Source: Nonomuraea angiospora
Lineage (GTDB): Bacteria > Actinomycetota > Actinomycetes > Streptosporangiales > Streptosporangiaceae
Length of the DNA stretch: 64,000 nt
Assembly (NCBI RefSeq): GCF_014873145.1
Contig: NZ_JADBEK010000001.1
Location: forward strand, 7,502,001-7,566,000
Direction of reading: 5' to 3'
Shown here: piece after piece, positions 1 to 64,000 of the stretch
Position numbering within the stretch: position 1 is the stretch's first letter
Layout: every line of letters begins with the position of its first letter
Translations under genes and position numbers: made by a program
Notes under the pieces: model-generated
What the model saw: the letters and a program-made list of their open reading frames with translations, nothing else
The model's database searches: none
Told to the model about the DNA's origin: nothing

Positions 1-320
1 GCGGCGAAGCTGGACTCACCCTCCTCGCCGGCGGTGAGGATGTTCTCGACGCAGGTGAGCACGGCCACATCGCCCAGCACGGTCGTGTCGACGTCGGTCA
101 GCACGAACTGGATGTAGGTGGTGTTGGCCATGATCAGGGCCCACGACCGCAGCACCTCGGACCGGCCGCTGAGCAGGGTCCAGCCCGGGTGGACGCAGCT
201 CACCTGGTCGTCGGCGGTGTCTTCGGCCCAGATCTCGGTCATCTTGTCGAGATCCGCGTTCTCGATCGCGGCGTAGAACTCCTGGTTGATCGTCTCGATC
301 GCGACGGTGTCGACGCTCAT
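1..320 (-). CDS. NTF2/SnoaL-like protein, 3' end cut by window edge
   Basis: The visible N-terminal 106 residues read MSVDTVAIETINQEFYAAIE and continue through a WAEDTADDQVSCVHPGW segment, the typical alpha-helix then beta pattern of a SnoaL-like NTF2 fold. Such proteins are small cone-shaped barrels that bind or turn over small hydrophobic ligands, and the substrate cannot be predicted. The ATG start overlaps the folP stop (ATGA), so it is probably translated from the fol mRNA. No signal peptide or membrane segment is seen. The C-terminus lies outside the window. The fold is fairly sure; any folate role is only inferred from position. Confidence 0.75.
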   Translation of the reverse strand, partial: MSVDTVAIETINQEFYAAIENADLDKMTEIWAEDTADDQVSCVHPGWTLLSGRSEVLRSWALIMANTTYIQFVLTDVDTTVLGDVAVLTCVENILTAGEEGESSFA

Positions 321-1174
321 GTGTTGGCTCCGGCTCTCTTCCATGCGGCTGCCACGCGTACGGCATCGGCGTTGGGGCCCACCTCGTGGACGCGTACGCA
401 CCAGGCGCCCGCCTGGGCGGCCAGCGCGGTCACGGCCAGCGTCGCGTCGTCGCTGCGGCTGAACGGCCGGGGTGCGCCGTCAGGACCTGCCAGCAACCGC
501 CCGAGGAAACGCTTGCGCGACGCTCCGATGAGCAGTGGATAGCCCAGCTCGGCCAGCTGGGGGATCCCGGCCAGCAGCGCCCAGTTGTGCTCGGCGTTCT
601 TGGCGAAGCCCAGGCCGGGGTCGAGCACGATCTGCTCCTCCGTGACGCCCTCGGCCAGGACCAGATCGACCCGCTTGCCGAGCTCCTCGCGGACCTCGGT
701 GACCACGTCGGCGTAGACCGCGCGGCTTTCCATGTCATGGCTGTGGCCGCGCCAGTGCATCACGACGTACGGGACGCCGGTCGCGGCCACCACTCGCGGC
801 ATCTCCGGGTCGGCGAGACCACCGCTCACGTCGTTGACCAGCCGCGCCCCCGCCTCGACCGCGGCCTTGGCCACCTCGGCCCGCATCGTGTCGACGCTGA
901 CCGCCACTCCCTCGGCGTTGAGCGCCCTGATCACGGGGACGACCCTGGCCAGCTCCTCCTCCAGGGACACCCTGGCCGCGCCGGGGCGGGTGGACTCGCC
1001 ACCCACGTCGACCAGGTCGGCCCCCTCCTGAACCAGCTCAAGGCCATGCTGGATGGCGGCCGCCTCGTCGAACCACAAGCCGCCGTCGGAGAACGAATCG
1101 GGGGTCACATTGACCACACCCATGACGAGGCACCGATCCGCACCTCCCGGCACGCTGATGGGCACGCTAGTCAT
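317..1174 (-). CDS. folP: Dihydropteroate synthase
   Basis: Joins p-aminobenzoate to hydroxymethyl-dihydropterin pyrophosphate in cytosolic folate synthesis; this is the sulfonamide target. All family signatures are present in 285 residues: GVVNVTPDSFSDGG near the start, GADLVDVGGESTRPGA around residue 55, the NDVSGG loop, and GASRKRFLG near the C-terminus. The length is normal. It lies 58 bases after folE on the same strand and its stop overlaps the next gene's start, so it belongs to a ftsH-folE-folP-NTF2 operon. No folB or folK is seen before the window edge. Confidence 0.97.
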   Translation of the reverse strand: MTSVPISVPGGADRCLVMGVVNVTPDSFSDGGLWFDEAAAIQHGLELVQEGADLVDVGGESTRPGAARVSLEEELARVVPVIRALNAEGVAVSVDTMRAEVAKAAVEAGARLVNDVSGGLADPEMPRVVAATGVPYVVMHWRGHSHDMESRAVYADVVTEVREELGKRVDLVLAEGVTEEQIVLDPGLGFAKNAEHNWALLAGIPQLAELGYPLLIGASRKRFLGRLLAGPDGAPRPFSRSDDATLAVTALAAQAGAWCVRVHEVGPNADAVRVAAAWKRAGANT

Positions 1175-1232
1175 GGGCCAAGCCTAGGCGCTCCCCCACA
1201 CATGTTGACATCGTGGGTACCCCGTTCGGTCA

Positions 1233-1807
1233 TCAACGACCCAGGATCAGCGCCATCGCCTCAGATCGGGTCTTGTCGCTCGTGCGGAAATCGCCGCGAA
1301 CCGCCGAGGTGACGGTCTTGGCGCCCGGTTTGCGTACGCCGCGCATCGTCATGCACAGATGCTCGGCCTCGACCACCACGATGACTCCGCGCGGCTCCAG
1401 AACCCGCATGAGAGCGTCGGCGATCTGGGACGTCATGCGCTCCTGGACCTGGGGGCGGCGGGCGAACACGTCGACCAGGCGAGCCAGCTTCGACAGGCCC
1501 GTCACCTGGCCGCGGTCGTTGGGGATGTAGCCCACGTGGGCCACACCGTGGAACGGGACCAGGTGGTGCTCGCAGGTCGAGTAGACCTCGATGTCCCGGA
1601 CGAGCACCATCTCGTCGTGATCGACGTCGAAGACCTTGGTCAGGACGTCTTCGGGCTTCTGGCCGAGCCCCGAGTACTGCTCGGCCATGGCTCGGGCGAC
1701 CCGGGCCGGGGTGTCGAGGAGGCCGTCGCGGTCGGGATCCTCGCCGATGGCGTAGAGGATCTCGCGTACGGCCTTCTCGATCCGGCCCAGGTCAACGTCG
1801 TACTGAG

Positions 1808-1811
<4 letters not shown>
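1233..1811 (-). CDS. folE: GTP cyclohydrolase I (FolE type 1)
   Basis: Converts GTP to 7,8-dihydroneopterin triphosphate, the first step of folate synthesis. The 192-residue protein carries the zinc ligands in [10 protein letters not shown] (about residues 78-87) and in HLCMTMRG near residue 150, plus the [11 protein letters not shown] segment. I chose the GTG at 1811 because it overlaps the ftsH stop (GTGA) and the product then starts [16 protein letters not shown], the usual family N-terminus. The open frame extends upstream only as an overlap with ftsH. The 4-base overlap implies translational coupling to ftsH. Confidence 0.96.
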
Positions 1812-3802
<1,991 letters not shown>

Positions 3803-4040
3803 CCGATGCGGAACCCCTTGCGGGCCCGTCCCTTCCTGACCATGGCCTGGAACCCCGGGCTGGCCCGGGGCCGCGGCATCCGGCACCGCGACTTCTGACT
3901 ACCCGAGGGGGACGCGCGGTCACCCTCCAGGAGTCTGAAGGTACACCGGCAGAGCGCACGGGGGGACCCGCCCGCTACACCGGTCTTGCCCTATCAACGT
4001 ACGTCACCTTGCGCGGTGTTCCCGGCCGTGGTCCAGATTG

Positions 4041-4592
4041 CTACTTGTAAACGTGTGGGGCCAGTGTGCCGATGAACGGCAGATTGCGGTATCGCTCGGC
4101 GTAGTCGAGGCCGTAACCGATGACGAACTCGTTGGGAATGTCGAACCCCACGTATTTCACATCGATCGGCACCTTCACCGCGTCGGGTTTCCGCAGCGCG
4201 GTGCAGATCTCAAGTGAGGCCGGATTACGCGACTTCAGGTTTTCCAACAGCCAGTGCAGGGTCAGGCCGGAGTCGATGATGTCCTCGACTATCAGCACGT
4301 CGCGGCCCATGATGTCGGTGTCGAGGTCTTTCAGCACGCGTACGACGCCGGATGACTTCGTCCCCGCGCCGTACGACGACACCGCCATCCAATCCATTTG
4401 CACGGGCACGTGCAGGGACCTGGCCAGGTCGGCCATCACCATGACGGCGCCCTTCAACACGCCCACGAGCAGCAAGTCTTTACCCGCGTAGTCCTCGTCG
4501 ATCCGCCCGGCAAGCTCTTTGATCTTGGCCTGGAGCTCGTCCTCGGGAATGAGGACATTTTCCAGGTCATTGCCCATGTCGGCAGCGTCCAC
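4041..4592 (-). CDS. hpt: Hypoxanthine phosphoribosyltransferase
   Basis: Purine salvage enzyme making IMP or GMP from hypoxanthine or guanine and PRPP. The 183-residue protein has the PRPP-binding motif [13 protein letters not shown] (about residues 100-112), the flexible-loop region near [11 protein letters not shown], and [19 protein letters not shown] near the C-terminus. GTG start at 4592 with AAGGAA upstream; an in-frame ATG five codons later is a weaker alternative. It follows tilS by 10 bases, the usual tilS-hpt-ftsH arrangement. ftsH has its own 240-base upstream region and is probably transcribed separately. Confidence 0.96.
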
Positions 4593-4602
4593 CTGTGGTT
4601 CC

Positions 4603-5607
4603 TTATGCGATGGGACTGATGGCGAGTATCAGGGTGCCATACCGCCGGACAGCGGACAGACCCCCGGGCAGGTCCACGGCCTTCTGTCCGTGCCAGCTCG
4701 TGACCAGCCGGTCCACGGCCAGCACGTGCGTGGCCGAGAGGCCCCCTGACGGGGCTCCGGCCGCAATGGCCGCCCGCCGCAGCACCCGCCGCCTGACGGC
4801 GCCGGGGAGCTTCTCCAGCTCTGGCACGGCCAGTGTCACCGATCCCGGAATATCGCTTAGAGCGCAATTTTGGTACGCCATTTCGGCCCACCCGTCGAGG
4901 GCGTCGGCGTCCTCCCGCGCCATCCCCGCGGTCCTCGCGAGCGCCTCGGCCACTCCCGGGCCCAACTCCGCCTCGAGGACGGGCAGGACCCTTCTTCGCA
5001 CGCGGACCCTCGTGTAGCGGGGATCCTCGTTGTGGGGGTCGTCCCAGGGGTCGAGCCCCATGGCCTCGCAGGCCCTGACGGTGGTGGCCCTGGGGAGGTT
5101 GAGGAACGGCCTGCGGTAGCGCCCGCTGCGTGCCGCCATCCCGGACAGCGATCTGAGGCCGCTCCCCCTGGCCAGGCCCAGCAGCACCGTCTCCGCCTGG
5201 TCGTCGCGGGTGTGCCCGAGCAGGACCGCCTCCGCCTGGAGCCGCTCCGCCGCCTGGGCCAGCGCGGCGTACCTCGCCTCCCGCGCCGCCGCCTCGGGGC
5301 CGCCCTCGGTGCCGACCGTGACGGTGAGCACTTCGGCCGGGCTCAGGTCCAGCCGCCGGGCCCCGATGTCCGCCACCGTCCGGGCCCGTTCGGCGGAGCC
5401 GGGCTGGAGCTGGTGGTCCACGGTGAGCAGTCCCGCCCTGAGGCCCGCCCGGGGCGCCACGAACGCCAGCGCCGCCGCCAGCGCCAGGGAGTCGGCTCCG
5501 CCGCTGCAGGCGGCCAGCACGAGCGCGCCTTTCCCGACGTCGGCCAGCACCTCACGCACTGCCCGGCGCACGTCGGCTACGGCTGGATGTGGACCCACGG
5601 GTGCCAT
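4603..5607 (-). CDS. tilS: tRNA(Ile)-lysidine synthetase
   Basis: Modifies C34 of the CAU-anticodon tRNA-Ile to lysidine so that it reads AUA. The 334-residue protein shows the N-type ATP-pyrophosphatase loop [14 protein letters not shown] (about residues 34-47) and the [20 protein letters not shown] motif that contacts ATP and tRNA. The start [15 protein letters not shown] was chosen because upstream codons encode only low-complexity Arg/Gly/Trp sequence. The C-terminal domain is short, as is common in actinobacteria. Adjacent to hpt, as in many bacteria. Confidence 0.94.
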
Positions 5608-6058
5608 TCTCACCCCCCGCCACCCACCCCAACGCCACCCACCCCAACGCCACCCGCACCGGCCCACACCAGGCCGCCCGCTGTCCGCACCCGGCCGCCC
5701 GCCGTCGGAGGGCGCCGGACTCCACCGCACCACGACCCGCCGACGCGGCGCTCCAAGAGAACCGGGCGCCGGCCTCACGCACTTGCGCCGACGGTTGCCC
5801 GCGCTGCCGTTGCCTGCGCCGCGTGCCCTCCGCCGCCGGCCGTCCGCCGCGTGGCCTGCGCCGCGTGCCCTCCGCCGCCGGCCGTCCGCCGCGTGGCCTG
5901 CGCCGCCGCGTGGCCTGCGCCTGCCAGCAGGCCGCCCGCCGGTAACCGGCTGCGCTGGTCATGCGGGCGCCCACCGAGGGCACCCGCATACCGGCTGTTC
6001 ATGGGCGGTGAGCCCGTCGCAGCGCGCGGTCGGCCTGCTGGCAGGCGGGCCGGGCGGG
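5608..6058. repeat. Non-coding gap with a 42-bp minisatellite and 15-bp repeats
   Basis: No convincing gene lies in this 451-base gap between tilS and the metalloprotease. Positions 5621-5650 hold a perfect 15-bp unit twice. Positions 5812-5910 hold a 42-bp unit starting with gcctgcgcc at 5812, 5854 and 5896: two complete copies and a third that is truncated and partly deleted. The composition is almost entirely G and C. Frames across it give only low-complexity Arg/Ala/Gly sequence, so I read it as slippage-prone spacer DNA. Confidence 0.7.
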
Positions 6059-7135
6059 TCAGGCTGGGAGGGCTGGGGTGCCGATGACGCGGCTGATCCA
6101 GGCGTCCGGGTCGGAGATCTCCGGCGTCGTCGGAAGCGTCTCGGGAGAGGTCCAGATCTTGTTGAAGCCATCCATCCCCACCCGGTCCACCACCTTCCGC
6201 ACGAACGCCGACCCCTCCGCGTACTGCTTCATCTTGAGGTCGATCCCCAGCAGCCGCCGCACCGTACGGTCGAGGCGGGAGCCGCCCTCCCGGCGCTGGG
6301 CGAACTTGGCGCGGATATCGCCCACCGAGGGCACCACGGACGGGCCCACCGCGTCCATGACGTAGTCGCCGTGCCCCTCCACCAGGGTCATCACGGCCGT
6401 CAGGCGGTCGAGGATCTCCTTCTGGCCCGGCGACTGGATGGCGTCGATGAGGTTGCCCTCCCCGCCGCGCACCACGTCGGCCACCGTGTCGGCGGCGTTG
6501 CGGAGGCGTTCGAGCAGCGTGGGCAGGTCGAGGTCGGAGGCGAGCAGGAACTCGGTCATCTGCGACCGGACGTATTCGCGCAGCCACGGCACCCCCGTGA
6601 ACTGCACCCGGTGCGTCTCCTCGTGCAGGCACACCCACAGGCGGAAGTCGTGCGGGTCGACGCCCATCTCGCGCTCGGCGTGGACGATGTTGGGGGCGAC
6701 GAGCGTCAGCCGGCCCGTGGGCTCCTGGCCCGTGGGGTCCGGCGGGAGGAACAGCTCGTACTGCCCGAGGACCCGCGAGGCGAGGAAGGCCAGGACGGCC
6801 CCGACCTCGACGCCCGTGATGCGGGAGCCCACGGCGGTGACGATGGCGGGCGGCTGGTTGTCGGCGCTGCCCATGCGCTCCGTCAACGGCTCGAGCACCA
6901 CACGGAAGCCCTCGACGTTCGCCTTGATCCAGCCGGGCCGGTCGACGATGGTCGCGGCCTGCGGCGCGGCCTCCGCGTGGATCTTGGTGAACTCGCGTAC
7001 GTGGCCCTCGGCCTCACGCGACAGGGTACGGAGCTCGGCGACGGCCTGCCTGGCCTCCTCCCGGCTCACTTGAGGACCGGGGCGCACCAGGCGCGTGCCG
7101 GTCGTGACGGCCAGATCCCAGTCGATCACCTGCAT
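6059..7135 (-). CDS. Zinc-dependent metalloprotease of the DUF2342 / F420-associated family
   Basis: About 358 residues starting MQVIDWDLAVTTG, the usual opening of this actinobacterial family (often labelled coenzyme F420 biosynthesis-associated or zinc-dependent metalloprotease). The zinc site is HEETH, within LWVCLHEETHRVQF near residue 200. No signal peptide is seen, so it is probably cytosolic. The physiological substrate is unknown. ATG at 7135 is preceded by ggtgga; a GTG three codons upstream is also possible. It sits between dacB and tilS, a conserved neighbourhood in actinomycetes. Confidence 0.88.
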   Translation of the reverse strand: MQVIDWDLAVTTGTRLVRPGPQVSREEARQAVAELRTLSREAEGHVREFTKIHAEAAPQAATIVDRPGWIKANVEGFRVVLEPLTERMGSADNQPPAIVTAVGSRITGVEVGAVLAFLASRVLGQYELFLPPDPTGQEPTGRLTLVAPNIVHAEREMGVDPHDFRLWVCLHEETHRVQFTGVPWLREYVRSQMTEFLLASDLDLPTLLERLRNAADTVADVVRGGEGNLIDAIQSPGQKEILDRLTAVMTLVEGHGDYVMDAVGPSVVPSVGDIRAKFAQRREGGSRLDRTVRRLLGIDLKMKQYAEGSAFVRKVVDRVGMDGFNKIWTSPETLPTTPEISDPDAWISRVIGTPALPA

Positions 7136-7166
7136 ACCGTCCACCGTACGTGCTCGATGCCCAACC

Positions 7167-7389
7167 CGCGAAGGAGCGCCGGTGTCTGGACTGAGGAGGG
7201 AGGGAGCGAAGCGACCGAGTGACGAGGGAAGACACCGGACCCCAGCGACTGAGCCGCGATCCGAAGGATCGCCATGAGCACGCGAAGGAGCGCCGGTGTC
7301 TGGACTGAGGAGGGAGGGAGCGAAGCGACCGAGTGACGAGGGAAGACACCGGACCCCAGCGACTGAGCCGCGATCCGAAGGATCGCCAT
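7167..7389. repeat. Identical 109-bp element in tandem (7167-7275 and 7281-7389)
   Basis: Two copies of 109 bp with no difference that I can find, separated by 5 bases (gagca), giving a 114-bp period. Each copy carries an 8-bp inverted repeat, ccggtgtc and gacaccgg, about 46 bases apart, a purine-rich middle (gagggagggagcgaagcgac), and a second small hairpin, gatcc-gaa-ggatc. It lies between the dacB stop and the upstream end of the metalloprotease. There is no transposase or good reading frame inside, so it may be a non-autonomous repeat or encode structured RNA. Confidence 0.9.
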
Positions 7390-7400
7390 AAACCCGGCGA

Positions 7401-8822
7401 TCAAGAGCGGGCCACGGTGGCGGCGAGGCGGTCGAGTACGGGTTCGGCCGTGGCCGGGACGCGGTCCGCCATGAACGCGAAGGTCACCAGCCGCCCGTCC
7501 TTCGTGGTCGCCATGCCCGCCAGCGTGTTGACGTTGTTCAGCGTGCCGGTCTTGGCGCGTACGAGCCCGACCTGCCCCCTGCTGTCACTCCCCGTGAACC
7601 GCCGCCCGTTCCCCAGCGTGCCGGAGAAGCCCGCGATCGGCATGCCGGAGGCGACGGCGTGCAGGTTGGGCTGGCTCGTGGAGCCGGCCATGGCGATCAG
7701 CTTGGCCAGGGCGCTCGGGCTGATGCGGTTGCGGATGGACAGGCCGCTGCCGTCGGAGAGCGAGATCCCCGACGCGGCCCCGAGCCGCTGGAGCACCGCC
7801 ACCACCGCCTTGGTGCCCCCTTCGAACGACGCCTCCTGGCCTTCCTTGATGGCCACGTGCCTGGCCAGGGCCTCGGCCATGTCGTTGTCACTTCGGGTGA
7901 GCGTGTGCTCGACGAGGGAGTAGAGCGGGGCGGAGTCCACCCGGCCCAGCTCGGGGGCGCCCTCCGGGGCCTTGTCGGGCTTCACGGACCTGGAGACCGT
8001 GATCCCCTGCTTGGCCAGCAACTTGGCGAACGCCGCGGCGGCGTACTGGGGCGGGTTGGAGACCCGGGGCCGGTGGAAACGGGGATTCTGGCGGCCTTCG
8101 TCGATGGTCAAGGCGTAGACGGGCGCGACCTCGCCGTCCGGGACGTAGTTCGGCTTCCAGCCGGGCGCGATCGGCGAACCGACGAACAACGAGGTGTCGT
8201 ACGAAAGGGTGATTTTTCGAAGGTTTTGCGACTTGAGGGTGGCGGCCGTGCGGGCCGCCAGGGTGGCGAGGGACGCCTGCTTCGGGTACGTCGGTTTGGC
8301 CGACGGGCCGGCCAGCATCGGGTCGCCGCCCCCGACCAGGATCGCCGTGCCCGGCTTCGCGCCCTGGACGACCCTGGTGGACAGCCGCGTGTCCGGGCCG
8401 AGGGAGGCGAGGGCCGCGGAGCACGTGACGATCTTCGTGGTCGAGGCCGGGACGATGGGGGTGTCGGCGTTGGCGGCGAAGATCCGCTCGCCGGTGGCCG
8501 CGTCGAGCACCACGGCGCCCACGTGGGAGCCGAGCGCTTCGTCACCCAGGGCACTGGTGAGCTGGCGCGTCAAAGTACCCTTAGTCGGGAGAGGTCCGCC
8601 CCCTGACTTCACCGAAAGCTGGGCCAGCACAGGCCCTGAGGTGACCACGGGGACGGAGGGAGACCCTTCCGGCGGGGACGCCGTCGGCTTGGTCGGTGGA
8701 GACTGCCTCGTCAACGCGCCCAGGCTGAAGTCGGTGGTCATCGCGTAAACGCCGATGACGATCGTCAGGGCCTGCAGCACGGCGAGAGTGGTCAACATCA
8801 CCCACCGGTCGTGCCGCGCCAC
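7401..8822 (-). CDS. dacB: D-alanyl-D-alanine carboxypeptidase/endopeptidase (PBP4 type, S13)
   Basis: Trims or cleaves peptidoglycan stem peptides outside the membrane. In 473 residues there is an N-terminal membrane or signal segment (about 8-27), a Pro/Ser-rich linker, then the penicillin-binding triad: SxxK as S127-TT-K130, SxN in TRSDNDMAEALARH, and KTG in RAKTGTLNNVNTLAG. Length matches actinobacterial PBP4. It is divergent from ppa with a 137-base shared upstream region. The end of the gene abuts the 109-bp tandem repeat, which would be in its 3' untranslated region. Confidence 0.95.
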   Translation of the reverse strand: MARHDRWVMLTTLAVLQALTIVIGVYAMTTDFSLGALTRQSPPTKPTASPPEGSPSVPVVTSGPVLAQLSVKSGGGPLPTKGTLTRQLTSALGDEALGSHVGAVVLDAATGERIFAANADTPIVPASTTKIVTCSAALASLGPDTRLSTRVVQGAKPGTAILVGGGDPMLAGPSAKPTYPKQASLATLAARTAATLKSQNLRKITLSYDTSLFVGSPIAPGWKPNYVPDGEVAPVYALTIDEGRQNPRFHRPRVSNPPQYAAAAFAKLLAKQGITVSRSVKPDKAPEGAPELGRVDSAPLYSLVEHTLTRSDNDMAEALARHVAIKEGQEASFEGGTKAVVAVLQRLGAASGISLSDGSGLSIRNRISPSALAKLIAMAGSTSQPNLHAVASGMPIAGFSGTLGNGRRFTGSDSRGQVGLVRAKTGTLNNVNTLAGMATTKDGRLVTFAFMADRVPATAEPVLDRLAATVARS

Positions 8823-8959
8823 GTCGTCTGCCTCTCTCCTGTGTTCGCCTACGAGACATTAACGCCCAACCGGGGGTTCCCGGGGGCTTGAGTGCGGGAG
8901 ACGAAGCCGAACCAGGCACTGCCCGGTGAAGCGGAATCGGCCCATGAGAAAGGACCGCG

Positions 8960-9451
8960 GTGGAGTTCGACGTCGTCGTTGAGATTCCGAAGGGGAATCG
9001 GAACAAGTACGAAGTGGACCACGAGACCGGGAAGATCAGGCTCGACAGGCTCCTGTTCACCTCCACGCAGTATCCCGCCGACTACGGCTTCATCGAGAAC
9101 ACCCTCGGCGAGGACGGCGACCCGCTGGACGCGCTGGTGCTGCTGCAGGAGCCGACCTTCCCCGGGTGTTACATCACCTGCCGGGCGGTCGGCATGTTCA
9201 GGATGACGGACGAGAAGGGCGGCGACGACAAGGTCCTCTGCGTCCCCTCGACCGACCCGCGGATGCACCACATCCAGGACATCCACCACGTGTCGGAGTT
9301 CGACCGCCTGGAGATCCAGCACTTCTTCGAGGTCTACAAGGACCTGGAGCCGGGCAAGTCCGTCGAGGGCGCCAACTGGGTCGGCCGCATCGAGGCCGAG
9401 GCCGAGATCGAGCGCTCCTTCCGCCGGGCCAAGGAGGAGGGTCACCACTGA
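8960..9451 (+). CDS. ppa: Inorganic pyrophosphatase
   Basis: Hydrolyses pyrophosphate in the cytosol to pull biosynthetic reactions forward. The 163-residue protein starts [20 protein letters not shown] and carries the metal-binding signature [12 protein letters not shown] around residue 55. Family I soluble enzyme of normal length. GTG start at 8960 with aaagga upstream. It is transcribed away from dacB and converges on the NlpC/P60 gene with only 5 bases between the two stops. Confidence 0.97.
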
Positions 9452-9456
9452 CCCCC

Positions 9457-10560
9457 TCAGCGGGGCCTGGTGGCGCCCACCAGGTCCCCGCGCCAGATCG
9501 AGGCGACCCGTACGACGTCGCCGGTCTGCGGCGCGTGCACCATCTGACCGTTGCCGACGTAGATCCCGACGTGGTGGATGGTGCCCGGATCGCTGCTGAC
9601 GTAGCCGAAGAACAGCAGGTCGCCCCGTCTGAGCTGGTCCATCGGCACGTGCGGGCCCGACGTCCACTGGGTGCCCGTCCAGTGGTCCAGCTGTATGCCC
9701 ACCTTCTCCCAGGCCCGCATCACGAGCCCTGAGCAGTCGTACGTATCCGGGCCGGCGGCCGCCCACACGTACGGCTTGCCCAGCTGGGTCAGCGCCCAGT
9801 CGGCCGCCACGTCGCCCATGGCCGAGCCCCCCGTGGCCATGCTCTGCAGTGACGCGGCCCGCTGCCTGGCCAGCAGCTCGGCGCGGGTGCGCGCCGCGTC
9901 CACCCGGCGCTGGAGGACCACCGTACGAGCCTGCAGCTCCGCCGTCTCCTGCCGCTGCCGGGCCACCGCCTGCTCGGCCACTGTCTTGGCCAGCGCCACC
10001 CGCTCCGTGAGGACCCGGTGCGCGGCGTAGGCGTTCGCGGCCTGCGTGCGCAGGATGGCGGCCACCTCCTGCGCGTCGCGCAGGCTGTCGAGTATCGCCG
10101 CCTGCTCGCTCCGCATCTGCGCCAGCAGGCTCGCTCTGTGCAGGACCTCCGCCCTGTCGCCCTGATCGACCAGCATGCTGACGACCGGGGTCGTCAGCCC
10201 CAGCCCGCCGTAACTCTCCACCGCGAGCAGCGCGACGGCCCGCCTGGCCCGCTCGACCTCCGCGTCCGCCGACGCCAGCCGCGCCCTGGCCTGCGCGTAG
10301 GTCTGGTCGGCCTGCTGGAGCCTGACCAGCTCGCCGTTGTACGCCTCCACCAGCCGCTCCACCGCGGCCGCCATCCCGTCCAACCGCGACTGCGCCGTGG
10401 CCAGGTGGGCACTGGCCGCCCCCAGCTCTCTCGAACGGTCCCGCGCGGCCTGGCGGGCCTTGCGCACCTCTCGTGAGGAGGGGACAGGGTCGGCCGCGAC
10501 GGGCGGGCAGAGAGCGACGACCAGGCAGCACACGAGGAGCCCGGCCCGGAATGCGCGCAT
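9457..10560 (-). CDS. Secreted NlpC/P60 peptidoglycan hydrolase with coiled-coil N-terminus
   Basis: Signal peptide (MRAFRAGLLVCCLVVALC, cut after VAA), then roughly 200 residues of Ala/Arg/Glu-rich heptad sequence predicted as coiled coil, then a C-terminal NlpC/P60 domain. Catalytic Cys is in TYDCSGLVMRAW, His in IHHVGIYVG, with a third site near HAPQTG. This layout matches RipA/RipC-like DL-endopeptidases that cleave peptide crosslinks during growth or division. ATG at 10560 chosen for ggggga just upstream. Product about 367 residues. The coiled coil may be autoinhibitory, as in relatives. Confidence 0.92.
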   Translation of the reverse strand: MRAFRAGLLVCCLVVALCPPVAADPVPSSREVRKARQAARDRSRELGAASAHLATAQSRLDGMAAAVERLVEAYNGELVRLQQADQTYAQARARLASADAEVERARRAVALLAVESYGGLGLTTPVVSMLVDQGDRAEVLHRASLLAQMRSEQAAILDSLRDAQEVAAILRTQAANAYAAHRVLTERVALAKTVAEQAVARQRQETAELQARTVVLQRRVDAARTRAELLARQRAASLQSMATGGSAMGDVAADWALTQLGKPYVWAAAGPDTYDCSGLVMRAWEKVGIQLDHWTGTQWTSGPHVPMDQLRRGDLLFFGYVSSDPGTIHHVGIYVGNGQMVHAPQTGDVVRVASIWRGDLVGATRPR

Positions 10561-10681
10561 TGGTCCCCCCGGAAACACATGGTTACTCTATGCACACAGT
10601 TCCCGGCAATTCACTCACGTAACGTGATCGCCGCATGCGGATTCAGGCGGGCCAGGATGAGGAGGGCGACAGGGTCGTGGG

Positions 10682-12094
10682 TCAGCCGGCGGTGGTGGTG
10701 GGTGAGGGGGCGTCGGTGGGGGTGATGGTTGCCGGTGGGGTGGGGGTCTGGGTCTGGGTCGGGGTTTGGGCTGGGGTGGGGGTCGGAGTGGGGCACGGGG
10801 TGCGGGTGCTGGGGACTGAGGGTGGCGGGTTGTCGGGGGGCGGGCCGCCTGCCGGTGGCCGGTGCGTCGGCGGGGCCGGTGAAGGTGGGGGGATGTACGT
10901 CGGGGGTTCCCAGTCGGGGGTCTGAGGAGGGCCGGAGGGGTCGCGGGAGGAGGGCGTGTGACCCACCGGCGAGGAGCGTACGGGGTCGCGGACCGGTGCG
11001 ACGGACTGCACCAGCATCGGGACGCCGGTGACGCTGATCGGACGGGTGGTCCTGCTGTCCAGGACGGGATCGCCCGTCACCACCACGTCCGGGGGGTCGG
11101 AGCGCCAGGGCAGGCGGATGGCGGGCGGTTCGCCCGTGGCCGGGAACGCGGCCGTCGCCACCCCCGACACCCCGCTCCCCTCGGTATCGGCGTGCTGCAG
11201 GATCAGCGCTATCGCCACCACGGCCGCGACCGCCGCCAGCGCGCCTGCCAGCGCCTTAGGCCACCTTCGAGCGTTCTTGTCCGCGGGAACGGGAAATCCG
11301 GCGGCGCCCAGGTTGCCCGTACGTCTGGCGACGTAACGGCGGTACGGCAGGAGTTCGGGGTCGACGAAGCAGCTCATCACCCGCAGGCGGAGCGCGTCCG
11401 GCAGCGTCTGCTGGGGCAGCAGGTCGAAGACCTTGGCGGGCGACACCTCGCGGGTGCGGTGGGGCGCGCAGGTCTCGCAGCGCCGCAGGTGCCGGATCAG
11501 GCTCTCGCGCATCTCCTGGGTCAGCTCGCCGGAGAACCCGGTCAGGATCGCGGCCCGCTGCGGGCAGTCGTACGGTCCCTTCAAGGCGAGGATCTCGGCG
11601 GTGATCGCGTCGCGCAGCCGCTCGCGCGCCCCCTCCAGGACCTGCTCGACCTGCCGCGTCCCCAGCACCTGGGCCAGCTCGGGCGCGGGCAGCGAGTGCC
11701 GGTGCGTGAGCTCCAGGGCCTCGCGGTCGGCGACGGGCAGGCTCTGGACGGCGTTCCAGGCCATGACCCGCAGGTCGGCGTCGGCCGCGTCGTGCGGCGG
11801 CGGCGCCTTGGCCAGGGCCTCGGCGGGCCCCGGCGGCGCGGCGGCCCGGCGGCGCAGGCACTCGGCGCGGGCCAGCGCGTACAGCCAGGTGCGCAGCCTG
11901 TCGGGGTCGGCCAGCGCGCCCGCGTGCGCCTCCGCCGCGATGAGGGTGTCGCGGAGCGCCACCTGGGCGCTGTCCGCGTTCAGCAGGAGGGACCAGCAGT
12001 AGCGGTAGACGCTCTCCGCGTACGTGTCATAGAGCGCGGCGAGCGCGCCCGGGTCACGGGCGCGGAGGGCTTCGACCAGGACGCGGTCATTCAT
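10682..12094 (-). CDS. ECF-type sigma factor fused to zinc-finger, membrane segment and Pro/Thr tail
   Basis: 470 residues. Residues 15-85 fit sigma region 2 (LAALYDTYAESVYRYCW, then LRTWLYALARAECLRRR). Residues 118-165 fit region 4 (LPVADREALELTHRHSL, then a helix-turn-helix). Residues 201-212 give a RHLRRCETCAPH zinc-finger-like motif as in anti-sigma factors. Residues about 279-300 form one membrane helix, and the last 170 residues are Pro/Thr/Ser-rich and presumably outside. The protein thus resembles a sigma factor carrying its own membrane anchor. The ATG has no good ribosome site, so it may be leaderless. It follows a lipoprotein gene on the same strand. Architecture is clear; activity is inferred. 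Confidence 0.8.
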   Translation of the reverse strand: MNDRVLVEALRARDPGALAALYDTYAESVYRYCWSLLLNADSAQVALRDTLIAAEAHAGALADPDRLRTWLYALARAECLRRRAAAPPGPAEALAKAPPPHDAADADLRVMAWNAVQSLPVADREALELTHRHSLPAPELAQVLGTRQVEQVLEGARERLRDAITAEILALKGPYDCPQRAAILTGFSGELTQEMRESLIRHLRRCETCAPHRTREVSPAKVFDLLPQQTLPDALRLRVMSCFVDPELLPYRRYVARRTGNLGAAGFPVPADKNARRWPKALAGALAAVAAVVAIALILQHADTEGSGVSGVATAAFPATGEPPAIRLPWRSDPPDVVVTGDPVLDSRTTRPISVTGVPMLVQSVAPVRDPVRSSPVGHTPSSRDPSGPPQTPDWEPPTYIPPPSPAPPTHRPPAGGPPPDNPPPSVPSTRTPCPTPTPTPAQTPTQTQTPTPPATITPTDAPSPTTTAG

Positions 12095-12177
12095 ATGACC
12101 GAAGGTAATTGATTGGTAACTAGTAGTTCTACCGCTTTCGGGTGTCGGTATGAGAACGCCTTTGGATTTTACCTAAT

Positions 12178-12987
12178 TCATTGTTTATGTTCCGACACGA
12201 CCTGTGTGTTCCGGTCTATCGGGAACGGCTCGGTCACCGGCTTGACGGTGTGGACCGGCGCGGCGCCGGCGAGCGCCAGCTCCTCGTAGGGGCGGCCGGT
12301 CGAGCCCCAGGTCCGGGCCGTGATGTCGGTCCTGGCGACCTTTGTCCCTTGGGGCAGCCCTGACACGGTGAGGATGAATCGCGGCGGGCTTCCGGTTTTG
12401 ACATCGTCCACGAATGTGCTCCCGCCGCCGAGAAGTTTGCCCTCTTTGTCGCGCAGCAGCGCGTTCACGACGAGGCTGCTGGCCGATATTTGATAGGGGT
12501 TACCGACATATCCAGTAATAAGGTATGAGCCGTCTTTCTGGGGCAATGTCTGGACTCGGCTCACGGGGAACCGCTGGAACGCGGAAGGGATCCGCGCCGC
12601 CGCCCGCCAGCGCGCGGGACGGTACTGGATCGTCACCTTCGCCGGCTTCTCGGAAGCGGTGGCCTGGCCGGTGAAGGCCAGCGAGCCGCCCGGCGGCACG
12701 GCGTCGAGCGGCTGGTCCATCCTGACCACCTCGGTGCCCTTGGCGTCGTGTCCGACGATCGTGGCCACCACGTGCTCGCCGAAGTGCCACGGGTTGGCGT
12801 TGCTGAGCACGCCCGCCCAGGTGACGGCGTACCCGTCGGCGGATTTGACGATATTGGAGACCTGCTCCTTGAGCGCAAGGGGCTTGAGCTCTTGCACGGG
12901 TCGTTTCTCGCTCGCGCACCCGGAGAGGCAGATCGCCCCGAGTGCGCAGAGTGCGAGCAGGCTGACGGTTCGGCTGCGCGGGATCAC
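12178..12987 (-). CDS. Predicted lipoprotein with tandem beta-sandwich-like domains
   Basis: N-terminal hydrophobic signal ending in the lipobox LSGC, so the mature protein is lipid-anchored at the outer face of the membrane. The 269 residues hold two similar beta-rich parts (YAVTWAGVLSNANPWHFGEH; then DGSYLITGYVGNP) that resemble FxLYD-type domains. I chose the GTG at 12987 because it gives a clean signal peptide; a TTG 20 codons upstream leads to an unlikely start. It lies 83 AT-rich bases upstream of the sigma-fusion gene and might sense envelope state for it. Function unknown. Confidence 0.75.
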   Translation of the reverse strand: MIPRSRTVSLLALCALGAICLSGCASEKRPVQELKPLALKEQVSNIVKSADGYAVTWAGVLSNANPWHFGEHVVATIVGHDAKGTEVVRMDQPLDAVPPGGSLAFTGQATASEKPAKVTIQYRPARWRAAARIPSAFQRFPVSRVQTLPQKDGSYLITGYVGNPYQISASSLVVNALLRDKEGKLLGGGSTFVDDVKTGSPPRFILTVSGLPQGTKVARTDITARTWGSTGRPYEELALAGAAPVHTVKPVTEPFPIDRNTQVVSEHKQ

Positions 12988-13051
12988 TTTGCCGTGATAA
13001 CCCGTGCATGGGTACGGCTGGCAGAGGACACGCGCCAGGCGTACCAACTCT

Positions 13052-14662
13052 TTAACGGGGACGTACGACCCTGGCCTCGTCCCAAACCGGCTCGGACGAC
13101 TCGTAGACCGTGCCGTCGGAGCCGAAGACCAGGTAGCGGTCGAAGTCGGCGGCGAACCAGCGGTCGTGGGTGACCGCCAGAACCGTGCCGTCGAACGCGT
13201 CGAGACCCACCTGCAGCGCCTCCGCGCTGGCCAGGTCGAGGTTGTCGGTCGGCTCGTCGAGCAGCAGCAACGTGGCCCCGGACAGTTCGAGCAGCAGGAT
13301 CTGCAGCCGGGCCTGCTGCCCGCCGGAGAGCGTGTCGAACCGCTGCTCGGCGATCAGCCCCGCCAGCTCGTAGCGGGCCAGCGTCTTCATGGCCTCGTTC
13401 TTGAGCTTGGCGTGCTCGGTCATGACGATCTCGACCGGGGTGCGGCCGAGCAGGTCGGGCCTGGCGTGGGTCTGGGCGAAGTGGCCGGGGACCACGCGGG
13501 CGCCGAGCTTGGCGACCCCCTCGTGGTTGATCGGCTCGCCGGCCAGCAGGCGCAGGAAGTGGGACTTGCCCGAGCCGTTGGAGCCGAGCACCGCGACGCG
13601 CTCGCCGTACCAGACCTCCAGGTCGAACGGGCGCATGAGACCGGTGAGCTCGAGCGCCTCGCAGGTGATCGCGCGCTTGCCGGTGCGGCCGCCCCTGAGG
13701 CGCATCTTGATGTTCTGGTCGTTGGGGGGCGTCTCGGGCGGGCCCGCCTCCACGAACTTGCGCAGCCGGGTCTGGGCGGCGTGATAGGGGGCGGCCATGC
13801 CGTCGTTGTATCTCGCTTTGTTCTTGAGCATGTTGACCAGGGCCTTGAGCTTGGCGTGCTCTTCGTCCCAGCGCCTGCGCAGCTCGTCGAGGCGTTCGTT
13901 GCGGGCCTTGCGGGCCTCGGCGTACGTGCCGAACCCGCCGCCGTGGATCCAGATGTTGCCGGACTCGACGGTCACGATGCGGTCGGCCGCGTTCGCCAGG
14001 AGCTGGCGGTCGTGGCTGACCAGCAGCACGGTCTTGGGCGTCTCCCTGAGCTGCTGCTCCAGCCACTCCTTGCCGGGGACGTCGAGGTAGTTGTCGGGCT
14101 CGTCGAGGAGCAGCGTCTGGTCGGGGCCGCGCAGCAGCGCCTCCAGGACGAGCCGCTTCTGCTCGCCGCCGGACAGCGTGGACGCTTCCCGATATTTCAC
14201 CCTTTCGTACGGGACGCCGAGCGCGGCCACCGTACACGTGTCCCACAACACCTCGATGTCGTAGCCGCCCGCGTCGGTGTAGTCGCTGATGGCCTGCGCG
14301 TAACGCATCTGCGTCTTCTCGTCGTCGCGCTCCATCATGACCAGCTCGGCCTCGTCGAGCCGCTCGGCCGCCGCGCGCACCGCCGGCGGGGCGACGCCGA
14401 GCAGCAGGTCGCGCACGCTGCTCCCGTCGCGCACGCTGCCGATGAACTGCCGCATCACACCCAGCCCACCGGAGCTCGCCACGCTGCCGTCGACCGCCTG
14501 GAGGTCACCGGCGATCAGCCGCATGAGCGTGGTCTTGCCCGCGCCGTTGGGCCCGACGAGCGCCGCCTTGACGCCTTCGCCGATCCGGAAGGACACGTCG
14601 TTGAGCAGGGGCCGCCCGTCGGGCAGCACGTACGTGAGATGTCCTACTTCGACGTGGCCCAT
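13052..14662 (-). CDS. ABC-F family ATPase
   Basis: Soluble protein of 536 residues with two ABC domains and no membrane part. Domain 1 has Walker A GPNGAGKTT and signature LSGGEQKRL; domain 2 has GSNGSGKS and LSGGQQARL, each followed by a LLLDEP Walker B. The inter-domain linker is rich in charged residues. ABC-F proteins bind the ribosomal E site and act as translation factors or drug-resistance proteins; the sequence does not decide between these. ATG at 14662 begins MGHVEVGHLTYVLPDGR. Confidence 0.93.
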   Translation of the reverse strand: MGHVEVGHLTYVLPDGRPLLNDVSFRIGEGVKAALVGPNGAGKTTLMRLIAGDLQAVDGSVASSGGLGVMRQFIGSVRDGSSVRDLLLGVAPPAVRAAAERLDEAELVMMERDDEKTQMRYAQAISDYTDAGGYDIEVLWDTCTVAALGVPYERVKYREASTLSGGEQKRLVLEALLRGPDQTLLLDEPDNYLDVPGKEWLEQQLRETPKTVLLVSHDRQLLANAADRIVTVESGNIWIHGGGFGTYAEARKARNERLDELRRRWDEEHAKLKALVNMLKNKARYNDGMAAPYHAAQTRLRKFVEAGPPETPPNDQNIKMRLRGGRTGKRAITCEALELTGLMRPFDLEVWYGERVAVLGSNGSGKSHFLRLLAGEPINHEGVAKLGARVVPGHFAQTHARPDLLGRTPVEIVMTEHAKLKNEAMKTLARYELAGLIAEQRFDTLSGGQQARLQILLLELSGATLLLLDEPTDNLDLASAEALQVGLDAFDGTVLAVTHDRWFAADFDRYLVFGSDGTVYESSEPVWDEARVVRPR

Positions 14663-14712
14663 CCCGGCAGGCTACCGGCCCCTTCGGACGCGGTCACCAC
14701 ATTTTCCGCCGA

Positions 14713-14865
14713 TCAGCTGGACGCCACACCGCGTAGAAGGGCCGTCTCCAACGCGACCCGCCCGCGGAGAAACGCGTCCTGAATCTCCCGGGCATGCTCG
14801 TAGCCAGGCTGATCAACGAACCAGCGCAGGAACACACTGGTGTCGACGAGGTAGGCGTCAGCCAC
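14713..14865 (-). pseudogene. VapC-like PIN-domain toxin, truncated
   Basis: The first half of a PIN domain is clear: VADAYLVDTSVFLRWFVDQP, with the first catalytic Asp in VDTS. The frame then ends after 50 residues (LLRGVASS), whereas intact VapC toxins are about 130 residues and need three more acidic residues. What follows is unrelated spacer before the ABC-F gene. The GTG start overlaps the antitoxin stop by 8 bases, the usual VapBC coupling. Probably inactive. Confidence 0.75.
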
Positions 14866-15067
14866 GAGACCCTTCCCGAAGCTGGTCCAGTTCTTCGTCG
14901 ACACCTGTCACGCCGCGCATCCTGTCCCGGATCCTCTCCAAGGCCGCGGCCGCCTGAATCCGGCGGCTCGCCAGGAGATTTTCACGGACGAGCGCGATCA
15001 CCGGTTGCACCCGATCATCGGGGAGCTGATCGACCAGCGAGTGAAGTTCTTCACGCATCGCGCTCAT
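14858..15067 (-). CDS. Antitoxin-like protein paired with truncated VapC
   Basis: A 69-residue, charged, helical protein (MSAMREELHSLVDQLPDDRV) ending in an acidic tail, placed immediately upstream of and overlapping the PIN-domain remnant. Position and size indicate the antitoxin of a VapBC-type pair. The reading frame looks intact although its toxin is truncated, so it may survive as an orphan DNA-binding or neutralising protein. I cannot assign the DNA-binding fold from sequence alone. Confidence 0.7.
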   Translation of the reverse strand: MSAMREELHSLVDQLPDDRVQPVIALVRENLLASRRIQAAAALERIRDRMRGVTGVDEELDQLREGSRG

Positions 15068-15134
15068 ACCCGCAGTGTATGTCCGCCTACTGTCGCGCCA
15101 TTCGTTTTCCGCCGCCGCGAAGACGGCCTGTTTC

Positions 15135-16094
15135 TCAGATGAGGGCGGACTTGTAGAAGATGCTGGCCTTGCGGGCGCCCGCGGTGCCGGAGGCGAGGCC
15201 GAGGCACAGCCGGGGCCGTCCCGAGACGATCTGGATGGCCATGCCCTCCGGCTCGCGGTAGTCCAGGGACTTGCCCGCCTGGCTGAGCGAGCGCTGGACC
15301 TTGGCGCCCGTGCGCAGGTCGACGCAGGTGATGTAGGTGTTGCCCGGCGGGGGGTTGGCGGTGCCGTACGCCGTGCCGTCGAGCAGGTAGAGGTAGTCGC
15401 CGTAAGCCGTGTACCCCTGGAAGACGCCCAGGCCGGACGGCTGCGCGACGTCGTACAGCTTCGTGGCCGTGCCCGCCTTGACCGCCGCCAGCGAGTACGC
15501 CACGAACCGCGCCTGGCCGTCGACCCGGCAGCGCATGATCAGCCGGTTGGTGGACGGGTCGATGGCGCACGTGGTGCTGGTCGCGCCCGAGATCAAGGTG
15601 TACTTGGTGAGCGCCGAGGACGACGTCGTGAGCGTCTGGCCGTTGACGAACTTGAACCTCGCCAGCCGCCGCCCCCACGCGTTCCCCGAGCCGTCGGCGA
15701 CCGCGTCGGTCTCCGTCCACAGGTAGGCGGAGCCGCCCGACGGCTCCACGCCGATCTGCACGCCGTGGCCGAAGCCCTTGAGGTACATGTGGCCGAGCAC
15801 CGATCCGGACAGGCTCAGCTTGGTCACGCAGAGATCTCCGGCCGCCGCCGAGCCCGAGCCGTTCTTCAGCTGGGCCAGGTAGATGTGCCCGTTGGTGTTG
15901 TCGAAGGCGAACGACTGCAGCACGGTCTCGTCGTACAGCGCCTTCTTCCAGATCAGCTGGGTGGCGGGCGCCGCCAGGTCGAACCGGCCCGCTGCGGAGG
16001 CGGAGGCGGCCGCCGCCGCCGTCTCCGTGCCCGCCAGGGCCGCCGCCGCGGCTCCGGCGCCGACCTTAAGCAGTTCTCGGCGAGTGACCGGCAT
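15135..16094 (-). CDS. Tat-exported beta-propeller protein, P68 RBP/TagC-like
   Basis: 319 residues beginning MPVTRRELLKVGAGAAAAAL, a twin-arginine signal with Ala-rich hydrophobic core. The rest is beta-rich with repeated Asp/Thr turns (AFDNTNGHIYLAQ, YGDYLYLLDGTAYG, PEGMAIQ), like proteins labelled teichoic acid biosynthesis protein C or phage P68 receptor-binding propellers. Enzymatic activity is not established for such proteins. Strong ribosome site ggagg before ATG at 16094. Divergent from the sugar operon at 16270. Confidence 0.75.
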   Translation of the reverse strand: MPVTRRELLKVGAGAAAAALAGTETAAAAASASAAGRFDLAAPATQLIWKKALYDETVLQSFAFDNTNGHIYLAQLKNGSGSAAAGDLCVTKLSLSGSVLGHMYLKGFGHGVQIGVEPSGGSAYLWTETDAVADGSGNAWGRRLARFKFVNGQTLTTSSSALTKYTLISGATSTTCAIDPSTNRLIMRCRVDGQARFVAYSLAAVKAGTATKLYDVAQPSGLGVFQGYTAYGDYLYLLDGTAYGTANPPPGNTYITCVDLRTGAKVQRSLSQAGKSLDYREPEGMAIQIVSGRPRLCLGLASGTAGARKASIFYKSALI

Positions 16095-16217
16095 ATGACC
16101 TCCATAACGGATATATACGGATATTTCAGGAAGCCATCACCCTAGTGCAGCCCGCTGGAGATCACCTCCGAACTCCAACGGTCCAATTCGGCCGAGTGTG
16201 AGAGGGCCCTAGACAGT

Positions 16218-16234
16218 AAGTGATCTAATGACTA
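16218..16234 (+). promoter_or_regulatory. Candidate GntR operator, second copy
   Basis: AAGTGAT-CTA-ATGACTA matches 15 of 17 bases of the perfect palindrome AAGTGAT-CTA-ATCACTT in front of the GntR gene at 30108. It lies 36 bases before the ATG of the DUF5005 gene, where a repressor would overlap the promoter. I infer that the same regulator controls both operons. Confidence 0.7.
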
Positions 16235-16269
16235 GAACTGTAGGGAACTTCCCTCCCCAAGGACGAGTG

Positions 16270-17439
16270 ATGACGCGATTCCGCTCCGCCTTAGCACCCC
16301 TCGCCATCGCGTTGGCCGGCCTGACGGCCGTACCGCAGCAAGCCTGGGCCGCCCCGGCCAAACCCGTTCCCTCGGTGGCCCAGCAACAGCAGTCACCGGC
16401 CGCCCAGAAGGCCGCGTGTGGCCCGACCGTCAAGGCAACCACCACCGACGCCCGCCTGACCAGCCTTTTCACCAACTACGGCAACGACAACAGCCGCTTG
16501 GACGACTGGACGGGCGCCGACGGCACCTACTCGGTCAAGCTGCCGAACGGCAAGGAGCTGTGGATCTTCTCCGACACGTTCCTCGGCCGGGTCAACGCCG
16601 ACGGCTCGCGCCCGCCCGTGGTCGGGGAGGGCGGGGACACGGTCTTCCTGAACAACTCCTTCGCCGTCGAGCGCAACGGCAGGCTGTCCACGATCCACGA
16701 CGGCACCGCCGCCGCGCCGACCGCCGTCATGCCTCCGCGCGACCAGAACCACTGGTACTGGGCCGGCGACGCGACGGTGGCCGGCGGGCTCGTGGAGGTC
16801 ACCTACCAGGAGTACGAGCGGTACGGCACCGGCGCGTGGGACTGGCGCTGGCACCGGAACGTGGTGGCCAGGTTCGCCCCGGGCCGGCTGAACGAGCCCG
16901 TCAGCGTCACCGACCTGCCGTCCGGGCACGGCGTGTCCTGGGCCTCGGCGATCCTCAAGGACGGCGGATACACCTACGTGTACGGCGTCGAGGACCTCGG
17001 CTCGCCCAAGTACATGCACGTCGCCAGGGTCAGCGGGCAGAGCCTGCTGGGCACGTGGGAGTTCCTGAAGGCGGACGGCACCTGGTCCCCGGACGAGGCC
17101 GACTCGGCGCGGATCATGAGCGGCATCGCGAACGAGTACAGCGTCACCAAGGTCGGATCCGGATATGTCCTGATCACGCATGACACGACGGAGGTGCTGA
17201 GCCCCAACATCGTGGCCTACACCTCGTGCTCCCCGTTCGGCCCGTTCACCGGCAAGCAGCACGTCTACACGACCCCCGAGACCAAGGGGAACATCTTCAC
17301 CTACAACGCCCACGCGCACCCCGACGTCGCGGGCAACGGTCTAGTGGTCTCCTACAACGTCAACAGCTTCGTGAACACCGACCACTACCGCGACGTGACC
17401 ATCTACCGGCCGAGATTCCTGGATGTGACCTTCCAGTGA
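16270..17439 (+). CDS. Secreted DUF5005-type propeller protein, probable glycan-active
   Basis: About 389 residues with a Sec signal peptide ([18 protein letters not shown], cut after AWA). The body has features of the DUF5005 family: [34 protein letters not shown], and [21 protein letters not shown]. Such five-bladed folds resemble glycoside hydrolase families 43/117/130, but no activity can be assigned. ATG at 16270 is preceded by AAGGAC. First gene of a three-gene operon; its stop overlaps the next start (GTGA). The context of an epimerase, an SDR and a nearby GH38 suggests a role in carbohydrate capture. Confidence 0.78.
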
Positions 17440-18446
17440 GGCGCAACTGGGCGGCCCGCCTGCGGCCCGTCGTGATCGACGGGCTGCGGGCGGTCGTGCT
17501 GGAGAACGAGCGGCTGCGCGTGACCGTCGTGCCGGACAAGGGCGGCGACGTAGTGGAGTTCCTGCACAAGCCCACCGACACGGACTTCGTCTGGCTCTCC
17601 CCGCAGGGCCTGCGCAACCCGCACGACCACCTCCAGGGCGCGGCCGACGACGTCGCCCAGTTCATCGACCACTACGAGGGCGGCTGGCAGGAGGTCTTCC
17701 CGAACGGCGGCGCGCCCAGCGAGTACCGGGGCGCGCGGCTGGCGCAGCACGGGGAGGTCTCCGGGCTGCCCTGGCACTGCGAGGTCGTGGCCGACTCCGA
17801 GGAGGAGGTCGCGGTACGGCTCAGCGTGCGGACGCGGCGGCTGCCGTACCGGATGGAGAAGGTCTTCAGGCTCAGGTCGGGCACGGCGGCGCTGGAGATC
17901 GAGGGCCGGGCCACCAACGAGGCCGGCCTCCCGCTGCACGCCATGTGGGGGCAGCACATCGTGTACGGCCTGCCGTTCCTGCGTCCCGGCGCCCGAATCA
18001 GGCTGCCGGAAGGCGTCAAGGTGATCCCCCACCAAAGCGCGATAAATCCGGCGGGCCGGCGGGTCCAGGCGGGCGGCCCGTGGGAGTGGCCCGTCGTCCC
18101 GGCCGACGGCGGCGGCGAGACCGACCTGAGCGTGGTGCAGGAGCCCGGGTCGCCGAGCGACATCGTCTACCTGACGGGCTTCGACGAGGGTTGGTACGAA
18201 ATTTCAGGGGATATCGGTATGCGGGTGGAGTGGGATGCGACGCTCCTGCCGTACCTGTGGATGTGGCAGGAGTTCGGCGCGTCCACCGGTTATCCCTGGT
18301 GGGGACGGGCGTACACGCTGGGGCTCGAGCCGTTCTCCAGCATGCCGACCGACGGCCTGGCCGCCGCCGTGGACAACGGCACGGCCCTCGTCCTGGGCCC
18401 GCACGAGACGAAGGTGTTGAGGTTGCGCGCGGAGGTTCTGGCATGA
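17436..18446 (+). CDS. Aldose-epimerase-like protein (DUF4432 type)
   Basis: 336 residues from a GTG start overlapping the previous stop. The beta-rich fold of galactose mutarotase-like proteins is suggested by [20 protein letters not shown], the [14 protein letters not shown] loop, [12 protein letters not shown] with candidate catalytic His, and a C-terminal [11 protein letters not shown] segment with the acid residue expected late in the chain. Likely interconverts sugar anomers or processes a related sugar in the cytosol. The stop overlaps the SDR start (ATGA), so the three genes are tightly coupled. Confidence 0.8.
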
Positions 18447-19213
18447 GCGAGTTCAGCGGGAAAGTGGCGCTGGTCACGGGCGGTTCGATGGGCATCGGGC
18501 GGGCCGTGGTGGACCGGCTGGCCGACGGCGGGGCGTCCGTGGTGTTCTGCGGCGTCGACAAGGACGCGGCGCTCGACGCCAAGAGCGTCACCGGTGTGGT
18601 CGCCGACGTGCGGCGGGCCGACGAGATGCGCGACCTGGTGGACCTGGCCGTGACCAGGTACGGCGGGCTCGACATCGTCGTCACCTGCGCGGGCGTGCAG
18701 CGCTACGGCACGGTCGAGGACACCCCGGAGGAGGTCTGGGACGAGGTGCTCGACATCAACCTCAAGGGCGTCTACCTCACCTGCAAGGCGGCCGTCCCCG
18801 AGCTGAGGGCCCGCGGCGGCGGCTCGATCGTGATCATGTCGTCGGTGCAGGCGTTCTCCTCGCAAGCGCAGGTGGCCGCCTACACCGCGAGCAAGGCGGC
18901 GCTCAACGGCCTGACCAGGGCGATGGCGCTCGACCACGCCGCCGACGGCATCAGGGTGAACGTGGTCTGCCCGGGCTCGGTGGACACCCCGATGCTGCGC
19001 TGGGCGGCCGACCTGTGGCGGGGCGACCTGTCGCAGGAGGAACAGGTCGCGCAGTGGGGCCGCTCCCACCCGCTGGGCCGCGTGGGCCGGCCCGAGGAGG
19101 TGGCCGAGTTGGTGGCGTTCCTGGCGGGGCCGCGCTCGTCGTTCATCACCGGGGCCGAGCACCGGGTGGACGGCGGCCTGCTGGCGCAGAATCCGGCCGC
19201 CCTTCCCGAATAG
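18443..19213 (+). CDS. Short-chain dehydrogenase/reductase, sugar- or sugar-acid-type
   Basis: 256 residues with the classical SDR motifs: TGGSMGIGR near the N-terminus for NAD(P), CAGVQ, catalytic Ser in [13 protein letters not shown] (Tyr-x-x-x-Lys), and PGSVDTPM. An acidic residue is absent at the usual NAD position in VVFCGVDKD except the following Asp, so cofactor preference is uncertain. Closest in style to gluconate 5-dehydrogenase or 3-ketoacyl-reductase-like SDRs; operon context favours a sugar substrate. Last gene of the operon. Confidence 0.88.
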
Positions 19214-19283
19214 CCCACAGGTTCCCCTGGAGGCGCACCAAAGCTGGCAAGTGTTGCGTCAACGCGACGAACTTGCAGGTCGT

Positions 19284-19301
19284 ACCACTGATAGCAGTGG
19301 T
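19284..19301 (+). terminator. Hairpin after the sugar operon
   Basis: Perfect 7-bp inverted repeat ACCACTG-ATAG-CAGTGGT, 70 bases after the SDR stop and 130 bases before the next gene. No U-tract follows, so it may be a weak terminator, a 3'-end stabiliser, or an operator for the I36 gene. Confidence 0.4.
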
Positions 19302-19432
19302 CCTCGGCGTGCCGGGCACGCGACCCGATCCGGGCGCGCAGCCCTTGATCGTGCGGCGGGTCGTAGCGACTCGTGTTCGATCATGCACGTTAGGTTACGA
19401 GGTCGAAACGACTCACGATCGAGGAGAGACCT

Positions 19433-19852
19433 GTGAGGCTATCGAGAAAGGCCGCCGGCATCGCCGCCGCGGTCGCGCTGTTCACCGCGGTCGTGCCCGC
19501 CACCGCAGCGGTGGCCAGCCCCCGCTCGACCTGCTACGGCGGTCGTGTCTGCCTGTACGCCGACTTCGACTACAACCGCGGTCAGGCCGACCACTGGCGC
19601 GACTTCATGCAGGACGACTCGGACTTCTCCGACAACAACTGGCTGAACTGGGACTTCAGCAACTCCTGGGAGACCATGGACAACGACACCAGCTCCATCA
19701 GGAACCGCATCGGTTGCAGCGCCACGCTCTGGCAGCACCCGGGCTACACGGGAGCCCACAGCACGTTCACGAACAACTCGAACGACGGCTTCCTGGCGAA
19801 CAACGCCATCGACGACGACCGCGCCAGCGCGCTCGACATCTGGTGCCGCTGA
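19433..19852 (+). CDS. Secreted I36-family peptidase-inhibitor-like protein
   Basis: 139 residues. A signal peptide (MRLSRKAAGIAAAVALFTAV, cut near AVAS) is followed by a compact Cys-containing domain: STCYGGRVCLYADFDYNRG and SIRNRIGCSATLWQHPGY. This matches the beta/gamma-crystallin-like I36 inhibitor family common in streptomycetes, which includes the metalloproteinase inhibitor SMPI. GTG start with a gaggaga ribosome site. The following lipoprotein begins inside its last codons. Target protease unknown. Confidence 0.85.
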   Translation: MRLSRKAAGIAAAVALFTAVVPATAAVASPRSTCYGGRVCLYADFDYNRGQADHWRDFMQDDSDFSDNNWLNWDFSNSWETMDNDTSSIRNRIGCSATLWQHPGYTGAHSTFTNNSNDGFLANNAIDDDRASALDIWCR

Positions 19853-20760
19853 GCAATAACGGGAGTGCCGGTTTCCGGGCTTGGCCGCCGGAAACCGGCT
19901 GCCGCGGACTCCTCGCGGGCGCACTGCTGCTGACCTCGGTCACGGCCTGCGCCGCCGACGAGCCCGCGCCGCGAGCGCCGGTGCAAGGCGTCTCCTCGGT
20001 GTCGGAGCTGGTGCTGCCGTTCGACGCCTACAAGACCACTCCCGAGCAGCGGGCCGTCCTGGGCAACGCCCACAACCAACTCGTCGTGCAGTGCATGCGC
20101 AAGCAGGGCATCACGATCGACCCACCCGCGGAGGACGCCGCCGCCATCGCCGCGGTGGACCCCGGCAACTCCCGCCGTTACGGCGTCGCCGACATCGAGG
20201 CGGCCAAGATCTACGGCTACCACCTCGCCCGGCCGCCCTCGCCCGACACCACGGGCGCCTGGGCCGGCAAGCTCCCTAAACCCGCCCGGCACCGCCTGTA
20301 CGGCACCGCCGCCGACCGTGGCTGCCTGGATCGGGCCACGCTCACCCTGGACAAGGGCTCGGCGAAGGCCGACTGGCCGTGGCTGTCCCTGCAGGACTCG
20401 CTCACGCTGGAGCAGGCCGCCAAGGATCCGTCCGTGACGGCGGCCGCCAAGCGCTGGGAGACGTGCATGGGCCAGGCGGGCCACTCCTATCCGGCTCCCG
20501 AGGCCGCCATCGCCGACGGCCGCTGGGACCTGGACAAGCCGACCGTCACCGAGGAAGAGAAGCAGACCGCGACCGCCGACACGATGTGCAAGTGGTCGTC
20601 GGGCCTGGTGGTTGCCTGGTTCTCGGCCGACGCGGAGCTCCAGCGGGCGGTCGTCCGGGACAACGCCGACCGCTTCGCCGCGCTCCGCGACAACCTCAAA
20701 CAGCGCGTCGCCCGCGCCTCAGCCCTGCTGGCCGAGCACGAAGGCGGCCAGGTCCGCTGA
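19843..20760 (+). CDS. Predicted lipoprotein of unknown function
   Basis: The frame has no ATG near its start. GTG at 19843, overlapping the I36 stop, gives a short N-region, a hydrophobic stretch GLLAGALLLTSVTAC with a lipobox Cys, then AADEPAPRAP. The 305-residue product has paired cysteines (VVQCMRKQGI, WETCMGQ, DTMCKW) and helical charged segments typical of uncharacterised actinobacterial lipoproteins. Translation is probably coupled to the inhibitor gene. It converges on the S10 peptidase gene and overlaps its 3' end by 42 bases. Confidence 0.65.
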   Translation: MPLSNNGSAGFRAWPPETGCRGLLAGALLLTSVTACAADEPAPRAPVQGVSSVSELVLPFDAYKTTPEQRAVLGNAHNQLVVQCMRKQGITIDPPAEDAAAIAAVDPGNSRRYGVADIEAAKIYGYHLARPPSPDTTGAWAGKLPKPARHRLYGTAADRGCLDRATLTLDKGSAKADWPWLSLQDSLTLEQAAKDPSVTAAAKRWETCMGQAGHSYPAPEAAIADGRWDLDKPTVTEEEKQTATADTMCKWSSGLVVAWFSADAELQRAVVRDNADRFAALRDNLKQRVARASALLAEHEGGQVR

Positions 20761-22155
20761 CTGCCGGAGCCTGCTCGGCTCGTGGACGTACATCATGTGG
20801 CCGGCCTCGTAGTACCTGAACTCGACGTTGGCGGCCAGCTCCGCGGGCACGGGCAGGTGCGCGAACGCGTGCTCGGCGGCGTAGTACGGCGTCGCGCCGT
20901 CGTGGTAGCCGCAGGCCACGTGTACGCGCAGGTGCGGGTTGGCCCGCATCGCGTCGGCCAGCTTGTCGACCACCGCGACGTGGGCGCCCTCGAACTCCTT
21001 GAACGACCACGGGTGCACCCGCGACGTGAGCACCTCGTACGGCAGGTCGTTGGCGTAGCCCAGCTCGGCGCGCAGGTAGTGGTTGAGCGCGGAGCTGTAG
21101 GGGCCCATGATCGCGTTCATGCTGGGGTCGGAGGAGAAGTGCTCGCGCCCCGAGTCGGGGTCCCAGCCGGTGAACCGGCCGTCGAGGCGGCCGACGATCC
21201 GGCGGCGCGAGCGCAGCACCTCGGTGAAGAACCTGATGTGCTCGATCCGCAGGTCCACGCGGTCGACGTAGTCCGCGCTCAGCCCGGTCAGCGCGGCGAC
21301 CCTGGAGACGGCGGCCGAGCGCTCCTCGCCGGTGAGGCGGTTGCCGCGGGCCAGCGCCCACGGGTAGTCGCGCTCGGCGTACGCCTCGGCCTCGCGCAGC
21401 ACGTCGGCCAGCGGCCGGTCGCCATGCAGCCCGTGATAGTGCGCAATAGCGGCATAAGTCGGCAAATAGAGGGCGTAGGACAGGTCGTTGCCCTGGTTGA
21501 AGTCCCCGGTGATGAAGTCGAGCACCGAGGAGATCAGCATCACGCCGTTGAGGTACATGCCGTACCGCGACTGCAGGTGGTCGGCCAGCGCGGCCGCCCT
21601 GACCGTCCCGTACGACTCCCCCGCCAGGAACTTCGGCGACATCCACCGCCCGTTCCTGGTGGTCCACAACCGGATGATCTCCCCGACGGACTCGATGTCG
21701 CCGGTGAAGCCGTGGTACGGCTCCGGCTTCTCGCCCTCGGCCGCCCGCGAGTAGCCCGTCGAGACCGGGTCGATGAAGACCAGGTCGCTCACGCTCAGCA
21801 GGCTCTCCTCGTTGTCGGCCAGCCCGTAAGGGGGAGGCAGGAGCGCGCCCGCGTCCCCCATCACCACCCGGCGCGGACCGAGCACGCCCAGGTGCAGCCA
21901 CACGCTCGACGACCCCGGGCCGCCGTTGAACGCGAACGTGACCGGCCTGCTCAGCGGCTCGGCCCCGTCGAGCGTGTACGAGGTGACGAACATCTCGGCC
22001 TTGGCCCGCAGGCCCCCGAACTTGCCGTCGTCGATCACCTCCTCGCGCAGCACCATGGTGCCGGTGGTGGCGGTGTACGCCTGCCCGGACGGCAGCGTGT
22101 GCGAGGTGGTGACGAGGTTGTCAGCCGGCGAGGCCGGCTGGGTTTCTTCCGACAT
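20719..22155 (-). CDS. Serine carboxypeptidase-like peptidase (S10)
   Basis: 478 residues from ATG at 22155. Family S10 marks: oxyanion-hole NGGPGSSSVW, nucleophile Ser in AGESYGTVRA, Asp in GYHDGATPYY and His in YEAGHMMYV, all in alpha/beta-hydrolase order. There is no signal peptide, so it appears cytosolic, unlike many S10 enzymes. It follows the GlucD-like gene by 10 bases and is probably the last gene of that operon, which is unusual company for a peptidase; a role as an acyl- or glycoconjugate hydrolase is possible. Confidence 0.87.
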   Translation of the reverse strand: MSEETQPASPADNLVTTSHTLPSGQAYTATTGTMVLREEVIDDGKFGGLRAKAEMFVTSYTLDGAEPLSRPVTFAFNGGPGSSSVWLHLGVLGPRRVVMGDAGALLPPPYGLADNEESLLSVSDLVFIDPVSTGYSRAAEGEKPEPYHGFTGDIESVGEIIRLWTTRNGRWMSPKFLAGESYGTVRAAALADHLQSRYGMYLNGVMLISSVLDFITGDFNQGNDLSYALYLPTYAAIAHYHGLHGDRPLADVLREAEAYAERDYPWALARGNRLTGEERSAAVSRVAALTGLSADYVDRVDLRIEHIRFFTEVLRSRRRIVGRLDGRFTGWDPDSGREHFSSDPSMNAIMGPYSSALNHYLRAELGYANDLPYEVLTSRVHPWSFKEFEGAHVAVVDKLADAMRANPHLRVHVACGYHDGATPYYAAEHAFAHLPVPAELAANVEFRYYEAGHMMYVHEPSRLRQSADLAAFVLGQQG

Positions 22156-22164
22156 ATCGCCCAA

Positions 22165-23397
22165 TTATGGAGCTATATCAAGGGACACGGCGGGGTCGGC
22201 GAACCGTTCGTTCGGCACAGTGGCGTACCAGCCGGGCCGCCCGGGGTCGCGGTCGTACGGATAGCCGCCCGTCTCCCGGTAGAACTCGGCGTAGCGGGCG
22301 ACCCGCTCGGGATCCAGCCGCACCCCCAGCCCGGGGCCGGACGGCACGGCGATGGCGCCCTCCGAGTACGCCAGCTTCCCGCCCTCGATCACGTCGTCCC
22401 TGAGCTGGTGGTAGTGCGCGTCGGCGGCGTAGGTGAGGTTCGGCAGCACGGCGCCGAGGTGCAGCATGGTCGCCAGCTGGATGCCCAGCTCGCCCGAGGA
22501 GTGCACGGCCACCCCGAGCTGGAACGTCTCGCACACCCCCGCCGCCTTCACGCACGGCCTGATGCCGCCCCAGAACGTCGTGTCCAGCAGCACCACGTCG
22601 GCGGCCCTGCGCATGACGTTGGAGGCGAGCTGCTCGAAGTTGACGACGACGGTGTTCGTCGCCAGCGGCACCCTGACCTGCTCGCGGATGGCCCTGAGCC
22701 CTTCGAGCCCCCAGACCGGGTCCTCCAGGTAGTCGTTGTTCAGCCCCTCGATGGCCCGGCCGAAGCGCAGCCCCTCGGCCACCGACAGCACGGCGTTCGG
22801 GTCGTACCTGAGCCGGTCGCCGGGGAACGCCTCGGCCAGCGCCCGGTAGCACTCCAGCTCGTGGTCCGGCGGGAACACGCCGCCCTTGAGCTTGTGCACG
22901 GTGAACCCGTGGTCGTCCTTGAGGTGCTTGGTGTGCTCGACGAGCTGGTCGGGCGTGCGGATCTCGCCGTAGCCCTCGGCCGCGTACCGGAAGAACAGGT
23001 ACGAGGCGAACGGCACGGCGTCGCGGATCCGCCCGCCGAGCAGGTCGTACGCGGGCACGCCCAGGTGCTGCCCGATGAGGTCGATACAGGCGAACTCGAT
23101 GGCCGCGAGCAGCTGCGTCCTGTTGTTGTAGAGCGAGGCCGTCGGGTTGGCGATCTTGAAGCGCAGCGCCTCCAGCTGGAAGGGGTCATGGTCCTTCAGG
23201 TACGGCATGAGCGCCCGGAACGCCGCTTCCGCGCTCTCGCCCCCGCCGCCCATCTCGCCCAGCCCGACCAGCCCGTTGTCGGCCTCGACCTCGACGATCG
23301 TGCGCACGAACCGGCCCCAGTGGGCGCCGTTGCTGTGCCGCAGCGGCGCCTCCAGCGGGACCGCGACCGTCGTGGCCCTGATGTCAACGATCTTCAC
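22165..23397 (-). CDS. Enolase-superfamily sugar-acid dehydratase, glucarate dehydratase-like
   Basis: 410 residues. The glucarate dehydratase subgroup pattern is visible: KxK in [10 protein letters not shown], metal ligands in RYDPNAVLS and [23 protein letters not shown], and a catalytic His in [12 protein letters not shown]. These enzymes abstract a proton alpha to a carboxylate and dehydrate acid sugars. GTG at 23397 overlaps the GH38 stop (GTGA), with ggggga seven bases upstream. Exact substrate (glucarate, idarate or another aldonate) cannot be told. Confidence 0.88.
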
Positions 23398-26369
23398 GAA
23401 CACGTCCCCCAAACAACGGCCACCCCGCAGGCGGGCAGCCGCACCTTGACCGTCTCGTCCACCACGTCCAGCCCGCGGGCCGAGCGCAGGCCCGGCAGGC
23501 CGACCGTCACCTCGACCGGCTCGGCGGCCAGCGACTGCAGCCGCACCACGCGCTCGTCGCCCGTCCTCCCGAGGGACGTGACGAGCACGTCGGGGTGGTC
23601 GACGGACACGTACGTCTCGGTGACGTCGGGGCTGTCGGTGACGAGCGCGCCCACGAACGGCTCGGTCAGCCCCGAGGCCGCCGCCGCGCCGAGCCGCCGC
23701 CCCTGGGCTCCGGCCTCAGAGGTCACGGCGTAGCGGAAGGTGGTCTCGCCCTGCTGCTGGGCCGGGAAGTTGGTGTCCCAGATGTTGTTGAGCGCCCACG
23801 AATAGACCGTGCCGTCCTCCTGGTCGAGGGTCGGCGGGAACGGCGCGTACGGCATGTGGATGGTGCCGAGCTGCACCAGCGGCGCCTCCAGCGTGGCCCA
23901 GGCGACGGTCAGCTCGGGGTCCTCGAACGCGATCCAGTGCCTGATCGGCAGCATGTACTCGGCCGAGCCGGGCACGCGCGGCACGCCGGGGCCGCCGACG
24001 CCGCCGGTCAGCTCCCAGGCGGTGGCCGGCCCGGTGGCGAACGGGAAGGCCAGGAAGACGGCCTCCTTGGCGGGGGTGCCCTGCTTGGCGAGCTGGTAGG
24101 TCAGGTCGACCCTGGGCACGCCGGCGTGCAGCTCGATCGTCGTGCGGATCCAGTCGACGCCCTTGCCGTGCAGCTCGACGACCAGCTTCTCGCCGACGGC
24201 CGTGCGCTGGACCTTGGTGATCGTGGCGCCCTTGCCGATGGCCCGGTCGCCGAGGAGCGTGCGGTCATGCGCTCCGACGTGTCCCGACAGATGGTTGAAA
24301 TGCGGGGCGGTGGCGTACTGGTCGTAGACGTACTGGCCGAAGCCGGCCGCCGCGTCGCCGTTGACCAGCTCGCGTCCTGCCCGCTTGTCGAAGATCGAGC
24401 CGATGTAGCCCTCGCGGACGTCGTAGGCCACCCGGTAGAACTCGTTCTCGATCACCCCGCTGAGGTCCAGATCGACCGGCTCGGGGGCCTGGTTCACGCC
24501 GGGCACGACGTCGAGGCGGGCGTAGCCGTAGCCGGGCACGCCGGGGACGACCGCGTGGACGTGCCGCCCGATGGGCCGGGTCGGCCAGTCGTCCGGGTGC
24601 ACCAGCTCCTCGTGGTGCGGGAGCGTCTCCCCGGTCCGCGAGTCCACCAGCGCGATCGGCACGTCCACGCCCACCACGTCCCTCGGCAGGAACGCGCGGA
24701 CCACGTCGGTCCGCGTCCACGTGCCGGGGTTGAAGACGGCGAACGAGGCCAGCGCGCCGCCCTCGGTGCCCGCCTCCGACAGCGCGGCGCCGAACCTGCG
24801 GACCGCGGCGTGCAGCAGGTCGGCCGCGTCGTCCTGGGCGTCGTAGGCGCCGGACGACTTGCGCGTCCACTGCAGGCCGCCCGAGTCGCCCGCCTCCTCG
24901 GCGTCCTCCCACGGGTTGGCCGCGCCCCAGGTGTGCTCGTTGAACAGGGCCACCTTGTCGTAGGCCGCGTCCACCTGCTCGGTCGCGTCCACCCCGGCCA
25001 GCGTGTGCAGCGTCTCGGCGACCCGCAGGGCCGACTGCGCCCGCCGCACGTAGCCGAGCGGGCGCGCGCCCGAGCCGAGCCCGTCGGCCCACCAGTCGGT
25101 CCAGTCGCCCTCGTGCACGGCCAGCCGGTCGTGGTAGCGCTCCTCGACGTGCTCGAAGAAGTCGCTGTTCACGGCCGAGCGCAGGCGCGGGTAGGCCCAC
25201 TGCTCGTTCCACCGGCGCGCGATCGACGCGGGCACGATCGACGGCCCCGCGTTGTCGGCGTGCGCGCCCTGCACCCGCAGGTGCAGCACGTCCAGCTCGT
25301 ACGGCTCCTTCGGCGCGTCCGGCCCCTGCCAGCCGAACGTCCCCGGCCCGTACGGATAGCCGCGCGTGGCCAGCGCCGACAGGTAACGCGGCAGCAGGTC
25401 GTCGGCCAGCTCGTAGGAGTCGGTCAGCCCGACCGTGTTGCCCTCCATGTACGCCATGCCGTGCGGCGTGTCCGTGAACCAGACGATGATCTCGTTGCCG
25501 CTCGGCGCCCGCCAGCGGAACGGCCTGGTCAGCTTGTCGCCGCCGTGCAGGTAGGGCACGGAGCGACCGGCCCAGTTGTGCGCCGCGGCCAGGTAGCGCA
25601 CCCCGTGCGAGTGCAGCGCGTCCACCAGGCCGACGACCGCGCCCGGCACGTCGGTGTGCATGGCGGACCTGGTGGCGAAGCCGTACTTCTGCTCCAACTG
25701 GGTGGTGAAACGGAGCTGGCGGTGCAGCTCCTCGGTCGAGCACGCCTCCGTGTGGAGCTGGAACGGCAGCGCGGTCACCTCGATCACGCCCTCGCGGGCC
25801 TTCTGCGCGAAGGACTCCACCATCTCGGCGGGCCGCGCGGCCAGCCACTTCAGCGCCGGCATCGACGACTCGACCGTCCACCGGAACTTCGCGTCGTCCG
25901 GCCAGGACGCGGTCTCCTCGGCCAGCCGCAGCGCCGCGTCCAGGTAGTCGAGGTGGTGGCGGAGCACGGTGCCCTGCGGGTCGGTGTAGCCGATGTCCAG
26001 GTGCGAGTGGTGGACGACGAACACGCTCCACTTGCGCTGCGGGGTCACCGTGACCTGCGCGGTGCCGACCACTCCCGCGTCGTCGCGGCACTCCAGCGTG
26101 AGCACGCGCGGCGCGTCCACCTCGGGCACCAGCAGCGTCACGTCGCTGCCCGACGCGCTGTCCACGCCCACCAGCACGTGCGTCAGCGGCTCGGTGCTCG
26201 ACACCCTGACCGCCTGCCGGCCGTCGTGGGTGAACAGAGGCAGCACCGCGACCCGAACCTCCAGCCCGCGCACGCTGATCACCGGTGTCGAGGTGTCGTC
26301 GCGCAGCGCCTGCCTGATCCCGTCATAGTCGGGACTGCCCAGGCTCCGCTGGAGCAACCGGCTCGTCAT
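23394..26369 (-). CDS. Glycoside hydrolase family 38 alpha-mannosidase-like
   Basis: 991 residues and no signal peptide, so it is intracellular. The GH38 metal site is in [11 protein letters not shown] (120-130, including H121, H123 and D125). The likely nucleophile Asp is in MHTDVPGAV near residue 230, and the third metal region in [13 protein letters not shown] beta-rich C-terminal part follows. Start ATG overlaps the permease stop by one base (TGATG). It probably releases mannose-type residues from imported oligosaccharides, but bacterial GH38 members vary in linkage. Largest gene of the transport operon. Confidence 0.88.
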
Positions 26370-27178
26370 CAAACACTCCCTAGAGACAGGCCCCTGGCGA
26401 AGAGGCGCTGGGTGGCGAGGAACAGCACGACGGTCGGCAGCGAGACCACGAGCCCCGCGGCCAGGCCGACGGGCACGGGCGTCCCGGCGTACACGTCGGT
26501 CATGAGGCCGGCGATGGCGGTCATCACCGGCCGCACGTCCTCGGTCTGGGTCAGGGTCAGACCGAAGATGAGGTCGTTCCAGACGAAGGTGAACTCCAGG
26601 ATGAACACCGCCGTCAGCGCGCTGAGCGAGATCGGCAGGTAGATGCCCCAGAAGATGCGCCAGGTGGAGGCGCCGTCCATCCTGGCCGCCTCGAAGATCG
26701 AGAACGCTACGCCAGTGTAGAAGTTGCGCAGCACGAAGGCGGCGAGCGGCACGCTGATCGCCGTGTAGATGAGGATCATGCCGAGGCGGCTGTCGTACAG
26801 GCCGGCGTCGCTGTAGCCGACGAACAGCGGCACGAGCAGCATCTGCGAGGGGAATACCGTGCCGCCGAAGATCAGAATGAACCAGAAGAACCCGTGCCGG
26901 AGCCGCAGCACCACGATCGTGTACCCGGCCAGCGCCCCGATGATCACTCCGAGCAGGGGCGAGACGACGGCGTAGAGGGCGGTGCTGGCCAGGCTCTGCG
27001 TGAGGTTGGCGCTGTCGAGCGCCCGCGCGAAGTTCTCGAACAGCGCGAAGTCGGACGAGGGCGCCCACGCCCGCCCCGGATCGTACGAGGCGGCCGGGCG
27101 CGCGGCGTTCACGAGCAGCAGGTACGTCGGCCCGAGCCAGACCAGCCCGAGCACCACCAGGACGGCACGCCGGATCAC
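26369..27178 (-). CDS. Carbohydrate ABC transporter permease (MalG-like)
   Basis: 269 residues, about six membrane helices, and the EAA loop EAARMDGASTWRIFWGIYLP that docks the ATPase. GTG start overlaps the stop of the other permease (GTGA). It pairs with the 27175-28023 gene to form the channel of a CUT1-type sugar importer. No ATPase is encoded nearby, so it presumably uses a shared MsiK-like ATPase elsewhere in the genome. Confidence 0.93.
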   Translation of the reverse strand: MIRRAVLVVLGLVWLGPTYLLLVNAARPAASYDPGRAWAPSSDFALFENFARALDSANLTQSLASTALYAVVSPLLGVIIGALAGYTIVVLRLRHGFFWFILIFGGTVFPSQMLLVPLFVGYSDAGLYDSRLGMILIYTAISVPLAAFVLRNFYTGVAFSIFEAARMDGASTWRIFWGIYLPISLSALTAVFILEFTFVWNDLIFGLTLTQTEDVRPVMTAIAGLMTDVYAGTPVPVGLAAGLVVSLPTVVLFLATQRLFARGLSLGSV

Positions 27179-28023
27179 TGGGCCACCTGCCTCTTGAGGT
27201 AGAGGTAGGACGCCAGCCCGGTGACGACGGTCAGCATCACCGCGACGGCCGAGCCGTAGCCGTAGTCGCTGGCCACGAACGTCTCCTTGTACATGGTCAC
27301 CGCCAGCGTCTCCGAGTTGCGCCCCGGACCGCCCTGCGTCAGCACCCACACGATGTCGAACGTCTTCAGGCCGGCCACCAGCGCGAGCCCGACCACGACC
27401 GCCGTCAGCGGCCTCATGAGCGGCCAGATGACATACCTGAACAGCCGCCACCCGCCGGCCCCGTCGAGCCGGGCGGCCTCGATCGGCTCCTTCGGGATCG
27501 ACTGCAGCCCCACCACGAACAGCAGCATGTTGACGCCGAGCTGCTGCCACGTCCAGACCAGCAGCATCGCCAGCGTGTTGACCGGCGCGTCCTGCAGAAA
27601 GGCGGTGTCCACGCCCAGCAGCTGGTTGGCGATGCCGTCGTGCGACAGGATCGGGCTCCACACCATGGCCAGGCCGGCGCCGCTCAGCGCGTACGGCAGC
27701 AGGAACGGCACCCGGAACCACACGCCGCCCTTGATGTCGTACGACAGCACCGCGACCAGCAGGCCGAGCCCGACGGGCAGCACCATGGTGCCGATGACCC
27801 AGAGCAGCGTGTTGCGGATCGAGGTGAGCAGGGCGGGGTCGTCGAGCAGCTTGCCGAAGTTGTGCACGCCGATCCACTGGGCCGGCTCCAGGCCGTCGTA
27901 GCGGGTGAAGCTGAGGTAGGCCGTCCACAGGAACGGCGCGTAGAGCAACCCCGCGACCAGCAGGACGGCGGGCGCCACGTACCCGAACCCGAACCGCCCA
28001 AGTATGGGAGCACGCGTGTTCAT
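27175..28023 (-). CDS. Carbohydrate ABC transporter permease (MalF-like)
   Basis: 282 residues with six predicted helices and an EAA loop EAARLDGAGGWRLFRYVIWP. It starts MNTRAPILGRFGFGYVAPAV. It lies 103 bases after the solute-binding protein gene, a gap containing a small hairpin around 28036-28058. Second channel subunit of the same CUT1 importer. Confidence 0.93.
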   Translation of the reverse strand: MNTRAPILGRFGFGYVAPAVLLVAGLLYAPFLWTAYLSFTRYDGLEPAQWIGVHNFGKLLDDPALLTSIRNTLLWVIGTMVLPVGLGLLVAVLSYDIKGGVWFRVPFLLPYALSGAGLAMVWSPILSHDGIANQLLGVDTAFLQDAPVNTLAMLLVWTWQQLGVNMLLFVVGLQSIPKEPIEAARLDGAGGWRLFRYVIWPLMRPLTAVVVGLALVAGLKTFDIVWVLTQGGPGRNSETLAVTMYKETFVASDYGYGSAVAVMLTVVTGLASYLYLKRQVAQ

Positions 28024-28126
28024 GGCCTCACTCCGTTCGGCGGGCTCGGTCGCCCGAATGCCGCCGCCTTCCCCCGCTCTGGTCGCTCCGCTCCCGCCGC
28101 TCCTCCAGGCGACGGCGCTCCCTCGC

Positions 28127-29374
28127 TCACTGATGCGTGCTCCAGTACTCGTCAGCCGCCTTCTGGATGGTGTCCAGGACCTCCTTGTAGCTGCCGGGCT
28201 CCGTCACGAACTTGCCGAACCCGTCCAGCGCGGCCGTCAGGACCGGCGGCGGCGTGGCCTCGAAGTACCGGTTGACCAGGCGGTACTGGCCGCTGCCCGC
28301 GTCCTTCGTGACGGTGCCGAGCGCCTTGTCCGAGATGGTCACCTTGGGGTTGGCGCTCACGTCTCCCCTGCTGGTCGCCCACTTCTCCTGCGCCTGCGGC
28401 GTGGTCCACCACTTGAGGTACTTCTGGTTGGCGGCGGGGTCGGCGCCCTTGGCCAGCGAGCAGAGCGGCCCGCTCTCGAAGATCATCGAGGTCTTCGGCA
28501 GCGAGGGGTTGACGTTGGGGATGACGAAGAAGTCGTAATCCTCGCCGGGCTTCATGTTGCGCTGGCTCATGCTGGTGTTGAACCAGGTGCCGAAGGAGAC
28601 CATCGCCGCCTTGCCGTTCTTCAGCACGTCACCCGGGTCCGTCTTGTCGCCAGGATTGATGAAATATCCGGCGTCAATGAGGGACTTCCACTTCTCCATC
28701 ACCTGGACCACGCCCGGGTCGGTGTACTTGGCCTTGCCGGTGGCCAGGCGGTCGTACAGGTCGGGGTCGGAGCCGGCCATGAGCTGCTCGAACCAGACGA
28801 AGGAGAACAGCACGCTGGTGTGGTAGAAGGCCTTGACGCCGTTCTTCTTCAGCGTGTCGGCCACCTTGACCAGGTCGTCCCACGTCTTCGGCGCGGTGAG
28901 GCCGTACTTGTCGAAGATCTTTTTGTTGTAGAACATGCCCCAGTACGCGACGTTCATCGGCACGCAGTACTGCTTGCCGTCGATCGTGTAGTACGGCGCG
29001 AGGTCCTTCGACAGGTCGCCGGCCTGGATCGCCTGCTGCCAGATGTCCGTGGTGTCGGCCACCTGCTTCTGCTTGACGATCTCCTCCAGCATCCCCCCGG
29101 TCTGCCAGGTGAACAGGTCAGGCTTGACGTTCGTGCGGAACGACGCCTTGATGAACGCCTGGTATTGGGCCGAGTCCGTGTATCCCGTCGGCTTCATGCC
29201 CAGGCCGATGCTCTGCTTGGACAGGGCGCCCATCTCGTCGAAGTACTTCGTCCAGGCGCCCTTGTCGTTGTACAGGGTCAGCTCGCTCTTCTTCTGCGTC
29301 TCGGCGCCGTTTCCGCCGCAGGCGGTCAGGACGAGCGCCGCCACGCCGAGCGTGACCACACGTGACCGGAACAT
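28127..29374 (-). CDS. Sugar ABC transporter solute-binding lipoprotein
   Basis: 415 residues with a lipoprotein signal ending VLTAC, followed by GGNGAETQKKS. Features of CUT1 binding proteins are present: VPMNVAYWGMFYNKKIFDKYG, a PKTWDDLVKVADTLK segment, and a Trp/Tyr-rich ligand cleft. It captures the oligosaccharide outside the membrane and delivers it to the two permeases. It lies 34 bases after the GntR gene, so the regulator heads the operon. Ligand unknown; the adjacent GH38 suggests a mannose-containing saccharide. Confidence 0.92.
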   Translation of the reverse strand: MFRSRVVTLGVAALVLTACGGNGAETQKKSELTLYNDKGAWTKYFDEMGALSKQSIGLGMKPTGYTDSAQYQAFIKASFRTNVKPDLFTWQTGGMLEEIVKQKQVADTTDIWQQAIQAGDLSKDLAPYYTIDGKQYCVPMNVAYWGMFYNKKIFDKYGLTAPKTWDDLVKVADTLKKNGVKAFYHTSVLFSFVWFEQLMAGSDPDLYDRLATGKAKYTDPGVVQVMEKWKSLIDAGYFINPGDKTDPGDVLKNGKAAMVSFGTWFNTSMSQRNMKPGEDYDFFVIPNVNPSLPKTSMIFESGPLCSLAKGADPAANQKYLKWWTTPQAQEKWATSRGDVSANPKVTISDKALGTVTKDAGSGQYRLVNRYFEATPPPVLTAALDGFGKFVTEPGSYKEVLDTIQKAADEYWSTHQ

Positions 29375-29408
29375 GGACCGGCCTCCTTGTTTCTTCGGGG
29401 GTCTTACA

Positions 29409-30104
29409 TCAGGGGGATTGCAGCCTGTGCTCTATGACCGTCTTGACGTCCACCAGGTGGGCCCGCATGCGCTCCTCGGCCTGCGCCGCGTCGCGTGCTT
29501 CGATGGCCTCCAGGATCGCCAGGTGCTCGTCGTAGTCGCGGCGCCGGTCGTCGAAGATCTGCAGGATCTCCCGCTGCTCGGGTCCGTGGACGGTGAGCAG
29601 CGAGTCGACGACCTCGTGCAGCACGCTGTTGCCGGCCAGCCGGGCCGTCGCCCGGTGGAAGGACATGTTCGCGTCGTGCAGGAGGGCGTCGTGGCCGTGC
29701 AGGTGCCTGCCCGCCTCTTCGAGCACCCGCTTGAGCGGCGCCAGTTCCTCGGGGTCCGCGTTGTGCGCGGCCATCGCGGCCAGCGGGGGCTCGATCACGA
29801 TCCGCGCGCCGAGCAGCTCCAGGAGCTGGGCGGCGTGCATCTCGCGCATGTTGGGGTTGGGCAGGACGACCCGCTCGATGTCGGTTCCGACGTAGATGCC
29901 GGAGCCGTGCCGCATCTCGATGGCCCCGGTGGCCTCGAGCCTGCGTAGCGCCTCGCGCAGCGTCGGGGTGGTGACGGCGAAACGCTGGGAGAGCTCCCTG
30001 GTCGAGGGCAGCCTGTCGCCGGGCCGGTGCCCTCCCGTACGGATGAGCTCCAGCATGCGCTCGGTCAGAGCGTCGGACAGCGTCGGCCGCGTTACCTCGG
30101 ACAT
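29409..30104 (-). CDS. GntR-family regulator, FadR/FCD type
   Basis: 231 residues: a winged helix-turn-helix (PGDRLPSTRELSQRFAVTTP, LREALRRLEATGAIEMRHGSG) followed by a helical FCD effector domain with metal-binding His and Asp (NMSFHRATARLAGN). The ATG at 30104 lies three bases from a perfect palindrome, with no ribosome site, so the transcript may be leaderless and autorepressed. Heads the ABC/GH38/dehydratase operon. The effector is probably an acid sugar, as usual for this subfamily. Confidence 0.92.
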   Translation of the reverse strand: MSEVTRPTLSDALTERMLELIRTGGHRPGDRLPSTRELSQRFAVTTPTLREALRRLEATGAIEMRHGSGIYVGTDIERVVLPNPNMREMHAAQLLELLGARIVIEPPLAAMAAHNADPEELAPLKRVLEEAGRHLHGHDALLHDANMSFHRATARLAGNSVLHEVVDSLLTVHGPEQREILQIFDDRRRDYDEHLAILEAIEARDAAQAEERMRAHLVDVKTVIEHRLQSP

Positions 30105-30107
30105 ATC

Positions 30108-30124
30108 AAGTGATCTAATCACTT
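30108..30124 (-). promoter_or_regulatory. GntR operator, perfect palindrome
   Basis: AAGTGAT-CTA-ATCACTT: two 7-bp arms with a 3-base spacer, directly before the GntR start codon. On the gene's strand the spacer region reads TTAGAT, a plausible -10 box for a leaderless start. Its position implies autoregulation. A 15/17 match lies at 16218. Confidence 0.8.
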
Positions 30125-30182
30125 ATTCGTCTGGGCGTCTATGATTTCCTCATGAGACGTGGGCCGGCGCGGACCGCGGCGT

Positions 30183-30707
30183 TCACTGCTTCAGCAGCTT
30201 CATCATGATCTCGATCTGCCCCTTGCGCGAGGTCCGCACCTGCCCCGCCCACTGCTGTACGGCCGGGTTGGCCCCGCCCGCCACCTCGGCGGCGGCCATC
30301 TGCACGGCGTCGTCCTGATGCGCGATGAGCAGGTTGAGCAGGTCGTGCTCTAAGGTCTTCGACTTGCGCAGCGCCTGGATCCGCTTGACGTCGGTCTCGG
30401 GCAGGCCTCCGTGGTGGTCGTGCGCGCCGGTCGGGGGCGTGAGCGGCTGGTCCCAGGAGTGCAGCCAGCGCAGCATCCGCTCGACCTCGCCCTGCTGCGT
30501 GCTGGCGATGGCCGCGGCCAGCGTCCTGAGCTCCGGCGTGGTGGCGCGCTCCGCCCCCACCTTGGCGATCTCGATGCCCTGCCGGTGGTGCGGCACCATC
30601 ATCTGCACGAACATCACGTCCTCGGCGTTGACCGGGACCTCCTGGGTCCGGGCCGGACCGCAGGCGGTGATCAGCAGGAGGGCCGCTAAGGCGGGCAGCG
30701 CGCGCAT
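30183..30707 (-). CDS. DUF305 lipoprotein
   Basis: 174 residues with a lipobox (LLLITAC) and the DUF305 core: MFVQMMVPHHRQGIEIAK, a His-rich AHDHHGG, and LEHDLLNLLIAHQDDAVQMA. This ferritin-like four-helix family occurs with copper handling and periplasmic stress genes, but its reaction is not established. It is on the same strand as the GntR gene but likely has its own promoter. A strong hairpin sits 5 bases upstream of its start. Confidence 0.88.
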   Translation of the reverse strand: MRALPALAALLLITACGPARTQEVPVNAEDVMFVQMMVPHHRQGIEIAKVGAERATTPELRTLAAAIASTQQGEVERMLRWLHSWDQPLTPPTGAHDHHGGLPETDVKRIQALRKSKTLEHDLLNLLIAHQDDAVQMAAAEVAGGANPAVQQWAGQVRTSRKGQIEIMMKLLKQ

Positions 30708-30711
30708 TATC

Positions 30712-30742
30712 GACAGGAAACCTTCCTAAGGATTTTCCTGTC
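30712..30742 (-). terminator. Long imperfect hairpin between reductase and DUF305 genes
   Basis: Arms GACAGGAAA-CCTT and AAGG-(AT)-TTTCCTGTC give 13 paired bases, a 2-base bulge and a 3-base loop. It begins 3 bases after the reductase stop and ends 5 bases before the DUF305 start. It could terminate the upstream operon or control DUF305 translation or transcription. Confidence 0.6.
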
Positions 30743-30745
30743 AGG

Positions 30746-31339
30746 CTACGTGACTTCGTAACGCAGGTAAACGATCCCCGAGGGGAACGCCCGGGTTTCC
30801 AGCAGCCGGGTCCTGATGGAGGTGTCGAGCTGGGGGAAGAACGGCTTGCCCGCGCCCAGGACGAGCGGGTGGACGAAGATGCGGAACTCGTCCACCAGCC
30901 CGAGCCGCAGCACGCTGCCCGCCAGCGTGGCCCCGCCCAGGTCGAGGTCGCCGCCGTCCTGCCGCTTGAGCCTGGTCACCTCCTCCTCGAGGTCGCCGGT
31001 GACGAGCGTGCTGTTCCAGCCGACGTGGTCGAGGGTCTTGGAGAAGACGTACTTGGGCATGGCCCGCCAGGTCCTGGCGAAGTCGACCTCGAGCGCGGGG
31101 GCGTCGGGCCGCTCGTCGGCGGTGGGCCAGTAGGCGGACATGTTCTCGTAGAGGCGGCGGCCGTACAGGGAGCCGCCCAGTTCGCGGGACATGTCGTTGA
31201 TGAACGCGTGGACCTCGTCGTCGGGCGCGGACCAGCCGATGTCGCCGTTGGGCGACTCCACGTAGCCGTCGAGGGAGATCAGCATCGAGTAGATGATTTT
31301 CCGCATGTCTTTGAGACTGCTCCGGCCCGCGGAACTCAT
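30746..31339 (-). CDS. Dihydrofolate reductase family protein (RibD C-terminal fold)
   Basis: 197 residues. RibD_C/DHFR-like marks: RKIIYSMLISLDGYVESPNG, GRRLYENMSAYWPT, GGDLDLGGATLAGSVLRLGLVDE, and LVLGAGKPFFPQL. Likely an NADPH-dependent reductase of unknown substrate. I took the ATG at 31339 because it overlaps the upstream stop (ATGA) and has gaagg before it; an ATG at 31306 (MRKIIYS) is equally family-like. It is coupled to the phosphotransferase gene. Confidence 0.88.
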   Translation of the reverse strand: MSSAGRSSLKDMRKIIYSMLISLDGYVESPNGDIGWSAPDDEVHAFINDMSRELGGSLYGRRLYENMSAYWPTADERPDAPALEVDFARTWRAMPKYVFSKTLDHVGWNSTLVTGDLEEEVTRLKRQDGGDLDLGGATLAGSVLRLGLVDEFRIFVHPLVLGAGKPFFPQLDTSIRTRLLETRAFPSGIVYLRYEVT

Positions 31340-32283
31340 CGCCTTCTCGCGAGAAATTCGAGCGCCTCCCCGCTGTGGAACTCCGAGATCCCCAGCATGA
31401 ACTCCCGCTCCGGGAAATCGCCGTCTAGCAGCCGGAGCGGCCCCGCGGTGAGCGACAGGTGCTGGGCCAGCGCGTACAGCCTCATCCGGTCTTCGTCCAG
31501 CCCGTCGACGCGCAGCCGCTCGTAATGCTCGTGGAAGCGGATCCGCAGGAAGACGTGCTCCCACTCGACGTCGAAGAACATCGTGCCTTCGATGTCGATC
31601 AGCACCGGCACGTCGTGGTCGTCCACCAGCACGTGGTCGGGCCCGAGCTCCCCGTGGATGAGCCCGTGATCGGCCCGAGGCTCCACGTCCGCGGCCATCT
31701 CGCGCAGCGCGCTCTCGAAGTCCTCCCGGACCGCGCCGATCCGCCCGACCCGTACGGCCGCCTCGTCCAGGTCCCGCAGCGCCTGCTCCAGCACGACCTC
31801 GACCGCCGATCGCCGCCGGGTCCCCTCGATCTTCCCCACCCATGGGGCCCGCTCCCGTCCCATGGCCTCGAGGCTCTCCGCCAGCCGATCCATCACCCGG
31901 CCCGCCCGCGCCGGGTCGTCGCGCAGCAACGCCTCCAGCGTCCCTCCGCGCACGTCCTCGACCACCACGACGTCGCCCGGCCGGTCCACCAGGTAGACCT
32001 CGGGCACCCGCACCCCGAGACCGCTCAACCGGCCATGGGCGGCCTCGAAGAACCGCAGCCCGGACGCGTGGCCGAACGGGGTCTGCGAGTCGGCGTTCGC
32101 CGCGGCGGGCCAGAAGTCCTCCTCCTGGGACCAGACATAGACGATCGCACCGGGCCGCCCGTCGTCGAACGAGAGCCGATAAACCCCCTTCTTGCTCCCG
32201 CCCCTGAGCCGCTCGACCCCTGCCGGCCGGCGCCCGTCCCCGAAGGCCGCACGCGCGATCTCGGCGAACCGCTGACCATCCAT
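31336..32283 (-). CDS. Aminoglycoside/choline-kinase-like phosphotransferase
   Basis: 315 residues from ATG at 32283. Kinase-like fold with catalytic loop GLIHGELGPDHVLVDD (the usual HGDxxxxN site altered to HGELGPDH) and metal Asp in VLIDIEG. The Asp-to-Glu and Asn-to-His changes are unusual and could mean altered or lost activity. These proteins phosphorylate small molecules, sometimes antibiotics, and substrate cannot be predicted. Coupled to the reductase gene downstream. Confidence 0.8.
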   Translation of the reverse strand: MDGQRFAEIARAAFGDGRRPAGVERLRGGSKKGVYRLSFDDGRPGAIVYVWSQEEDFWPAAANADSQTPFGHASGLRFFEAAHGRLSGLGVRVPEVYLVDRPGDVVVVEDVRGGTLEALLRDDPARAGRVMDRLAESLEAMGRERAPWVGKIEGTRRRSAVEVVLEQALRDLDEAAVRVGRIGAVREDFESALREMAADVEPRADHGLIHGELGPDHVLVDDHDVPVLIDIEGTMFFDVEWEHVFLRIRFHEHYERLRVDGLDEDRMRLYALAQHLSLTAGPLRLLDGDFPEREFMLGISEFHSGEALEFLARRR

Positions 32284-32314
32284 CACATGCCTTTCATCGC
32301 TGTGCCGTGGATCC

Positions 32315-33418
32315 TCAGGAGCCCAGGCTCCACACCCGAATGGTCTTGTCGAGGCCGCCCGAGATGGCGACAGGCGTACCGTCGCTGCGTTTCCCGATCG
32401 CCAACGCGAATATCGCGCGAGTGTGCCCGGCGAAGGGTCCGCCAACGCGAGCTCCCGTGTCCAGGTCCCACACCGACAGGCCGCCGCCGTCACCGGAAAC
32501 GATGACCGGGGAGCCGTCGCCTCGCTGCCCGACCGCGACCTCCATGGTGGTGTCGCCCTGGGCGACGATGGATTCTCCGATGGGCTTGCCGGTGTCCAGG
32601 TTCCAGATCCGCATCGAGCTCTTGGGAGCGCTGCCCTCCTCGGCCGGAGAGCCCGGGACGTCAACGGTGACGGCCACCGGAGTGCCGTCGCCCCGCTTGC
32701 CTACGGCCAACCCTTCCACCAGGCAGGTGCCGCATCGGCTGAGAGATTTGCTGAGAGGCTTGCCCGTGTTCATGTTCCAGATACGCGCCCTGCCGTTGGT
32801 CGCGCCCGTGACGAACACAGGCGTGCCGTCGCTGCGTCTGCCGGTCACCAGTTGGGTGACCGTGAACGCGAAGGGGTTGACGGACGGCTTGCCGATGAGT
32901 TTTCCCGTGTCCAGGTTCCAGATTTCGACGTCCCTGGTCAGGGCGTCTCCGCTGGAGATGATGATCGGGGTGCCATCGCCGCGCCTGCCGGTCGTCACCG
33001 CATAGACAAGCCCGTTCCGAGCCTTGAGAGGCTTGCCGATCGGCTTTCCGGTGTTCAGGTTCCAGATCCGTATGTCGTCGGCGGCACCGGAGACGATGAC
33101 CGGGGTCCCGTCGCTGCGCCTGCCGACGGCGACATCGTAGATCTCGCCCTTGTGGCCCTTGAGGGGCTTACCGAGGGCTTTTCCGGTGTCCAGGTCCCAG
33201 ATCCGCACGGTCTTGTCGTAGCCGGCGGAGACGATGACCGGGGTGCCGTCACTGCGCTTGCCCACCGCCACCGCCTCCACCTGGGCCGTGTGGCCTTTGA
33301 GAGGCTTGCCGAGCGGACGGACATCCGCCCGCGACGAAGCCGCTGCCGGATTCAGCAATCCGACGATCATCAACGCGCCCATCGCGATCGCCTTGAGCGG
33401 CGCGGTACGGCGTCTCAT
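32315..33418 (-). CDS. Secreted seven-bladed WD40 protein
   Basis: 367 residues. A signal peptide (LKAIAMGALMIVGLL, cut near AAA) precedes seven repeats of about 45 residues, each with GKRSDGTPVIVSxG and IWDLDTGKPIGKPLKGH-like segments. Seven such blades close a complete propeller, so the protein is nearly nothing but the propeller. Likely an extracellular interaction platform; no enzyme domain is present. ATG at 33418 has gagg upstream. Confidence 0.88.
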   Translation of the reverse strand: MRRRTAPLKAIAMGALMIVGLLNPAAASSRADVRPLGKPLKGHTAQVEAVAVGKRSDGTPVIVSAGYDKTVRIWDLDTGKALGKPLKGHKGEIYDVAVGRRSDGTPVIVSGAADDIRIWNLNTGKPIGKPLKARNGLVYAVTTGRRGDGTPIIISSGDALTRDVEIWNLDTGKLIGKPSVNPFAFTVTQLVTGRRSDGTPVFVTGATNGRARIWNMNTGKPLSKSLSRCGTCLVEGLAVGKRGDGTPVAVTVDVPGSPAEEGSAPKSSMRIWNLDTGKPIGESIVAQGDTTMEVAVGQRGDGSPVIVSGDGGGLSVWDLDTGARVGGPFAGHTRAIFALAIGKRSDGTPVAISGGLDKTIRVWSLGS

Positions 33419-33425
33419 GCCCACC

Positions 33426-34056
33426 TCATACTCCAGATCGCCGCAACGTCAGCGACTGGAACCGGAGTTCGTCAGCTCCCACGATGTGGAAGTCCACCAC
33501 CTCGAAAGTCCTGCGTGCGTACTCCTGGAGCTGCTCATCGCTGCGGAAGGAGAAGAACCGAGGAGGACGCTGATCGTCCTTCTCGAAGGGACCCTCACCC
33601 GTCACGCTGCCCCCGCCGTACACGCCGAGATAGAAGAGGCCACCGGGCCGCATCAGCGTGTGGATGGTATCCATCACCGCAGGAAGGTCGCTGTTGGGCA
33701 CGTGCAGCAAGCAGTTCAGCGCGTACACCGCGTCGAACGAACCAGGCGCGAAATCGAGGCTCAGGAAGTCCATGGCATGGGCTTCGACGCCCTTCTCCCG
33801 GCAGAGAGCCACCATGGCGGGCGACAGATCGACGGCCACGACCTCCAGGCCGTTCTCCTGGAAGTACGCGCTGTCGTGGCCGGTTCCGGCGCCGACCTCC
33901 AGCAGGCGCCTGCAACGGCCGTCCTGCAGACGGCTCAGGAACGCCTCCCGCTCCGCCAGCTTCCATGGGGCCTTGCCGCTGGCGTCACGTCGCTCGGCAC
34001 TATCGTCGTATGCCGTTCGGAGGGGGGCCGAGCAGGTCGTCGTAGCGCACGCTCAT
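33426..34056 (-). pseudogene. Class I SAM methyltransferase with one-base frameshift
   Basis: From ATG 34056 the frame reads MSVRYDDLLGPPPNGIRR then stops. Removing one C from a run of six (G6 on the plus strand, 34022-34027) joins it to LRTAYDDSAERRDASGKAPW and on to the SAM motif LLEVGAGTGHDSAYF and VVAVDLSPAMVALC, giving 209 residues of a normal methyltransferase. The gene length (631) is exactly one base over a multiple of three. It may be a real mutation, a phase-variable tract or a sequencing error. The downstream part alone could start only at an internal GTG (33839) and would lack the SAM site. Confidence 0.85.
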
Positions 34057-34150
34057 CGCGCCATGATGCCCTACAAGGGATCTTCGGCAACAGGCACCCG
34101 GACACGCAGACGCCCTCTCGCCGCGCGGCTCACGGGCTCTCGCGGCCGTC

Positions 34151-34942
34151 CTATGAGGCGTCGTGGACGACCAGCGCCAGCTGGACGCGGTTGTCCAGGC
34201 CCGCCTTGGTGAGGATGCGGGAGATGTAGCCCTTCACCGTCCCCACGCTCATGTGCAACTCACCGGCGATGACGGCGTTGGTCTTGCCCTGCCCCACCGC
34301 CAGCGCCACCTCCCGCTCGCGGCCGCTGAGCGCCGACAGCACCCGCCGGGCGTCGGCCCGCCGCCGGTCGTCCTCCTCGGGCACCAGATGGGCGATCAGC
34401 CGCCGGGTGACGCTCGGCGAAAGGCTGGGCTCGCCTGCGGCGACGCGCCGGATCGCCTCGACGATCCCCTCGGGCGGCGTGTCCTTCAACAGGAACCCGC
34501 TGGCTCCAGCGCGCAGCGCCCGGAACACGTGCTCGTCGGCGTCGAACGTGGTCAGAATGATGACCTCCGGCGCGTCCTGGCGGGCACGCAGCCTGCGGGT
34601 CGCGTCGATGCCGTCGACGCCGGCCATCCGGATGTCCATCAGCACCACGTCGGGAGCGTGCTCACCGACGGCGGCCTGGACCTGCGCGCCGTCGGCCACC
34701 GCACCCACCACCTGGAGGGCGGGCGCGCCCTTGAGCATCAGCGTCAGCCCGGTACGGACGAGCGCGTCGTCGTCCACGATGAGCACCCGGATCGCGGCGG
34801 ACGCACTCCCGGCCCCACCGGAAGACGCACTCGCACCCTCACCCCCGGGCGTACCCGCGGATCCGCTCACCGGCTCGCTCATGGGCTCATTCGTGGGGCC
34901 ACTCACGGGCTCATTCGTGGGGCCACTCACGGGCTCATTCAT
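34151..34942 (-). CDS. NarL/LuxR-type response regulator
   Basis: 263 residues. After an unusual 50-residue N-terminal tail with repeats of EPVSGPTN come a receiver domain (VLIVDDDALVRTG, phospho-acceptor in VVLMDIRM, LTTFD, LLKDTPP) and a LuxR helix-turn-helix (LSGREREVALAVGQGKTNAVIAG). Partner of the histidine kinase immediately upstream: the ATG at 34942 overlaps that gene's last codons. A GTG at 34954 is an alternative. It probably regulates the divergent membrane-protein gene. Confidence 0.92.
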   Translation of the reverse strand: MNEPVSGPTNEPVSGPTNEPMSEPVSGSAGTPGGEGASASSGGAGSASAAIRVLIVDDDALVRTGLTLMLKGAPALQVVGAVADGAQVQAAVGEHAPDVVLMDIRMAGVDGIDATRRLRARQDAPEVIILTTFDADEHVFRALRAGASGFLLKDTPPEGIVEAIRRVAAGEPSLSPSVTRRLIAHLVPEEDDRRRADARRVLSALSGREREVALAVGQGKTNAVIAGELHMSVGTVKGYISRILTKAGLDNRVQLALVVHDAS

Positions 34943-34954
34943 GGGGCCGCTCAC
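34883..34954 (-). repeat. 24-bp tandem repeat, three copies
   Basis: Copies at 34883-34906, 34907-34930 and 34931-34954; the first two are identical and the third differs at a few bases. They encode the EPVSGPTN-like tail of the response regulator and overlap the end of the kinase gene. Confidence 0.85.
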
Positions 34955-36302
34955 TTGGCCATGGTAGCCGCGCCGTCAGCCGGAACCCGCCGCCGTCAGT
35001 GCTTCCCCGCTCCAGGCGCCCACCCGCCAGCGAGACCCGTTCCTCCAACCCGGCCAGCCCGGCTCCGCCCCCGGTCGTGGCCAGCTCCGCCGCCTCCCGC
35101 CCCGCGGGCAGCGGGTTACGCACCTCGACTGTCAGCTCGCCACCGGCCGCGCCGGAGACCATGACGGTGACGGGCCGGCCGGGCGCGTGCTTGCGCGCGT
35201 TGGTCAGCCCCTCCTGCACGACGCGGTACGCGGTACGCCGGGCCGTCTCCGGCAGGTCGGCGAAACGTACGTCGTTCTCGTGCAACTCGATGCGCATCCC
35301 GGCCCGCCGCGACTCCTCCACCAGCGGCGCGAGCCCGGTCAGCGGGAGCTCGGCCGACGGGCTCTCGCGCAGCACGGAGATGACGGCGCGCAGCTCCTGC
35401 AGGGCCTGATGGGCGCTGGTCCGGATAACCCCGGCCGCCTCGGCGACCTCGTCCGGCCTGGCGCCGGCGTTGAACTCCAGCGCCCCCGCGTGCACCGCCA
35501 GCAGCGACAGCCGGTGGGCGAGAACGTCGTGCATCTCGCGGGCGATGCCGAGGCGTTCGGAGCGGCGGGCCTCCTCCGCGCGCAGCCGCTGGTCGGCCTC
35601 GGCGCGGCGGGCCCGTTCCGCCAGTGAAGCCAGCAGCTCCCGCCGGGTCCTGGCCAGGATGCCCCAGCCGGTGATCGCCCCGCCGAACAGTACGCCGACC
35701 AGCGCCCACACCGGGTACGGCGCCAGCCCGGGCGGCCGCCAGGCGAACCTGACCAGCGTCGCCGCCACCCAAGCCACCCCCACCGCGACAGCCGCGGGCG
35801 GTCGCCGGTACAGCGCCGCGACGAGCGTGGCGATCCCCGCGGCCACCGACGCGGCCGCGGCCGGGACGGACAGCGCGATGACGGCCAGCGAGGCGGCCAC
35901 CGGCCACCTCCGGCACAGCCACAGCCCCACGCACGCCAGGGCTCCGCCGGCTACGTCGGCCCACAGGTACCAGCCGGGCGTTCCCGGGACCAGATCCCCC
36001 CAGACCACCGCGCCGGCCCCGGCCACGGCGAGCACGATGCCACCGGCCCCGACCGCCCAGTCACGCCGCGACCGCCCCGACACCGACCGCCCACCCGCCC
36101 CCGAACCCCAGCCGCTCCCGACCTCGCCACCGCTCCCGGCCTCGCCGCCACTCCCGACCTCGCCGCCACTCCCGACCTCGCCACCGCCGCTCGCGGCTGC
36201 GCGGTCCCGGCCCTGCCCCGGGCCGTCGCCGTCTGCGGCTTCTCCATGCCTCCGGGGTTCGCCGTCGCGGCGGCCCCCGTCCTGGCCCTGTGCTGCGAAC
36301 AC
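34935..36302 (-). CDS. NarL-system sensor histidine kinase (HisKA_3)
   Basis: 455 residues with four or five membrane helices, then a dimerisation domain with phospho-acceptor His in REMHDVLAHRLSLLAVHAG, an N-box EGLTNARKHAPG and a G-box GAGLAGLEERVSLAGG. The N-terminus holds a Gly-rich run with four GGEVGS-type repeats, encoded by 18-bp tandem DNA repeats around 36119-36190. The GTG start at 36302 is uncertain; a later start may be real. Forms a two-component pair with the overlapping regulator gene. Confidence 0.9.
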   Translation of the reverse strand: MFAAQGQDGGRRDGEPRRHGEAADGDGPGQGRDRAAASGGGEVGSGGEVGSGGEAGSGGEVGSGWGSGAGGRSVSGRSRRDWAVGAGGIVLAVAGAGAVVWGDLVPGTPGWYLWADVAGGALACVGLWLCRRWPVAASLAVIALSVPAAAASVAAGIATLVAALYRRPPAAVAVGVAWVAATLVRFAWRPPGLAPYPVWALVGVLFGGAITGWGILARTRRELLASLAERARRAEADQRLRAEEARRSERLGIAREMHDVLAHRLSLLAVHAGALEFNAGARPDEVAEAAGVIRTSAHQALQELRAVISVLRESPSAELPLTGLAPLVEESRRAGMRIELHENDVRFADLPETARRTAYRVVQEGLTNARKHAPGRPVTVMVSGAAGGELTVEVRNPLPAGREAAELATTGGGAGLAGLEERVSLAGGRLERGSTDGGGFRLTARLPWPSERPHE

Positions 36303-36339
36303 AACCGCAGATCGTATCCACCGGCCTTACGCCTGGTAA

Positions 36340-36387
36340 GCAACCAAGGTCACCATCGCCACCCCGCCATGGCAACCAAAGTCACCA
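36340..36387. promoter_or_regulatory. Direct repeats in divergent promoter region
   Basis: GCAACCAAGGTCACCA (36340-36355) and GCAACCAAAGTCACCA (36372-36387) differ at one base and start 32 bp apart, about three helix turns. They lie between the kinase gene (left) and the membrane-protein gene (right). This spacing fits a site for a dimeric LuxR-type regulator, possibly the adjacent one. Confidence 0.6.
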
Positions 36388-36465
36388 CCCGGAAGCGACC
36401 GAAGAGGCCACGAACCGGTCTGGCGGCAGCAGCGCGCCCCGCCCGCCGCGGGAGACCGTAGGCGC

Positions 36466-37449
36466 ATGGTCACCTCACGAGCACGCGGCCGGTGGGCCGC
36501 GCTCCTGCTGGCCGGGCTCACCCCGGTCGTCGCCGAGCTGACGCTCGGCAATCCGCCCCTCCGCCAGGCGTGGCTGCTCCTGCTGTGGGTGCCGATCTAC
36601 GGCGCCGGCACCGTACTGATCCGCGAGCTGGTACGCCGTACCGGCCGGGGCTGGCTCGCCATCCTGCTGCTCGGGGCGGCGTACGGGATCGTGGAGGAAG
36701 GGCTGGCGCTGCAGGCGCTCACCAGCCCGACCATCTACGGCGTGGCGGATTGGGCGCCCAGGATCCTCGGCCTCAACAGCGCCTACACCGAGCTGAACAT
36801 CCCCTACCACGCGGTCTTCAGCGTGGCGCTGCCGATCCTTTTGGTGGACCTCACCATCCCGGATCTACGCCATCGGCCCTATCTGGGGCGGACCGGGCTG
36901 GTCGTGGCGGGGGTGGTGTTCGTGCTGGGCGCCCTGCTGCTGCGGTGGACGACGGCCTTCATCGACCCCGGCTACCAGGCCCCGCCGGCGGTGCTGGCGG
37001 CGTTCGTGCTGGCGATCGCGGTGCTCGCGGTGCTCGCGCTGCGCTTCACCCCCCGCCCGCCGGACGTGGCCGCCGCCGCACCCCGGACGGTTCCCGCGCC
37101 GCCGGTCGTCGCGTGCCTGGCCGGGGTGGTGGCGTTCGGATATCTCGCCCTGCTGTTCCCCTTCGGCGGCGCCCGCCACCCGGCCTTCACCCAAGGCGGC
37201 TGGGTGGCGGTCCCGATGGTGGCGGCGGCGCTCCTGGCGGTGGCGGCAGCGGTGCTGCTGCGCCGGTGGGCGGCGCACGGCGAGTGGCGCGACCGGCACA
37301 GCCTGGCACTGGCCGGCGGGGCGCTCGTGGCGCACACCGCGTTCGGCGTGATCGCCAACGGCGAGAACACCACCGACCGCCTGTCGCTGGCCGCGCTCGG
37401 CCTCGTCATGCTCGCCCTGCTGGCTCTGCTCGCCCGGCGTACACGGTGA
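36466..37449 (+). CDS. Multi-pass membrane protein of unknown function
   Basis: 327 residues with about nine hydrophobic helices (WLLLLWVPIYGAGTVLI, LVVAGVVFVLGALLL, VVACLAGVVAFGYLALLF). A GIVEEGLALQALTSP segment places paired Glu in a helix, as in CPBP-type proteases, but the other CPBP motifs are not clear. Divergent from the two-component operon with shared direct repeats, so probably its target. Ends LLALLARRTR. Confidence 0.8.
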   Translation: MVTSRARGRWAALLLAGLTPVVAELTLGNPPLRQAWLLLLWVPIYGAGTVLIRELVRRTGRGWLAILLLGAAYGIVEEGLALQALTSPTIYGVADWAPRILGLNSAYTELNIPYHAVFSVALPILLVDLTIPDLRHRPYLGRTGLVVAGVVFVLGALLLRWTTAFIDPGYQAPPAVLAAFVLAIAVLAVLALRFTPRPPDVAAAAPRTVPAPPVVACLAGVVAFGYLALLFPFGGARHPAFTQGGWVAVPMVAAALLAVAAAVLLRRWAAHGEWRDRHSLALAGGALVAHTAFGVIANGENTTDRLSLAALGLVMLALLALLARRTR

Positions 37450-37570
37450 CCACGGCGACCACGACTCTCAGAGCCGAACGAGCCGCCCGTGCCACCTGCC
37501 GGCCAAAAACCGTCGGCCCTGTAAACCATGATCAGTCAGACACACGTCCCTGCGCTGTTCAAGGAGTGCC

Positions 37571-38521
37571 ATGGCTGCGACCGACGATGTCGGATGGTGG
37601 ATCGTCGGATGGGACGAATGGACAGACCTCGACCTCATCCGCGCCCGACTCGCCGCGGGCGCCGATCCCAACTCCGGCGTGCGCATCTTCGACAAGCCCC
37701 TGCACGTCGCGGCTGACTGGGGATCGCCGGAAGTGGTCGCCGAACTGGCCATGCGCGTCGACGACGTCGACGCCGAACTTCGAGGCCGTACCGCGCTCTG
37801 GACGGCCGTCTTCGAAGGCCGCGCGGACAACGCCCGAGCCCTCGTCGCCGCCGGGGCGGACCCGTGGCGCCCCATGATGGGCGGCTGGTCCCCCGGCCGC
37901 CTCAGCCTGGCCACTCCTACGCCCGACTTGTTCCCTGCCCGTCCCGGGCAGCCAGGCCTCTCAACCGCCGAAACCACTGCAGTGGCGGAATCGAGACGGC
38001 TGATCCCCGCGCTGGGAGACATCTACCACGAGGGCCTCGGCCTGGCCTGCGTCGCCGGTGTCAACGCAGGCGAAGCCGCACGACGACTGGAGGCCGCGCC
38101 GATCACGGGTTCGCTCCCCGATGATTTGTCAGGAGACGAGGGTCTGCACGTCGTCGGCGCCACCGACGTGCCCGGCGGATGTGTCATCAGCCAGCCGTGG
38201 GGATATGCCCCCTCCATGCACGGTGTTCTGCGCCGCCTGTCCGTGGGCACCGTCTGCTATGGGATGTTCGACAACGCCGCGAGCGGCATGCAGGGCCACG
38301 TTGCCCGCGACGGCCGGCTTGAAGAGCGGGATACGCGTCCTGGCAGCGGCATCGTGTCCGCGGACGAATCACCCGAAGAGATCCTCGCCTCGTACCTCTA
38401 CCACCGCGAGCCTGTTGCCTACTGTTGTGCTGGCGCAGGCTTACGGCCGGCCGACTCTCGGGCGATCGTCGGCGAGCCCGACCTCTGGCTCAGGCTCCCC
38501 CGACGCGACTGGTGGCATTAA
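37571..38521 (+). CDS. Ankyrin-repeat protein with unknown C-terminal domain
   Basis: 316 residues. The N-terminal 110 hold two or three ankyrin repeats (IRARLAAGADPNSG, PLHVAADWGSPEVVAEL, RTALWTAVFEGRADNARALV). The C-terminal 170 residues (GLGLACVAGVNAGEAARRLE, then SQPWGYAPSMHGVLRRLSVG and GEPDLWLRLPRRDWW) loosely resemble DUF6461-type domains. No signal peptide. The AAGGAG ribosome site is 5 bases before ATG. Cytosolic binding role likely; partner unknown. Confidence 0.82.
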   Translation: MAATDDVGWWIVGWDEWTDLDLIRARLAAGADPNSGVRIFDKPLHVAADWGSPEVVAELAMRVDDVDAELRGRTALWTAVFEGRADNARALVAAGADPWRPMMGGWSPGRLSLATPTPDLFPARPGQPGLSTAETTAVAESRRLIPALGDIYHEGLGLACVAGVNAGEAARRLEAAPITGSLPDDLSGDEGLHVVGATDVPGGCVISQPWGYAPSMHGVLRRLSVGTVCYGMFDNAASGMQGHVARDGRLEERDTRPGSGIVSADESPEEILASYLYHREPVAYCCAGAGLRPADSRAIVGEPDLWLRLPRRDWWH

Positions 38522-38531
38522 GGGGCCGACT

Positions 38532-39074
38532 TCAGGAACGGCCGACCGTTTGTTCCGGACCGGATTCGCTGTCTCGCCCCATCCTCCAGCGGGCCCGGAT
38601 TCCCGCGATCAGCAGAACGGCCGCGCTGCCGTTGCCGAGCACCGGCACGAGCTGCCAGAGAAACCACGGCAGCTTTCCGTCCCAGCCCGCACAGTTGAGC
38701 AGCCGGTAATAGTCGAGCGCGGCGAACACCAAGTCAAGCGCGACCATCAGCGTGGCCGAAACAGCCAGCGCTCCCACCGCCGTACTGAGCCGCCGCCCTG
38801 CCCGAGCGGCGACCACGCCTGACAGCAGAACGCTCATGGAGGGTAGTGCGTACAGGACCACAATCTGCGCCGCCGTGGACATCACGGGCTCGCGCAGCCG
38901 CTCCCACCCCCGTTCGAGACCAGATTGCATTTCGGACGGGCTGAGTGAGAGCGGGCCGGCACAGAACACGCCCGCCTCGTCGGGGAAAAACACCGGCAGC
39001 CACAGGGACAGGAAACTCAGCATGCACGCCACCAGTGCGGCCACCCACCACCGCAGATGGCGCCACCGAACCAT
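38532..39074 (-). CDS. Small membrane protein, unknown
   Basis: 180 residues from ATG at 39074 (ribosome site gagaggcgg). Four hydrophobic helices (WWVAALVACMLSFLSLWL, IVVLYALPSMSVLLSGVVA, LAVSATLMVALDLVFAAL, AAVLLIAGIRARW). Two cysteines lie outside (FCAGPL, LNCAGW). It converges on the ankyrin gene, with 10 bases between the two stops. No family recognised. Confidence 0.7.
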   Translation of the reverse strand: MVRWRHLRWWVAALVACMLSFLSLWLPVFFPDEAGVFCAGPLSLSPSEMQSGLERGWERLREPVMSTAAQIVVLYALPSMSVLLSGVVAARAGRRLSTAVGALAVSATLMVALDLVFAALDYYRLLNCAGWDGKLPWFLWQLVPVLGNGSAAVLLIAGIRARWRMGRDSESGPEQTVGRS

Positions 39075-39424
39075 GGGCCGCCTCTCCCCGCACATGATCG
39101 ACAGCGGACATTGTCCCCCACCACACCCAGTCCCGCGGCCGAGCACCGAAATGCGCGATCGTCGCGGAGCCGGCGCATGGATACGAGGGCCATTCGAGCA
39201 CTGTCGGGAAGACGGCGCAGGGAGCTCTGGGCAAGCGGAAGCTCCGCGAACTCAGTACACAGGCTGTGGATAAGTGGCCGGCGGACAAGGCCAAGACGCC
39301 GAGCGCGTGCTCACCGGCACACGCACCGAGGACCTCAGGGCGCTCTCGGGTCGTGTTCGCCTCAGCGGATCCGTCCAGTCCTGCAAAAGGGCGCAGTGGC
39401 GGCGATGGAGCGAATCTTCGGCGA
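39075..39424. other. 350-base region without a convincing gene
   Basis: Open frames here are short and of mixed composition. A plus-strand stretch from about 39280 reads AERVLTGTRTEDLRALSGRV, which looks protein-like but has no start or family, so it may be a decayed gene. A start-like gctgtggata motif near 39260 may be promoter DNA. Confidence 0.4.
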
Positions 39425-39841
39425 TCAGTGAACCTGGGCCGTGATTCGCTGATCCCCCTGCCTCAGTCTCCGATCTCTGATCACCGCGAGCACGATCAGT
39501 CCTGCGACCTGAAAGGCAGGCGTCGTGAGTTCACCGGACAGCGACTTGAAGGTCAAGGCAAACCCCAACCAGAGCCGATACCCACGCCCAAGACGTGCTC
39601 GACCCCAGGGAATGCTCTGTAGGACAGCCGCCGCCGAGATGACATAAGCCAAGATCAGCAAGAACGCGGCCATATCCTGGGGAGGATCCATCAGCAACAG
39701 CGCCATCCCACCCACGAGGCCCACCGCTGATACTGCGCCCACGACCACGCGCTGCGGCACGGTCAGGGCGTCAAACCACGACCTTTTCTGATCCACTGGC
39801 TCCACGGACTCACTGTCCCGCAAGTGGCCATAAGCGACCAT
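39425..39841 (-). CDS. Small membrane protein, unknown
   Basis: 138 residues from ATG at 39841 (MVAYGHLRDSESVEPVDQKR). Three hydrophobic helices: VVVGAVSAVGLVGGMALLLM, FLLILAYVISAAAVL, and FQVAGLIVLAVI. The ribosome site is weak and GTG starts 6 to 9 codons upstream are possible. No family recognised; flanked by gene-poor DNA. Confidence 0.6.
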   Translation of the reverse strand: MVAYGHLRDSESVEPVDQKRSWFDALTVPQRVVVGAVSAVGLVGGMALLLMDPPQDMAAFLLILAYVISAAAVLQSIPWGRARLGRGYRLWLGFALTFKSLSGELTTPAFQVAGLIVLAVIRDRRLRQGDQRITAQVH

Positions 39842-40043
39842 CCGCGCCGCGCTCGTTGTCACCCACTTCGTCACCCAGTCGGATCGGCAAGCCCTTCGAG
39901 CGCTGGGCACAAAGGTGCAGCTCGGCGCGACTTTGCCGACCCGATCCTGCCTATGCCGCATGCCTGGTGGGCCCAGGCCCATGGCCGGGTGGCGGCGCAC
40001 AGCGCCGCCACTCCTTGATGCCTATGAGTGGACCACGTTGGGC

Positions 40044-41615
40044 TCATTCCTTTAGTTCAGTATTGGCGGCGAACAGAGTTCCCCGTTCCGTGCCACGCCC
40101 CCTGCGGATGTTCAGCCCCTCCGCGCGGAAGCTGATCCATCCGTCATCGTCATTCAGTCCCCGCACGATTCTGGTTTTCACGATGTCGTGGGTCGCGTAA
40201 CCGACCTCCAGATGTGTCAGGTGACTGTCGTCCTTCCGGTGGACTTTGAGCCCTTCCACGGGGAAGGTGATCCATCCGTCGCCGGCGCTTCTCCCCTGCA
40301 CCCATTCGGTGTTGATGCCGTTGAGGTCGGCCTTGTCGGCGTGCACAGTTCCCCATGCCCCGCTTCCGTTGCGGACGTCGAGCCCGTCCTTGGGGAAGGT
40401 GATCTTCCCGTCGTCGGCGCTCCTCCCCTGCACCCACCCGGTGTTCACACCGTTGAGGTCTGCCCTGTCGGCGAACACGGATCCCCAGGACTGCCCGGCC
40501 CCCTTACGCACGTTCAGCCCCTCCTTGGGGAAGCTGATCCATCCGTCATCGGCGCTTCTCCCCTGCACCCATTCGGTGTTGATGCCGTTGAGGTCGGCCT
40601 TGTCGGCGTGCACAGTTCCCCATGCCCCGCTTCCGTTGCGGACGTCGAGCCCGTCCTTGGGGAAGGTGATCTTCCCGTCGTCGGTGCTCCTCCCCTGCAC
40701 CCACCCGGTGTTCACACCGTTGAGGTCGGCCCTGTCGGCCGTCACCGTCCCCCGCCCGCCGGAGTTGCCGGAGATCTCCACCCCTGTATCGGTGAAGGTG
40801 ACTCGCCCCTTCTTTCCGTCCACCGTCCCCTGGACCCAGAGCGTGTCAATCCCGGTGGTGGCGGTGAGCGTTTCCAGGACGGGGAAGCGCACTTGGACGG
40901 TGGTGGTGAGGAAGTGCTGCTTCTGGGTGACGGGGTCGGTGGCGACGAGCGTGTAGGTGGTGGCCCGCTTCGGCGCGTCGGGCGGGGTCCAGGTACGCGT
41001 GTCCGAGGAAATGTCCTTCTGCCCGCCGGGGAACAGGATCTTGTAGTCGAATTCGGGGGACCCCTCCCAGCTCAGCGTGAGGTTTTCGCCGGCGCCCACC
41101 ATGCCCTTGTCCGGGTGGAAGTCGCGCGGCGCCGGAATCTCCTTCGGAGCGGTCTTGACCAGCGCCACCGACGTGTAGCGGGTGTGCTCCCCGTCATCGT
41201 CTTCGGTCTTCTCTCGCACCGTCAGCACGGCCGGCCCGGCGGTGGCGGCAATGGTGACGTTCTCCATCGTCAGCACCAGGTAGTCGCCGGGTTTGAAAGA
41301 AGCTGCGCCCCCGCTCTTGGGGGTGACTTCGAAGACGTTGGTGTCCCGCTGCGGGACGACCTTCACCTCCTGGGTTGTCGCCTGGGTCCCCCACCGGTTG
41401 TCGGTGTACTTGCCCTTCATCTCCGGGAGGTTCGGGGTGAGGTCGCCAACGCCGTCGCCGACGGGCACCTTCACCTCGATCTTGGACCAATCCGTCCTCC
41501 TTGCGGTGTTGGTGATGACCAGGTACACCGTCCCTGTGGATTTGGACCTCCGTCCGGCCGCTGACGCCTCCACGGACGCCGGGTCGGTGAAGACGGTGTA
41601 GGTCAATGCGGTCAT
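40044..41615 (-). CDS. Large protein with C-terminal solenoid-like repeats
   Basis: 523 residues, no signal peptide, strong aaaggag ribosome site before ATG (MTALTYTVFTDPASVEAS). The N-terminal half is beta-rich; residues about 195-270 resemble an Ig-like fold (LTLSWEGSPEFDYKILFPGG, TYTLVATDPVTQKQHF). The C-terminal half has six units of about 44 residues with the core ADLNGVNTGWVQGRS, DDGKITFPKDGLDVR, alternating two unit types. Such units suggest a right-handed beta solenoid used for binding. Unknown function; possibly an unusually secreted surface or tail-like protein. Confidence 0.85.
   Translation of the reverse strand: MTALTYTVFTDPASVEASAAGRRSKSTGTVYLVITNTARRTDWSKIEVKVPVGDGVGDLTPNLPEMKGKYTDNRWGTQATTQEVKVVPQRDTNVFEVTPKSGGAASFKPGDYLVLTMENVTIAATAGPAVLTVREKTEDDDGEHTRYTSVALVKTAPKEIPAPRDFHPDKGMVGAGENLTLSWEGSPEFDYKILFPGGQKDISSDTRTWTPPDAPKRATTYTLVATDPVTQKQHFLTTTVQVRFPVLETLTATTGIDTLWVQGTVDGKKGRVTFTDTGVEISGNSGGRGTVTADRADLNGVNTGWVQGRSTDDGKITFPKDGLDVRNGSGAWGTVHADKADLNGINTEWVQGRSADDGWISFPKEGLNVRKGAGQSWGSVFADRADLNGVNTGWVQGRSADDGKITFPKDGLDVRNGSGAWGTVHADKADLNGINTEWVQGRSAGDGWITFPVEGLKVHRKDDSHLTHLEVGYATHDIVKTRIVRGLNDDDGWISFRAEGLNIRRGRGTERGTLFAANTELKE
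40288..40732 (-). repeat. 267-bp near-identical coding repeat
   Basis: Sequence at 40288-40554 recurs from 40555 with few changes, corresponding to a pair of solenoid units (44+45 residues). The high nucleotide identity points to recent duplication or gene conversion inside the repeat gene. Confidence 0.8.
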
Positions 41616-41722
41616 GATCACGACTCCTTTTTGGAGGACGGCACAGGCCGATGAGCCGCCCGCCCCGAGAGCACCGGGGGCAGGACAGGCGGCGACGCTA
41701 GGACGCATTCGAAACCCCCCGC

Positions 41723-42190
41723 TTGGAGATACGCCCCAGAAGATCGCCCTTTAGATCCAAACCTGAGCATTGGAGCGCGGCAATAGAACGCGAGGCAGCC
41801 ATAGCAGGGCGATTCAGCAACACCTTCAGCGTCTTGACAAGCATTCGGTCCATGCGCCACTGGCGCGCCGCGAATGCCTGCCAAGCTGTGCGCCTGCGCG
41901 AGTGTCCCGGGCTGGATGGCGTGAAGCCGGAACCCCGCCTCTCTTACGAAGTACGGGCCGTCCTCGATGCTCAGGCCATGTGGCTGTGGCTCCCCGAGAA
42001 TCCGCTCATGTGCAGGTCTCTGGTCTTTTCCCGAGGACTGGGGCACGCTCTTCCCGCCGGCCAGGCCGCCGGCCCGTTCACCGCGGCACTCGCCGAGCTG
42101 ATCGCCCTTCAGGCCAACCAGTTACACATACGATTAGCGACCATGAACGCGCCGCCGGGGAACGCTACCCCGGCCCCCCGAGCGCGGTGA
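41723..42190 (+). CDS. Doubtful hypothetical protein
   Basis: Up to 155 residues; the later part (RLSYEVRAVLDAQAMWLWLP, AALAELIALQANQLHIRLAT) has natural-looking composition, while the first 30 residues do not. No ribosome site or family. It may be a fragment of an older gene. A minus-strand frame covers part of the same DNA and is no better. Confidence 0.3.
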   Translation: MEIRPRRSPFRSKPEHWSAAIEREAAIAGRFSNTFSVLTSIRSMRHWRAANACQAVRLRECPGLDGVKPEPRLSYEVRAVLDAQAMWLWLPENPLMCRSLVFSRGLGHALPAGQAAGPFTAALAELIALQANQLHIRLATMNAPPGNATPAPRAR

Positions 42191-42507
42191 AACAATCTCC
42201 GCATGAGCACTCGCCGCCTCAACAGCCCGCGTCACCGCGCCGCTAATTGATCTTTAATCTCCGCGGACGACGGCTGAACTTTCGGCCAGCACCCTGGTCA
42301 TCTCCACCTCCGCGGGGACGGCGAACCGGCCACCAACGCCAAACTGCACAGCCCTCAGGGTGGCATTGACAGGCAGGACTCGGGTCTGGCCCACCAGCCT
42401 GAGAACGCTGGATAAGCACAGGTGAGATGCGTATCGGTTGGATCCTGCGCCATTACTACCGGGACTCCTAGAAGCTCATGTAGGTGGGCACCCCGGCGAT
42501 TGCCGGT
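42191..42507. other. Gene-poor stretch with a possible C-terminal gene remnant
   Basis: On the minus strand around 42250-42390 a frame reads LPVNATLRAVQFGVGGRFAV, then PAEVEMTRVLAESSAVVRGD and a stop, which looks like the end of a real protein. No start codon precedes it within the open stretch. I see no RNA gene or repeat. Confidence 0.35.
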
Positions 42508-42999
42508 CTAGTCGTCGGCTTGGGCGATGAACTCGGCGTAACCGTCCGCGTCCCAATTGAAATCGGACTTGGGCTTGTGGTCATGGATCTCCATCTCAAA
42601 CAGCCAGCCCTCGCCGTAGGGGTCCCTGACGATTAGCTCCGGAGTGTTGGCGAGCTCGGTGTTGACGGCGACTACTTTCGCCTCGACTGGTGCGCAGAAA
42701 TCGCTCCAAGCCTCGCCAGGAGCAGCATCCCCGTCCTCCCACTCCTCATCAGAGTCAGCATCCCCCTCCTGACTCCAAACGACCCGACCGAAGCAGTCAC
42801 CGAAATCGACGTAGCTACCCACCTCAGGCAACTCCACCCGCAGCCCGCTGTCGGGGATCTGACCTATGAAGAAGGTGGTGAAGCCGACCCTCACCCGGTC
42901 GCCAGGCGTGTCCAGCTTCCTGTTGCGCTCGAACCACTCCCCGTTGCCCCACATGTGCAGCTCACCGGCGTACAGGCGATCCTGGGGGTACTCGCTCAC
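42508..42999 (-). CDS. GcvH-like protein lacking the lipoyl lysine
   Basis: 163 residues from GTG with ggaggaag upstream. The order of glycine-cleavage H-protein motifs is kept: VRVGFTTFFIGQIPDSGLRV (37-56), ELPEVGSYVDFGDCFGRVV (56-74), CAPVEAKVVAVNTELANTPEL (102-122), RDPYGEGWLFEMEI (125-138). Where H proteins have the ESVKA lipoylation loop, this one has WSQEGDADSDEEWEDGDAAP, an acidic insertion with no lysine. It therefore cannot be lipoylated at the normal site and is unlikely to serve glycine cleavage. No gcvT or gcvP is nearby. Possibly a repurposed binding protein. Confidence 0.82.
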   Translation of the reverse strand: MSEYPQDRLYAGELHMWGNGEWFERNRKLDTPGDRVRVGFTTFFIGQIPDSGLRVELPEVGSYVDFGDCFGRVVWSQEGDADSDEEWEDGDAAPGEAWSDFCAPVEAKVVAVNTELANTPELIVRDPYGEGWLFEMEIHDHKPKSDFNWDADGYAEFIAQADD

Positions 43000-43235
43000 T
43001 TCTTCCTCCCGCAGAAAGGCAAATCGAACTCTTCTGATCTTCGCCCGCCGGCGGCCGTGGTGTCGAGGGACGACGTCTCTGGGCGGCGCGGTGCTGGACG
43101 ACCGCCTCGGCGACCCCGTAGCGGAAGGAAGTGGATCGCCCACCCGCAACATCCGGTCAGACTGACGATCAACCCGTATCTGCTCTCCGGAAACCTGGAG
43201 AGCCTTCTTTATTTGATCCGTGCTGAGGTGGAGTA

Positions 43236-43697
43236 GTGAATCAAGAGGAACGCGCGCGAACCGCTGCCTTGCGGGAGCGCTTCGCGGCCTTGGGCGCTGG
43301 GGATCCTGACAGTGGGACTGTCTCTGAGGTGGCCGAGAACATCCCCCAGCTTGCTCGCTTTCTCGCGCTGCGTCACATCTGGCCAACACTGATCAACGGC
43401 TGGGCGGCAACCAGCGCTCGGGAGAGCGTCCCTGCTGCTGAGCGCCTACTCGCAGCCGGTGCCGATCGTACCGATCTCGTACGCGTTGCTCGATCCGTTG
43501 CCTACGAGACGGCCTTTGCCCTGCTGTACAGCATCACAGCCCACGGCTACGACGACGAAGCACCCGATGCTCCCGGATGGCGCCTGATGGAAACGACGCC
43601 GGCGGGCGAACTCACCGGCAGGTCGTTGCAGGCCCTGCACGAGGATCTGCTCTCCATGGATCCTTCGGGCCAGGAGGGCGGGGATCTCTCCGAATAG
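43236..43697 (+). CDS. Hypothetical protein
   Basis: 153 residues from a GTG with gaggtggag upstream. Mostly helical, Ala/Leu/Arg-rich (MNQEERARTAALRERFAALG; VAYETAFALLYSITAHGYDD), with no signal or membrane segment. Divergent from the GcvH-like gene with a 236-base shared upstream region. Codon use fits the genome. I do not recognise a family. Confidence 0.65.
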   Translation: MNQEERARTAALRERFAALGAGDPDSGTVSEVAENIPQLARFLALRHIWPTLINGWAATSARESVPAAERLLAAGADRTDLVRVARSVAYETAFALLYSITAHGYDDEAPDAPGWRLMETTPAGELTGRSLQALHEDLLSMDPSGQEGGDLSE

Positions 43698-43727
43698 AAC
43701 ATGGCCCCGTTGCTGTACGACCATGCA

Positions 43728-43760
43728 AAAGGCCCTCCCGGATCATCTGGGAGGGCCTTT
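43728..43760 (-). terminator. Intrinsic terminator for tRNA-Thr
   Basis: Perfect 12-bp stem AAAGGCCCTCCC / GGGAGGGCCTTT with a 9-base loop, followed on the minus strand by TTTTGC. It lies directly after the tRNA end and also after the stop of the plus-strand gene, so it may work in both directions. Confidence 0.85.
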
Positions 43761-43767
43761 GACCTGG

Positions 43768-43841
43768 AGCCGCCTTGGGGATTCGAACCCCAGACCCCTT
43801 CATTACGAGTGAAGTGCTCTGGCCGACTGAGCTAAGGCGGC
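43768..43841 (-). tRNA. tRNA-Thr (anticodon CGU)
   Basis: Cloverleaf fits throughout: acceptor GCCGCCT paired with AGGCGGC, D-arm AGCTCAGTCGG, anticodon arm CTTCACTCGTAATGAAG with CGT at the anticodon, and T-arm GGGGTTCGAATCCCC. Discriminator base is U, and CCA appears encoded just after it (43765-43767). Confidence 0.95.
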
Positions 43842-43896
43842 GTGCTCTGCGACTTGGAAGAGTCTACAGGAGCCGAAGGGGTCCTCGCTCCTTCGA

Positions 43897-44733
43897 TCAC
43901 GCCTCGCTTGGATCTCCGTACGTCGAGTCGTACGCCTTTCGCGGCGCGCACACGCTGGCCTTCGAGCAGGCGCAGCGCCGCCCCCCGTCGTTGAGGCGCA
44001 CCACCACGGAGTCCGACGGGACGTTGTGGCCCACCACGACGCCAGGCCCCTGCGGGGTCTCCACGTTCGCCCCCGCCCGCGGGGCCGAGGCGCGGAACTC
44101 CTGGTAGAGCGGGTGTTCGTACTTCAGGCAGCACATGAGCCGCCCGCACGCCCCAGCGATCCGCAGTGGATTGACCGGAAGGTCCTGGTCCTTGGCCATA
44201 CGTACCGAGACCGGCTCGAAGTCCTTCAGGAACGTGGCACAGCACAGGTCACGGCCGCAGGGCCCGATGCCGCCCTGCAGCCGCGCCTCGTCCCTCGGCC
44301 CGATCTGCCGCAGCTCGACCCTGGCCCGCAGGTTGCGGGCCAGGTCGCGGACCAGGGCGCGGAAGTCGACCCGGTGCGGCGCCGAGAAGTAGACCGTGTA
44401 GATGTTGTCCTCGTCGAGGTAGTCGATCCCGACCACCTTCATCGGCAGCGTGTGCCGCTTGATCAGCCGTTTCGACACGCTGCGGGCCTCGGCTCTGCGG
44501 CGCTTGTTGGTCTCGTCTCGGGCCAGGTGCTCCTCGCCCGCCAGGCCCGCGCACAGGGGCAGGCCGTCGACGTCCTCGCTCGTGTACTGCGGCGCCCAGA
44601 CGCACTCCGCCACCTCGGGGCCCGAGTCGGTCGGCACGAGCACCTTGTCGCCCACCTTCGGGCTGTGCTCGCCGGGATCGAGGTAGTAGAGCCTCCCGTA
44701 ACGGGTGAAGCTCACGGCCATGATCATTCCCAT
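43897..44733 (-). CDS. ricT: PSP1/RicT (YaaT) family protein
   Basis: 278 residues with the PSP1 domain: MAVSFTRYGRLYYLDPGE near the start and Cys-rich motifs CGRDLCC and CGRLMCC, plus RRCACSKASVCAP near the C-terminus. In Bacillus the homologue is part of the RicAFT iron-sulfur complex tuning RNase Y and phosphorelay activity; in actinobacteria its role is less clear. It commonly follows holB and tmk, as here. The ATG at 44733 is one of several close starts (MGMIMAVSF). Confidence 0.9.
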   Translation of the reverse strand: MGMIMAVSFTRYGRLYYLDPGEHSPKVGDKVLVPTDSGPEVAECVWAPQYTSEDVDGLPLCAGLAGEEHLARDETNKRRRAEARSVSKRLIKRHTLPMKVVGIDYLDEDNIYTVYFSAPHRVDFRALVRDLARNLRARVELRQIGPRDEARLQGGIGPCGRDLCCATFLKDFEPVSVRMAKDQDLPVNPLRIAGACGRLMCCLKYEHPLYQEFRASAPRAGANVETPQGPGVVVGHNVPSDSVVVRLNDGGRRCACSKASVCAPRKAYDSTYGDPSEA

Positions 44734-44830
44734 GGGCTCGAGCTCGCCTCCTGACGGCCTAGGGGTCGGTCGTAAGACCTTCCCTGCCACATTACGTGTG
44801 CCGCGCGCGGAGAGTTAGGGGGGAGCCGGA

Positions 44831-44983
44831 TCACTTGTCCATCGGGCACACCTTGCTCTCGGGCAGGATCAGCCCATAGCGGTCCATCAGGCGGCTGCTG
44901 TCGTTCACGTACTTTCGGTAGATGGCCCGGCTCACCCCTGGCGCCCTCGCATGACGTCTGCTCGAGTCACCCGACGGGCTCAC
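44831..44983 (-). pseudogene. FtsX-ectodomain tail fragment
   Basis: A 50-codon frame whose GTG overlaps the stop of the gene before it. It reads ARAPGVSRAIYRKYVNDSSR, then ILPESKVCPMDK, matching the tail of the upstream protein (ARLPGVSQVYNQRCVDAQTK, then DLSDSKVCAPRQ). No signal peptide is present and most of the domain is missing, so it is likely the residue of a tandem duplication with deletion. Confidence 0.7.
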
Positions 44984-45891
44984 TGACGCGGCGCGCAGAC
45001 CTTGCTGTCGGACAGGTCACCCCGCCCGTACTCCGCGAGAAGCTTGGTCTGGGCATCCACACACCTCTGGTTGTACACCTGACTCACCCCTGGCAGCCGC
45101 GCCAGGCTGCGGCTCACCGCGTTCCAGTCGGTCTCGGACCGCATTTTCAGCCGGTACGACTCAGGAATGTCCGACATCCGGGTGGCGTTCACGAGCGACT
45201 CGTTGTCGGCGTAGGACTCGACAAAGTTCCGGTACGCCGTCGCCTGGTCCTCGAAGACGTACGTCTCGACCCCGGGCGTGCCCTCGATCGCCTTGACTAC
45301 GGCCTTCTTCTCCTTGAGAGTCGCGATCTTCCCGTTCGCCCCGCCGCGACCGGACAGGCAGGCCGGCGTGGCAGAGTCCCTCACGCACAGAAAGATAGAA
45401 ATGTCCCATTTCGGCGCCATAGGCCGCGTATCGCCATAGAGCACGGTTTGGTCGACGACCTCGCCCACCCCAGGTCGCCGATACACCGCGTGCCGCACCC
45501 GATCCGGGTCGGCCCCGTTCTTCACCCGCAGGCGGAACGACTCCGGCAGGTCCTTCGCCCGCACGGCCTTCAGCAGCGTCCTGTTGCCGGCGAAGTCCCG
45601 CCGGAAGCTCTCGTACGCGCTCGCCCGATCCACGAACCGGACGTCGCTCAGCTCCGGCCTGGACTCCAGGAACGTCCTGAGCGCCTGCTTCTGCTTCGCC
45701 GTGGCACCGCGCTTGTGGCAGCCGTAGGTGGTCGGAACGCACAGGAAGACGGTCATCTCCCATTCGTCGCTCGCGCTGACCTCCGGGGCGGACACCGGGT
45801 CCGCCGCGGCCGGCGTACCGACGAGGATCGACATCCCGGCCAGCAGCGCGACCATCAACGACCGTAACCCCTGAGGCGCCTCTCCGGTCAC
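44980..45891 (-). CDS. Secreted protein with two FtsX-type extracellular domains
   Basis: 303 residues. A signal peptide (LRSLMVALLAGMSILVG, cut after AAA) precedes two similar modules. Module 1 has MTVFLCVPTTYGCHKRGATA, VRFVDRASAYESFRRDF and DLPESFRLRVKN. Module 2 has ISIFLCVRDSATPACLSG, YVFEDQATAYRNFVESY and DIPESYRLKMRS. These match the FtsX ectodomain, which activates peptidoglycan hydrolases, but there is no permease part. It may therefore bind or decoy such hydrolases. GTG at 45891 has ggggag upstream. Each module carries a conserved Cys pair. Confidence 0.85.
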   Translation of the reverse strand: MTGEAPQGLRSLMVALLAGMSILVGTPAAADPVSAPEVSASDEWEMTVFLCVPTTYGCHKRGATAKQKQALRTFLESRPELSDVRFVDRASAYESFRRDFAGNRTLLKAVRAKDLPESFRLRVKNGADPDRVRHAVYRRPGVGEVVDQTVLYGDTRPMAPKWDISIFLCVRDSATPACLSGRGGANGKIATLKEKKAVVKAIEGTPGVETYVFEDQATAYRNFVESYADNESLVNATRMSDIPESYRLKMRSETDWNAVSRSLARLPGVSQVYNQRCVDAQTKLLAEYGRGDLSDSKVCAPRQ

Positions 45892-45950
45892 TGCCACTCC
45901 CCATCCCCACGCGATCGACCCCGGGCAGCCTAGTGCCCCTTGATCACGGG

Positions 45951-47123
45951 TCAGGAACGCAGCGACAGCATCATCGCCTCGACGGCCATCTGCGGGTTGA
46001 CGTTCGCCGCCAGCCGCTCCCTGCACTGCATGATCGCGTCGATCCGGCGCAGCGTCTCCTCGGGCGTGGCCGCCTTGGCGAGCTGGTCGAGGTCGAAGCG
46101 GAGGTCGTCGTTGGCCAGCTCGACCCCGGCCCCGAACTGCATCGCCAGCACGTCCCGGTAGAACGACACCAGCTCCAGCAGCGCCGCGTCCAGCGAGTCG
46201 CGCTTGATCCGCGTGGCCCGCGACTTCTGCCGGTCCTCCAGCTCCTTCAGGGCCCCGGCCCCGCCGCGGACGAGCCCCCGGTTGAGCCCCTTGCCCGTGG
46301 ATCCTTCGCCGTAGAGCTTGCGCAGCTCGGCGGTCTCGTTCTCGTTGAGCGCGGCCGTGGCCACGGCGGCCTCCTCCTCCGCGGTCTTGACCAGCCGCTC
46401 GGCGGCCGAGACGCACTCACCCACCCCGGTCAGCGAGCGTGGGATGCCCAGGACGGCCTCACGACGCCGCCTGACGCCCTCGTCGAGCGCCAGCGCCCGC
46501 GCCCTGCCGATGTGCCCCTGGGCGGCCCTGGCGGCGAACCTGGCCACCTCCGGCGGCACGCTGTCGCGCGTGGCCAGCACATGGGCGACGGCCTCCGTGC
46601 CGGGGGTGGTCAGGTTGACCACCCGGCAGCGCGACCTGATGGTGATCATGAGGTCGTCGGGGGCGGGCGCGCACAGCAGCCAGACCGTACGGGGCGGGGG
46701 CTCCTCGATGGCCTTGAGCAGGGCGTTGGCGGCCGACTCCGTGGCCCGGTCGGCGTCCTCGAACAGGATGACCCGCCACCGCCCCTGCGTCGGCGCCCCG
46801 GCCGCGCGCAGGATGAGCTCGCGGGTCTGCTTGACGCTGTAGGACAGGCCCTGGGGGCGTACGGACTCCAGGTCCGGGTGGGAGCCGACGAACACCTGGT
46901 GGCACTGGTCACAGTGGCCGCACCCGCCGTCGGAGCAGAGCAGCGCGGCGGCGAAAGCGCGAGCGGCGTCCTCCCGGCCCGAGCCCGGCGGCCCGGTGAA
47001 CAGCCACGCGTGCGTCATGCCCGCGCCGCGCCCGCCCCTGACGACCTCCCCGGCCGCCGCCGCGGCCCGCGACAGCACGGCCACCGCCTGGTCCTGCCCG
47101 ACGAGGTCATCGAAAACTGCCAC
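45951..47123 (-). CDS. holB: DNA polymerase III delta' subunit
   Basis: 390 residues. Clamp-loader subunit: P-loop variant GPPGSGRED lacking the usual Lys, as expected for non-hydrolysing delta', a zinc module CSDGGCGHCDQCH, VILFEDADRATESAANALLK, and the sensor region TIRSRCRVVNL. GTG start at 47123. It lies downstream of tmk on the same strand, separated by repeat-containing spacer. Length and order are as in other actinomycetes. Confidence 0.94.
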   Translation of the reverse strand: MAVFDDLVGQDQAVAVLSRAAAAAGEVVRGGRGAGMTHAWLFTGPPGSGREDAARAFAAALLCSDGGCGHCDQCHQVFVGSHPDLESVRPQGLSYSVKQTRELILRAAGAPTQGRWRVILFEDADRATESAANALLKAIEEPPPRTVWLLCAPAPDDLMITIRSRCRVVNLTTPGTEAVAHVLATRDSVPPEVARFAARAAQGHIGRARALALDEGVRRRREAVLGIPRSLTGVGECVSAAERLVKTAEEEAAVATAALNENETAELRKLYGEGSTGKGLNRGLVRGGAGALKELEDRQKSRATRIKRDSLDAALLELVSFYRDVLAMQFGAGVELANDDLRFDLDQLAKAATPEETLRRIDAIMQCRERLAANVNPQMAVEAMMLSLRS

Positions 47124-47150
47124 GACGTAAGGCTAACCGCCGACGGCAGT

Positions 47151-47288
47151 CCCCACGCCCGTACGCGCGGGCTCATCGGCGACAGCGGCCCGTCGTAGAG
47201 GCCCCACGCCCCGTACGCGCGGGAGGGGCGGGCTCGTCGGCGACGGCGGCGCGTCGTAGGGGCCCCACGTGCGTACGCGCGGGAGGGG
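47151..47288. repeat. About 60-bp imperfect tandem repeats
   Basis: Two full units and a partial third, each beginning near ccccacg, then gtacgcgcggg, then ctcatcggcgacagcgg or a variant, and ending cgtcgtag-gg. They fill the spacer between the tmk stop and the holB start. The palindromic gtacgcgc core recurs in each unit. Confidence 0.75.
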
Positions 47289-49358
47289 CTAGTCGCGGAT
47301 GGTGGGCATCGTCCAGTCGCCGCGGATGGCGGGCATCGTGCCCGTGGCGTCCTCGGACTCCTGCGGCACCGGGTCCGGCAGGATGTCGCGGATCCGGTCC
47401 TGGATCTGGCGGGTGATCTCCTCGGGCGCCAGCGTGCCGTCCACCACCAGGTAACGCTCGGGCGCAGCCGCGGCCAGTGCCCGGAACTCCTTGCGCACCC
47501 GCTCGTGGAAGTCCAGCGGCTCCGACTCGATCCGGTCGGCGGCCCCGCCCAGCCGGGTCAGCCCCACCTGCGGCGGCGTGTCGATGAGCACCGTCAGGTG
47601 CGGGACCAGCCCGCCGGTGGCCCAAGCGTTGATCTTGGACACGTCCTCGGGGTCGAGCGCCCGCCCGGCCCCCTGGTAGGCCAGGGACGAGTCCACGTAG
47701 CGGTCGGTGATCACGAGCGAGCCCCGGTAGAGCGCGGGACGGATCACCTTCTCCACGTGCTCGGCCCGGTCGGCGGCGTAGAGCAGGGCCTCGGAGCGCG
47801 CCGACAGCCCGCGCTCGGCCGCGTCGAGCAGGATCGCCCGCAGCCGCATGCCGACCTTGGTCGAGCCCGGCTCCCGCGTCTGCACCACGTCGTAGCCCTG
47901 GTCGCGCAGCCAGATGGCGATCAGCCGCGACTGGGTCGTCTTGCCCGACCCCTCGCCGCCCTCGAACGCCACGAACAGCCCGGGCACCGCCTCGGCCGAC
48001 TCGGCCGGGAAGCGCTCGCCGCGCACCGCCGCGATGAGGTCGCCGGCCAGCGAGACGCCCTTCCTGTCGTCCATGTGCCGCAGCGCCAGGATGCCCACGA
48101 CCATCGCGAGCACCCCGCCGATGACCAGCACCAGGTTGGAGCCGTCGAACCGGTAGGCGAGCGCGCCGAACCGCAGCCAGTGGACGTCGAAGATCGCCGC
48201 CAGCGGGTTGGCCACGGCGACCACCAGCAGCAGGGTCACCCGCGCCGTGGACTGCAGGAACGCGAACGTACGGCCCCGCAGCGCGTCCTCGACCTCGAGC
48301 CCGATCAGCGTGTAGCCGATGATCCACGCGATGCCCGCGCACGCCCCCAGCAGCACGGTCAGCATGACCACGATCACCAGGTTGTGCACCAGCGCGGTGG
48401 CCACCAGCACGAGCCCCGCGACGGTGATGGCCAGGCCGAACAGCCGCCGCCGCGACAGCTCGCGCAGCAGCCTGAGGCCGAAGAACATGCCCAGCGCCAT
48501 GCCGACGAAGACCGCGCCGAACACGACGCCGTAGGCCGCGTCGCCGCCGCCGAGCGCCTGGACGTAGATCTTCGCGACGCCGACCACGGCCCCGCCCGCG
48601 GCGAAGGCGCCCAGCATGCCGATGATCAGCCCGCGCACCAGCCGGTTGCCGCCCACGAACCGCCAGCCCTCGACGATCTGCTTGAGCACGGAGGGCGTGG
48701 AGATGGCGCCGTCACGCTTGGGGATCTCGCGCAGCGTGAAGATCAGGACGGCGGAGACGAGGTAGGCGCAGGCGTTGACGACCAGCGCGAGCGACGTGGC
48801 GTCCTGGCCGGACATGAACGGCACCACGCTCGTGAGCATGTCGCCCACCACGGACAGCGCCGCGAACAGCAGGGCCGCGACCGGCGCGGTGCCGTAGGTG
48901 ACGAGCAGGTTGAGCCGGTTGGCCGACTCGAGCTGCTCCTTGCGCACCAGGTTGGGCACCGTGGCGTCCTTGGCCGGGACCCAGAACAGGTTGACGCACT
49001 CGACCAGGACGGTCGCGACGATCACCCACTGGTAGCTGCGGACGAACGGGATCGACAGCACCACGGCGAACCTGAGCAGGTCGGCCACGACCATCATCAG
49101 CCGCCGGTCGAACCGGTCGGCGAACACCCCGGCGAGCGGCCCGAGCAGCACGGCGGGCAGCATCTTGGCGATGAACACCCCGCCGACGGCCAGCGACTGC
49201 AGCCGGTAGTCGCTCTGCGTGAGATTACCGGCCAGGGCGGTCAGCGCCAGGATGTTGAGCCAGTCGCCCAGGCTGCACACCGACATGGCCATCCAAAGCC
49301 GTCGAAACGGCGCATTGGCCAGCACGTGGGCCGGGCGGCTTCGCCCAGGGGCAGTCAT
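47289..49358 (-). CDS. tmk: Fusion of MFS-type membrane domain and thymidylate kinase
   Basis: 689 residues. Residues 1-430 are MFS-like with ten to twelve helices (RRLWMAMSVCSLGDWLNILA, GPLAGVFADRFDRR). Residues 460-670 are dTMP kinase: P-loop FEGGEGSGKTTQ (465-476), QTREPGSTKVGMRLR, DRY motif ITDRYVDSSLAYQG. The kinase makes dTDP from dTMP for DNA synthesis. Long thymidylate kinases with an N-terminal membrane part are known in actinomycetes; the reason for the fusion is not established. No internal frameshift separates the halves. Confidence 0.93.
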   Translation of the reverse strand: MTAPGRSRPAHVLANAPFRRLWMAMSVCSLGDWLNILALTALAGNLTQSDYRLQSLAVGGVFIAKMLPAVLLGPLAGVFADRFDRRLMMVVADLLRFAVVLSIPFVRSYQWVIVATVLVECVNLFWVPAKDATVPNLVRKEQLESANRLNLLVTYGTAPVAALLFAALSVVGDMLTSVVPFMSGQDATSLALVVNACAYLVSAVLIFTLREIPKRDGAISTPSVLKQIVEGWRFVGGNRLVRGLIIGMLGAFAAGGAVVGVAKIYVQALGGGDAAYGVVFGAVFVGMALGMFFGLRLLRELSRRRLFGLAITVAGLVLVATALVHNLVIVVMLTVLLGACAGIAWIIGYTLIGLEVEDALRGRTFAFLQSTARVTLLLVVAVANPLAAIFDVHWLRFGALAYRFDGSNLVLVIGGVLAMVVGILALRHMDDRKGVSLAGDLIAAVRGERFPAESAEAVPGLFVAFEGGEGSGKTTQSRLIAIWLRDQGYDVVQTREPGSTKVGMRLRAILLDAAERGLSARSEALLYAADRAEHVEKVIRPALYRGSLVITDRYVDSSLAYQGAGRALDPEDVSKINAWATGGLVPHLTVLIDTPPQVGLTRLGGAADRIESEPLDFHERVRKEFRALAAAAPERYLVVDGTLAPEEITRQIQDRIRDILPDPVPQESEDATGTMPAIRGDWTMPTIRD

Positions 49359-49490
49359 GATTTCAGCGTATCCAGGAAGTGGGCGGACAACAGACCAGCC
49401 GGATATTCCCGGCCGACTCGGGGCTGAGGGTATTACGTTCGCGGGCCAGCGTGCAGGTTACAGACCTCGAATAGGCCCCCAAAAGCATCA

Positions 49491-50036
49491 TCAATTCATA
49501 ACTCCGGCCTCACGTCGGGCCTCTTCCACCAATGGCCCCCACTCCGCGCGGATCTCCGCGGGCAGCTCCAGCTCGCCCCACAGCTCGACGAGCAGCACCC
49601 CGTCCACATGATCGAGCAGCTCCTGGGGCTCGCCCTCGCACAGCAGCACGGTGTAGGCCGCCCGGCGCGCCTGCCGGTCGGCCAGGTCGTAGACCCGCTC
49701 CCGCAGCCGCACGACGCCCAGCGCCGCCCCGACCGGCAGCCGCCGCAACCTGCTCGGCACGTGGAACGTCCGCCCGCCGCCCGCGCGGGCCGCGAACTCG
49801 ACCTTGGCCTCCAGCGCCAGCCGGAAGCCGGCCGCGTCGAGAATGCGCCCCGCGGTCTCCAGCGTCGGCGACTTCCTGCCGTGCTCGTAGGCCGACAGCG
49901 TGGTCCTCGACGTGCCGCTCACGCTGGCCAGGACGCGCTGATTCATGCTCGCGGCATGCCGGGCCTGCTTGAACAGCTGCCCGCCCCGCTGGGCCCAGAA
50001 GGCGGCATGCGCCGCCTCCATAGGCGAGGAGACCAT
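49491..50036 (-). CDS. XRE-family regulator with C-terminal domain
   Basis: 181 residues. An N-terminal helix-turn-helix (LFKQARHAASMNQRVLASVS, TSRTTLSAYEHGRKSPTLET) is followed by about 110 residues of unknown domain (LLDHVDGVLLVELWGELELP). The ATG at 50036 has ggtggggg before it. A perfect 7+7 palindrome lies just upstream, suggesting autoregulation. No toxin-like partner is seen next to it. Confidence 0.85.
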   Translation of the reverse strand: MVSSPMEAAHAAFWAQRGGQLFKQARHAASMNQRVLASVSGTSRTTLSAYEHGRKSPTLETAGRILDAAGFRLALEAKVEFAARAGGGRTFHVPSRLRRLPVGAALGVVRLRERVYDLADRQARRAAYTVLLCEGEPQELLDHVDGVLLVELWGELELPAEIRAEWGPLVEEARREAGVMN

Positions 50037-50051
50037 CCCCCACCTCCGATC

Positions 50052-50069
50052 AGTATCCGGTTGGATACT
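50052..50069 (-). promoter_or_regulatory. Probable XRE operator
   Basis: AGTATCC-GGTT-GGATACT: two perfect 7-bp arms with a 4-base spacer, 16 bases upstream of the XRE start codon. Position and symmetry fit binding by a dimer of the adjacent regulator. Confidence 0.7.
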
Positions 50070-50111
50070 CTACGCCATCATGACCGCAGGTGACCAGTGG
50101 ATTGCGGAAAG

Positions 50112-51329
50112 TCAGCCGCGCAACTCCAGCAGCGTGATCTCGGGCGGCGCCCCGACGCGCACCGGCGGGCCCCAGAAGCCGGCGCCCCTGGTGACGTAGA
50201 CCTGCACCCCGTCGACCGTGGCCAGGCCGGAGACCACGGGCTGCTGCAGGCCCACCACGAGGTTGAACGGCGCGATCTGCCCGCCGTGCGTGTGGCCGGA
50301 CAGCTGCAGGTCGACGCCGTGGCGAGCGGCCTGGGCGACCTGGACCGGCTGGTGTGCCAGCAGCACCGTGGACCGGCCGGTGTCCCGGCCGCCCAGCGCC
50401 TTGTCGAAGTCGGGCCCGTCGCCCGCCGAGGCGCCGTTGAGGTCGTTGACCCCGGCGAGGTCGAGCACGGCGCCCTGGTGCCTGATCTCCACGCGCTCGT
50501 TACGCAGCGAGCGTACGCCGAGCTGATCGAGCTCCTCGATCCACTCCATGGGCCCGCTGGGAGCGAAGTATTCGTGGTTGCCGGTCACGAAATATGCCCC
50601 GTAACGGGACTCCAGGCTCTTCAGCGGCTGCGCCAGCGGCCCCAACTGGGCCACCGACCCGTCGACCAGGTCGCCCACGATCGCCACCACGTCGGCCTCC
50701 AGGCCGTTGATCATGCGGACGATCCGCTCGGTGTGCCCCCTGCCCGTGAGCGGCCCCAGGTGGATGTCGCTCACCACGGCGAACCGCAGGCCGCTGAGCC
50801 GTGAATCCAGCTTCGGCAGGGCCACCTTGACGCGTTCGATCACGGGGTCGCCCAGGGCGCTCGTCATGCCGTACCCGACCGTGCCCAGCGCTCCCACGCC
50901 CGCGATGGCGGCGGTGGTCCGCCCCAGGAAGAGCCTCCTGCTGATCGGGGCCACCACGGGAGCGGGCTCCGGAGGCGCCGGGGCGCCCGCCATGGCGGGC
51001 ACGGGCACCGGCGCCGCCTCGGGCGCCACAGCCTGCCGCGAGGCCCTGCGCAGGACGAGCGCGGCCACCGCCCGCGGCACCTCCAGCACCACGAGGAAGA
51101 CGATCAGGTAGAACATCAGCGCCAGCCAGACGTAGCCCGGCCAGGCCAGCCAGTGCCCGAGGTCCATCCGCGTGGCCGCGAACGTGGCCACGACGAGCAC
51201 CACCAGCCCCACCACGCCCCACGTCAGCGCCTTGCGCAGCCGCCCGGGGGCCGTGGTGGAACGGACCATCCGCTGCCACAGATAAAGGTGTGCCAGCAGG
51301 ACCAGGCCCGCGAAGAACAAGACGATCAC
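50112..51329 (-). CDS. Membrane-anchored metallophosphoesterase (YkuE/YaeI-like)
   Basis: 405 residues: three N-terminal helices (LFFAGLVLLAHLYLW, WGVVGLVVLVVATF, WLALMFYLIVFLVVL), a Pro/Ala linker, a twin-arginine-like SRRLFLGRTTAAIAGVG segment, then a calcineurin-like domain with SDIHLG, GDLVDG, GNHEYF, LAHQP and SGHTHGGQ giving all metal ligands. Likely hydrolyses phosphodiesters or lipid-linked phosphates outside the membrane. Confidence 0.92.
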   Translation of the reverse strand: MIVLFFAGLVLLAHLYLWQRMVRSTTAPGRLRKALTWGVVGLVVLVVATFAATRMDLGHWLAWPGYVWLALMFYLIVFLVVLEVPRAVAALVLRRASRQAVAPEAAPVPVPAMAGAPAPPEPAPVVAPISRRLFLGRTTAAIAGVGALGTVGYGMTSALGDPVIERVKVALPKLDSRLSGLRFAVVSDIHLGPLTGRGHTERIVRMINGLEADVVAIVGDLVDGSVAQLGPLAQPLKSLESRYGAYFVTGNHEYFAPSGPMEWIEELDQLGVRSLRNERVEIRHQGAVLDLAGVNDLNGASAGDGPDFDKALGGRDTGRSTVLLAHQPVQVAQAARHGVDLQLSGHTHGGQIAPFNLVVGLQQPVVSGLATVDGVQVYVTRGAGFWGPPVRVGAPPEITLLELRG

Positions 51330-51345
51330 AGCATCGATGCTACTT

Positions 51346-51370
51346 GCGGGGCCGCGTCCGGCGGCCCCGC
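51346..51370 (-). terminator. topA 3' hairpin
   Basis: Perfect 10-bp stem GCGGGGCCGC / GCGGCCCCGC with a 5-base loop, between the topA stop and the start of the phosphoesterase gene. No U-tract follows, as is common for actinobacterial terminator-like hairpins. Confidence 0.6.
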
Positions 51371-51387
51371 GGACCTCGTGATTCGCC

Positions 51388-54072
51388 CTACGACTTGGCC
51401 GCCGGCTTCTTCGCGGGAGCCTTCTTCGCCGGCGCCTTCCGCGTGGTGGTCTTCTTGGCCGCCGGCGCCCGCTCGCGCCGCTCGGCCAGCAGCTCGGCCG
51501 CCCGCTCGGTCGTGATGTCCTCGACCGTGTCGCCCTTGCGCAGCGACGCGTTCGTCTCGCCGTCGGTCACGTAAGGCCCGAACCGCCCCTCCTTCACCAC
51601 GATGGGCTTCTTGGAGTTGGGGTCGGCGCCCAGCTCGCGCAGCGGCGCCGCCGCCGCGGCCCGCCGGCCGCGCTGCTTCGGCTGCGCGAACAGCTCCTTG
51701 GCCTGCTCGATCGTGACCGTCAGCAGGTCTTCTTCGGAGGCCAGCGAGCGCGAGTCGGTGCCCTTCTTCAGGTAGGGGCCGAACTTGCCGTTGGAGGCCA
51801 CGACCTCCTCGCCCTCCAGCTCGCCCACGAGCCTGGGGATCGACAGCAGCTTGAGCGCGTCCTCGAGCGTGATCGTGTCCAGCGACATCGTCTTGAACAG
51901 CGACGACGTGCGCGGCTTGGGCGCGTCGGCCTTCTTCGTCCGCTTCTTGGGCGCCTCGTCCTCGGGCGGCTCGGGCAGGACCTCCGTCACGTACGGGCCG
52001 TAGCGGCCGTCCTTGGCCACGATCAGGTTGCCGGACACCGGGTCGCGCCCGAGCTCCCGGTCGCCCGTCGGCCTGGAGAACAGCTCCTCGGCCTTCTCCG
52101 CCGTCAGCTCGTCGGGCGTCATGTCCTCGGGCACGTTGACCCGCGCGCCGTCCCTGTCGAGGTAAGGCCCGTAGCGCCCGACCCGCAGCACGATGTCCGT
52201 GCCCTTGACCGGGAACGAGCTGATCTCCTTGGCGTCGATGTCACCGAGGTCGGTGACCATCTCCTTCAGGCCCTCGTCGCCGTCGGAGCCGTAGTAGAAG
52301 CGCTGCAGCTCCGGCACCCGCTCGGCCCGGTCGTTGGCGATGTCGTCGAGGACCTTCTCCATCTCGGCCGTGAAGTCGTAGTCGACCAGGTTGCCGAAAT
52401 GCTGCTCCAGCAGGTTGACCACGGCGAACGCCAGGAACGACGGCACCAGCGCCGTGCCCTTCTTGAACACGTAGCCGCGGTCGAGGATGGTGCCGATGAT
52501 CGAGGCGTACGTCGAAGGCCGCCCGATCTCGCGGTCCTCCAGCTCCTTGACCAGCGACGCCTCGGTGTAACGCGCGGGCGGCTTGGTCGAGTGGCCCGCC
52601 ACGTCGAGCCTGGTGACGCTGAGGGCGTCGCCCTCCGCCAGGTTGGGCAGCCGCTTCTCGGAGTCGTCGCGGTCGGTCGAGGGGTCGTCGGCCCCCTCCA
52701 CGTACGCCTTGAGGAACCCGTAGAACGTGATCGTCCGCCCGGAGGCGCTGAACTCGACGTCCTCGCCCGACGACGACCTGCCGCCCACCTTGACCGTGAT
52801 CGACTCGCCGACCGCGTCCTTCATCTGCGAGGACACCGTGCGCTGCCAGATCAGCTCGTACAGCCGGAACATGTCGCCCGACAGCCCGGTCTCGCCCGGC
52901 GTGCGGAACTCCTCGCCCGACGGCCGGATCGCCTCGTGCGCCTCCTGCGCGCTCTTCACCTTGCTGCTGTAGACGCGCGGCTTGTCGGGCACGTACGCGG
53001 CCCCGTACAGCTTGATCGCCTGCGACCTGGCGGCCGCCACGGCGGTCTCCGACAGCGTGATGCTGTCGGTACGCATGTAGGTGATGAAGCCGTTCTCGTA
53101 GAGCCGCTGCGCCACCTGCATCGTGTACTTCGCGGAGAACCCCAGCTTCCGGCTGGCCTCCTGCTGCAGCGTGGTCGTCCGGAACGGCGCGTACGGCTTG
53201 CGCGTGTACGGCTTGCGCTCGACGGACTTGACCGCGAACGACGCGCCCCTCAGCCGCCCGGCCAGCTCGCCCGCGGCCTGCTCGGACAGGTGGAGCACGT
53301 CGACGTTCTTGAGCCGCCCGGTGCTGGCGAAGTCGCGGCCCTGCGCCACCCGCTTGCCGTCGACCCCCGTGAGGGTCGCGGTGAAGTCACGCGGCCGCTC
53401 CTCGGACTTGCCGGTGTCGAAGAGCGCCTGCAGGTCCCAGTAGTGGGCGGCCGTGAACGCCATGCGCTCCCGCTCCCGCTCCACCACCAGCCTCGTCGCC
53501 ACCGACTGCACGCGGCCGGCCGACAGGCGCGGCTTGACCTTCTTCCACAGGACCGGGCTGACCTCGTAGCCGTAGAGGCGGTCGAGGATGCGCCGGGTCT
53601 CCTGGGCGTCGACCAGGCGCAGGTTGAGGTCGCGCGGGTTGGCCACGGCGTCCTGGATGGCCTGCGGGGTGATCTCGTGGAACACCATGCGGTGGACCGG
53701 GACCTTGGGCTTGAGCACCTCGCGCAGGTGCCAGGCGATGGCCTCGCCCTCGCGGTCCTCGTCAGTGGCCAGATAGAGCTCGTCGGCGTCCTTCAGCAGC
53801 TGCCGCAGCTTGTTGACCTGCGACCGCTTGTCCGGGTTGACGACGTACAGCGGCTCGAACTCGTGCTCGACATTGACCCCGAGGCGGGCCCATGGGGCTC
53901 CCTTGTACTTCTCGGGGATGTCGTCGGCCTTCTCCGGAAGGTCACGGATGTGGCCGATGCTCGATTCGACGATGTAGCCGCGCCCGAGGTACCCGGCGAT
54001 CGTCTTCGCCTTGGCGGGCGACTCGACGATCACCAGGCGTGTTCCGCCGGCGCTGCCGTTCTTGGCTGGCAC
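51388..54072 (-). CDS. topA: DNA topoisomerase I
   Basis: 894 residues. Relaxes negative supercoils. TOPRIM marks LVIVESPAKAKTIAGYLGRG and ATDEDREGEAIAWHL; active-site Tyr in FITYMRTDSITL; then several C-terminal TOPRIM_C repeats, each with a GRYGPY or GKFGPY motif and no zinc fingers, ending in a Lys/Ala tail (KKAPAKKAPAKKPAAKS), as in Mycobacterium and Streptomyces enzymes. GTG at 54072 with ggaag upstream fits best; the frame stays open 18 codons further. Confidence 0.97.
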   Translation of the reverse strand: MPAKNGSAGGTRLVIVESPAKAKTIAGYLGRGYIVESSIGHIRDLPEKADDIPEKYKGAPWARLGVNVEHEFEPLYVVNPDKRSQVNKLRQLLKDADELYLATDEDREGEAIAWHLREVLKPKVPVHRMVFHEITPQAIQDAVANPRDLNLRLVDAQETRRILDRLYGYEVSPVLWKKVKPRLSAGRVQSVATRLVVERERERMAFTAAHYWDLQALFDTGKSEERPRDFTATLTGVDGKRVAQGRDFASTGRLKNVDVLHLSEQAAGELAGRLRGASFAVKSVERKPYTRKPYAPFRTTTLQQEASRKLGFSAKYTMQVAQRLYENGFITYMRTDSITLSETAVAAARSQAIKLYGAAYVPDKPRVYSSKVKSAQEAHEAIRPSGEEFRTPGETGLSGDMFRLYELIWQRTVSSQMKDAVGESITVKVGGRSSSGEDVEFSASGRTITFYGFLKAYVEGADDPSTDRDDSEKRLPNLAEGDALSVTRLDVAGHSTKPPARYTEASLVKELEDREIGRPSTYASIIGTILDRGYVFKKGTALVPSFLAFAVVNLLEQHFGNLVDYDFTAEMEKVLDDIANDRAERVPELQRFYYGSDGDEGLKEMVTDLGDIDAKEISSFPVKGTDIVLRVGRYGPYLDRDGARVNVPEDMTPDELTAEKAEELFSRPTGDRELGRDPVSGNLIVAKDGRYGPYVTEVLPEPPEDEAPKKRTKKADAPKPRTSSLFKTMSLDTITLEDALKLLSIPRLVGELEGEEVVASNGKFGPYLKKGTDSRSLASEEDLLTVTIEQAKELFAQPKQRGRRAAAAAPLRELGADPNSKKPIVVKEGRFGPYVTDGETNASLRKGDTVEDITTERAAELLAERRERAPAAKKTTTRKAPAKKAPAKKPAAKS

Positions 54073-54262
54073 GCTGCTTCCTACCTCGCTGTTCGCTTTG
54101 CAAATCCCCCTGCCGGGAGTCGGCACAGACTGAAAGGTAACCCGACTCGCGGAAATTTCCTTCCCCCGGGCTACCCACTAGCTTCCGGGTCCACCCACAA
54201 GCACGCAGAATAAGGCCCATCGAGCGGCATGGCGCCCTGACTCACCCTGGAGACTAATCGTT

Positions 54263-54448
54263 GTGCTCGACTACTCCTACATGGATATCTTCATTCCACG
54301 CGATCTCACTCGTGAAGCAGCACGTCAGCTGCTGACCGAACACGCAGAGTACGGGCAGTGGGAGCTGGCCCGCGTACGCGTGTACCCCGACGGGAGCCGC
54401 CACGTACGGCTACGTCGCAAGGTCATGCGGGTACGCAGCACGCTGTGA
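54263..54448 (+). CDS. DUF5703 small protein
   Basis: 61 residues starting MLDYSYMDIFIPRDLTREAA, followed by LLTEHAEYGQWELARVRVYP and DGSRHVRLRRK, which fits the actinobacterial DUF5703 family in length and pattern. GTG start at 54263 with ggag ten bases before. Basic C-terminus; function unknown. It is divergent from topA. Confidence 0.87.
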   Translation: MLDYSYMDIFIPRDLTREAARQLLTEHAEYGQWELARVRVYPDGSRHVRLRRKVMRVRSTL

Positions 54449-54460
54449 ACCCCGGACATG

Positions 54461-54535
54461 GCTTTGCCCGCCCCGGGCCGCGCCCCCGGAACGGGCAAAG
54501 CGTCTAACGCTGACCGCTCACAGGCTGTGAGCGGT
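54461..54535. terminator. Two hairpins between convergent genes
   Basis: First stem GCTTTGCCCG / CGGGCAAAGC (54461-54470 with 54492-54501). Second, perfect: ACCGCTCACAG-G-CTGTGAGCGGT (54513-54535). Together they separate the DUF5703 gene from the chaplin-like gene that ends at 54567, and probably terminate both. Confidence 0.75.
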
Positions 54536-54566
54536 AGCCGTCCTTGTTACGTGCTGCCTGATTCCC

Positions 54567-56579
54567 TTACTTCCGGCCGAACCGGAACCGGCGGGCGGTC
54601 CCGAACAGCGTCGCCGAGGCGGCGAACATCGCGCCGATCATGAGGGCGAGCAGGGAGCTGGAGTTCATCCCCCCGAGGCCGGCGGGCTGCTCGGCGCTCA
54701 TCAGGCCGCTGACCGGCAGGCCGCGGGTGGCCGAGGTCACGGCGCCGCCGACCGGGGTGCCGGCCACCAGGCCGGTCGCCGGGTCGAGCACGGACACGGC
54801 GCCGCTGGAGGCGGCGGGGCGCCCGGCCCCGTCGACCAGGCCGGCCGCGTGCTTCTTCTTCGGCTGGGCCGGGGTCTGCGCCTGGCCGGGCAGGCCGGGC
54901 AGCTCGGGCAGGCTCGGCAGGCCGAACGTCTGAGCGGCGTCCTCGACCAGCGGCACCGAGGTCAGACCCGTACCGGTGACCTCCTGCAGCTTGCCGGTCA
55001 CGCCCAGCTGCTGCGGAACCCCGGCCAGGTCGTTGCCCTTCTGGGCGGCGCCGGCGAGGTCCTGCGCGCCGCCCAGGACCGGGACGGCGGGCAGCATGGG
55101 CAGCAGCCCGCCCTTGGAGCCCTTGCCGGCCGTCCTCTCGACGCCGCCGCGGACGTATCCGTGCCCGTACCCGGGCTTGCCGACGTTCGCCCCGCCGAGG
55201 CACCCGGCCGCGGCGTCGCCGAGGACGGCCGCCGCGTTGCCGCAGACGTTGATGGGAGCGGCGATCGGGGCGATGATCTGGTTGCCCGCGAGCACCCCGG
55301 CGCGGCCGGAGGTGTGGTTGCCGCCGCCACCGGTGCGGTCGACCTTGGCCCCGCCCTTGCAGTGGGCCCTGGAGGCGCCGAGCACGGCGGCCGCGTTGCC
55401 GCAGATGTTGATCGGGGCGGTGATCGGGGCGATCACCTGGTTGCCGCTCAGCACGCCGGCCCGGCCGGAGGTGTGGTTGCCACCGGCGCCGGTGCCGCCG
55501 TTCTTCACGCGGGCGCCGCCCTTGCAGCCGGCGAACGCGTGCCCGACCAGGGCGACCGCGTTGCCGCAGACGTTGACGGGCGCGCTGATCGGCGCCACCA
55601 CCTGGTTGCCGCTGAGGACGCCCGCCTGGCCGGAGGTGACGTTGCCGCCCGCCCCGGACCCGCGGCGGGTGTTCTCGACCTTGGCGCCGCCCTCGCACCG
55701 GGCGACGGCGTTGCCCACGGCGTTGCCGCAGACGTTGACGGGCGCGCTGATCGGGGCGATCACCTGGTTGCCGCTGCCGACCCCGAAGCGTCCGTCGGTG
55801 TCGTTGCCCGAGGAGCCCACGGGGCCGCGGGGGCCGTGGTAGCCGTCCCGGCCGCCGCCGTTGGTGACGGTCGAGCCACCCTTGCAGCCCGCGAACGCCC
55901 GGCCGACGACGGCGATGGCGTTGCCGCAGATGTTGACCGGCGCGGAGATCGGCGCGACGACCTGGTTGCCGCCCAGCACGCTGGCGTTGCCCGAGGTGCG
56001 GTTGCCGCCCGCGCCCTGTCCGGTGTTGTGGACGCTGGAGCCGCCCTTGCAGCCCGCCGTCGCGTCGCCGAAGATCGCGACCGCGTTGCCGCAGGCGTTG
56101 ATCGGCGCGGAGATCGGCGCGGTGATCTGGTTGCCGCCGAGCACGCTGGCGTCGCCGGAGGTGCGGTTGCCGCCCGCGCCGCCCTTGCCCTGGTTGCGAA
56201 CGGTGGCGCCGCCCTTGCAGCCGGCGTCGGACCTGCCGACCAGGGAGATGGCGTTGCCGCAGGCGTTGACCGGGACGCTGATGGGCGCGTTCACCTGGTT
56301 GCCGCCGAGCACGCTCGCGTTGCCCGAGGTGCGGTTGCCGGGGATGCCGCCCTTGTTGACGACCTCGGCGCCGCCCTGCGAGCTGGCCGAGGAACTGCCG
56401 ATCGCGCCGACGGAGTTGCCGCTGATGTCGATGGGCAGGGAGATCGGCAGGTCGACCTGGTTGCCGCCGCCGACGGACGCGTCGCCCGAGGTGTCGGCCA
56501 GGGCGGTGCCGCCGCCGAACGACATGACGGCAACGGCGAGCAGGGCCGCGGGAGTAGATACCTTTGCCCACGTACGCAT
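54567..56579 (-). CDS. Chaplin-like surface protein with eight repeats
   Basis: 670 residues. A signal peptide (MRTWAKVSTPAALLAVAVMS, cut after ALA) is followed by eight chaplin-type units of the form GNQVVAPISAPVNVCGNAVA, then AGCKGGA. Units 2-8 have the Cys pair; unit 1 (PISLPIDISGNS) lacks it. A Pro/Gly-rich region follows, and the C-terminus is one membrane helix plus RRFRFGRK. No LPxTG/LAxTG sortase motif precedes that helix. Chaplins form amyloid-like hydrophobic sheaths on aerial hyphae and spores; usual ones have one or two units. ATG at 56579 has aggag upstream. Confidence 0.9.
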   Translation of the reverse strand: MRTWAKVSTPAALLAVAVMSFGGGTALADTSGDASVGGGNQVDLPISLPIDISGNSVGAIGSSSASSQGGAEVVNKGGIPGNRTSGNASVLGGNQVNAPISVPVNACGNAISLVGRSDAGCKGGATVRNQGKGGAGGNRTSGDASVLGGNQITAPISAPINACGNAVAIFGDATAGCKGGSSVHNTGQGAGGNRTSGNASVLGGNQVVAPISAPVNICGNAIAVVGRAFAGCKGGSTVTNGGGRDGYHGPRGPVGSSGNDTDGRFGVGSGNQVIAPISAPVNVCGNAVGNAVARCEGGAKVENTRRGSGAGGNVTSGQAGVLSGNQVVAPISAPVNVCGNAVALVGHAFAGCKGGARVKNGGTGAGGNHTSGRAGVLSGNQVIAPITAPINICGNAAAVLGASRAHCKGGAKVDRTGGGGNHTSGRAGVLAGNQIIAPIAAPINVCGNAAAVLGDAAAGCLGGANVGKPGYGHGYVRGGVERTAGKGSKGGLLPMLPAVPVLGGAQDLAGAAQKGNDLAGVPQQLGVTGKLQEVTGTGLTSVPLVEDAAQTFGLPSLPELPGLPGQAQTPAQPKKKHAAGLVDGAGRPAASSGAVSVLDPATGLVAGTPVGGAVTSATRGLPVSGLMSAEQPAGLGGMNSSSLLALMIGAMFAASATLFGTARRFRFGRK

Positions 56580-56599
56580 GAGAATGCTCCTAGTGGTTC

Positions 56600-56630
56600 T
56601 TCTTGGGGGGATAACTTCTTGGGGGATAAC
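56600..56630 (-). promoter_or_regulatory. Tandem repeat in the chaplin leader
   Basis: ttcttggggggataac (56600-56615) is followed at once by ttcttgggggataac (56616-56630), 21 bases upstream of the chaplin start. It may be an operator pair or a C-tract regulatory leader; no known regulator site is recognised. Confidence 0.55.
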
Positions 56631-56814
56631 GGAACGGTTCGCGGGCAGCCCGAGGCCGTGCGAGGTTTCGCGCACAGCGGAGACCTCGGATTCGCGAACA
56701 GCTGAACTGACGTGTTTGTGCACCCGCCGGCGGAGAGGCGTCTCAGATCGCGCTCAACCGCGTTACTTCGGAAAGGGGCCGGTCAACGAAAGGACCGGCA
56801 GCTGCAAGGCGGGA

Positions 56815-57408
56815 TCAGTCAGGCGAGAAGGAGGGGTCGTCCGCCGCTGTGCGGACGACGGGGGCAGGCACCCGCGCCAGGAGGGCGCGCGTCACCTGCA
56901 GCCGCGGGTCGAACACGGACCTCGCGACGTCCCCCGCAGCGGCACCGAAGGAGCCGCTGCCACCGCCGTTGGGCACCAAGCCATTGGTGTCCAGGATCTT
57001 TCCGGCGGTGGATGGCGATGGCAGGCCAGGATCCTGCTGGCTGTTGAGCCCGTCGACCGTGCGCCCGGCCATGGCCTGGGCGTTGTCATCGGGGCTGGTG
57101 AGGGAGTGAGGCGCCTGAGCGGACGCGGCTCCGTCCACGGTCTGCGCGGCCGTGGTCTTCGCGTGCGCGTCCGCCGTAGGAGTCGCCACTTCGGCCGCCG
57201 CCGGGGCGGCGGTGAGCATGCCGAAGATGACGGCGAACAGCCATCCGGCGGCTACCAGGGCGCCGACCGTGACTGCCCGCACGACGAGCCGCCGGGCACC
57301 GGCCGCGAACCGCGCCATCCGGTCAACCCGAACGGTGTCCGGGACGGTCACGGGCAGGCGATGCGCACCGAGGGCCACAGCCCTCCGCTGCACCACCTTG
57401 CGCGCCAC
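56815..57408 (-). CDS. Secreted or single-pass membrane protein, unknown
   Basis: 197 residues from GTG with gggagg upstream. A basic N-terminus, one long hydrophobic helix (AVTVGALVAAGWLFAVIFGM) ending APAAAE, and then a low-complexity tail with a repeated motif (TAAQTVDGAASAQ, MAGRTVDGLNSQQ). No family recognised. It lies upstream of the chaplin-like gene on the same strand and may be a co-expressed envelope protein. Confidence 0.65.
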   Translation of the reverse strand: MARKVVQRRAVALGAHRLPVTVPDTVRVDRMARFAAGARRLVVRAVTVGALVAAGWLFAVIFGMLTAAPAAAEVATPTADAHAKTTAAQTVDGAASAQAPHSLTSPDDNAQAMAGRTVDGLNSQQDPGLPSPSTAGKILDTNGLVPNGGGSGSFGAAAGDVARSVFDPRLQVTRALLARVPAPVVRTAADDPSFSPD

Positions 57409-57750
57409 GTGACCTCCCGCACTCCAGAACCGGCCTCATTTGTCGTGAGGCCGGTCCATGGACTCACCCCTCAACGGTCCGTAACCGTAGCAGCACTCAA
57501 GGTTGCCGCAAGAGCTTTTCATCGGAGACCCAGAAATTCGCCAACTCCCCATGGGCCAAACCCCCACCAACTGCCCCAACACCCTCTGGCGTACGCCAGC
57601 GGGACCCCATCAGGAGCTCTCGGCCGCCCCATATCCCGGCTCTTGGAGACACCTCGGGGAGGCGAGCTGATTCTTGGTATGACGCACCCCTCAGAGTTTG
57701 CTAACCTTACTGAGCCGACGCGAGATGACGGTCCCGCGTGCAGGCACCAA
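57409..57750. other. Spacer with leader hairpin (57429-57455)
   Basis: The only clear structure is a perfect 10-bp stem ACCGGCCTCA / TGAGGCCGGT with a 7-base loop, 21 bases upstream of the minus-strand GTG at 57408. It would lie in that gene's leader and could affect its translation. The rest of the 342 bases has no gene; the right end holds the tRNA-Leu promoter. Confidence 0.55.
57679..57707 (+). promoter_or_regulatory. Probable tRNA-Leu promoter
   Basis: ATGACG (57679-57684), 17 bases, then TAACCT (57702-57707) fits a housekeeping sigma promoter, with transcription expected about 37 bases before the tRNA. Confidence 0.5.
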
Positions 57751-57836
57751 GTCCGGGTGGCGGAATAGGCAGACGCGCTAGCTTGAGGTGCTAGTGCCCA
57801 GTGATGGGCATGGGGGTTCAAGTCCCCCCTCGGACA
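57751..57836 (+). tRNA. tRNA-Leu (anticodon GAG)
   Basis: Class II tRNA with long variable arm. Acceptor GTCCGGG pairs with CTCGGAC; anticodon arm GCTAGCTTGAGGTGCTAG carries GAG; variable arm TGCCCAGTGATGGGCA; T-arm GGGGGTTCAAGTCCCCC. Discriminator A; CCA is not encoded directly. Confidence 0.95.
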
Positions 57837-57854
57837 CAAACAGGTCGCCTATGG

Positions 57855-57894
57855 GTCCTGGTCACGGGTAGACGTGACCAGGACTTTCTGTTTT
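57855..57894 (+). terminator. Intrinsic terminator after tRNA-Leu
   Basis: Perfect 12-bp stem GTCCTGGTCACG / CGTGACCAGGAC with a 6-base loop, followed by TTTCTGTTTT. Starts 19 bases after the tRNA. Confidence 0.92.
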
Positions 57895-57907
57895 GACGGG
57901 TGGTAGA

Positions 57908-58171
57908 TCACTCGCCGCGGTCCTGCGGACAAGCTCTTCCTTGGATCCATCCGGCGACGAGCGCCGGCTCGGCGCCCGCCTCAAGGGCAGCCCGATGCTG
58001 GGCGAGCTTGCGGTCACACCCGGCGATCTGGCGGCGCGCCATGGCGAGCGCTTGGGCCTCGGGCGGTGTCACGTCCTGTGCGGCCGTCAGGACGTCGAGG
58101 ATCTGGTCGACGTTGTGGTGCGCGAACAGTTGGCCCAGCCAGCGCATCCAACTCTCTCCGACCGGGACCAA
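57908..58171 (-). pseudogene. Serine-recombinase C-terminal remnant
   Basis: The 87-codon frame reads WLGQLFAHHNVDQILDVLTA, then CDRKLAQHRAALEAGAEPAL and VAGWI. This pattern is familiar from the C-terminal helical part of large serine recombinases of actinobacterial mobile elements. The catalytic and zinc-ribbon parts are missing. Its place just after tRNA-Leu suggests the leftover of an integrated element. Confidence 0.6.
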
Positions 58172-58246
58172 CGGAGGAGTGAGGGATGAGGGCGCGACAT
58201 CCCATCGGTGAGCGTCTTGATGGTGGTGCGGGCACCACCATGCAGA

Positions 58247-59150
58247 ATGTCGCCCGTGAAAGTCCTGACTGCCACGCGGAACGCGGCGCTCTTCCTGATA
58301 CTCGGGTCAGGCACAGCGCTGCTCGCGCTGCCGCTGTTCTGGCTGGTCGTCAGCACCACTCTGCTGAGCCTGGCCGGCATCGGCCTGCCTTTGGTCCCGC
58401 CGGTGACGCGTCTGGTCAGGCGGCTGGCCGGATGGCAGCGCCGCCGCCTGGCGATGCCGGCTCCGCCGTACCTGCCGCTTGAGGGACCGCTGCCGATACG
58501 CGTGCGCGCGGCCGTGGGCGAGCCTGCCATGCCGCGGGAGGTGCTCTGGCTCCTCGCTCACGGCCTTAGCGGCACCGTGCTCGGTTTCCTGGCACTCGGC
58601 CTGCCCGTGGCCGCGCTCAACGCGGCCACTGTGCCGCTGTGGTGGTGGTTCACGCCGGGCAGCCCGCCCTCGGTGCTCGGCTACGCCATCGACTCCTGGC
58701 CGCTGGCCCTGACGGGCCCGTTCGTCGCCGCCGGCTATCTGGGCGCGGCCTGCCTGATCCTGCCGACCGCCGCCGGCCTGTCCGAACGACTCAGCCGCAG
58801 CCTGCTCAAATCCCTGGGCCGGGTAGGGCTGGCGCAGCAGGTGGCGCTGCTGACCGCGGCCAGGGCCTCCGCGCTCGAGGCCCACGCGCAGGAGCTCAGG
58901 CGCATCGAACGTACTCTGCACGACGGCACACAGAACCGCCTCGTCGCCGTCGTCATGCACCTCGGCATGCTCGAACGCGCCCTGGCCGACGTCCCCGAGA
59001 GCACCCGGCGGCTGGCCGGACGGGCCCAGGAGGCCGCCTCCGACGCGCTGGTCAACCTGCGTGACGCCATCCGGGCCATCCACCCGCCCGTCCTCACTGA
59101 ACACGGGCTCGACGGCGCGCTCGCCGCGCTGGCCGCGCGCAGCCCCGTCC
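58247..59150 (+). pseudogene. Sensor histidine kinase truncated before its ATPase domain
   Basis: The N-terminal membrane helices (LFLILGSGTALLALPLFWLV, VLGFLALGLPVAAL) and a HisKA_3 region (RRIERTLHDGTQNRLVAVVM, phospho-acceptor His in LHDG) are intact through AIRAIHPPVLTEHGLDGALA. After AALAARSPVP the sequence stops resembling a kinase and runs antisense into a serine hydrolase. The frame stays open to 59374, but those last 75 codons are read from the wrong strand. The HATPase domain and any response regulator are missing. Confidence 0.8.
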
Positions 59151-59592
59151 CCTGGAGCAGCTGGCGGACCGTGATCAGGCGGCCGTCGTTCCCGTTGCCA
59201 CGCACCAGCCCCGGCAGGTACTTCTCAACCGGCGCGTCCAGCTCGACCTTGCCCTCACCGGCCAACTGCAGCACGACCGCGGCGGTGAAGGTCTTGGTGT
59301 TGCTCGCGATACGCACCCGCCCGTTGACCGGGACCCGCGCCCGCGTGGCCAGGTCGCCCACACCCGCGGTGTAGTCCCGGACGCGCCCGTCGCGCTCCCT
59401 CACCGCTGCCAGCGCACCAGGGAACCGGCCGCCGCCGACCAGCTCATTCAGCGCAGTCTGCACGGCGTCGCCCGGCTGGTCACGTGGAACGGCGTCAGCG
59501 GCGGCCGGGCTGGAGGTCCCCAGCACGAGGGCCAAGACCGCCGCGACGCCTGCCCGGGCACCGCTGGAAGGGACGCAAACATACTGTGACAT
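59150..59592 (-). pseudogene. Secreted serine hydrolase (beta-lactamase fold), 3' truncated
   Basis: N-terminal signal (AGVAAVLALVLGTSSPAAA), then FPGALAAVRERDGRV, VRIASNTKTFTAAVVLQLAG with the SxxK-like site altered to SNTK, and RLITVRQLLQ. It then breaks where HTSGLPDY normally follows. The remaining two thirds are absent; the DNA beyond belongs to the truncated kinase on the other strand. Relatives are secreted D-Ala-D-Ala carboxypeptidase-like enzymes. Confidence 0.8.
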
Positions 59593-59627
59593 CGGAGAAC
59601 TCCCTTAATGACGTGGTTGCGATGTCA

Positions 59628-59822
59628 TCAAGGATGTCGGCGCGTCCAGCTCGTGATCGATCCCGCGCGTGGGTGTCTGCGCACTACAGCCGGCACCACC
59701 GCCAAACCGATCACACCATTCGCCTCGGCCGGCCAGCGCAACGCCAGGAAGTCCTGCACCAGGCGCCGACAGGTCGCGAGGTGATTGTTGACGGTCGCGG
59801 CGGCACGCTTCTCCTGGCCCGG
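59628..59822 (-). pseudogene. Possible tyrosine-recombinase fragment
   Basis: A frame reading EKRAAATVNNHLATCRRLVQ, then DFLALRWPAEANG, resembles the N-terminal DNA-binding domain of phage-type integrases. It is followed by unrelated codons and a stop; no catalytic domain is present. It lies between the truncated hydrolase and the subtilase stop. The match is short, hence tentative. Confidence 0.35.
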
Positions 59823-59827
59823 CTGGA

Positions 59828-62800
59828 TCACGTCGCTGGGCCGACCGCGTACGCGCGTACGATCGTCTGCGTCAGCCCGCCGCCCGACCCGTTCTGCGCC
59901 GTCACGCGCAGCGACACGAATCCCGGCGTTGCCGGGTTCCGCACCAGGGCCGTCCACCCCGATCCGGACGCCGCCACCGGCACGGCGTGCCAGGTCGCCC
60001 CGTCGTCGGCCGACGTCTCCAGCCGCAGCCGCTTGACCGGCCCGGCGCCTTGGGCGCGTTCGACCCGGATGGGCAGCCGGGTCAGCGAGCCCGGCGTGGC
60101 CCGGTTGGCGTCGTCGAGCCCGTCCGGCACGTACCGCACCGCCATCAGCGGCAGCGCCTGACGCTCGGCTGTGTGCGACGAACGGAACGTCCAGGCCGCC
60201 TCCACCTTCGTGGACAGCACGGACTGCCTGTTCATGGACGTGCTCAGCGTGTACGAGGCGGCCCCGGCGGGCAGTTCGGCACGCAGCTCGCACCGCTCCG
60301 GCAGGGCGATCAGGCAGTCGGTGATCTCGGAGGTCGCGAGCACCTTGCCGTCGCCCGCGAGCGTGACGGTTCCCGTCGCGGAGACGTCCGTCCCGGCCCT
60401 GCCCGCGACGCCGTCGGCGAACAGGCCGCCCCCGGCGAACACCAGCTCGTCCCCGGTACGGCTGCCGCCGCCCCGGCTGAGCGACGGCCCGGCCACCGCG
60501 GTGTTCCAGGTCTCGCTCGTGTGCCCGGGCCGCACGACCTCGCCGTCGTCCACCAGCACGTGCGTGTCGATCTCCAGCGCGCTGTCCCACACCAGCCCCG
60601 GCGTACGGTAGAAGGTGAGCGTGCCGGGCAGCTTGATCGCCTCATCGACCGAGCTGGTGTACGACGCCGGTCCCGTCCCGAGGCGGGGCGCGAAGAGCGG
60701 CGAGCCCGTGTCACCCGTGGCCCGGTAGTTCGCGGTCACCTTGGCCAGGTCCTTCCGTTTGGTGTCGTACACCGGGTTCTGGGTGATCCCGTCGCCGTGG
60801 CGGGCGGCCACGTCGTAGACGACGTCCCGGTTCTGCCACACGCTCCTGATCGCCGAACGCAGGCCCCGTTGGCGCACGGGCACGACGTACGTCCCGCCGG
60901 AGCGCCGGTAGGTGAACCAGGCGAGCTCCCAGGGGCCGTTGGCCAGGTAAACGAAGCCGCCGAAGATCGGTTTTGCCGCCGGGTCGTCGATGGTGGCGCG
61001 CACCTCCTTGCCCTGGCGGGCGTCCAGCGTCACCTTCAGGTCGGCGGTGACCGTGAGCGGGGTGTGGGCGATCGTGCTCCTGTCGCTCTCCCCCGTCTCC
61101 GAGAACAGGTTCCACTTCCCCTTGGCCAGCCGCAGGGTGGCGGTGCCGTCCCTGAACGACACGTCACGGAAGGCGCCGGTCGCCTCGTCGTAGACCTGCG
61201 CGTACGGGTCCGCGGGTCGTCCTTGCGCGTCCACGGCGTTCACGGTCACGTCGTACGACTCGGGCTCGACGTACGCGCCGGCCGGGGTGCGGATCACGGT
61301 CTCGCCCGACCTGGCGGTGATCACGCCCGGGTGCTCGCCCGTGGACGCGCCGCGGGCGTCGATCGTGAGCGTGACCGGCGCGCTGCCCCCGGCGGGCACC
61401 TCGACGCGCTCGGCGGACAGCTTCAGCACCTCGCCCTCCGCGGTCAGGTCGAGGGTGATCGGGGTGTCGCCGCTGTTGACATAGGTGAGCGTGCGGGTCG
61501 CCACCTGCTCACTGCCGGCGGGCGTCCCGGTCGACGTCTGCTCGACGTACGGAAAGGCCGCCCACAGGGTGCCGGGTTCGGCCGTCACCGGCTGGGCCAG
61601 GGCGCGCACCAGGTCGACCAGCCCCGCTCCCTGCTGGTACGGGGTCGCGTCCGGCTGCGGCGCGGCGCTGCCGATCAGGGCGGCCTTGAGCCGCTGACCC
61701 GTCCAGTCCGGGTGACGCTGAGCCAGGATCGCGGCCGCTCCCGCCACGTGCGGAGCGGCCATCGAGGTGCCGCTGCGGGCCACGTGCCGCCCACCCGGCG
61801 CCGCCGCCACGATGCCCACGCCGGGCGCGGTGACGTCCGGCTTGATCGCGTGGTCGCCGTCGCGCGGACCCCTGCTGGAGAAGGGCGCCAGGCGATCGGC
61901 CCGGTCCACGGCGCCCACGGCGAGCGCGGCGTCGGCGCCGGCCGGGCTGAGCAGCGGACTGGCGCCGGTGTTGCCCGCCGCCACCACGAACAGCGCGCCG
62001 GTACGCTCCGACAGCGTGTTCAGCGCCTGCTCGACCGGGTCCAGGTCGGGGGTGTCGGGCGCGCCGAGGCTCATGTTGACGACCTTGGCCTTGACCTCGA
62101 CGGCCGCCCACTCCATCCCGGCCAGGATGGCGGACTCGAATATGCCGCTCGCCCCGCCCACCTTGGCAACCGCGAGCTTCGCGTCCGGTGCGACACCCCT
62201 GTACGTCTCGTCCGCGCTCGCCACGATCGAGGCCACATGCGTGCCATGGCCGGATAAGTCCCTGACGTCGGTGTCCTCGCTGAAGTTGCGCGACTGCGTG
62301 ACCACGCCCTTCAGGTCGGGATGATCGGGATCGTAGCCGCTGTCGAGAACGGCGACCGTGACTCCCTTGCCCGTCATGCCCTGCTTCCACGCCTGAGGGG
62401 CGCCGATCTGCTTGACGCTCTGGTCGAGGGCGAAGGAGCGCTGCCCGTCCAGCCAGATCTTCGTGGCGGCGGTCGTACGGGCGCCGCCGATCAGGTCCTT
62501 CCACGTCTGGGCCGCGCCCGACTTGGGCACGCGCACCGCGGTCATGCCGAGAGCGGCGACCCGGCGCTCCTCCCGCGCGCCCCGCAGCCCGCCTCCTTGG
62601 ACGATCAGTGGGAGGTCGTTCCTGTCGGCGTCGCCGTAGTGCCAGCTCAGGAGCTGGGTGACGTCGAAAAGGCGCCGGTCGAGCCTCCCCTGGGCGATCA
62701 GCGGCAGGGCGTCGGAGGGGATCACGTACAGATGGCCTCCGTGCACCTGCCGCATGAACCCCACCTCCCTGCCCGCGCCCGGCTCGACCCGGTATCCGCC

Positions 62801-62947
62801 CCCGGCCACGATGACCCGGTCCCCGGTGAGCAACGTCACCCCGTTCCCCCGAGCTGTGCTCGTTTGGGTGGTGTTCCCTCCGGTCGTGGGCGCCGGGAGC
62901 GGGGCTGCCGCCAGCAGCGCGGCGGCCACCGCCATGCGGAGGATCAT
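59828..62947 (-). CDS. Large secreted subtilase (S8)
   Basis: 1039 residues. A signal peptide (MILRMAVAAALLAAAPLP) and propeptide-like region precede a catalytic domain with Asp in VAVLDSGYDPDHPDLKG near residue 205, His in LSGHGTHVASIVAS and Ser in SGTSMAAPHVAGAAA. About 550 residues of beta-rich C-terminal domains follow, as in Streptomyces secreted subtilases. ATG at 62947 overlaps the stop of the preceding gene (ATGA), with ggagg upstream. Probably extracellular, controlled by the sigma gene at the head of the operon. Confidence 0.93.
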   Translation of the reverse strand: MILRMAVAAALLAAAPLPAPTTGGNTTQTSTARGNGVTLLTGDRVIVAGGGYRVEPGAGREVGFMRQVHGGHLYVIPSDALPLIAQGRLDRRLFDVTQLLSWHYGDADRNDLPLIVQGGGLRGAREERRVAALGMTAVRVPKSGAAQTWKDLIGGARTTAATKIWLDGQRSFALDQSVKQIGAPQAWKQGMTGKGVTVAVLDSGYDPDHPDLKGVVTQSRNFSEDTDVRDLSGHGTHVASIVASADETYRGVAPDAKLAVAKVGGASGIFESAILAGMEWAAVEVKAKVVNMSLGAPDTPDLDPVEQALNTLSERTGALFVVAAGNTGASPLLSPAGADAALAVGAVDRADRLAPFSSRGPRDGDHAIKPDVTAPGVGIVAAAPGGRHVARSGTSMAAPHVAGAAAILAQRHPDWTGQRLKAALIGSAAPQPDATPYQQGAGLVDLVRALAQPVTAEPGTLWAAFPYVEQTSTGTPAGSEQVATRTLTYVNSGDTPITLDLTAEGEVLKLSAERVEVPAGGSAPVTLTIDARGASTGEHPGVITARSGETVIRTPAGAYVEPESYDVTVNAVDAQGRPADPYAQVYDEATGAFRDVSFRDGTATLRLAKGKWNLFSETGESDRSTIAHTPLTVTADLKVTLDARQGKEVRATIDDPAAKPIFGGFVYLANGPWELAWFTYRRSGGTYVVPVRQRGLRSAIRSVWQNRDVVYDVAARHGDGITQNPVYDTKRKDLAKVTANYRATGDTGSPLFAPRLGTGPASYTSSVDEAIKLPGTLTFYRTPGLVWDSALEIDTHVLVDDGEVVRPGHTSETWNTAVAGPSLSRGGGSRTGDELVFAGGGLFADGVAGRAGTDVSATGTVTLAGDGKVLATSEITDCLIALPERCELRAELPAGAASYTLSTSMNRQSVLSTKVEAAWTFRSSHTAERQALPLMAVRYVPDGLDDANRATPGSLTRLPIRVERAQGAGPVKRLRLETSADDGATWHAVPVAASGSGWTALVRNPATPGFVSLRVTAQNGSGGGLTQTIVRAYAVGPAT

Positions 62948-63804
62948 GAACCGCACCCCTCCTTCCCCAGGATCGTCCTCAGCAGCTCGCCGTCCATCGG
63001 CGTCTCGCTCACGACCAGGTCCGCCGTGCCGTACGAGGCCAGGCCGCCGCCCATCACGTACATGGAGTCGGGCACCGAAGCAGTGACCTGCGCGTCCTCG
63101 CCCCGCTCGCCGGGCCGCTTGACGGCGTACTCCCTGACGCTCACGCCCAGTTCCTTCAGCCGTTCCCGCACCTCGCTCACCGGCCGGTTGTAGAACGGCT
63201 GGCAGTGCAGGGGCTCGCCGTCGTCGTGCAGACCGGCGCTGGCCTGGTATTCCTCCCCGGGACGGCCCTCACGGCCGAGCAGGATGTCCGCCTGGGCGGT
63301 GAAGTCCTTGGCGATGGTGACGCCGATCGGGCACTGCCGGTAGCGCCCGCACTGTTCCGGCCGGTCGATCGTCTTGATCTTGTCTGCGTACGGGAAGGGG
63401 CCCTCCTTCCAGCCGGGCGTGTCGGTGGAGATCTCCCCGACGAAGCTCGGGCTCACGGGCACGACCTTCAGCGAGACCTTGAGCCCCAGCCCGCGCAGCC
63501 TGCTCTCGTACACCTCGGGCTTGGCGTAGAGATCCTTGACCTCGATGACGTAGTGGTCACCCTCCTCCTTGACGTCGAGCGCGGCGGCGGCGGGGGAGGC
63601 GGTGAGGAACGTGGGCAGCGCCCAGGCGGCGACCGTCGCCGCGATCGGCAGCGCCACCGCCCACCTCCTCCTCTTCTTCAGCGGCTTCTGCAGCGGCGCG
63701 GCGTCGTCCATGATCTGGGTCAGCATCTCCCGCGCCCCCGGCGTCAGGCCGGGTCCGGGGTCGGGGGCGAGGCTCCTGACGATGTCGTCGACGTCGGTGT
63801 TCAC
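62944..63804 (-). CDS. Single-pass membrane protein, likely sigma-associated
   Basis: 286 residues. The cytoplasmic N-terminus (MNTDVDDIVRSLAPDPGPGL) has the layout of CU044-type anti-sigma-like proteins; one helix (AVALPIAATVAAWALPTFL) and an external domain with Cys residues (EQCGRYRQCPIG, HCQPFYNRPVSE, KEGCGS) follow. GTG overlaps the sigma stop and the stop overlaps the subtilase start, so the three are translated together. A negative regulator of the sigma factor is the natural guess; there is no zinc-anti-sigma motif. Confidence 0.78.
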   Translation of the reverse strand: MNTDVDDIVRSLAPDPGPGLTPGAREMLTQIMDDAAPLQKPLKKRRRWAVALPIAATVAAWALPTFLTASPAAAALDVKEEGDHYVIEVKDLYAKPEVYESRLRGLGLKVSLKVVPVSPSFVGEISTDTPGWKEGPFPYADKIKTIDRPEQCGRYRQCPIGVTIAKDFTAQADILLGREGRPGEEYQASAGLHDDGEPLHCQPFYNRPVSEVRERLKELGVSVREYAVKRPGERGEDAQVTASVPDSMYVMGGGLASYGTADLVVSETPMDGELLRTILGKEGCGS

Positions 63805-64000
63805 GCGTTCTCCTTGGCGAGGTTCACGGCGCGCGGGCCGTAGGTGGTCAGGTCGGCGTCGGCGCGGGCCAGCTCGACGGCCAGCCGCTTGCGGGCCCGG
63901 TGCAGGCGCTGGCGGGCCGCCGTGGAGGAGCAGCCGAGGACTTTGGCGATCTGCGGCGTGTCGAGCCCCTCCCAGCCGACCAGGGACAGCAGCTCCCTGT
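63801..64000 (-). CDS. ECF sigma factor, C-terminal part (gene runs off the window)
   Basis: The visible 65 codons encode sigma region 4: LSLVGWEGLDTPQIAKVLGC, then SSTAARQRLHRARKRLAVEL, a helix-turn-helix that reads the -35 element. The stop overlaps the next GTG (GTGA). The region 2 part lies beyond the right edge. It heads the operon with the membrane protein and subtilase. Confidence 0.88.
   Translation of the reverse strand, partial: RELLSLVGWEGLDTPQIAKVLGCSSTAARQRLHRARKRLAVELARADADLTTYGPRAVNLAKENA

Follow-up and report, generated by a model that had tools for sequence, protein, structure and literature searches.

A 7-3-7 palindrome with a consensus of about AAGTSATYTRATSACTW is very probably the operator bound by the GntR/FCD product of gntR in the window, a stretch of 64,000 nucleotides from the genome of Nonomuraea angiospora (Table 1). 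A first-pass annotation of this DNA had noticed the palindrome before the GntR gene together with a copy of 15/17 identity before the DUF5005-epimerase-SDR operon, and both were found where it had placed them. Operon A comprises, on the plus strand, the genes for the DUF5005/DUF4185 protein, the DUF4432 epimerase-like protein and the short-chain dehydrogenase (SDR). Operon B runs on the minus strand in the order gntR, solute-binding protein (SBP), two permeases, GH38 relative, MR_MLE protein and S10-like hydrolase. The two operons therefore face each other and are convergent, and the divergent arrangement described earlier was rejected by the gene strands. As operon A has three genes and operon B seven, the original figure of about ten genes holds within the window, but the regulon appears to be larger than proposed and to reach at least one unlinked locus, that of a second SBP.

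Table 1. Features of operons A and B, candidate promoters and putative operators (positions within the window)
Feature	Position	Strand	Evidence
Candidate -35 of operon A	16210..16215	+	TAGACA, 2 nt before O2; sequence conservation
Putative operator O2	16218..16234	.	AAGTGATCTAATGACTA; 2 mismatches, 15/17; DUF5005 gene 35 bp downstream
Candidate -10 of operon A	16233..16238	+	TAGAAC, 17 nt from -35; predicted from sequence
DUF5005 protein, GH183 endo-D-arabinanase-related, N-terminal signal-like stretch	16270..17439	+	DUF5005 31.0 bits (cut-off 29.6)
DUF4432 protein, aldose-1-epimerase-like	17436..18446	+	DUF4432 83.9 bits
SDR, probable aldose dehydrogenase	18443..19213	+	Closest PDB entries 3vtz, 2dtd
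S10-peptidase/hydrolase-like protein, final gene of operon B	20719..22164	-	Peptidase_S10 37.1 bits
MR_MLE protein (enolase superfamily), probable acid-sugar dehydratase	22165..23412	-	MR_MLE_C 181.1 bits
Distant GH38 (alpha-mannosidase family) relative, 991 aa	23394..26369	-	GH38N 48.9, GH38C 28.5 bits (cut-offs 25 and 25)
ABC permease 2	26369..27178	-	BPD_transp_1 55.5 bits in longer ORF 26369-27928; start read from sequence
ABC permease 1	27175..28023	-	BPD_transp_1 55.7 bits
ABC sugar SBP	28127..29374	-	SBP_bac_8 114.2 bits
gntR, GntR/FCD regulator, 231 aa	29409..30104	-	Pfam GntR 67.1, FCD 83.5 bits, both above cut-off
Putative operator O1	30108..30124	.	AAGTGATCTAATCACTT; 7-3-7 palindrome, 0 mismatches; gntR ATG 3 bp downstream
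Candidate -10 of gntR, inside O1	30113..30118	-	TTAGAT; putative promoter role
Candidate -35 of gntR	30136..30141	-	TAGACG; conserved block at -39..-32 before ATG; putative role

A chance origin of the sites was rejected by shuffles of the window and by a backwards control over the whole genome. In shuffled windows, 0.02 matches were expected at three or fewer mismatches, and none of 100 shuffles reached three. The own genome, a single contig of 13.09 Mb, contains five places with at most three mismatches to the palindrome (seven rows, two of the places being matched on either strand), and none was found with the backwards control. Two of the five are O1 and O2. A third, at 10.919 Mb, has one mismatch and precedes a paralogous SBP gene, and the remaining two are weaker and precede phospholipase A2-type genes (L005 was outside the Pfam scan).

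Conservation was then evident throughout the genus. Across 54 Nonomuraea genomes, 114 places with at most two mismatches were found, compared with one for the reversed control. By the gene downstream, they were assigned to gntR (48, of which 41 were read as DNA and seven assigned by coordinates), operon A (37; the window, L077-L084 and L104, ten places in all, were read, and distance to the gntR site served for the others, with many of those species also read in the survey of named loci), the second SBP (15, all read as DNA), a DUF5005-fn3-phospholipase A2 fusion (3), and RHS/PLA2 genes (9, all read as DNA), with two others. The first-pass annotation had named many random matches unrelated to sugar genes as refuting its reading; the matches found were few and not random, and nine of them, the RHS/PLA2 places, lie before genes without a clear sugar role. 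GntR is present in 48 of the 54 genomes, with the site adjoining gntR in every one, and the operon A site was found in 19/19 fetched clusters containing operon A. Twelve of the 48 genomes had no operon A site at two mismatches; all twelve regions were fetched, and eleven carried it in the same place at three to four mismatches, while in the twelfth (L071) operon A was not seen in the region fetched. Among 38 Nonomuraea loci with a DUF5005 gene, 37 carry its site, and the exception (L159) is from the species of L072, in which the site was found. The own GntR is 99-100% identical to the GntR of G010. Because relatives keep the same sites, the earlier guess of a GntR-bound switch holds, and co-regulation of the two operons is supported by the conserved sites together with the few, non-random genomic matches.

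The second SBP copy occurs in 15/54 Nonomuraea genomes, the own one included, and is preceded by the site in 15/15. In the own genome, an AraC-type gene lies directly before it and a gene for an AMP-binding enzyme after it, and within the fetched 15 kb nothing matched either operon B permease. Elsewhere, a few species have permease matches within 16 kb, all of them distant (23-31%). The second SBP may therefore work with the permeases of operon B.

Losses of the regulator were also informative. Six Nonomuraea genomes without GntR are also without the GH38 gene. Five of these, 99-100% complete, contained no site at two or fewer mismatches, and the sixth, 63% complete, had one site, located upstream of the DUF5005 gene (L104). 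Among the five, L125 has kept the SDR and DUF5005 genes, and no gntR, SBP, permease, GH38, MR_MLE or DUF4432 gene was seen there. Its operon A site has decayed to CGGTGATCTAATGGCCG, which fits lost selection; as the -35-like TRGACA block is gone too, the whole promoter may be decaying. Within the same family (Streptosporangiaceae), the site was present in 28/29 chosen genomes with the cluster and in 0/14 without it, and the reversed control gave four matches in these 43 genomes. The one exception, G278, has a broken-up GH38 cluster and no site. The 29 genomes were taken from the 32 outside Nonomuraea that had a GH38 match, leaving out G104, G156 and G332 (32-48% identity), whose regions (L122-L124) had no GntR and no site within four mismatches; the 14 control genomes were drawn from the listed rows without a GH38 match, with 245 further such genomes outside this list.

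More distant relatives were covered by 78 named loci that contain a GH38 relative, of which 65 had a GntR match; these loci overlap the 48 GntR-bearing Nonomuraea genomes and other genomes of the genus survey. The site lies at most 120 bp upstream of gntR in 62 of the 65 (60 with no more than one departure and two with two), and in the remaining three (L188, L192 and L197) it stands before the DUF5005 gene; the consensus used here was derived from these same data, and the random-window count of 19/3000 includes true sites. The gntR-linked site is kept in Actinomadura and Micromonosporaceae, where GntR is 53-73% identical. At the 53-61% identity of the Micromonosporaceae it is still recognisable, as AAGAGATTAGATGACTT in L183 and L184 and exactly in L188, and two GntR paralogues were found around it. 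Six Streptomyces loci (GH38 42-45% identity) had neither GntR nor a site within three mismatches, and many Actinomadura DUF5005 paralogues (about 50% identity) had no site within 400 bp.

In 39 distinct Nonomuraea gntR upstream sequences, the operator columns had a mean information content of 1.95 bits per base, compared with 0.16 at -80..-46. As the set (45 sequences, 39 distinct) was picked for containing ATGTCCGAGGT, the conservation of columns 0 to +10 follows from this choice, which does not hold for the operator columns. In most Nonomuraea, the operator occupies -20 to -4 before the gntR ATG and leaves no room for a ribosome-binding site, so that the gntR promoter is apparently leaderless, given the predicted start codon and -10. 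The arrangement TRGACR-N16-18-TTAGAT with the palindrome over TTAGAT was found in 38/39 gntR upstream sequences and in 15/15 second-SBP promoters, and TRGACA stands at the same distance from the operon A site in 24/24 Nonomuraea rows in which the site was located (some species twice, L072 not among them). The palindrome covers the candidate -10 in gntR and lies between TRGACA and the candidate -10 in operon A.

These positions bear on how the site might act. As the operon A palindrome lies between -35 and -10 and not over -10, GntR could be thought to bind the site and mainly to activate operon A or the second SBP; this is quite unlikely, because each of the three promoter types has the palindrome within the stretch that RNA polymerase must occupy. 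It is very unlikely that the conserved block is a promoter type (TRGACR-N17-TTAGAT) kept by selection and not an operator. Among gntR and second-SBP promoters the block hardly varies, but the arms of the palindrome extend beyond TTAGAT on both sides and are equally conserved, and the sites disappear with the regulator gene. In operon A, moreover, the distance from TRGACA to the palindrome is 2 nt, compared with about 11 otherwise, and the -10 has a different place; this shift relative to -35 led to rejection of the promoter-only reading. Least likely of the three is another regulator as the true binder, such as the AraC protein encoded beside the own-genome second SBP or one of the GntR paralogues of the Micromonosporaceae, since almost all clusters, including those in which no AraC gene was seen, have the palindrome next to the GntR gene, and the five near-complete genomes without GntR do not have it.

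The regulator itself, with an N-terminal GntR winged HTH and a C-terminal FCD domain both above their Pfam cut-offs, belongs to the FadR/FCD proteins. Arg36 and the histidines H150, H194 and H216 are invariant in 12/12 orthologues, and in other FCD proteins such histidines coordinate a metal. The ligands of FadR-subfamily proteins are small molecules, for example carboxylic acids, and the common operator consensus of the subfamily consists of TKGT/ACMA boxes with GT and AC 2-3 nt apart, NanR and BioR being among the published exceptions (PMC4494728). Compared with the sugar-acid regulators DgoR, ExuR, LldR and PdhR (PMC4494728), the GntR HTH and FCD architecture, the 7-3-7 palindrome, the local catabolic regulon and the autoregulatory position are alike, whereas the central box is TSAT-N3-ATSA here and TKGT-N3-ACMA there. 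The sole GT..AC pair of the palindrome is 9 nt apart. GntR proteins that control their own gene and a small set of catabolic genes are a familiar kind of system. In open-licence literature, nothing was found on a Nonomuraea GntR operator, the exact 17-mer or an Actinomadura GntR glycoside hydrolase regulon, DUF5005 appeared in a single metagenome paper, and as far as that literature shows, the regulator, the operator without the usual TKGT/ACMA box and the unlinked member are new. A palindrome seen by eye has become a testable regulon in which regulator, operator and promoter are matched across several actinobacterial families, which gives the DUF5005 and DUF4432 proteins and the distant GH38 group a first regulatory context. 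An FCD regulator with a conserved pair but a non-standard operator box is also useful for protein-DNA recognition models.

From the observed sites, their positions and conservation, their co-occurrence with the regulator and the gene families, we infer the following course of binding, repression and induction. A GntR/FCD dimer would bind over the -10 of its own promoter, leading to autorepression, and in the operon A promoter between the -35 and the -10; at either place it would block RNA polymerase. Glycan fragments entering via the ABC transporter would be oxidised to a sugar-acid intermediate, which is the likely inducer and would bind the FCD domain and release the repressor. Release would then switch on transport, the glycosidases and a route from aldose to aldonate and 2-keto-3-deoxy acid.

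Oxidative (Entner-Doudoroff-like) aldose pathways use an aldose dehydrogenase, an acid-sugar dehydratase, a KDG kinase and a KDPG aldolase. The cluster resembles them in its SDR and MR_MLE proteins. In a Streptosporangiaceae MAG (L121), KDG-kinase-like and KDPG-aldolase-like genes lie between two sites, and in an Actinomadura locus (L243) a KDG-kinase-like gene adjoins a site; these kinase- and aldolase-like calls are above Pfam cut-offs and below NCBIfam cut-offs. In contrast to such pathways, no kinase or aldolase genes were observed next to the operator in the own genome, and no lactonase was found. The SDR and MR_MLE relatives, together with the genes of L121 and L243, make the aldose-aldonate-2-keto-3-deoxy-acid route likely, and the gene set fits glycan uptake followed by oxidation to 2-keto-3-deoxy acids. 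The closest PDB entries to the MR_MLE protein are putative glucarate dehydratases, and it scored under every cut-off of the NCBIfam models. Likewise, the SDR reached 251.7 bits with the NCBIfam aldose dehydrogenase model, under the cut-off of 341. Its closest relatives are Thermoplasma aldose dehydrogenases. According to PMC3891874, the Thermoplasma acidophilum enzyme discriminates between mannose and glucose by a glutamate; the window SDR has AGVQ where Thermoplasma has AGIE, at what may be the position of that glutamate. The GH38 relative, in which the N- and C-terminal domains are both above the Pfam cut-off, would point to mannosides; a PDB sequence search with it gave no match at 0.01. 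For the oxidative route, a hexose seems somewhat more likely than a pentose. The S10-like gene lies beside the cluster in 7/20 fetched Nonomuraea clusters and is missing there in many relatives.

By its profile matches (4hbs, 1e-28; 8hhv, 5e-8), the DUF5005 protein is a relative of the GH183 D-arabinanases; its DUF4185 score of 32.8 bits is below the curated cut-off of 39.5. The GH183 endo-D-arabinanases EndoMA1 (Asp33/Asp51; PMC10509167) and DgGH4185b have a catalytic Asp pair 18 residues apart. D84 and D102 of the DUF5005 protein are invariant in 19/19 sequences and have the same spacing of 18, in a stretch outside the alignment to EndoMA1. The D-arabinan locus of Microbacterium arabinogalactanolyticum (PMC10509167) likewise combines a GH183-type enzyme with an SBP_bac_8 ABC transporter and shares the spacing of the Asp pair, whereas the window protein is of the DUF5005 type, below the DUF4185 cut-off, and the window has the GH38 relative and oxidative enzymes instead of GH172/GH116, neither of which was found among the window proteins scanned.

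A wider and rather doubtful reading is that one GntR runs a scattered scavenging system for the envelope glycolipids of other actinobacteria, with a lipoglycan containing arabinan, mannan and acyl parts as substrate. Its parts, all of them under the one operator, would be GH183-like secreted enzymes, the GH38 relative and the orphan second SBP, joined in certain species by DUF5005-fibronectin-phospholipase A2 fusions and by proteins of the RHS/phospholipase A2 type. Two of the three DUF5005-phospholipase fusions were covered by the Pfam scan (L100 was outside it), as were eight of the RHS/PLA2 genes (L237 was outside), and a phospholipase A2 match was found in all eight of the latter.

A near variant of the operator of the GntR/FCD regulator, AGGTGATCAAATCACTT, lies repeatedly upstream of genes with a C-terminal phospholipase A2 domain, both in N. 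angiospora itself and in fetched loci L234-L241, and several of these genes also carry an RHS repeat. Such sites may represent an extra regulon branch or belong to a different regulator. A large gene fusing DUF5005, fibronectin III and phospholipase A2 domains was found downstream of AAGTCATCTAATGACTT in three species (domains scanned in L098 and L099).

Next to operon A (DUF5005, DUF4432 and SDR genes), a divergent beta-propeller gene starts about 124 bp from O2, the operator copy before the operon, and the two could share this site. Among the fetched clusters, the gene is present in few relatives.

Feature coordinates
Feature	Location	Strand	Remark
Beta-propeller gene	window 15135-16094	-	divergent from operon A
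AGGTGATCAAATCACTT-type site	C1:907561-907577		own genome, L003
AGGTGATCAAATCACTT-type site	C1:11124257-11124273		own genome, L005
AAGTCATCTAATGACTT	L098-L100, about 7955-8035		before fusion gene

In three Micromonosporaceae loci (L183, L184 and L187; around 5100-6950), the operator sits between two divergent GntR paralogues. A PhyH-type dioxygenase gene is a recurrent neighbour of the operator, or of the AraC-type gene near it (L085, L094, L101, L121, L188 and L243).
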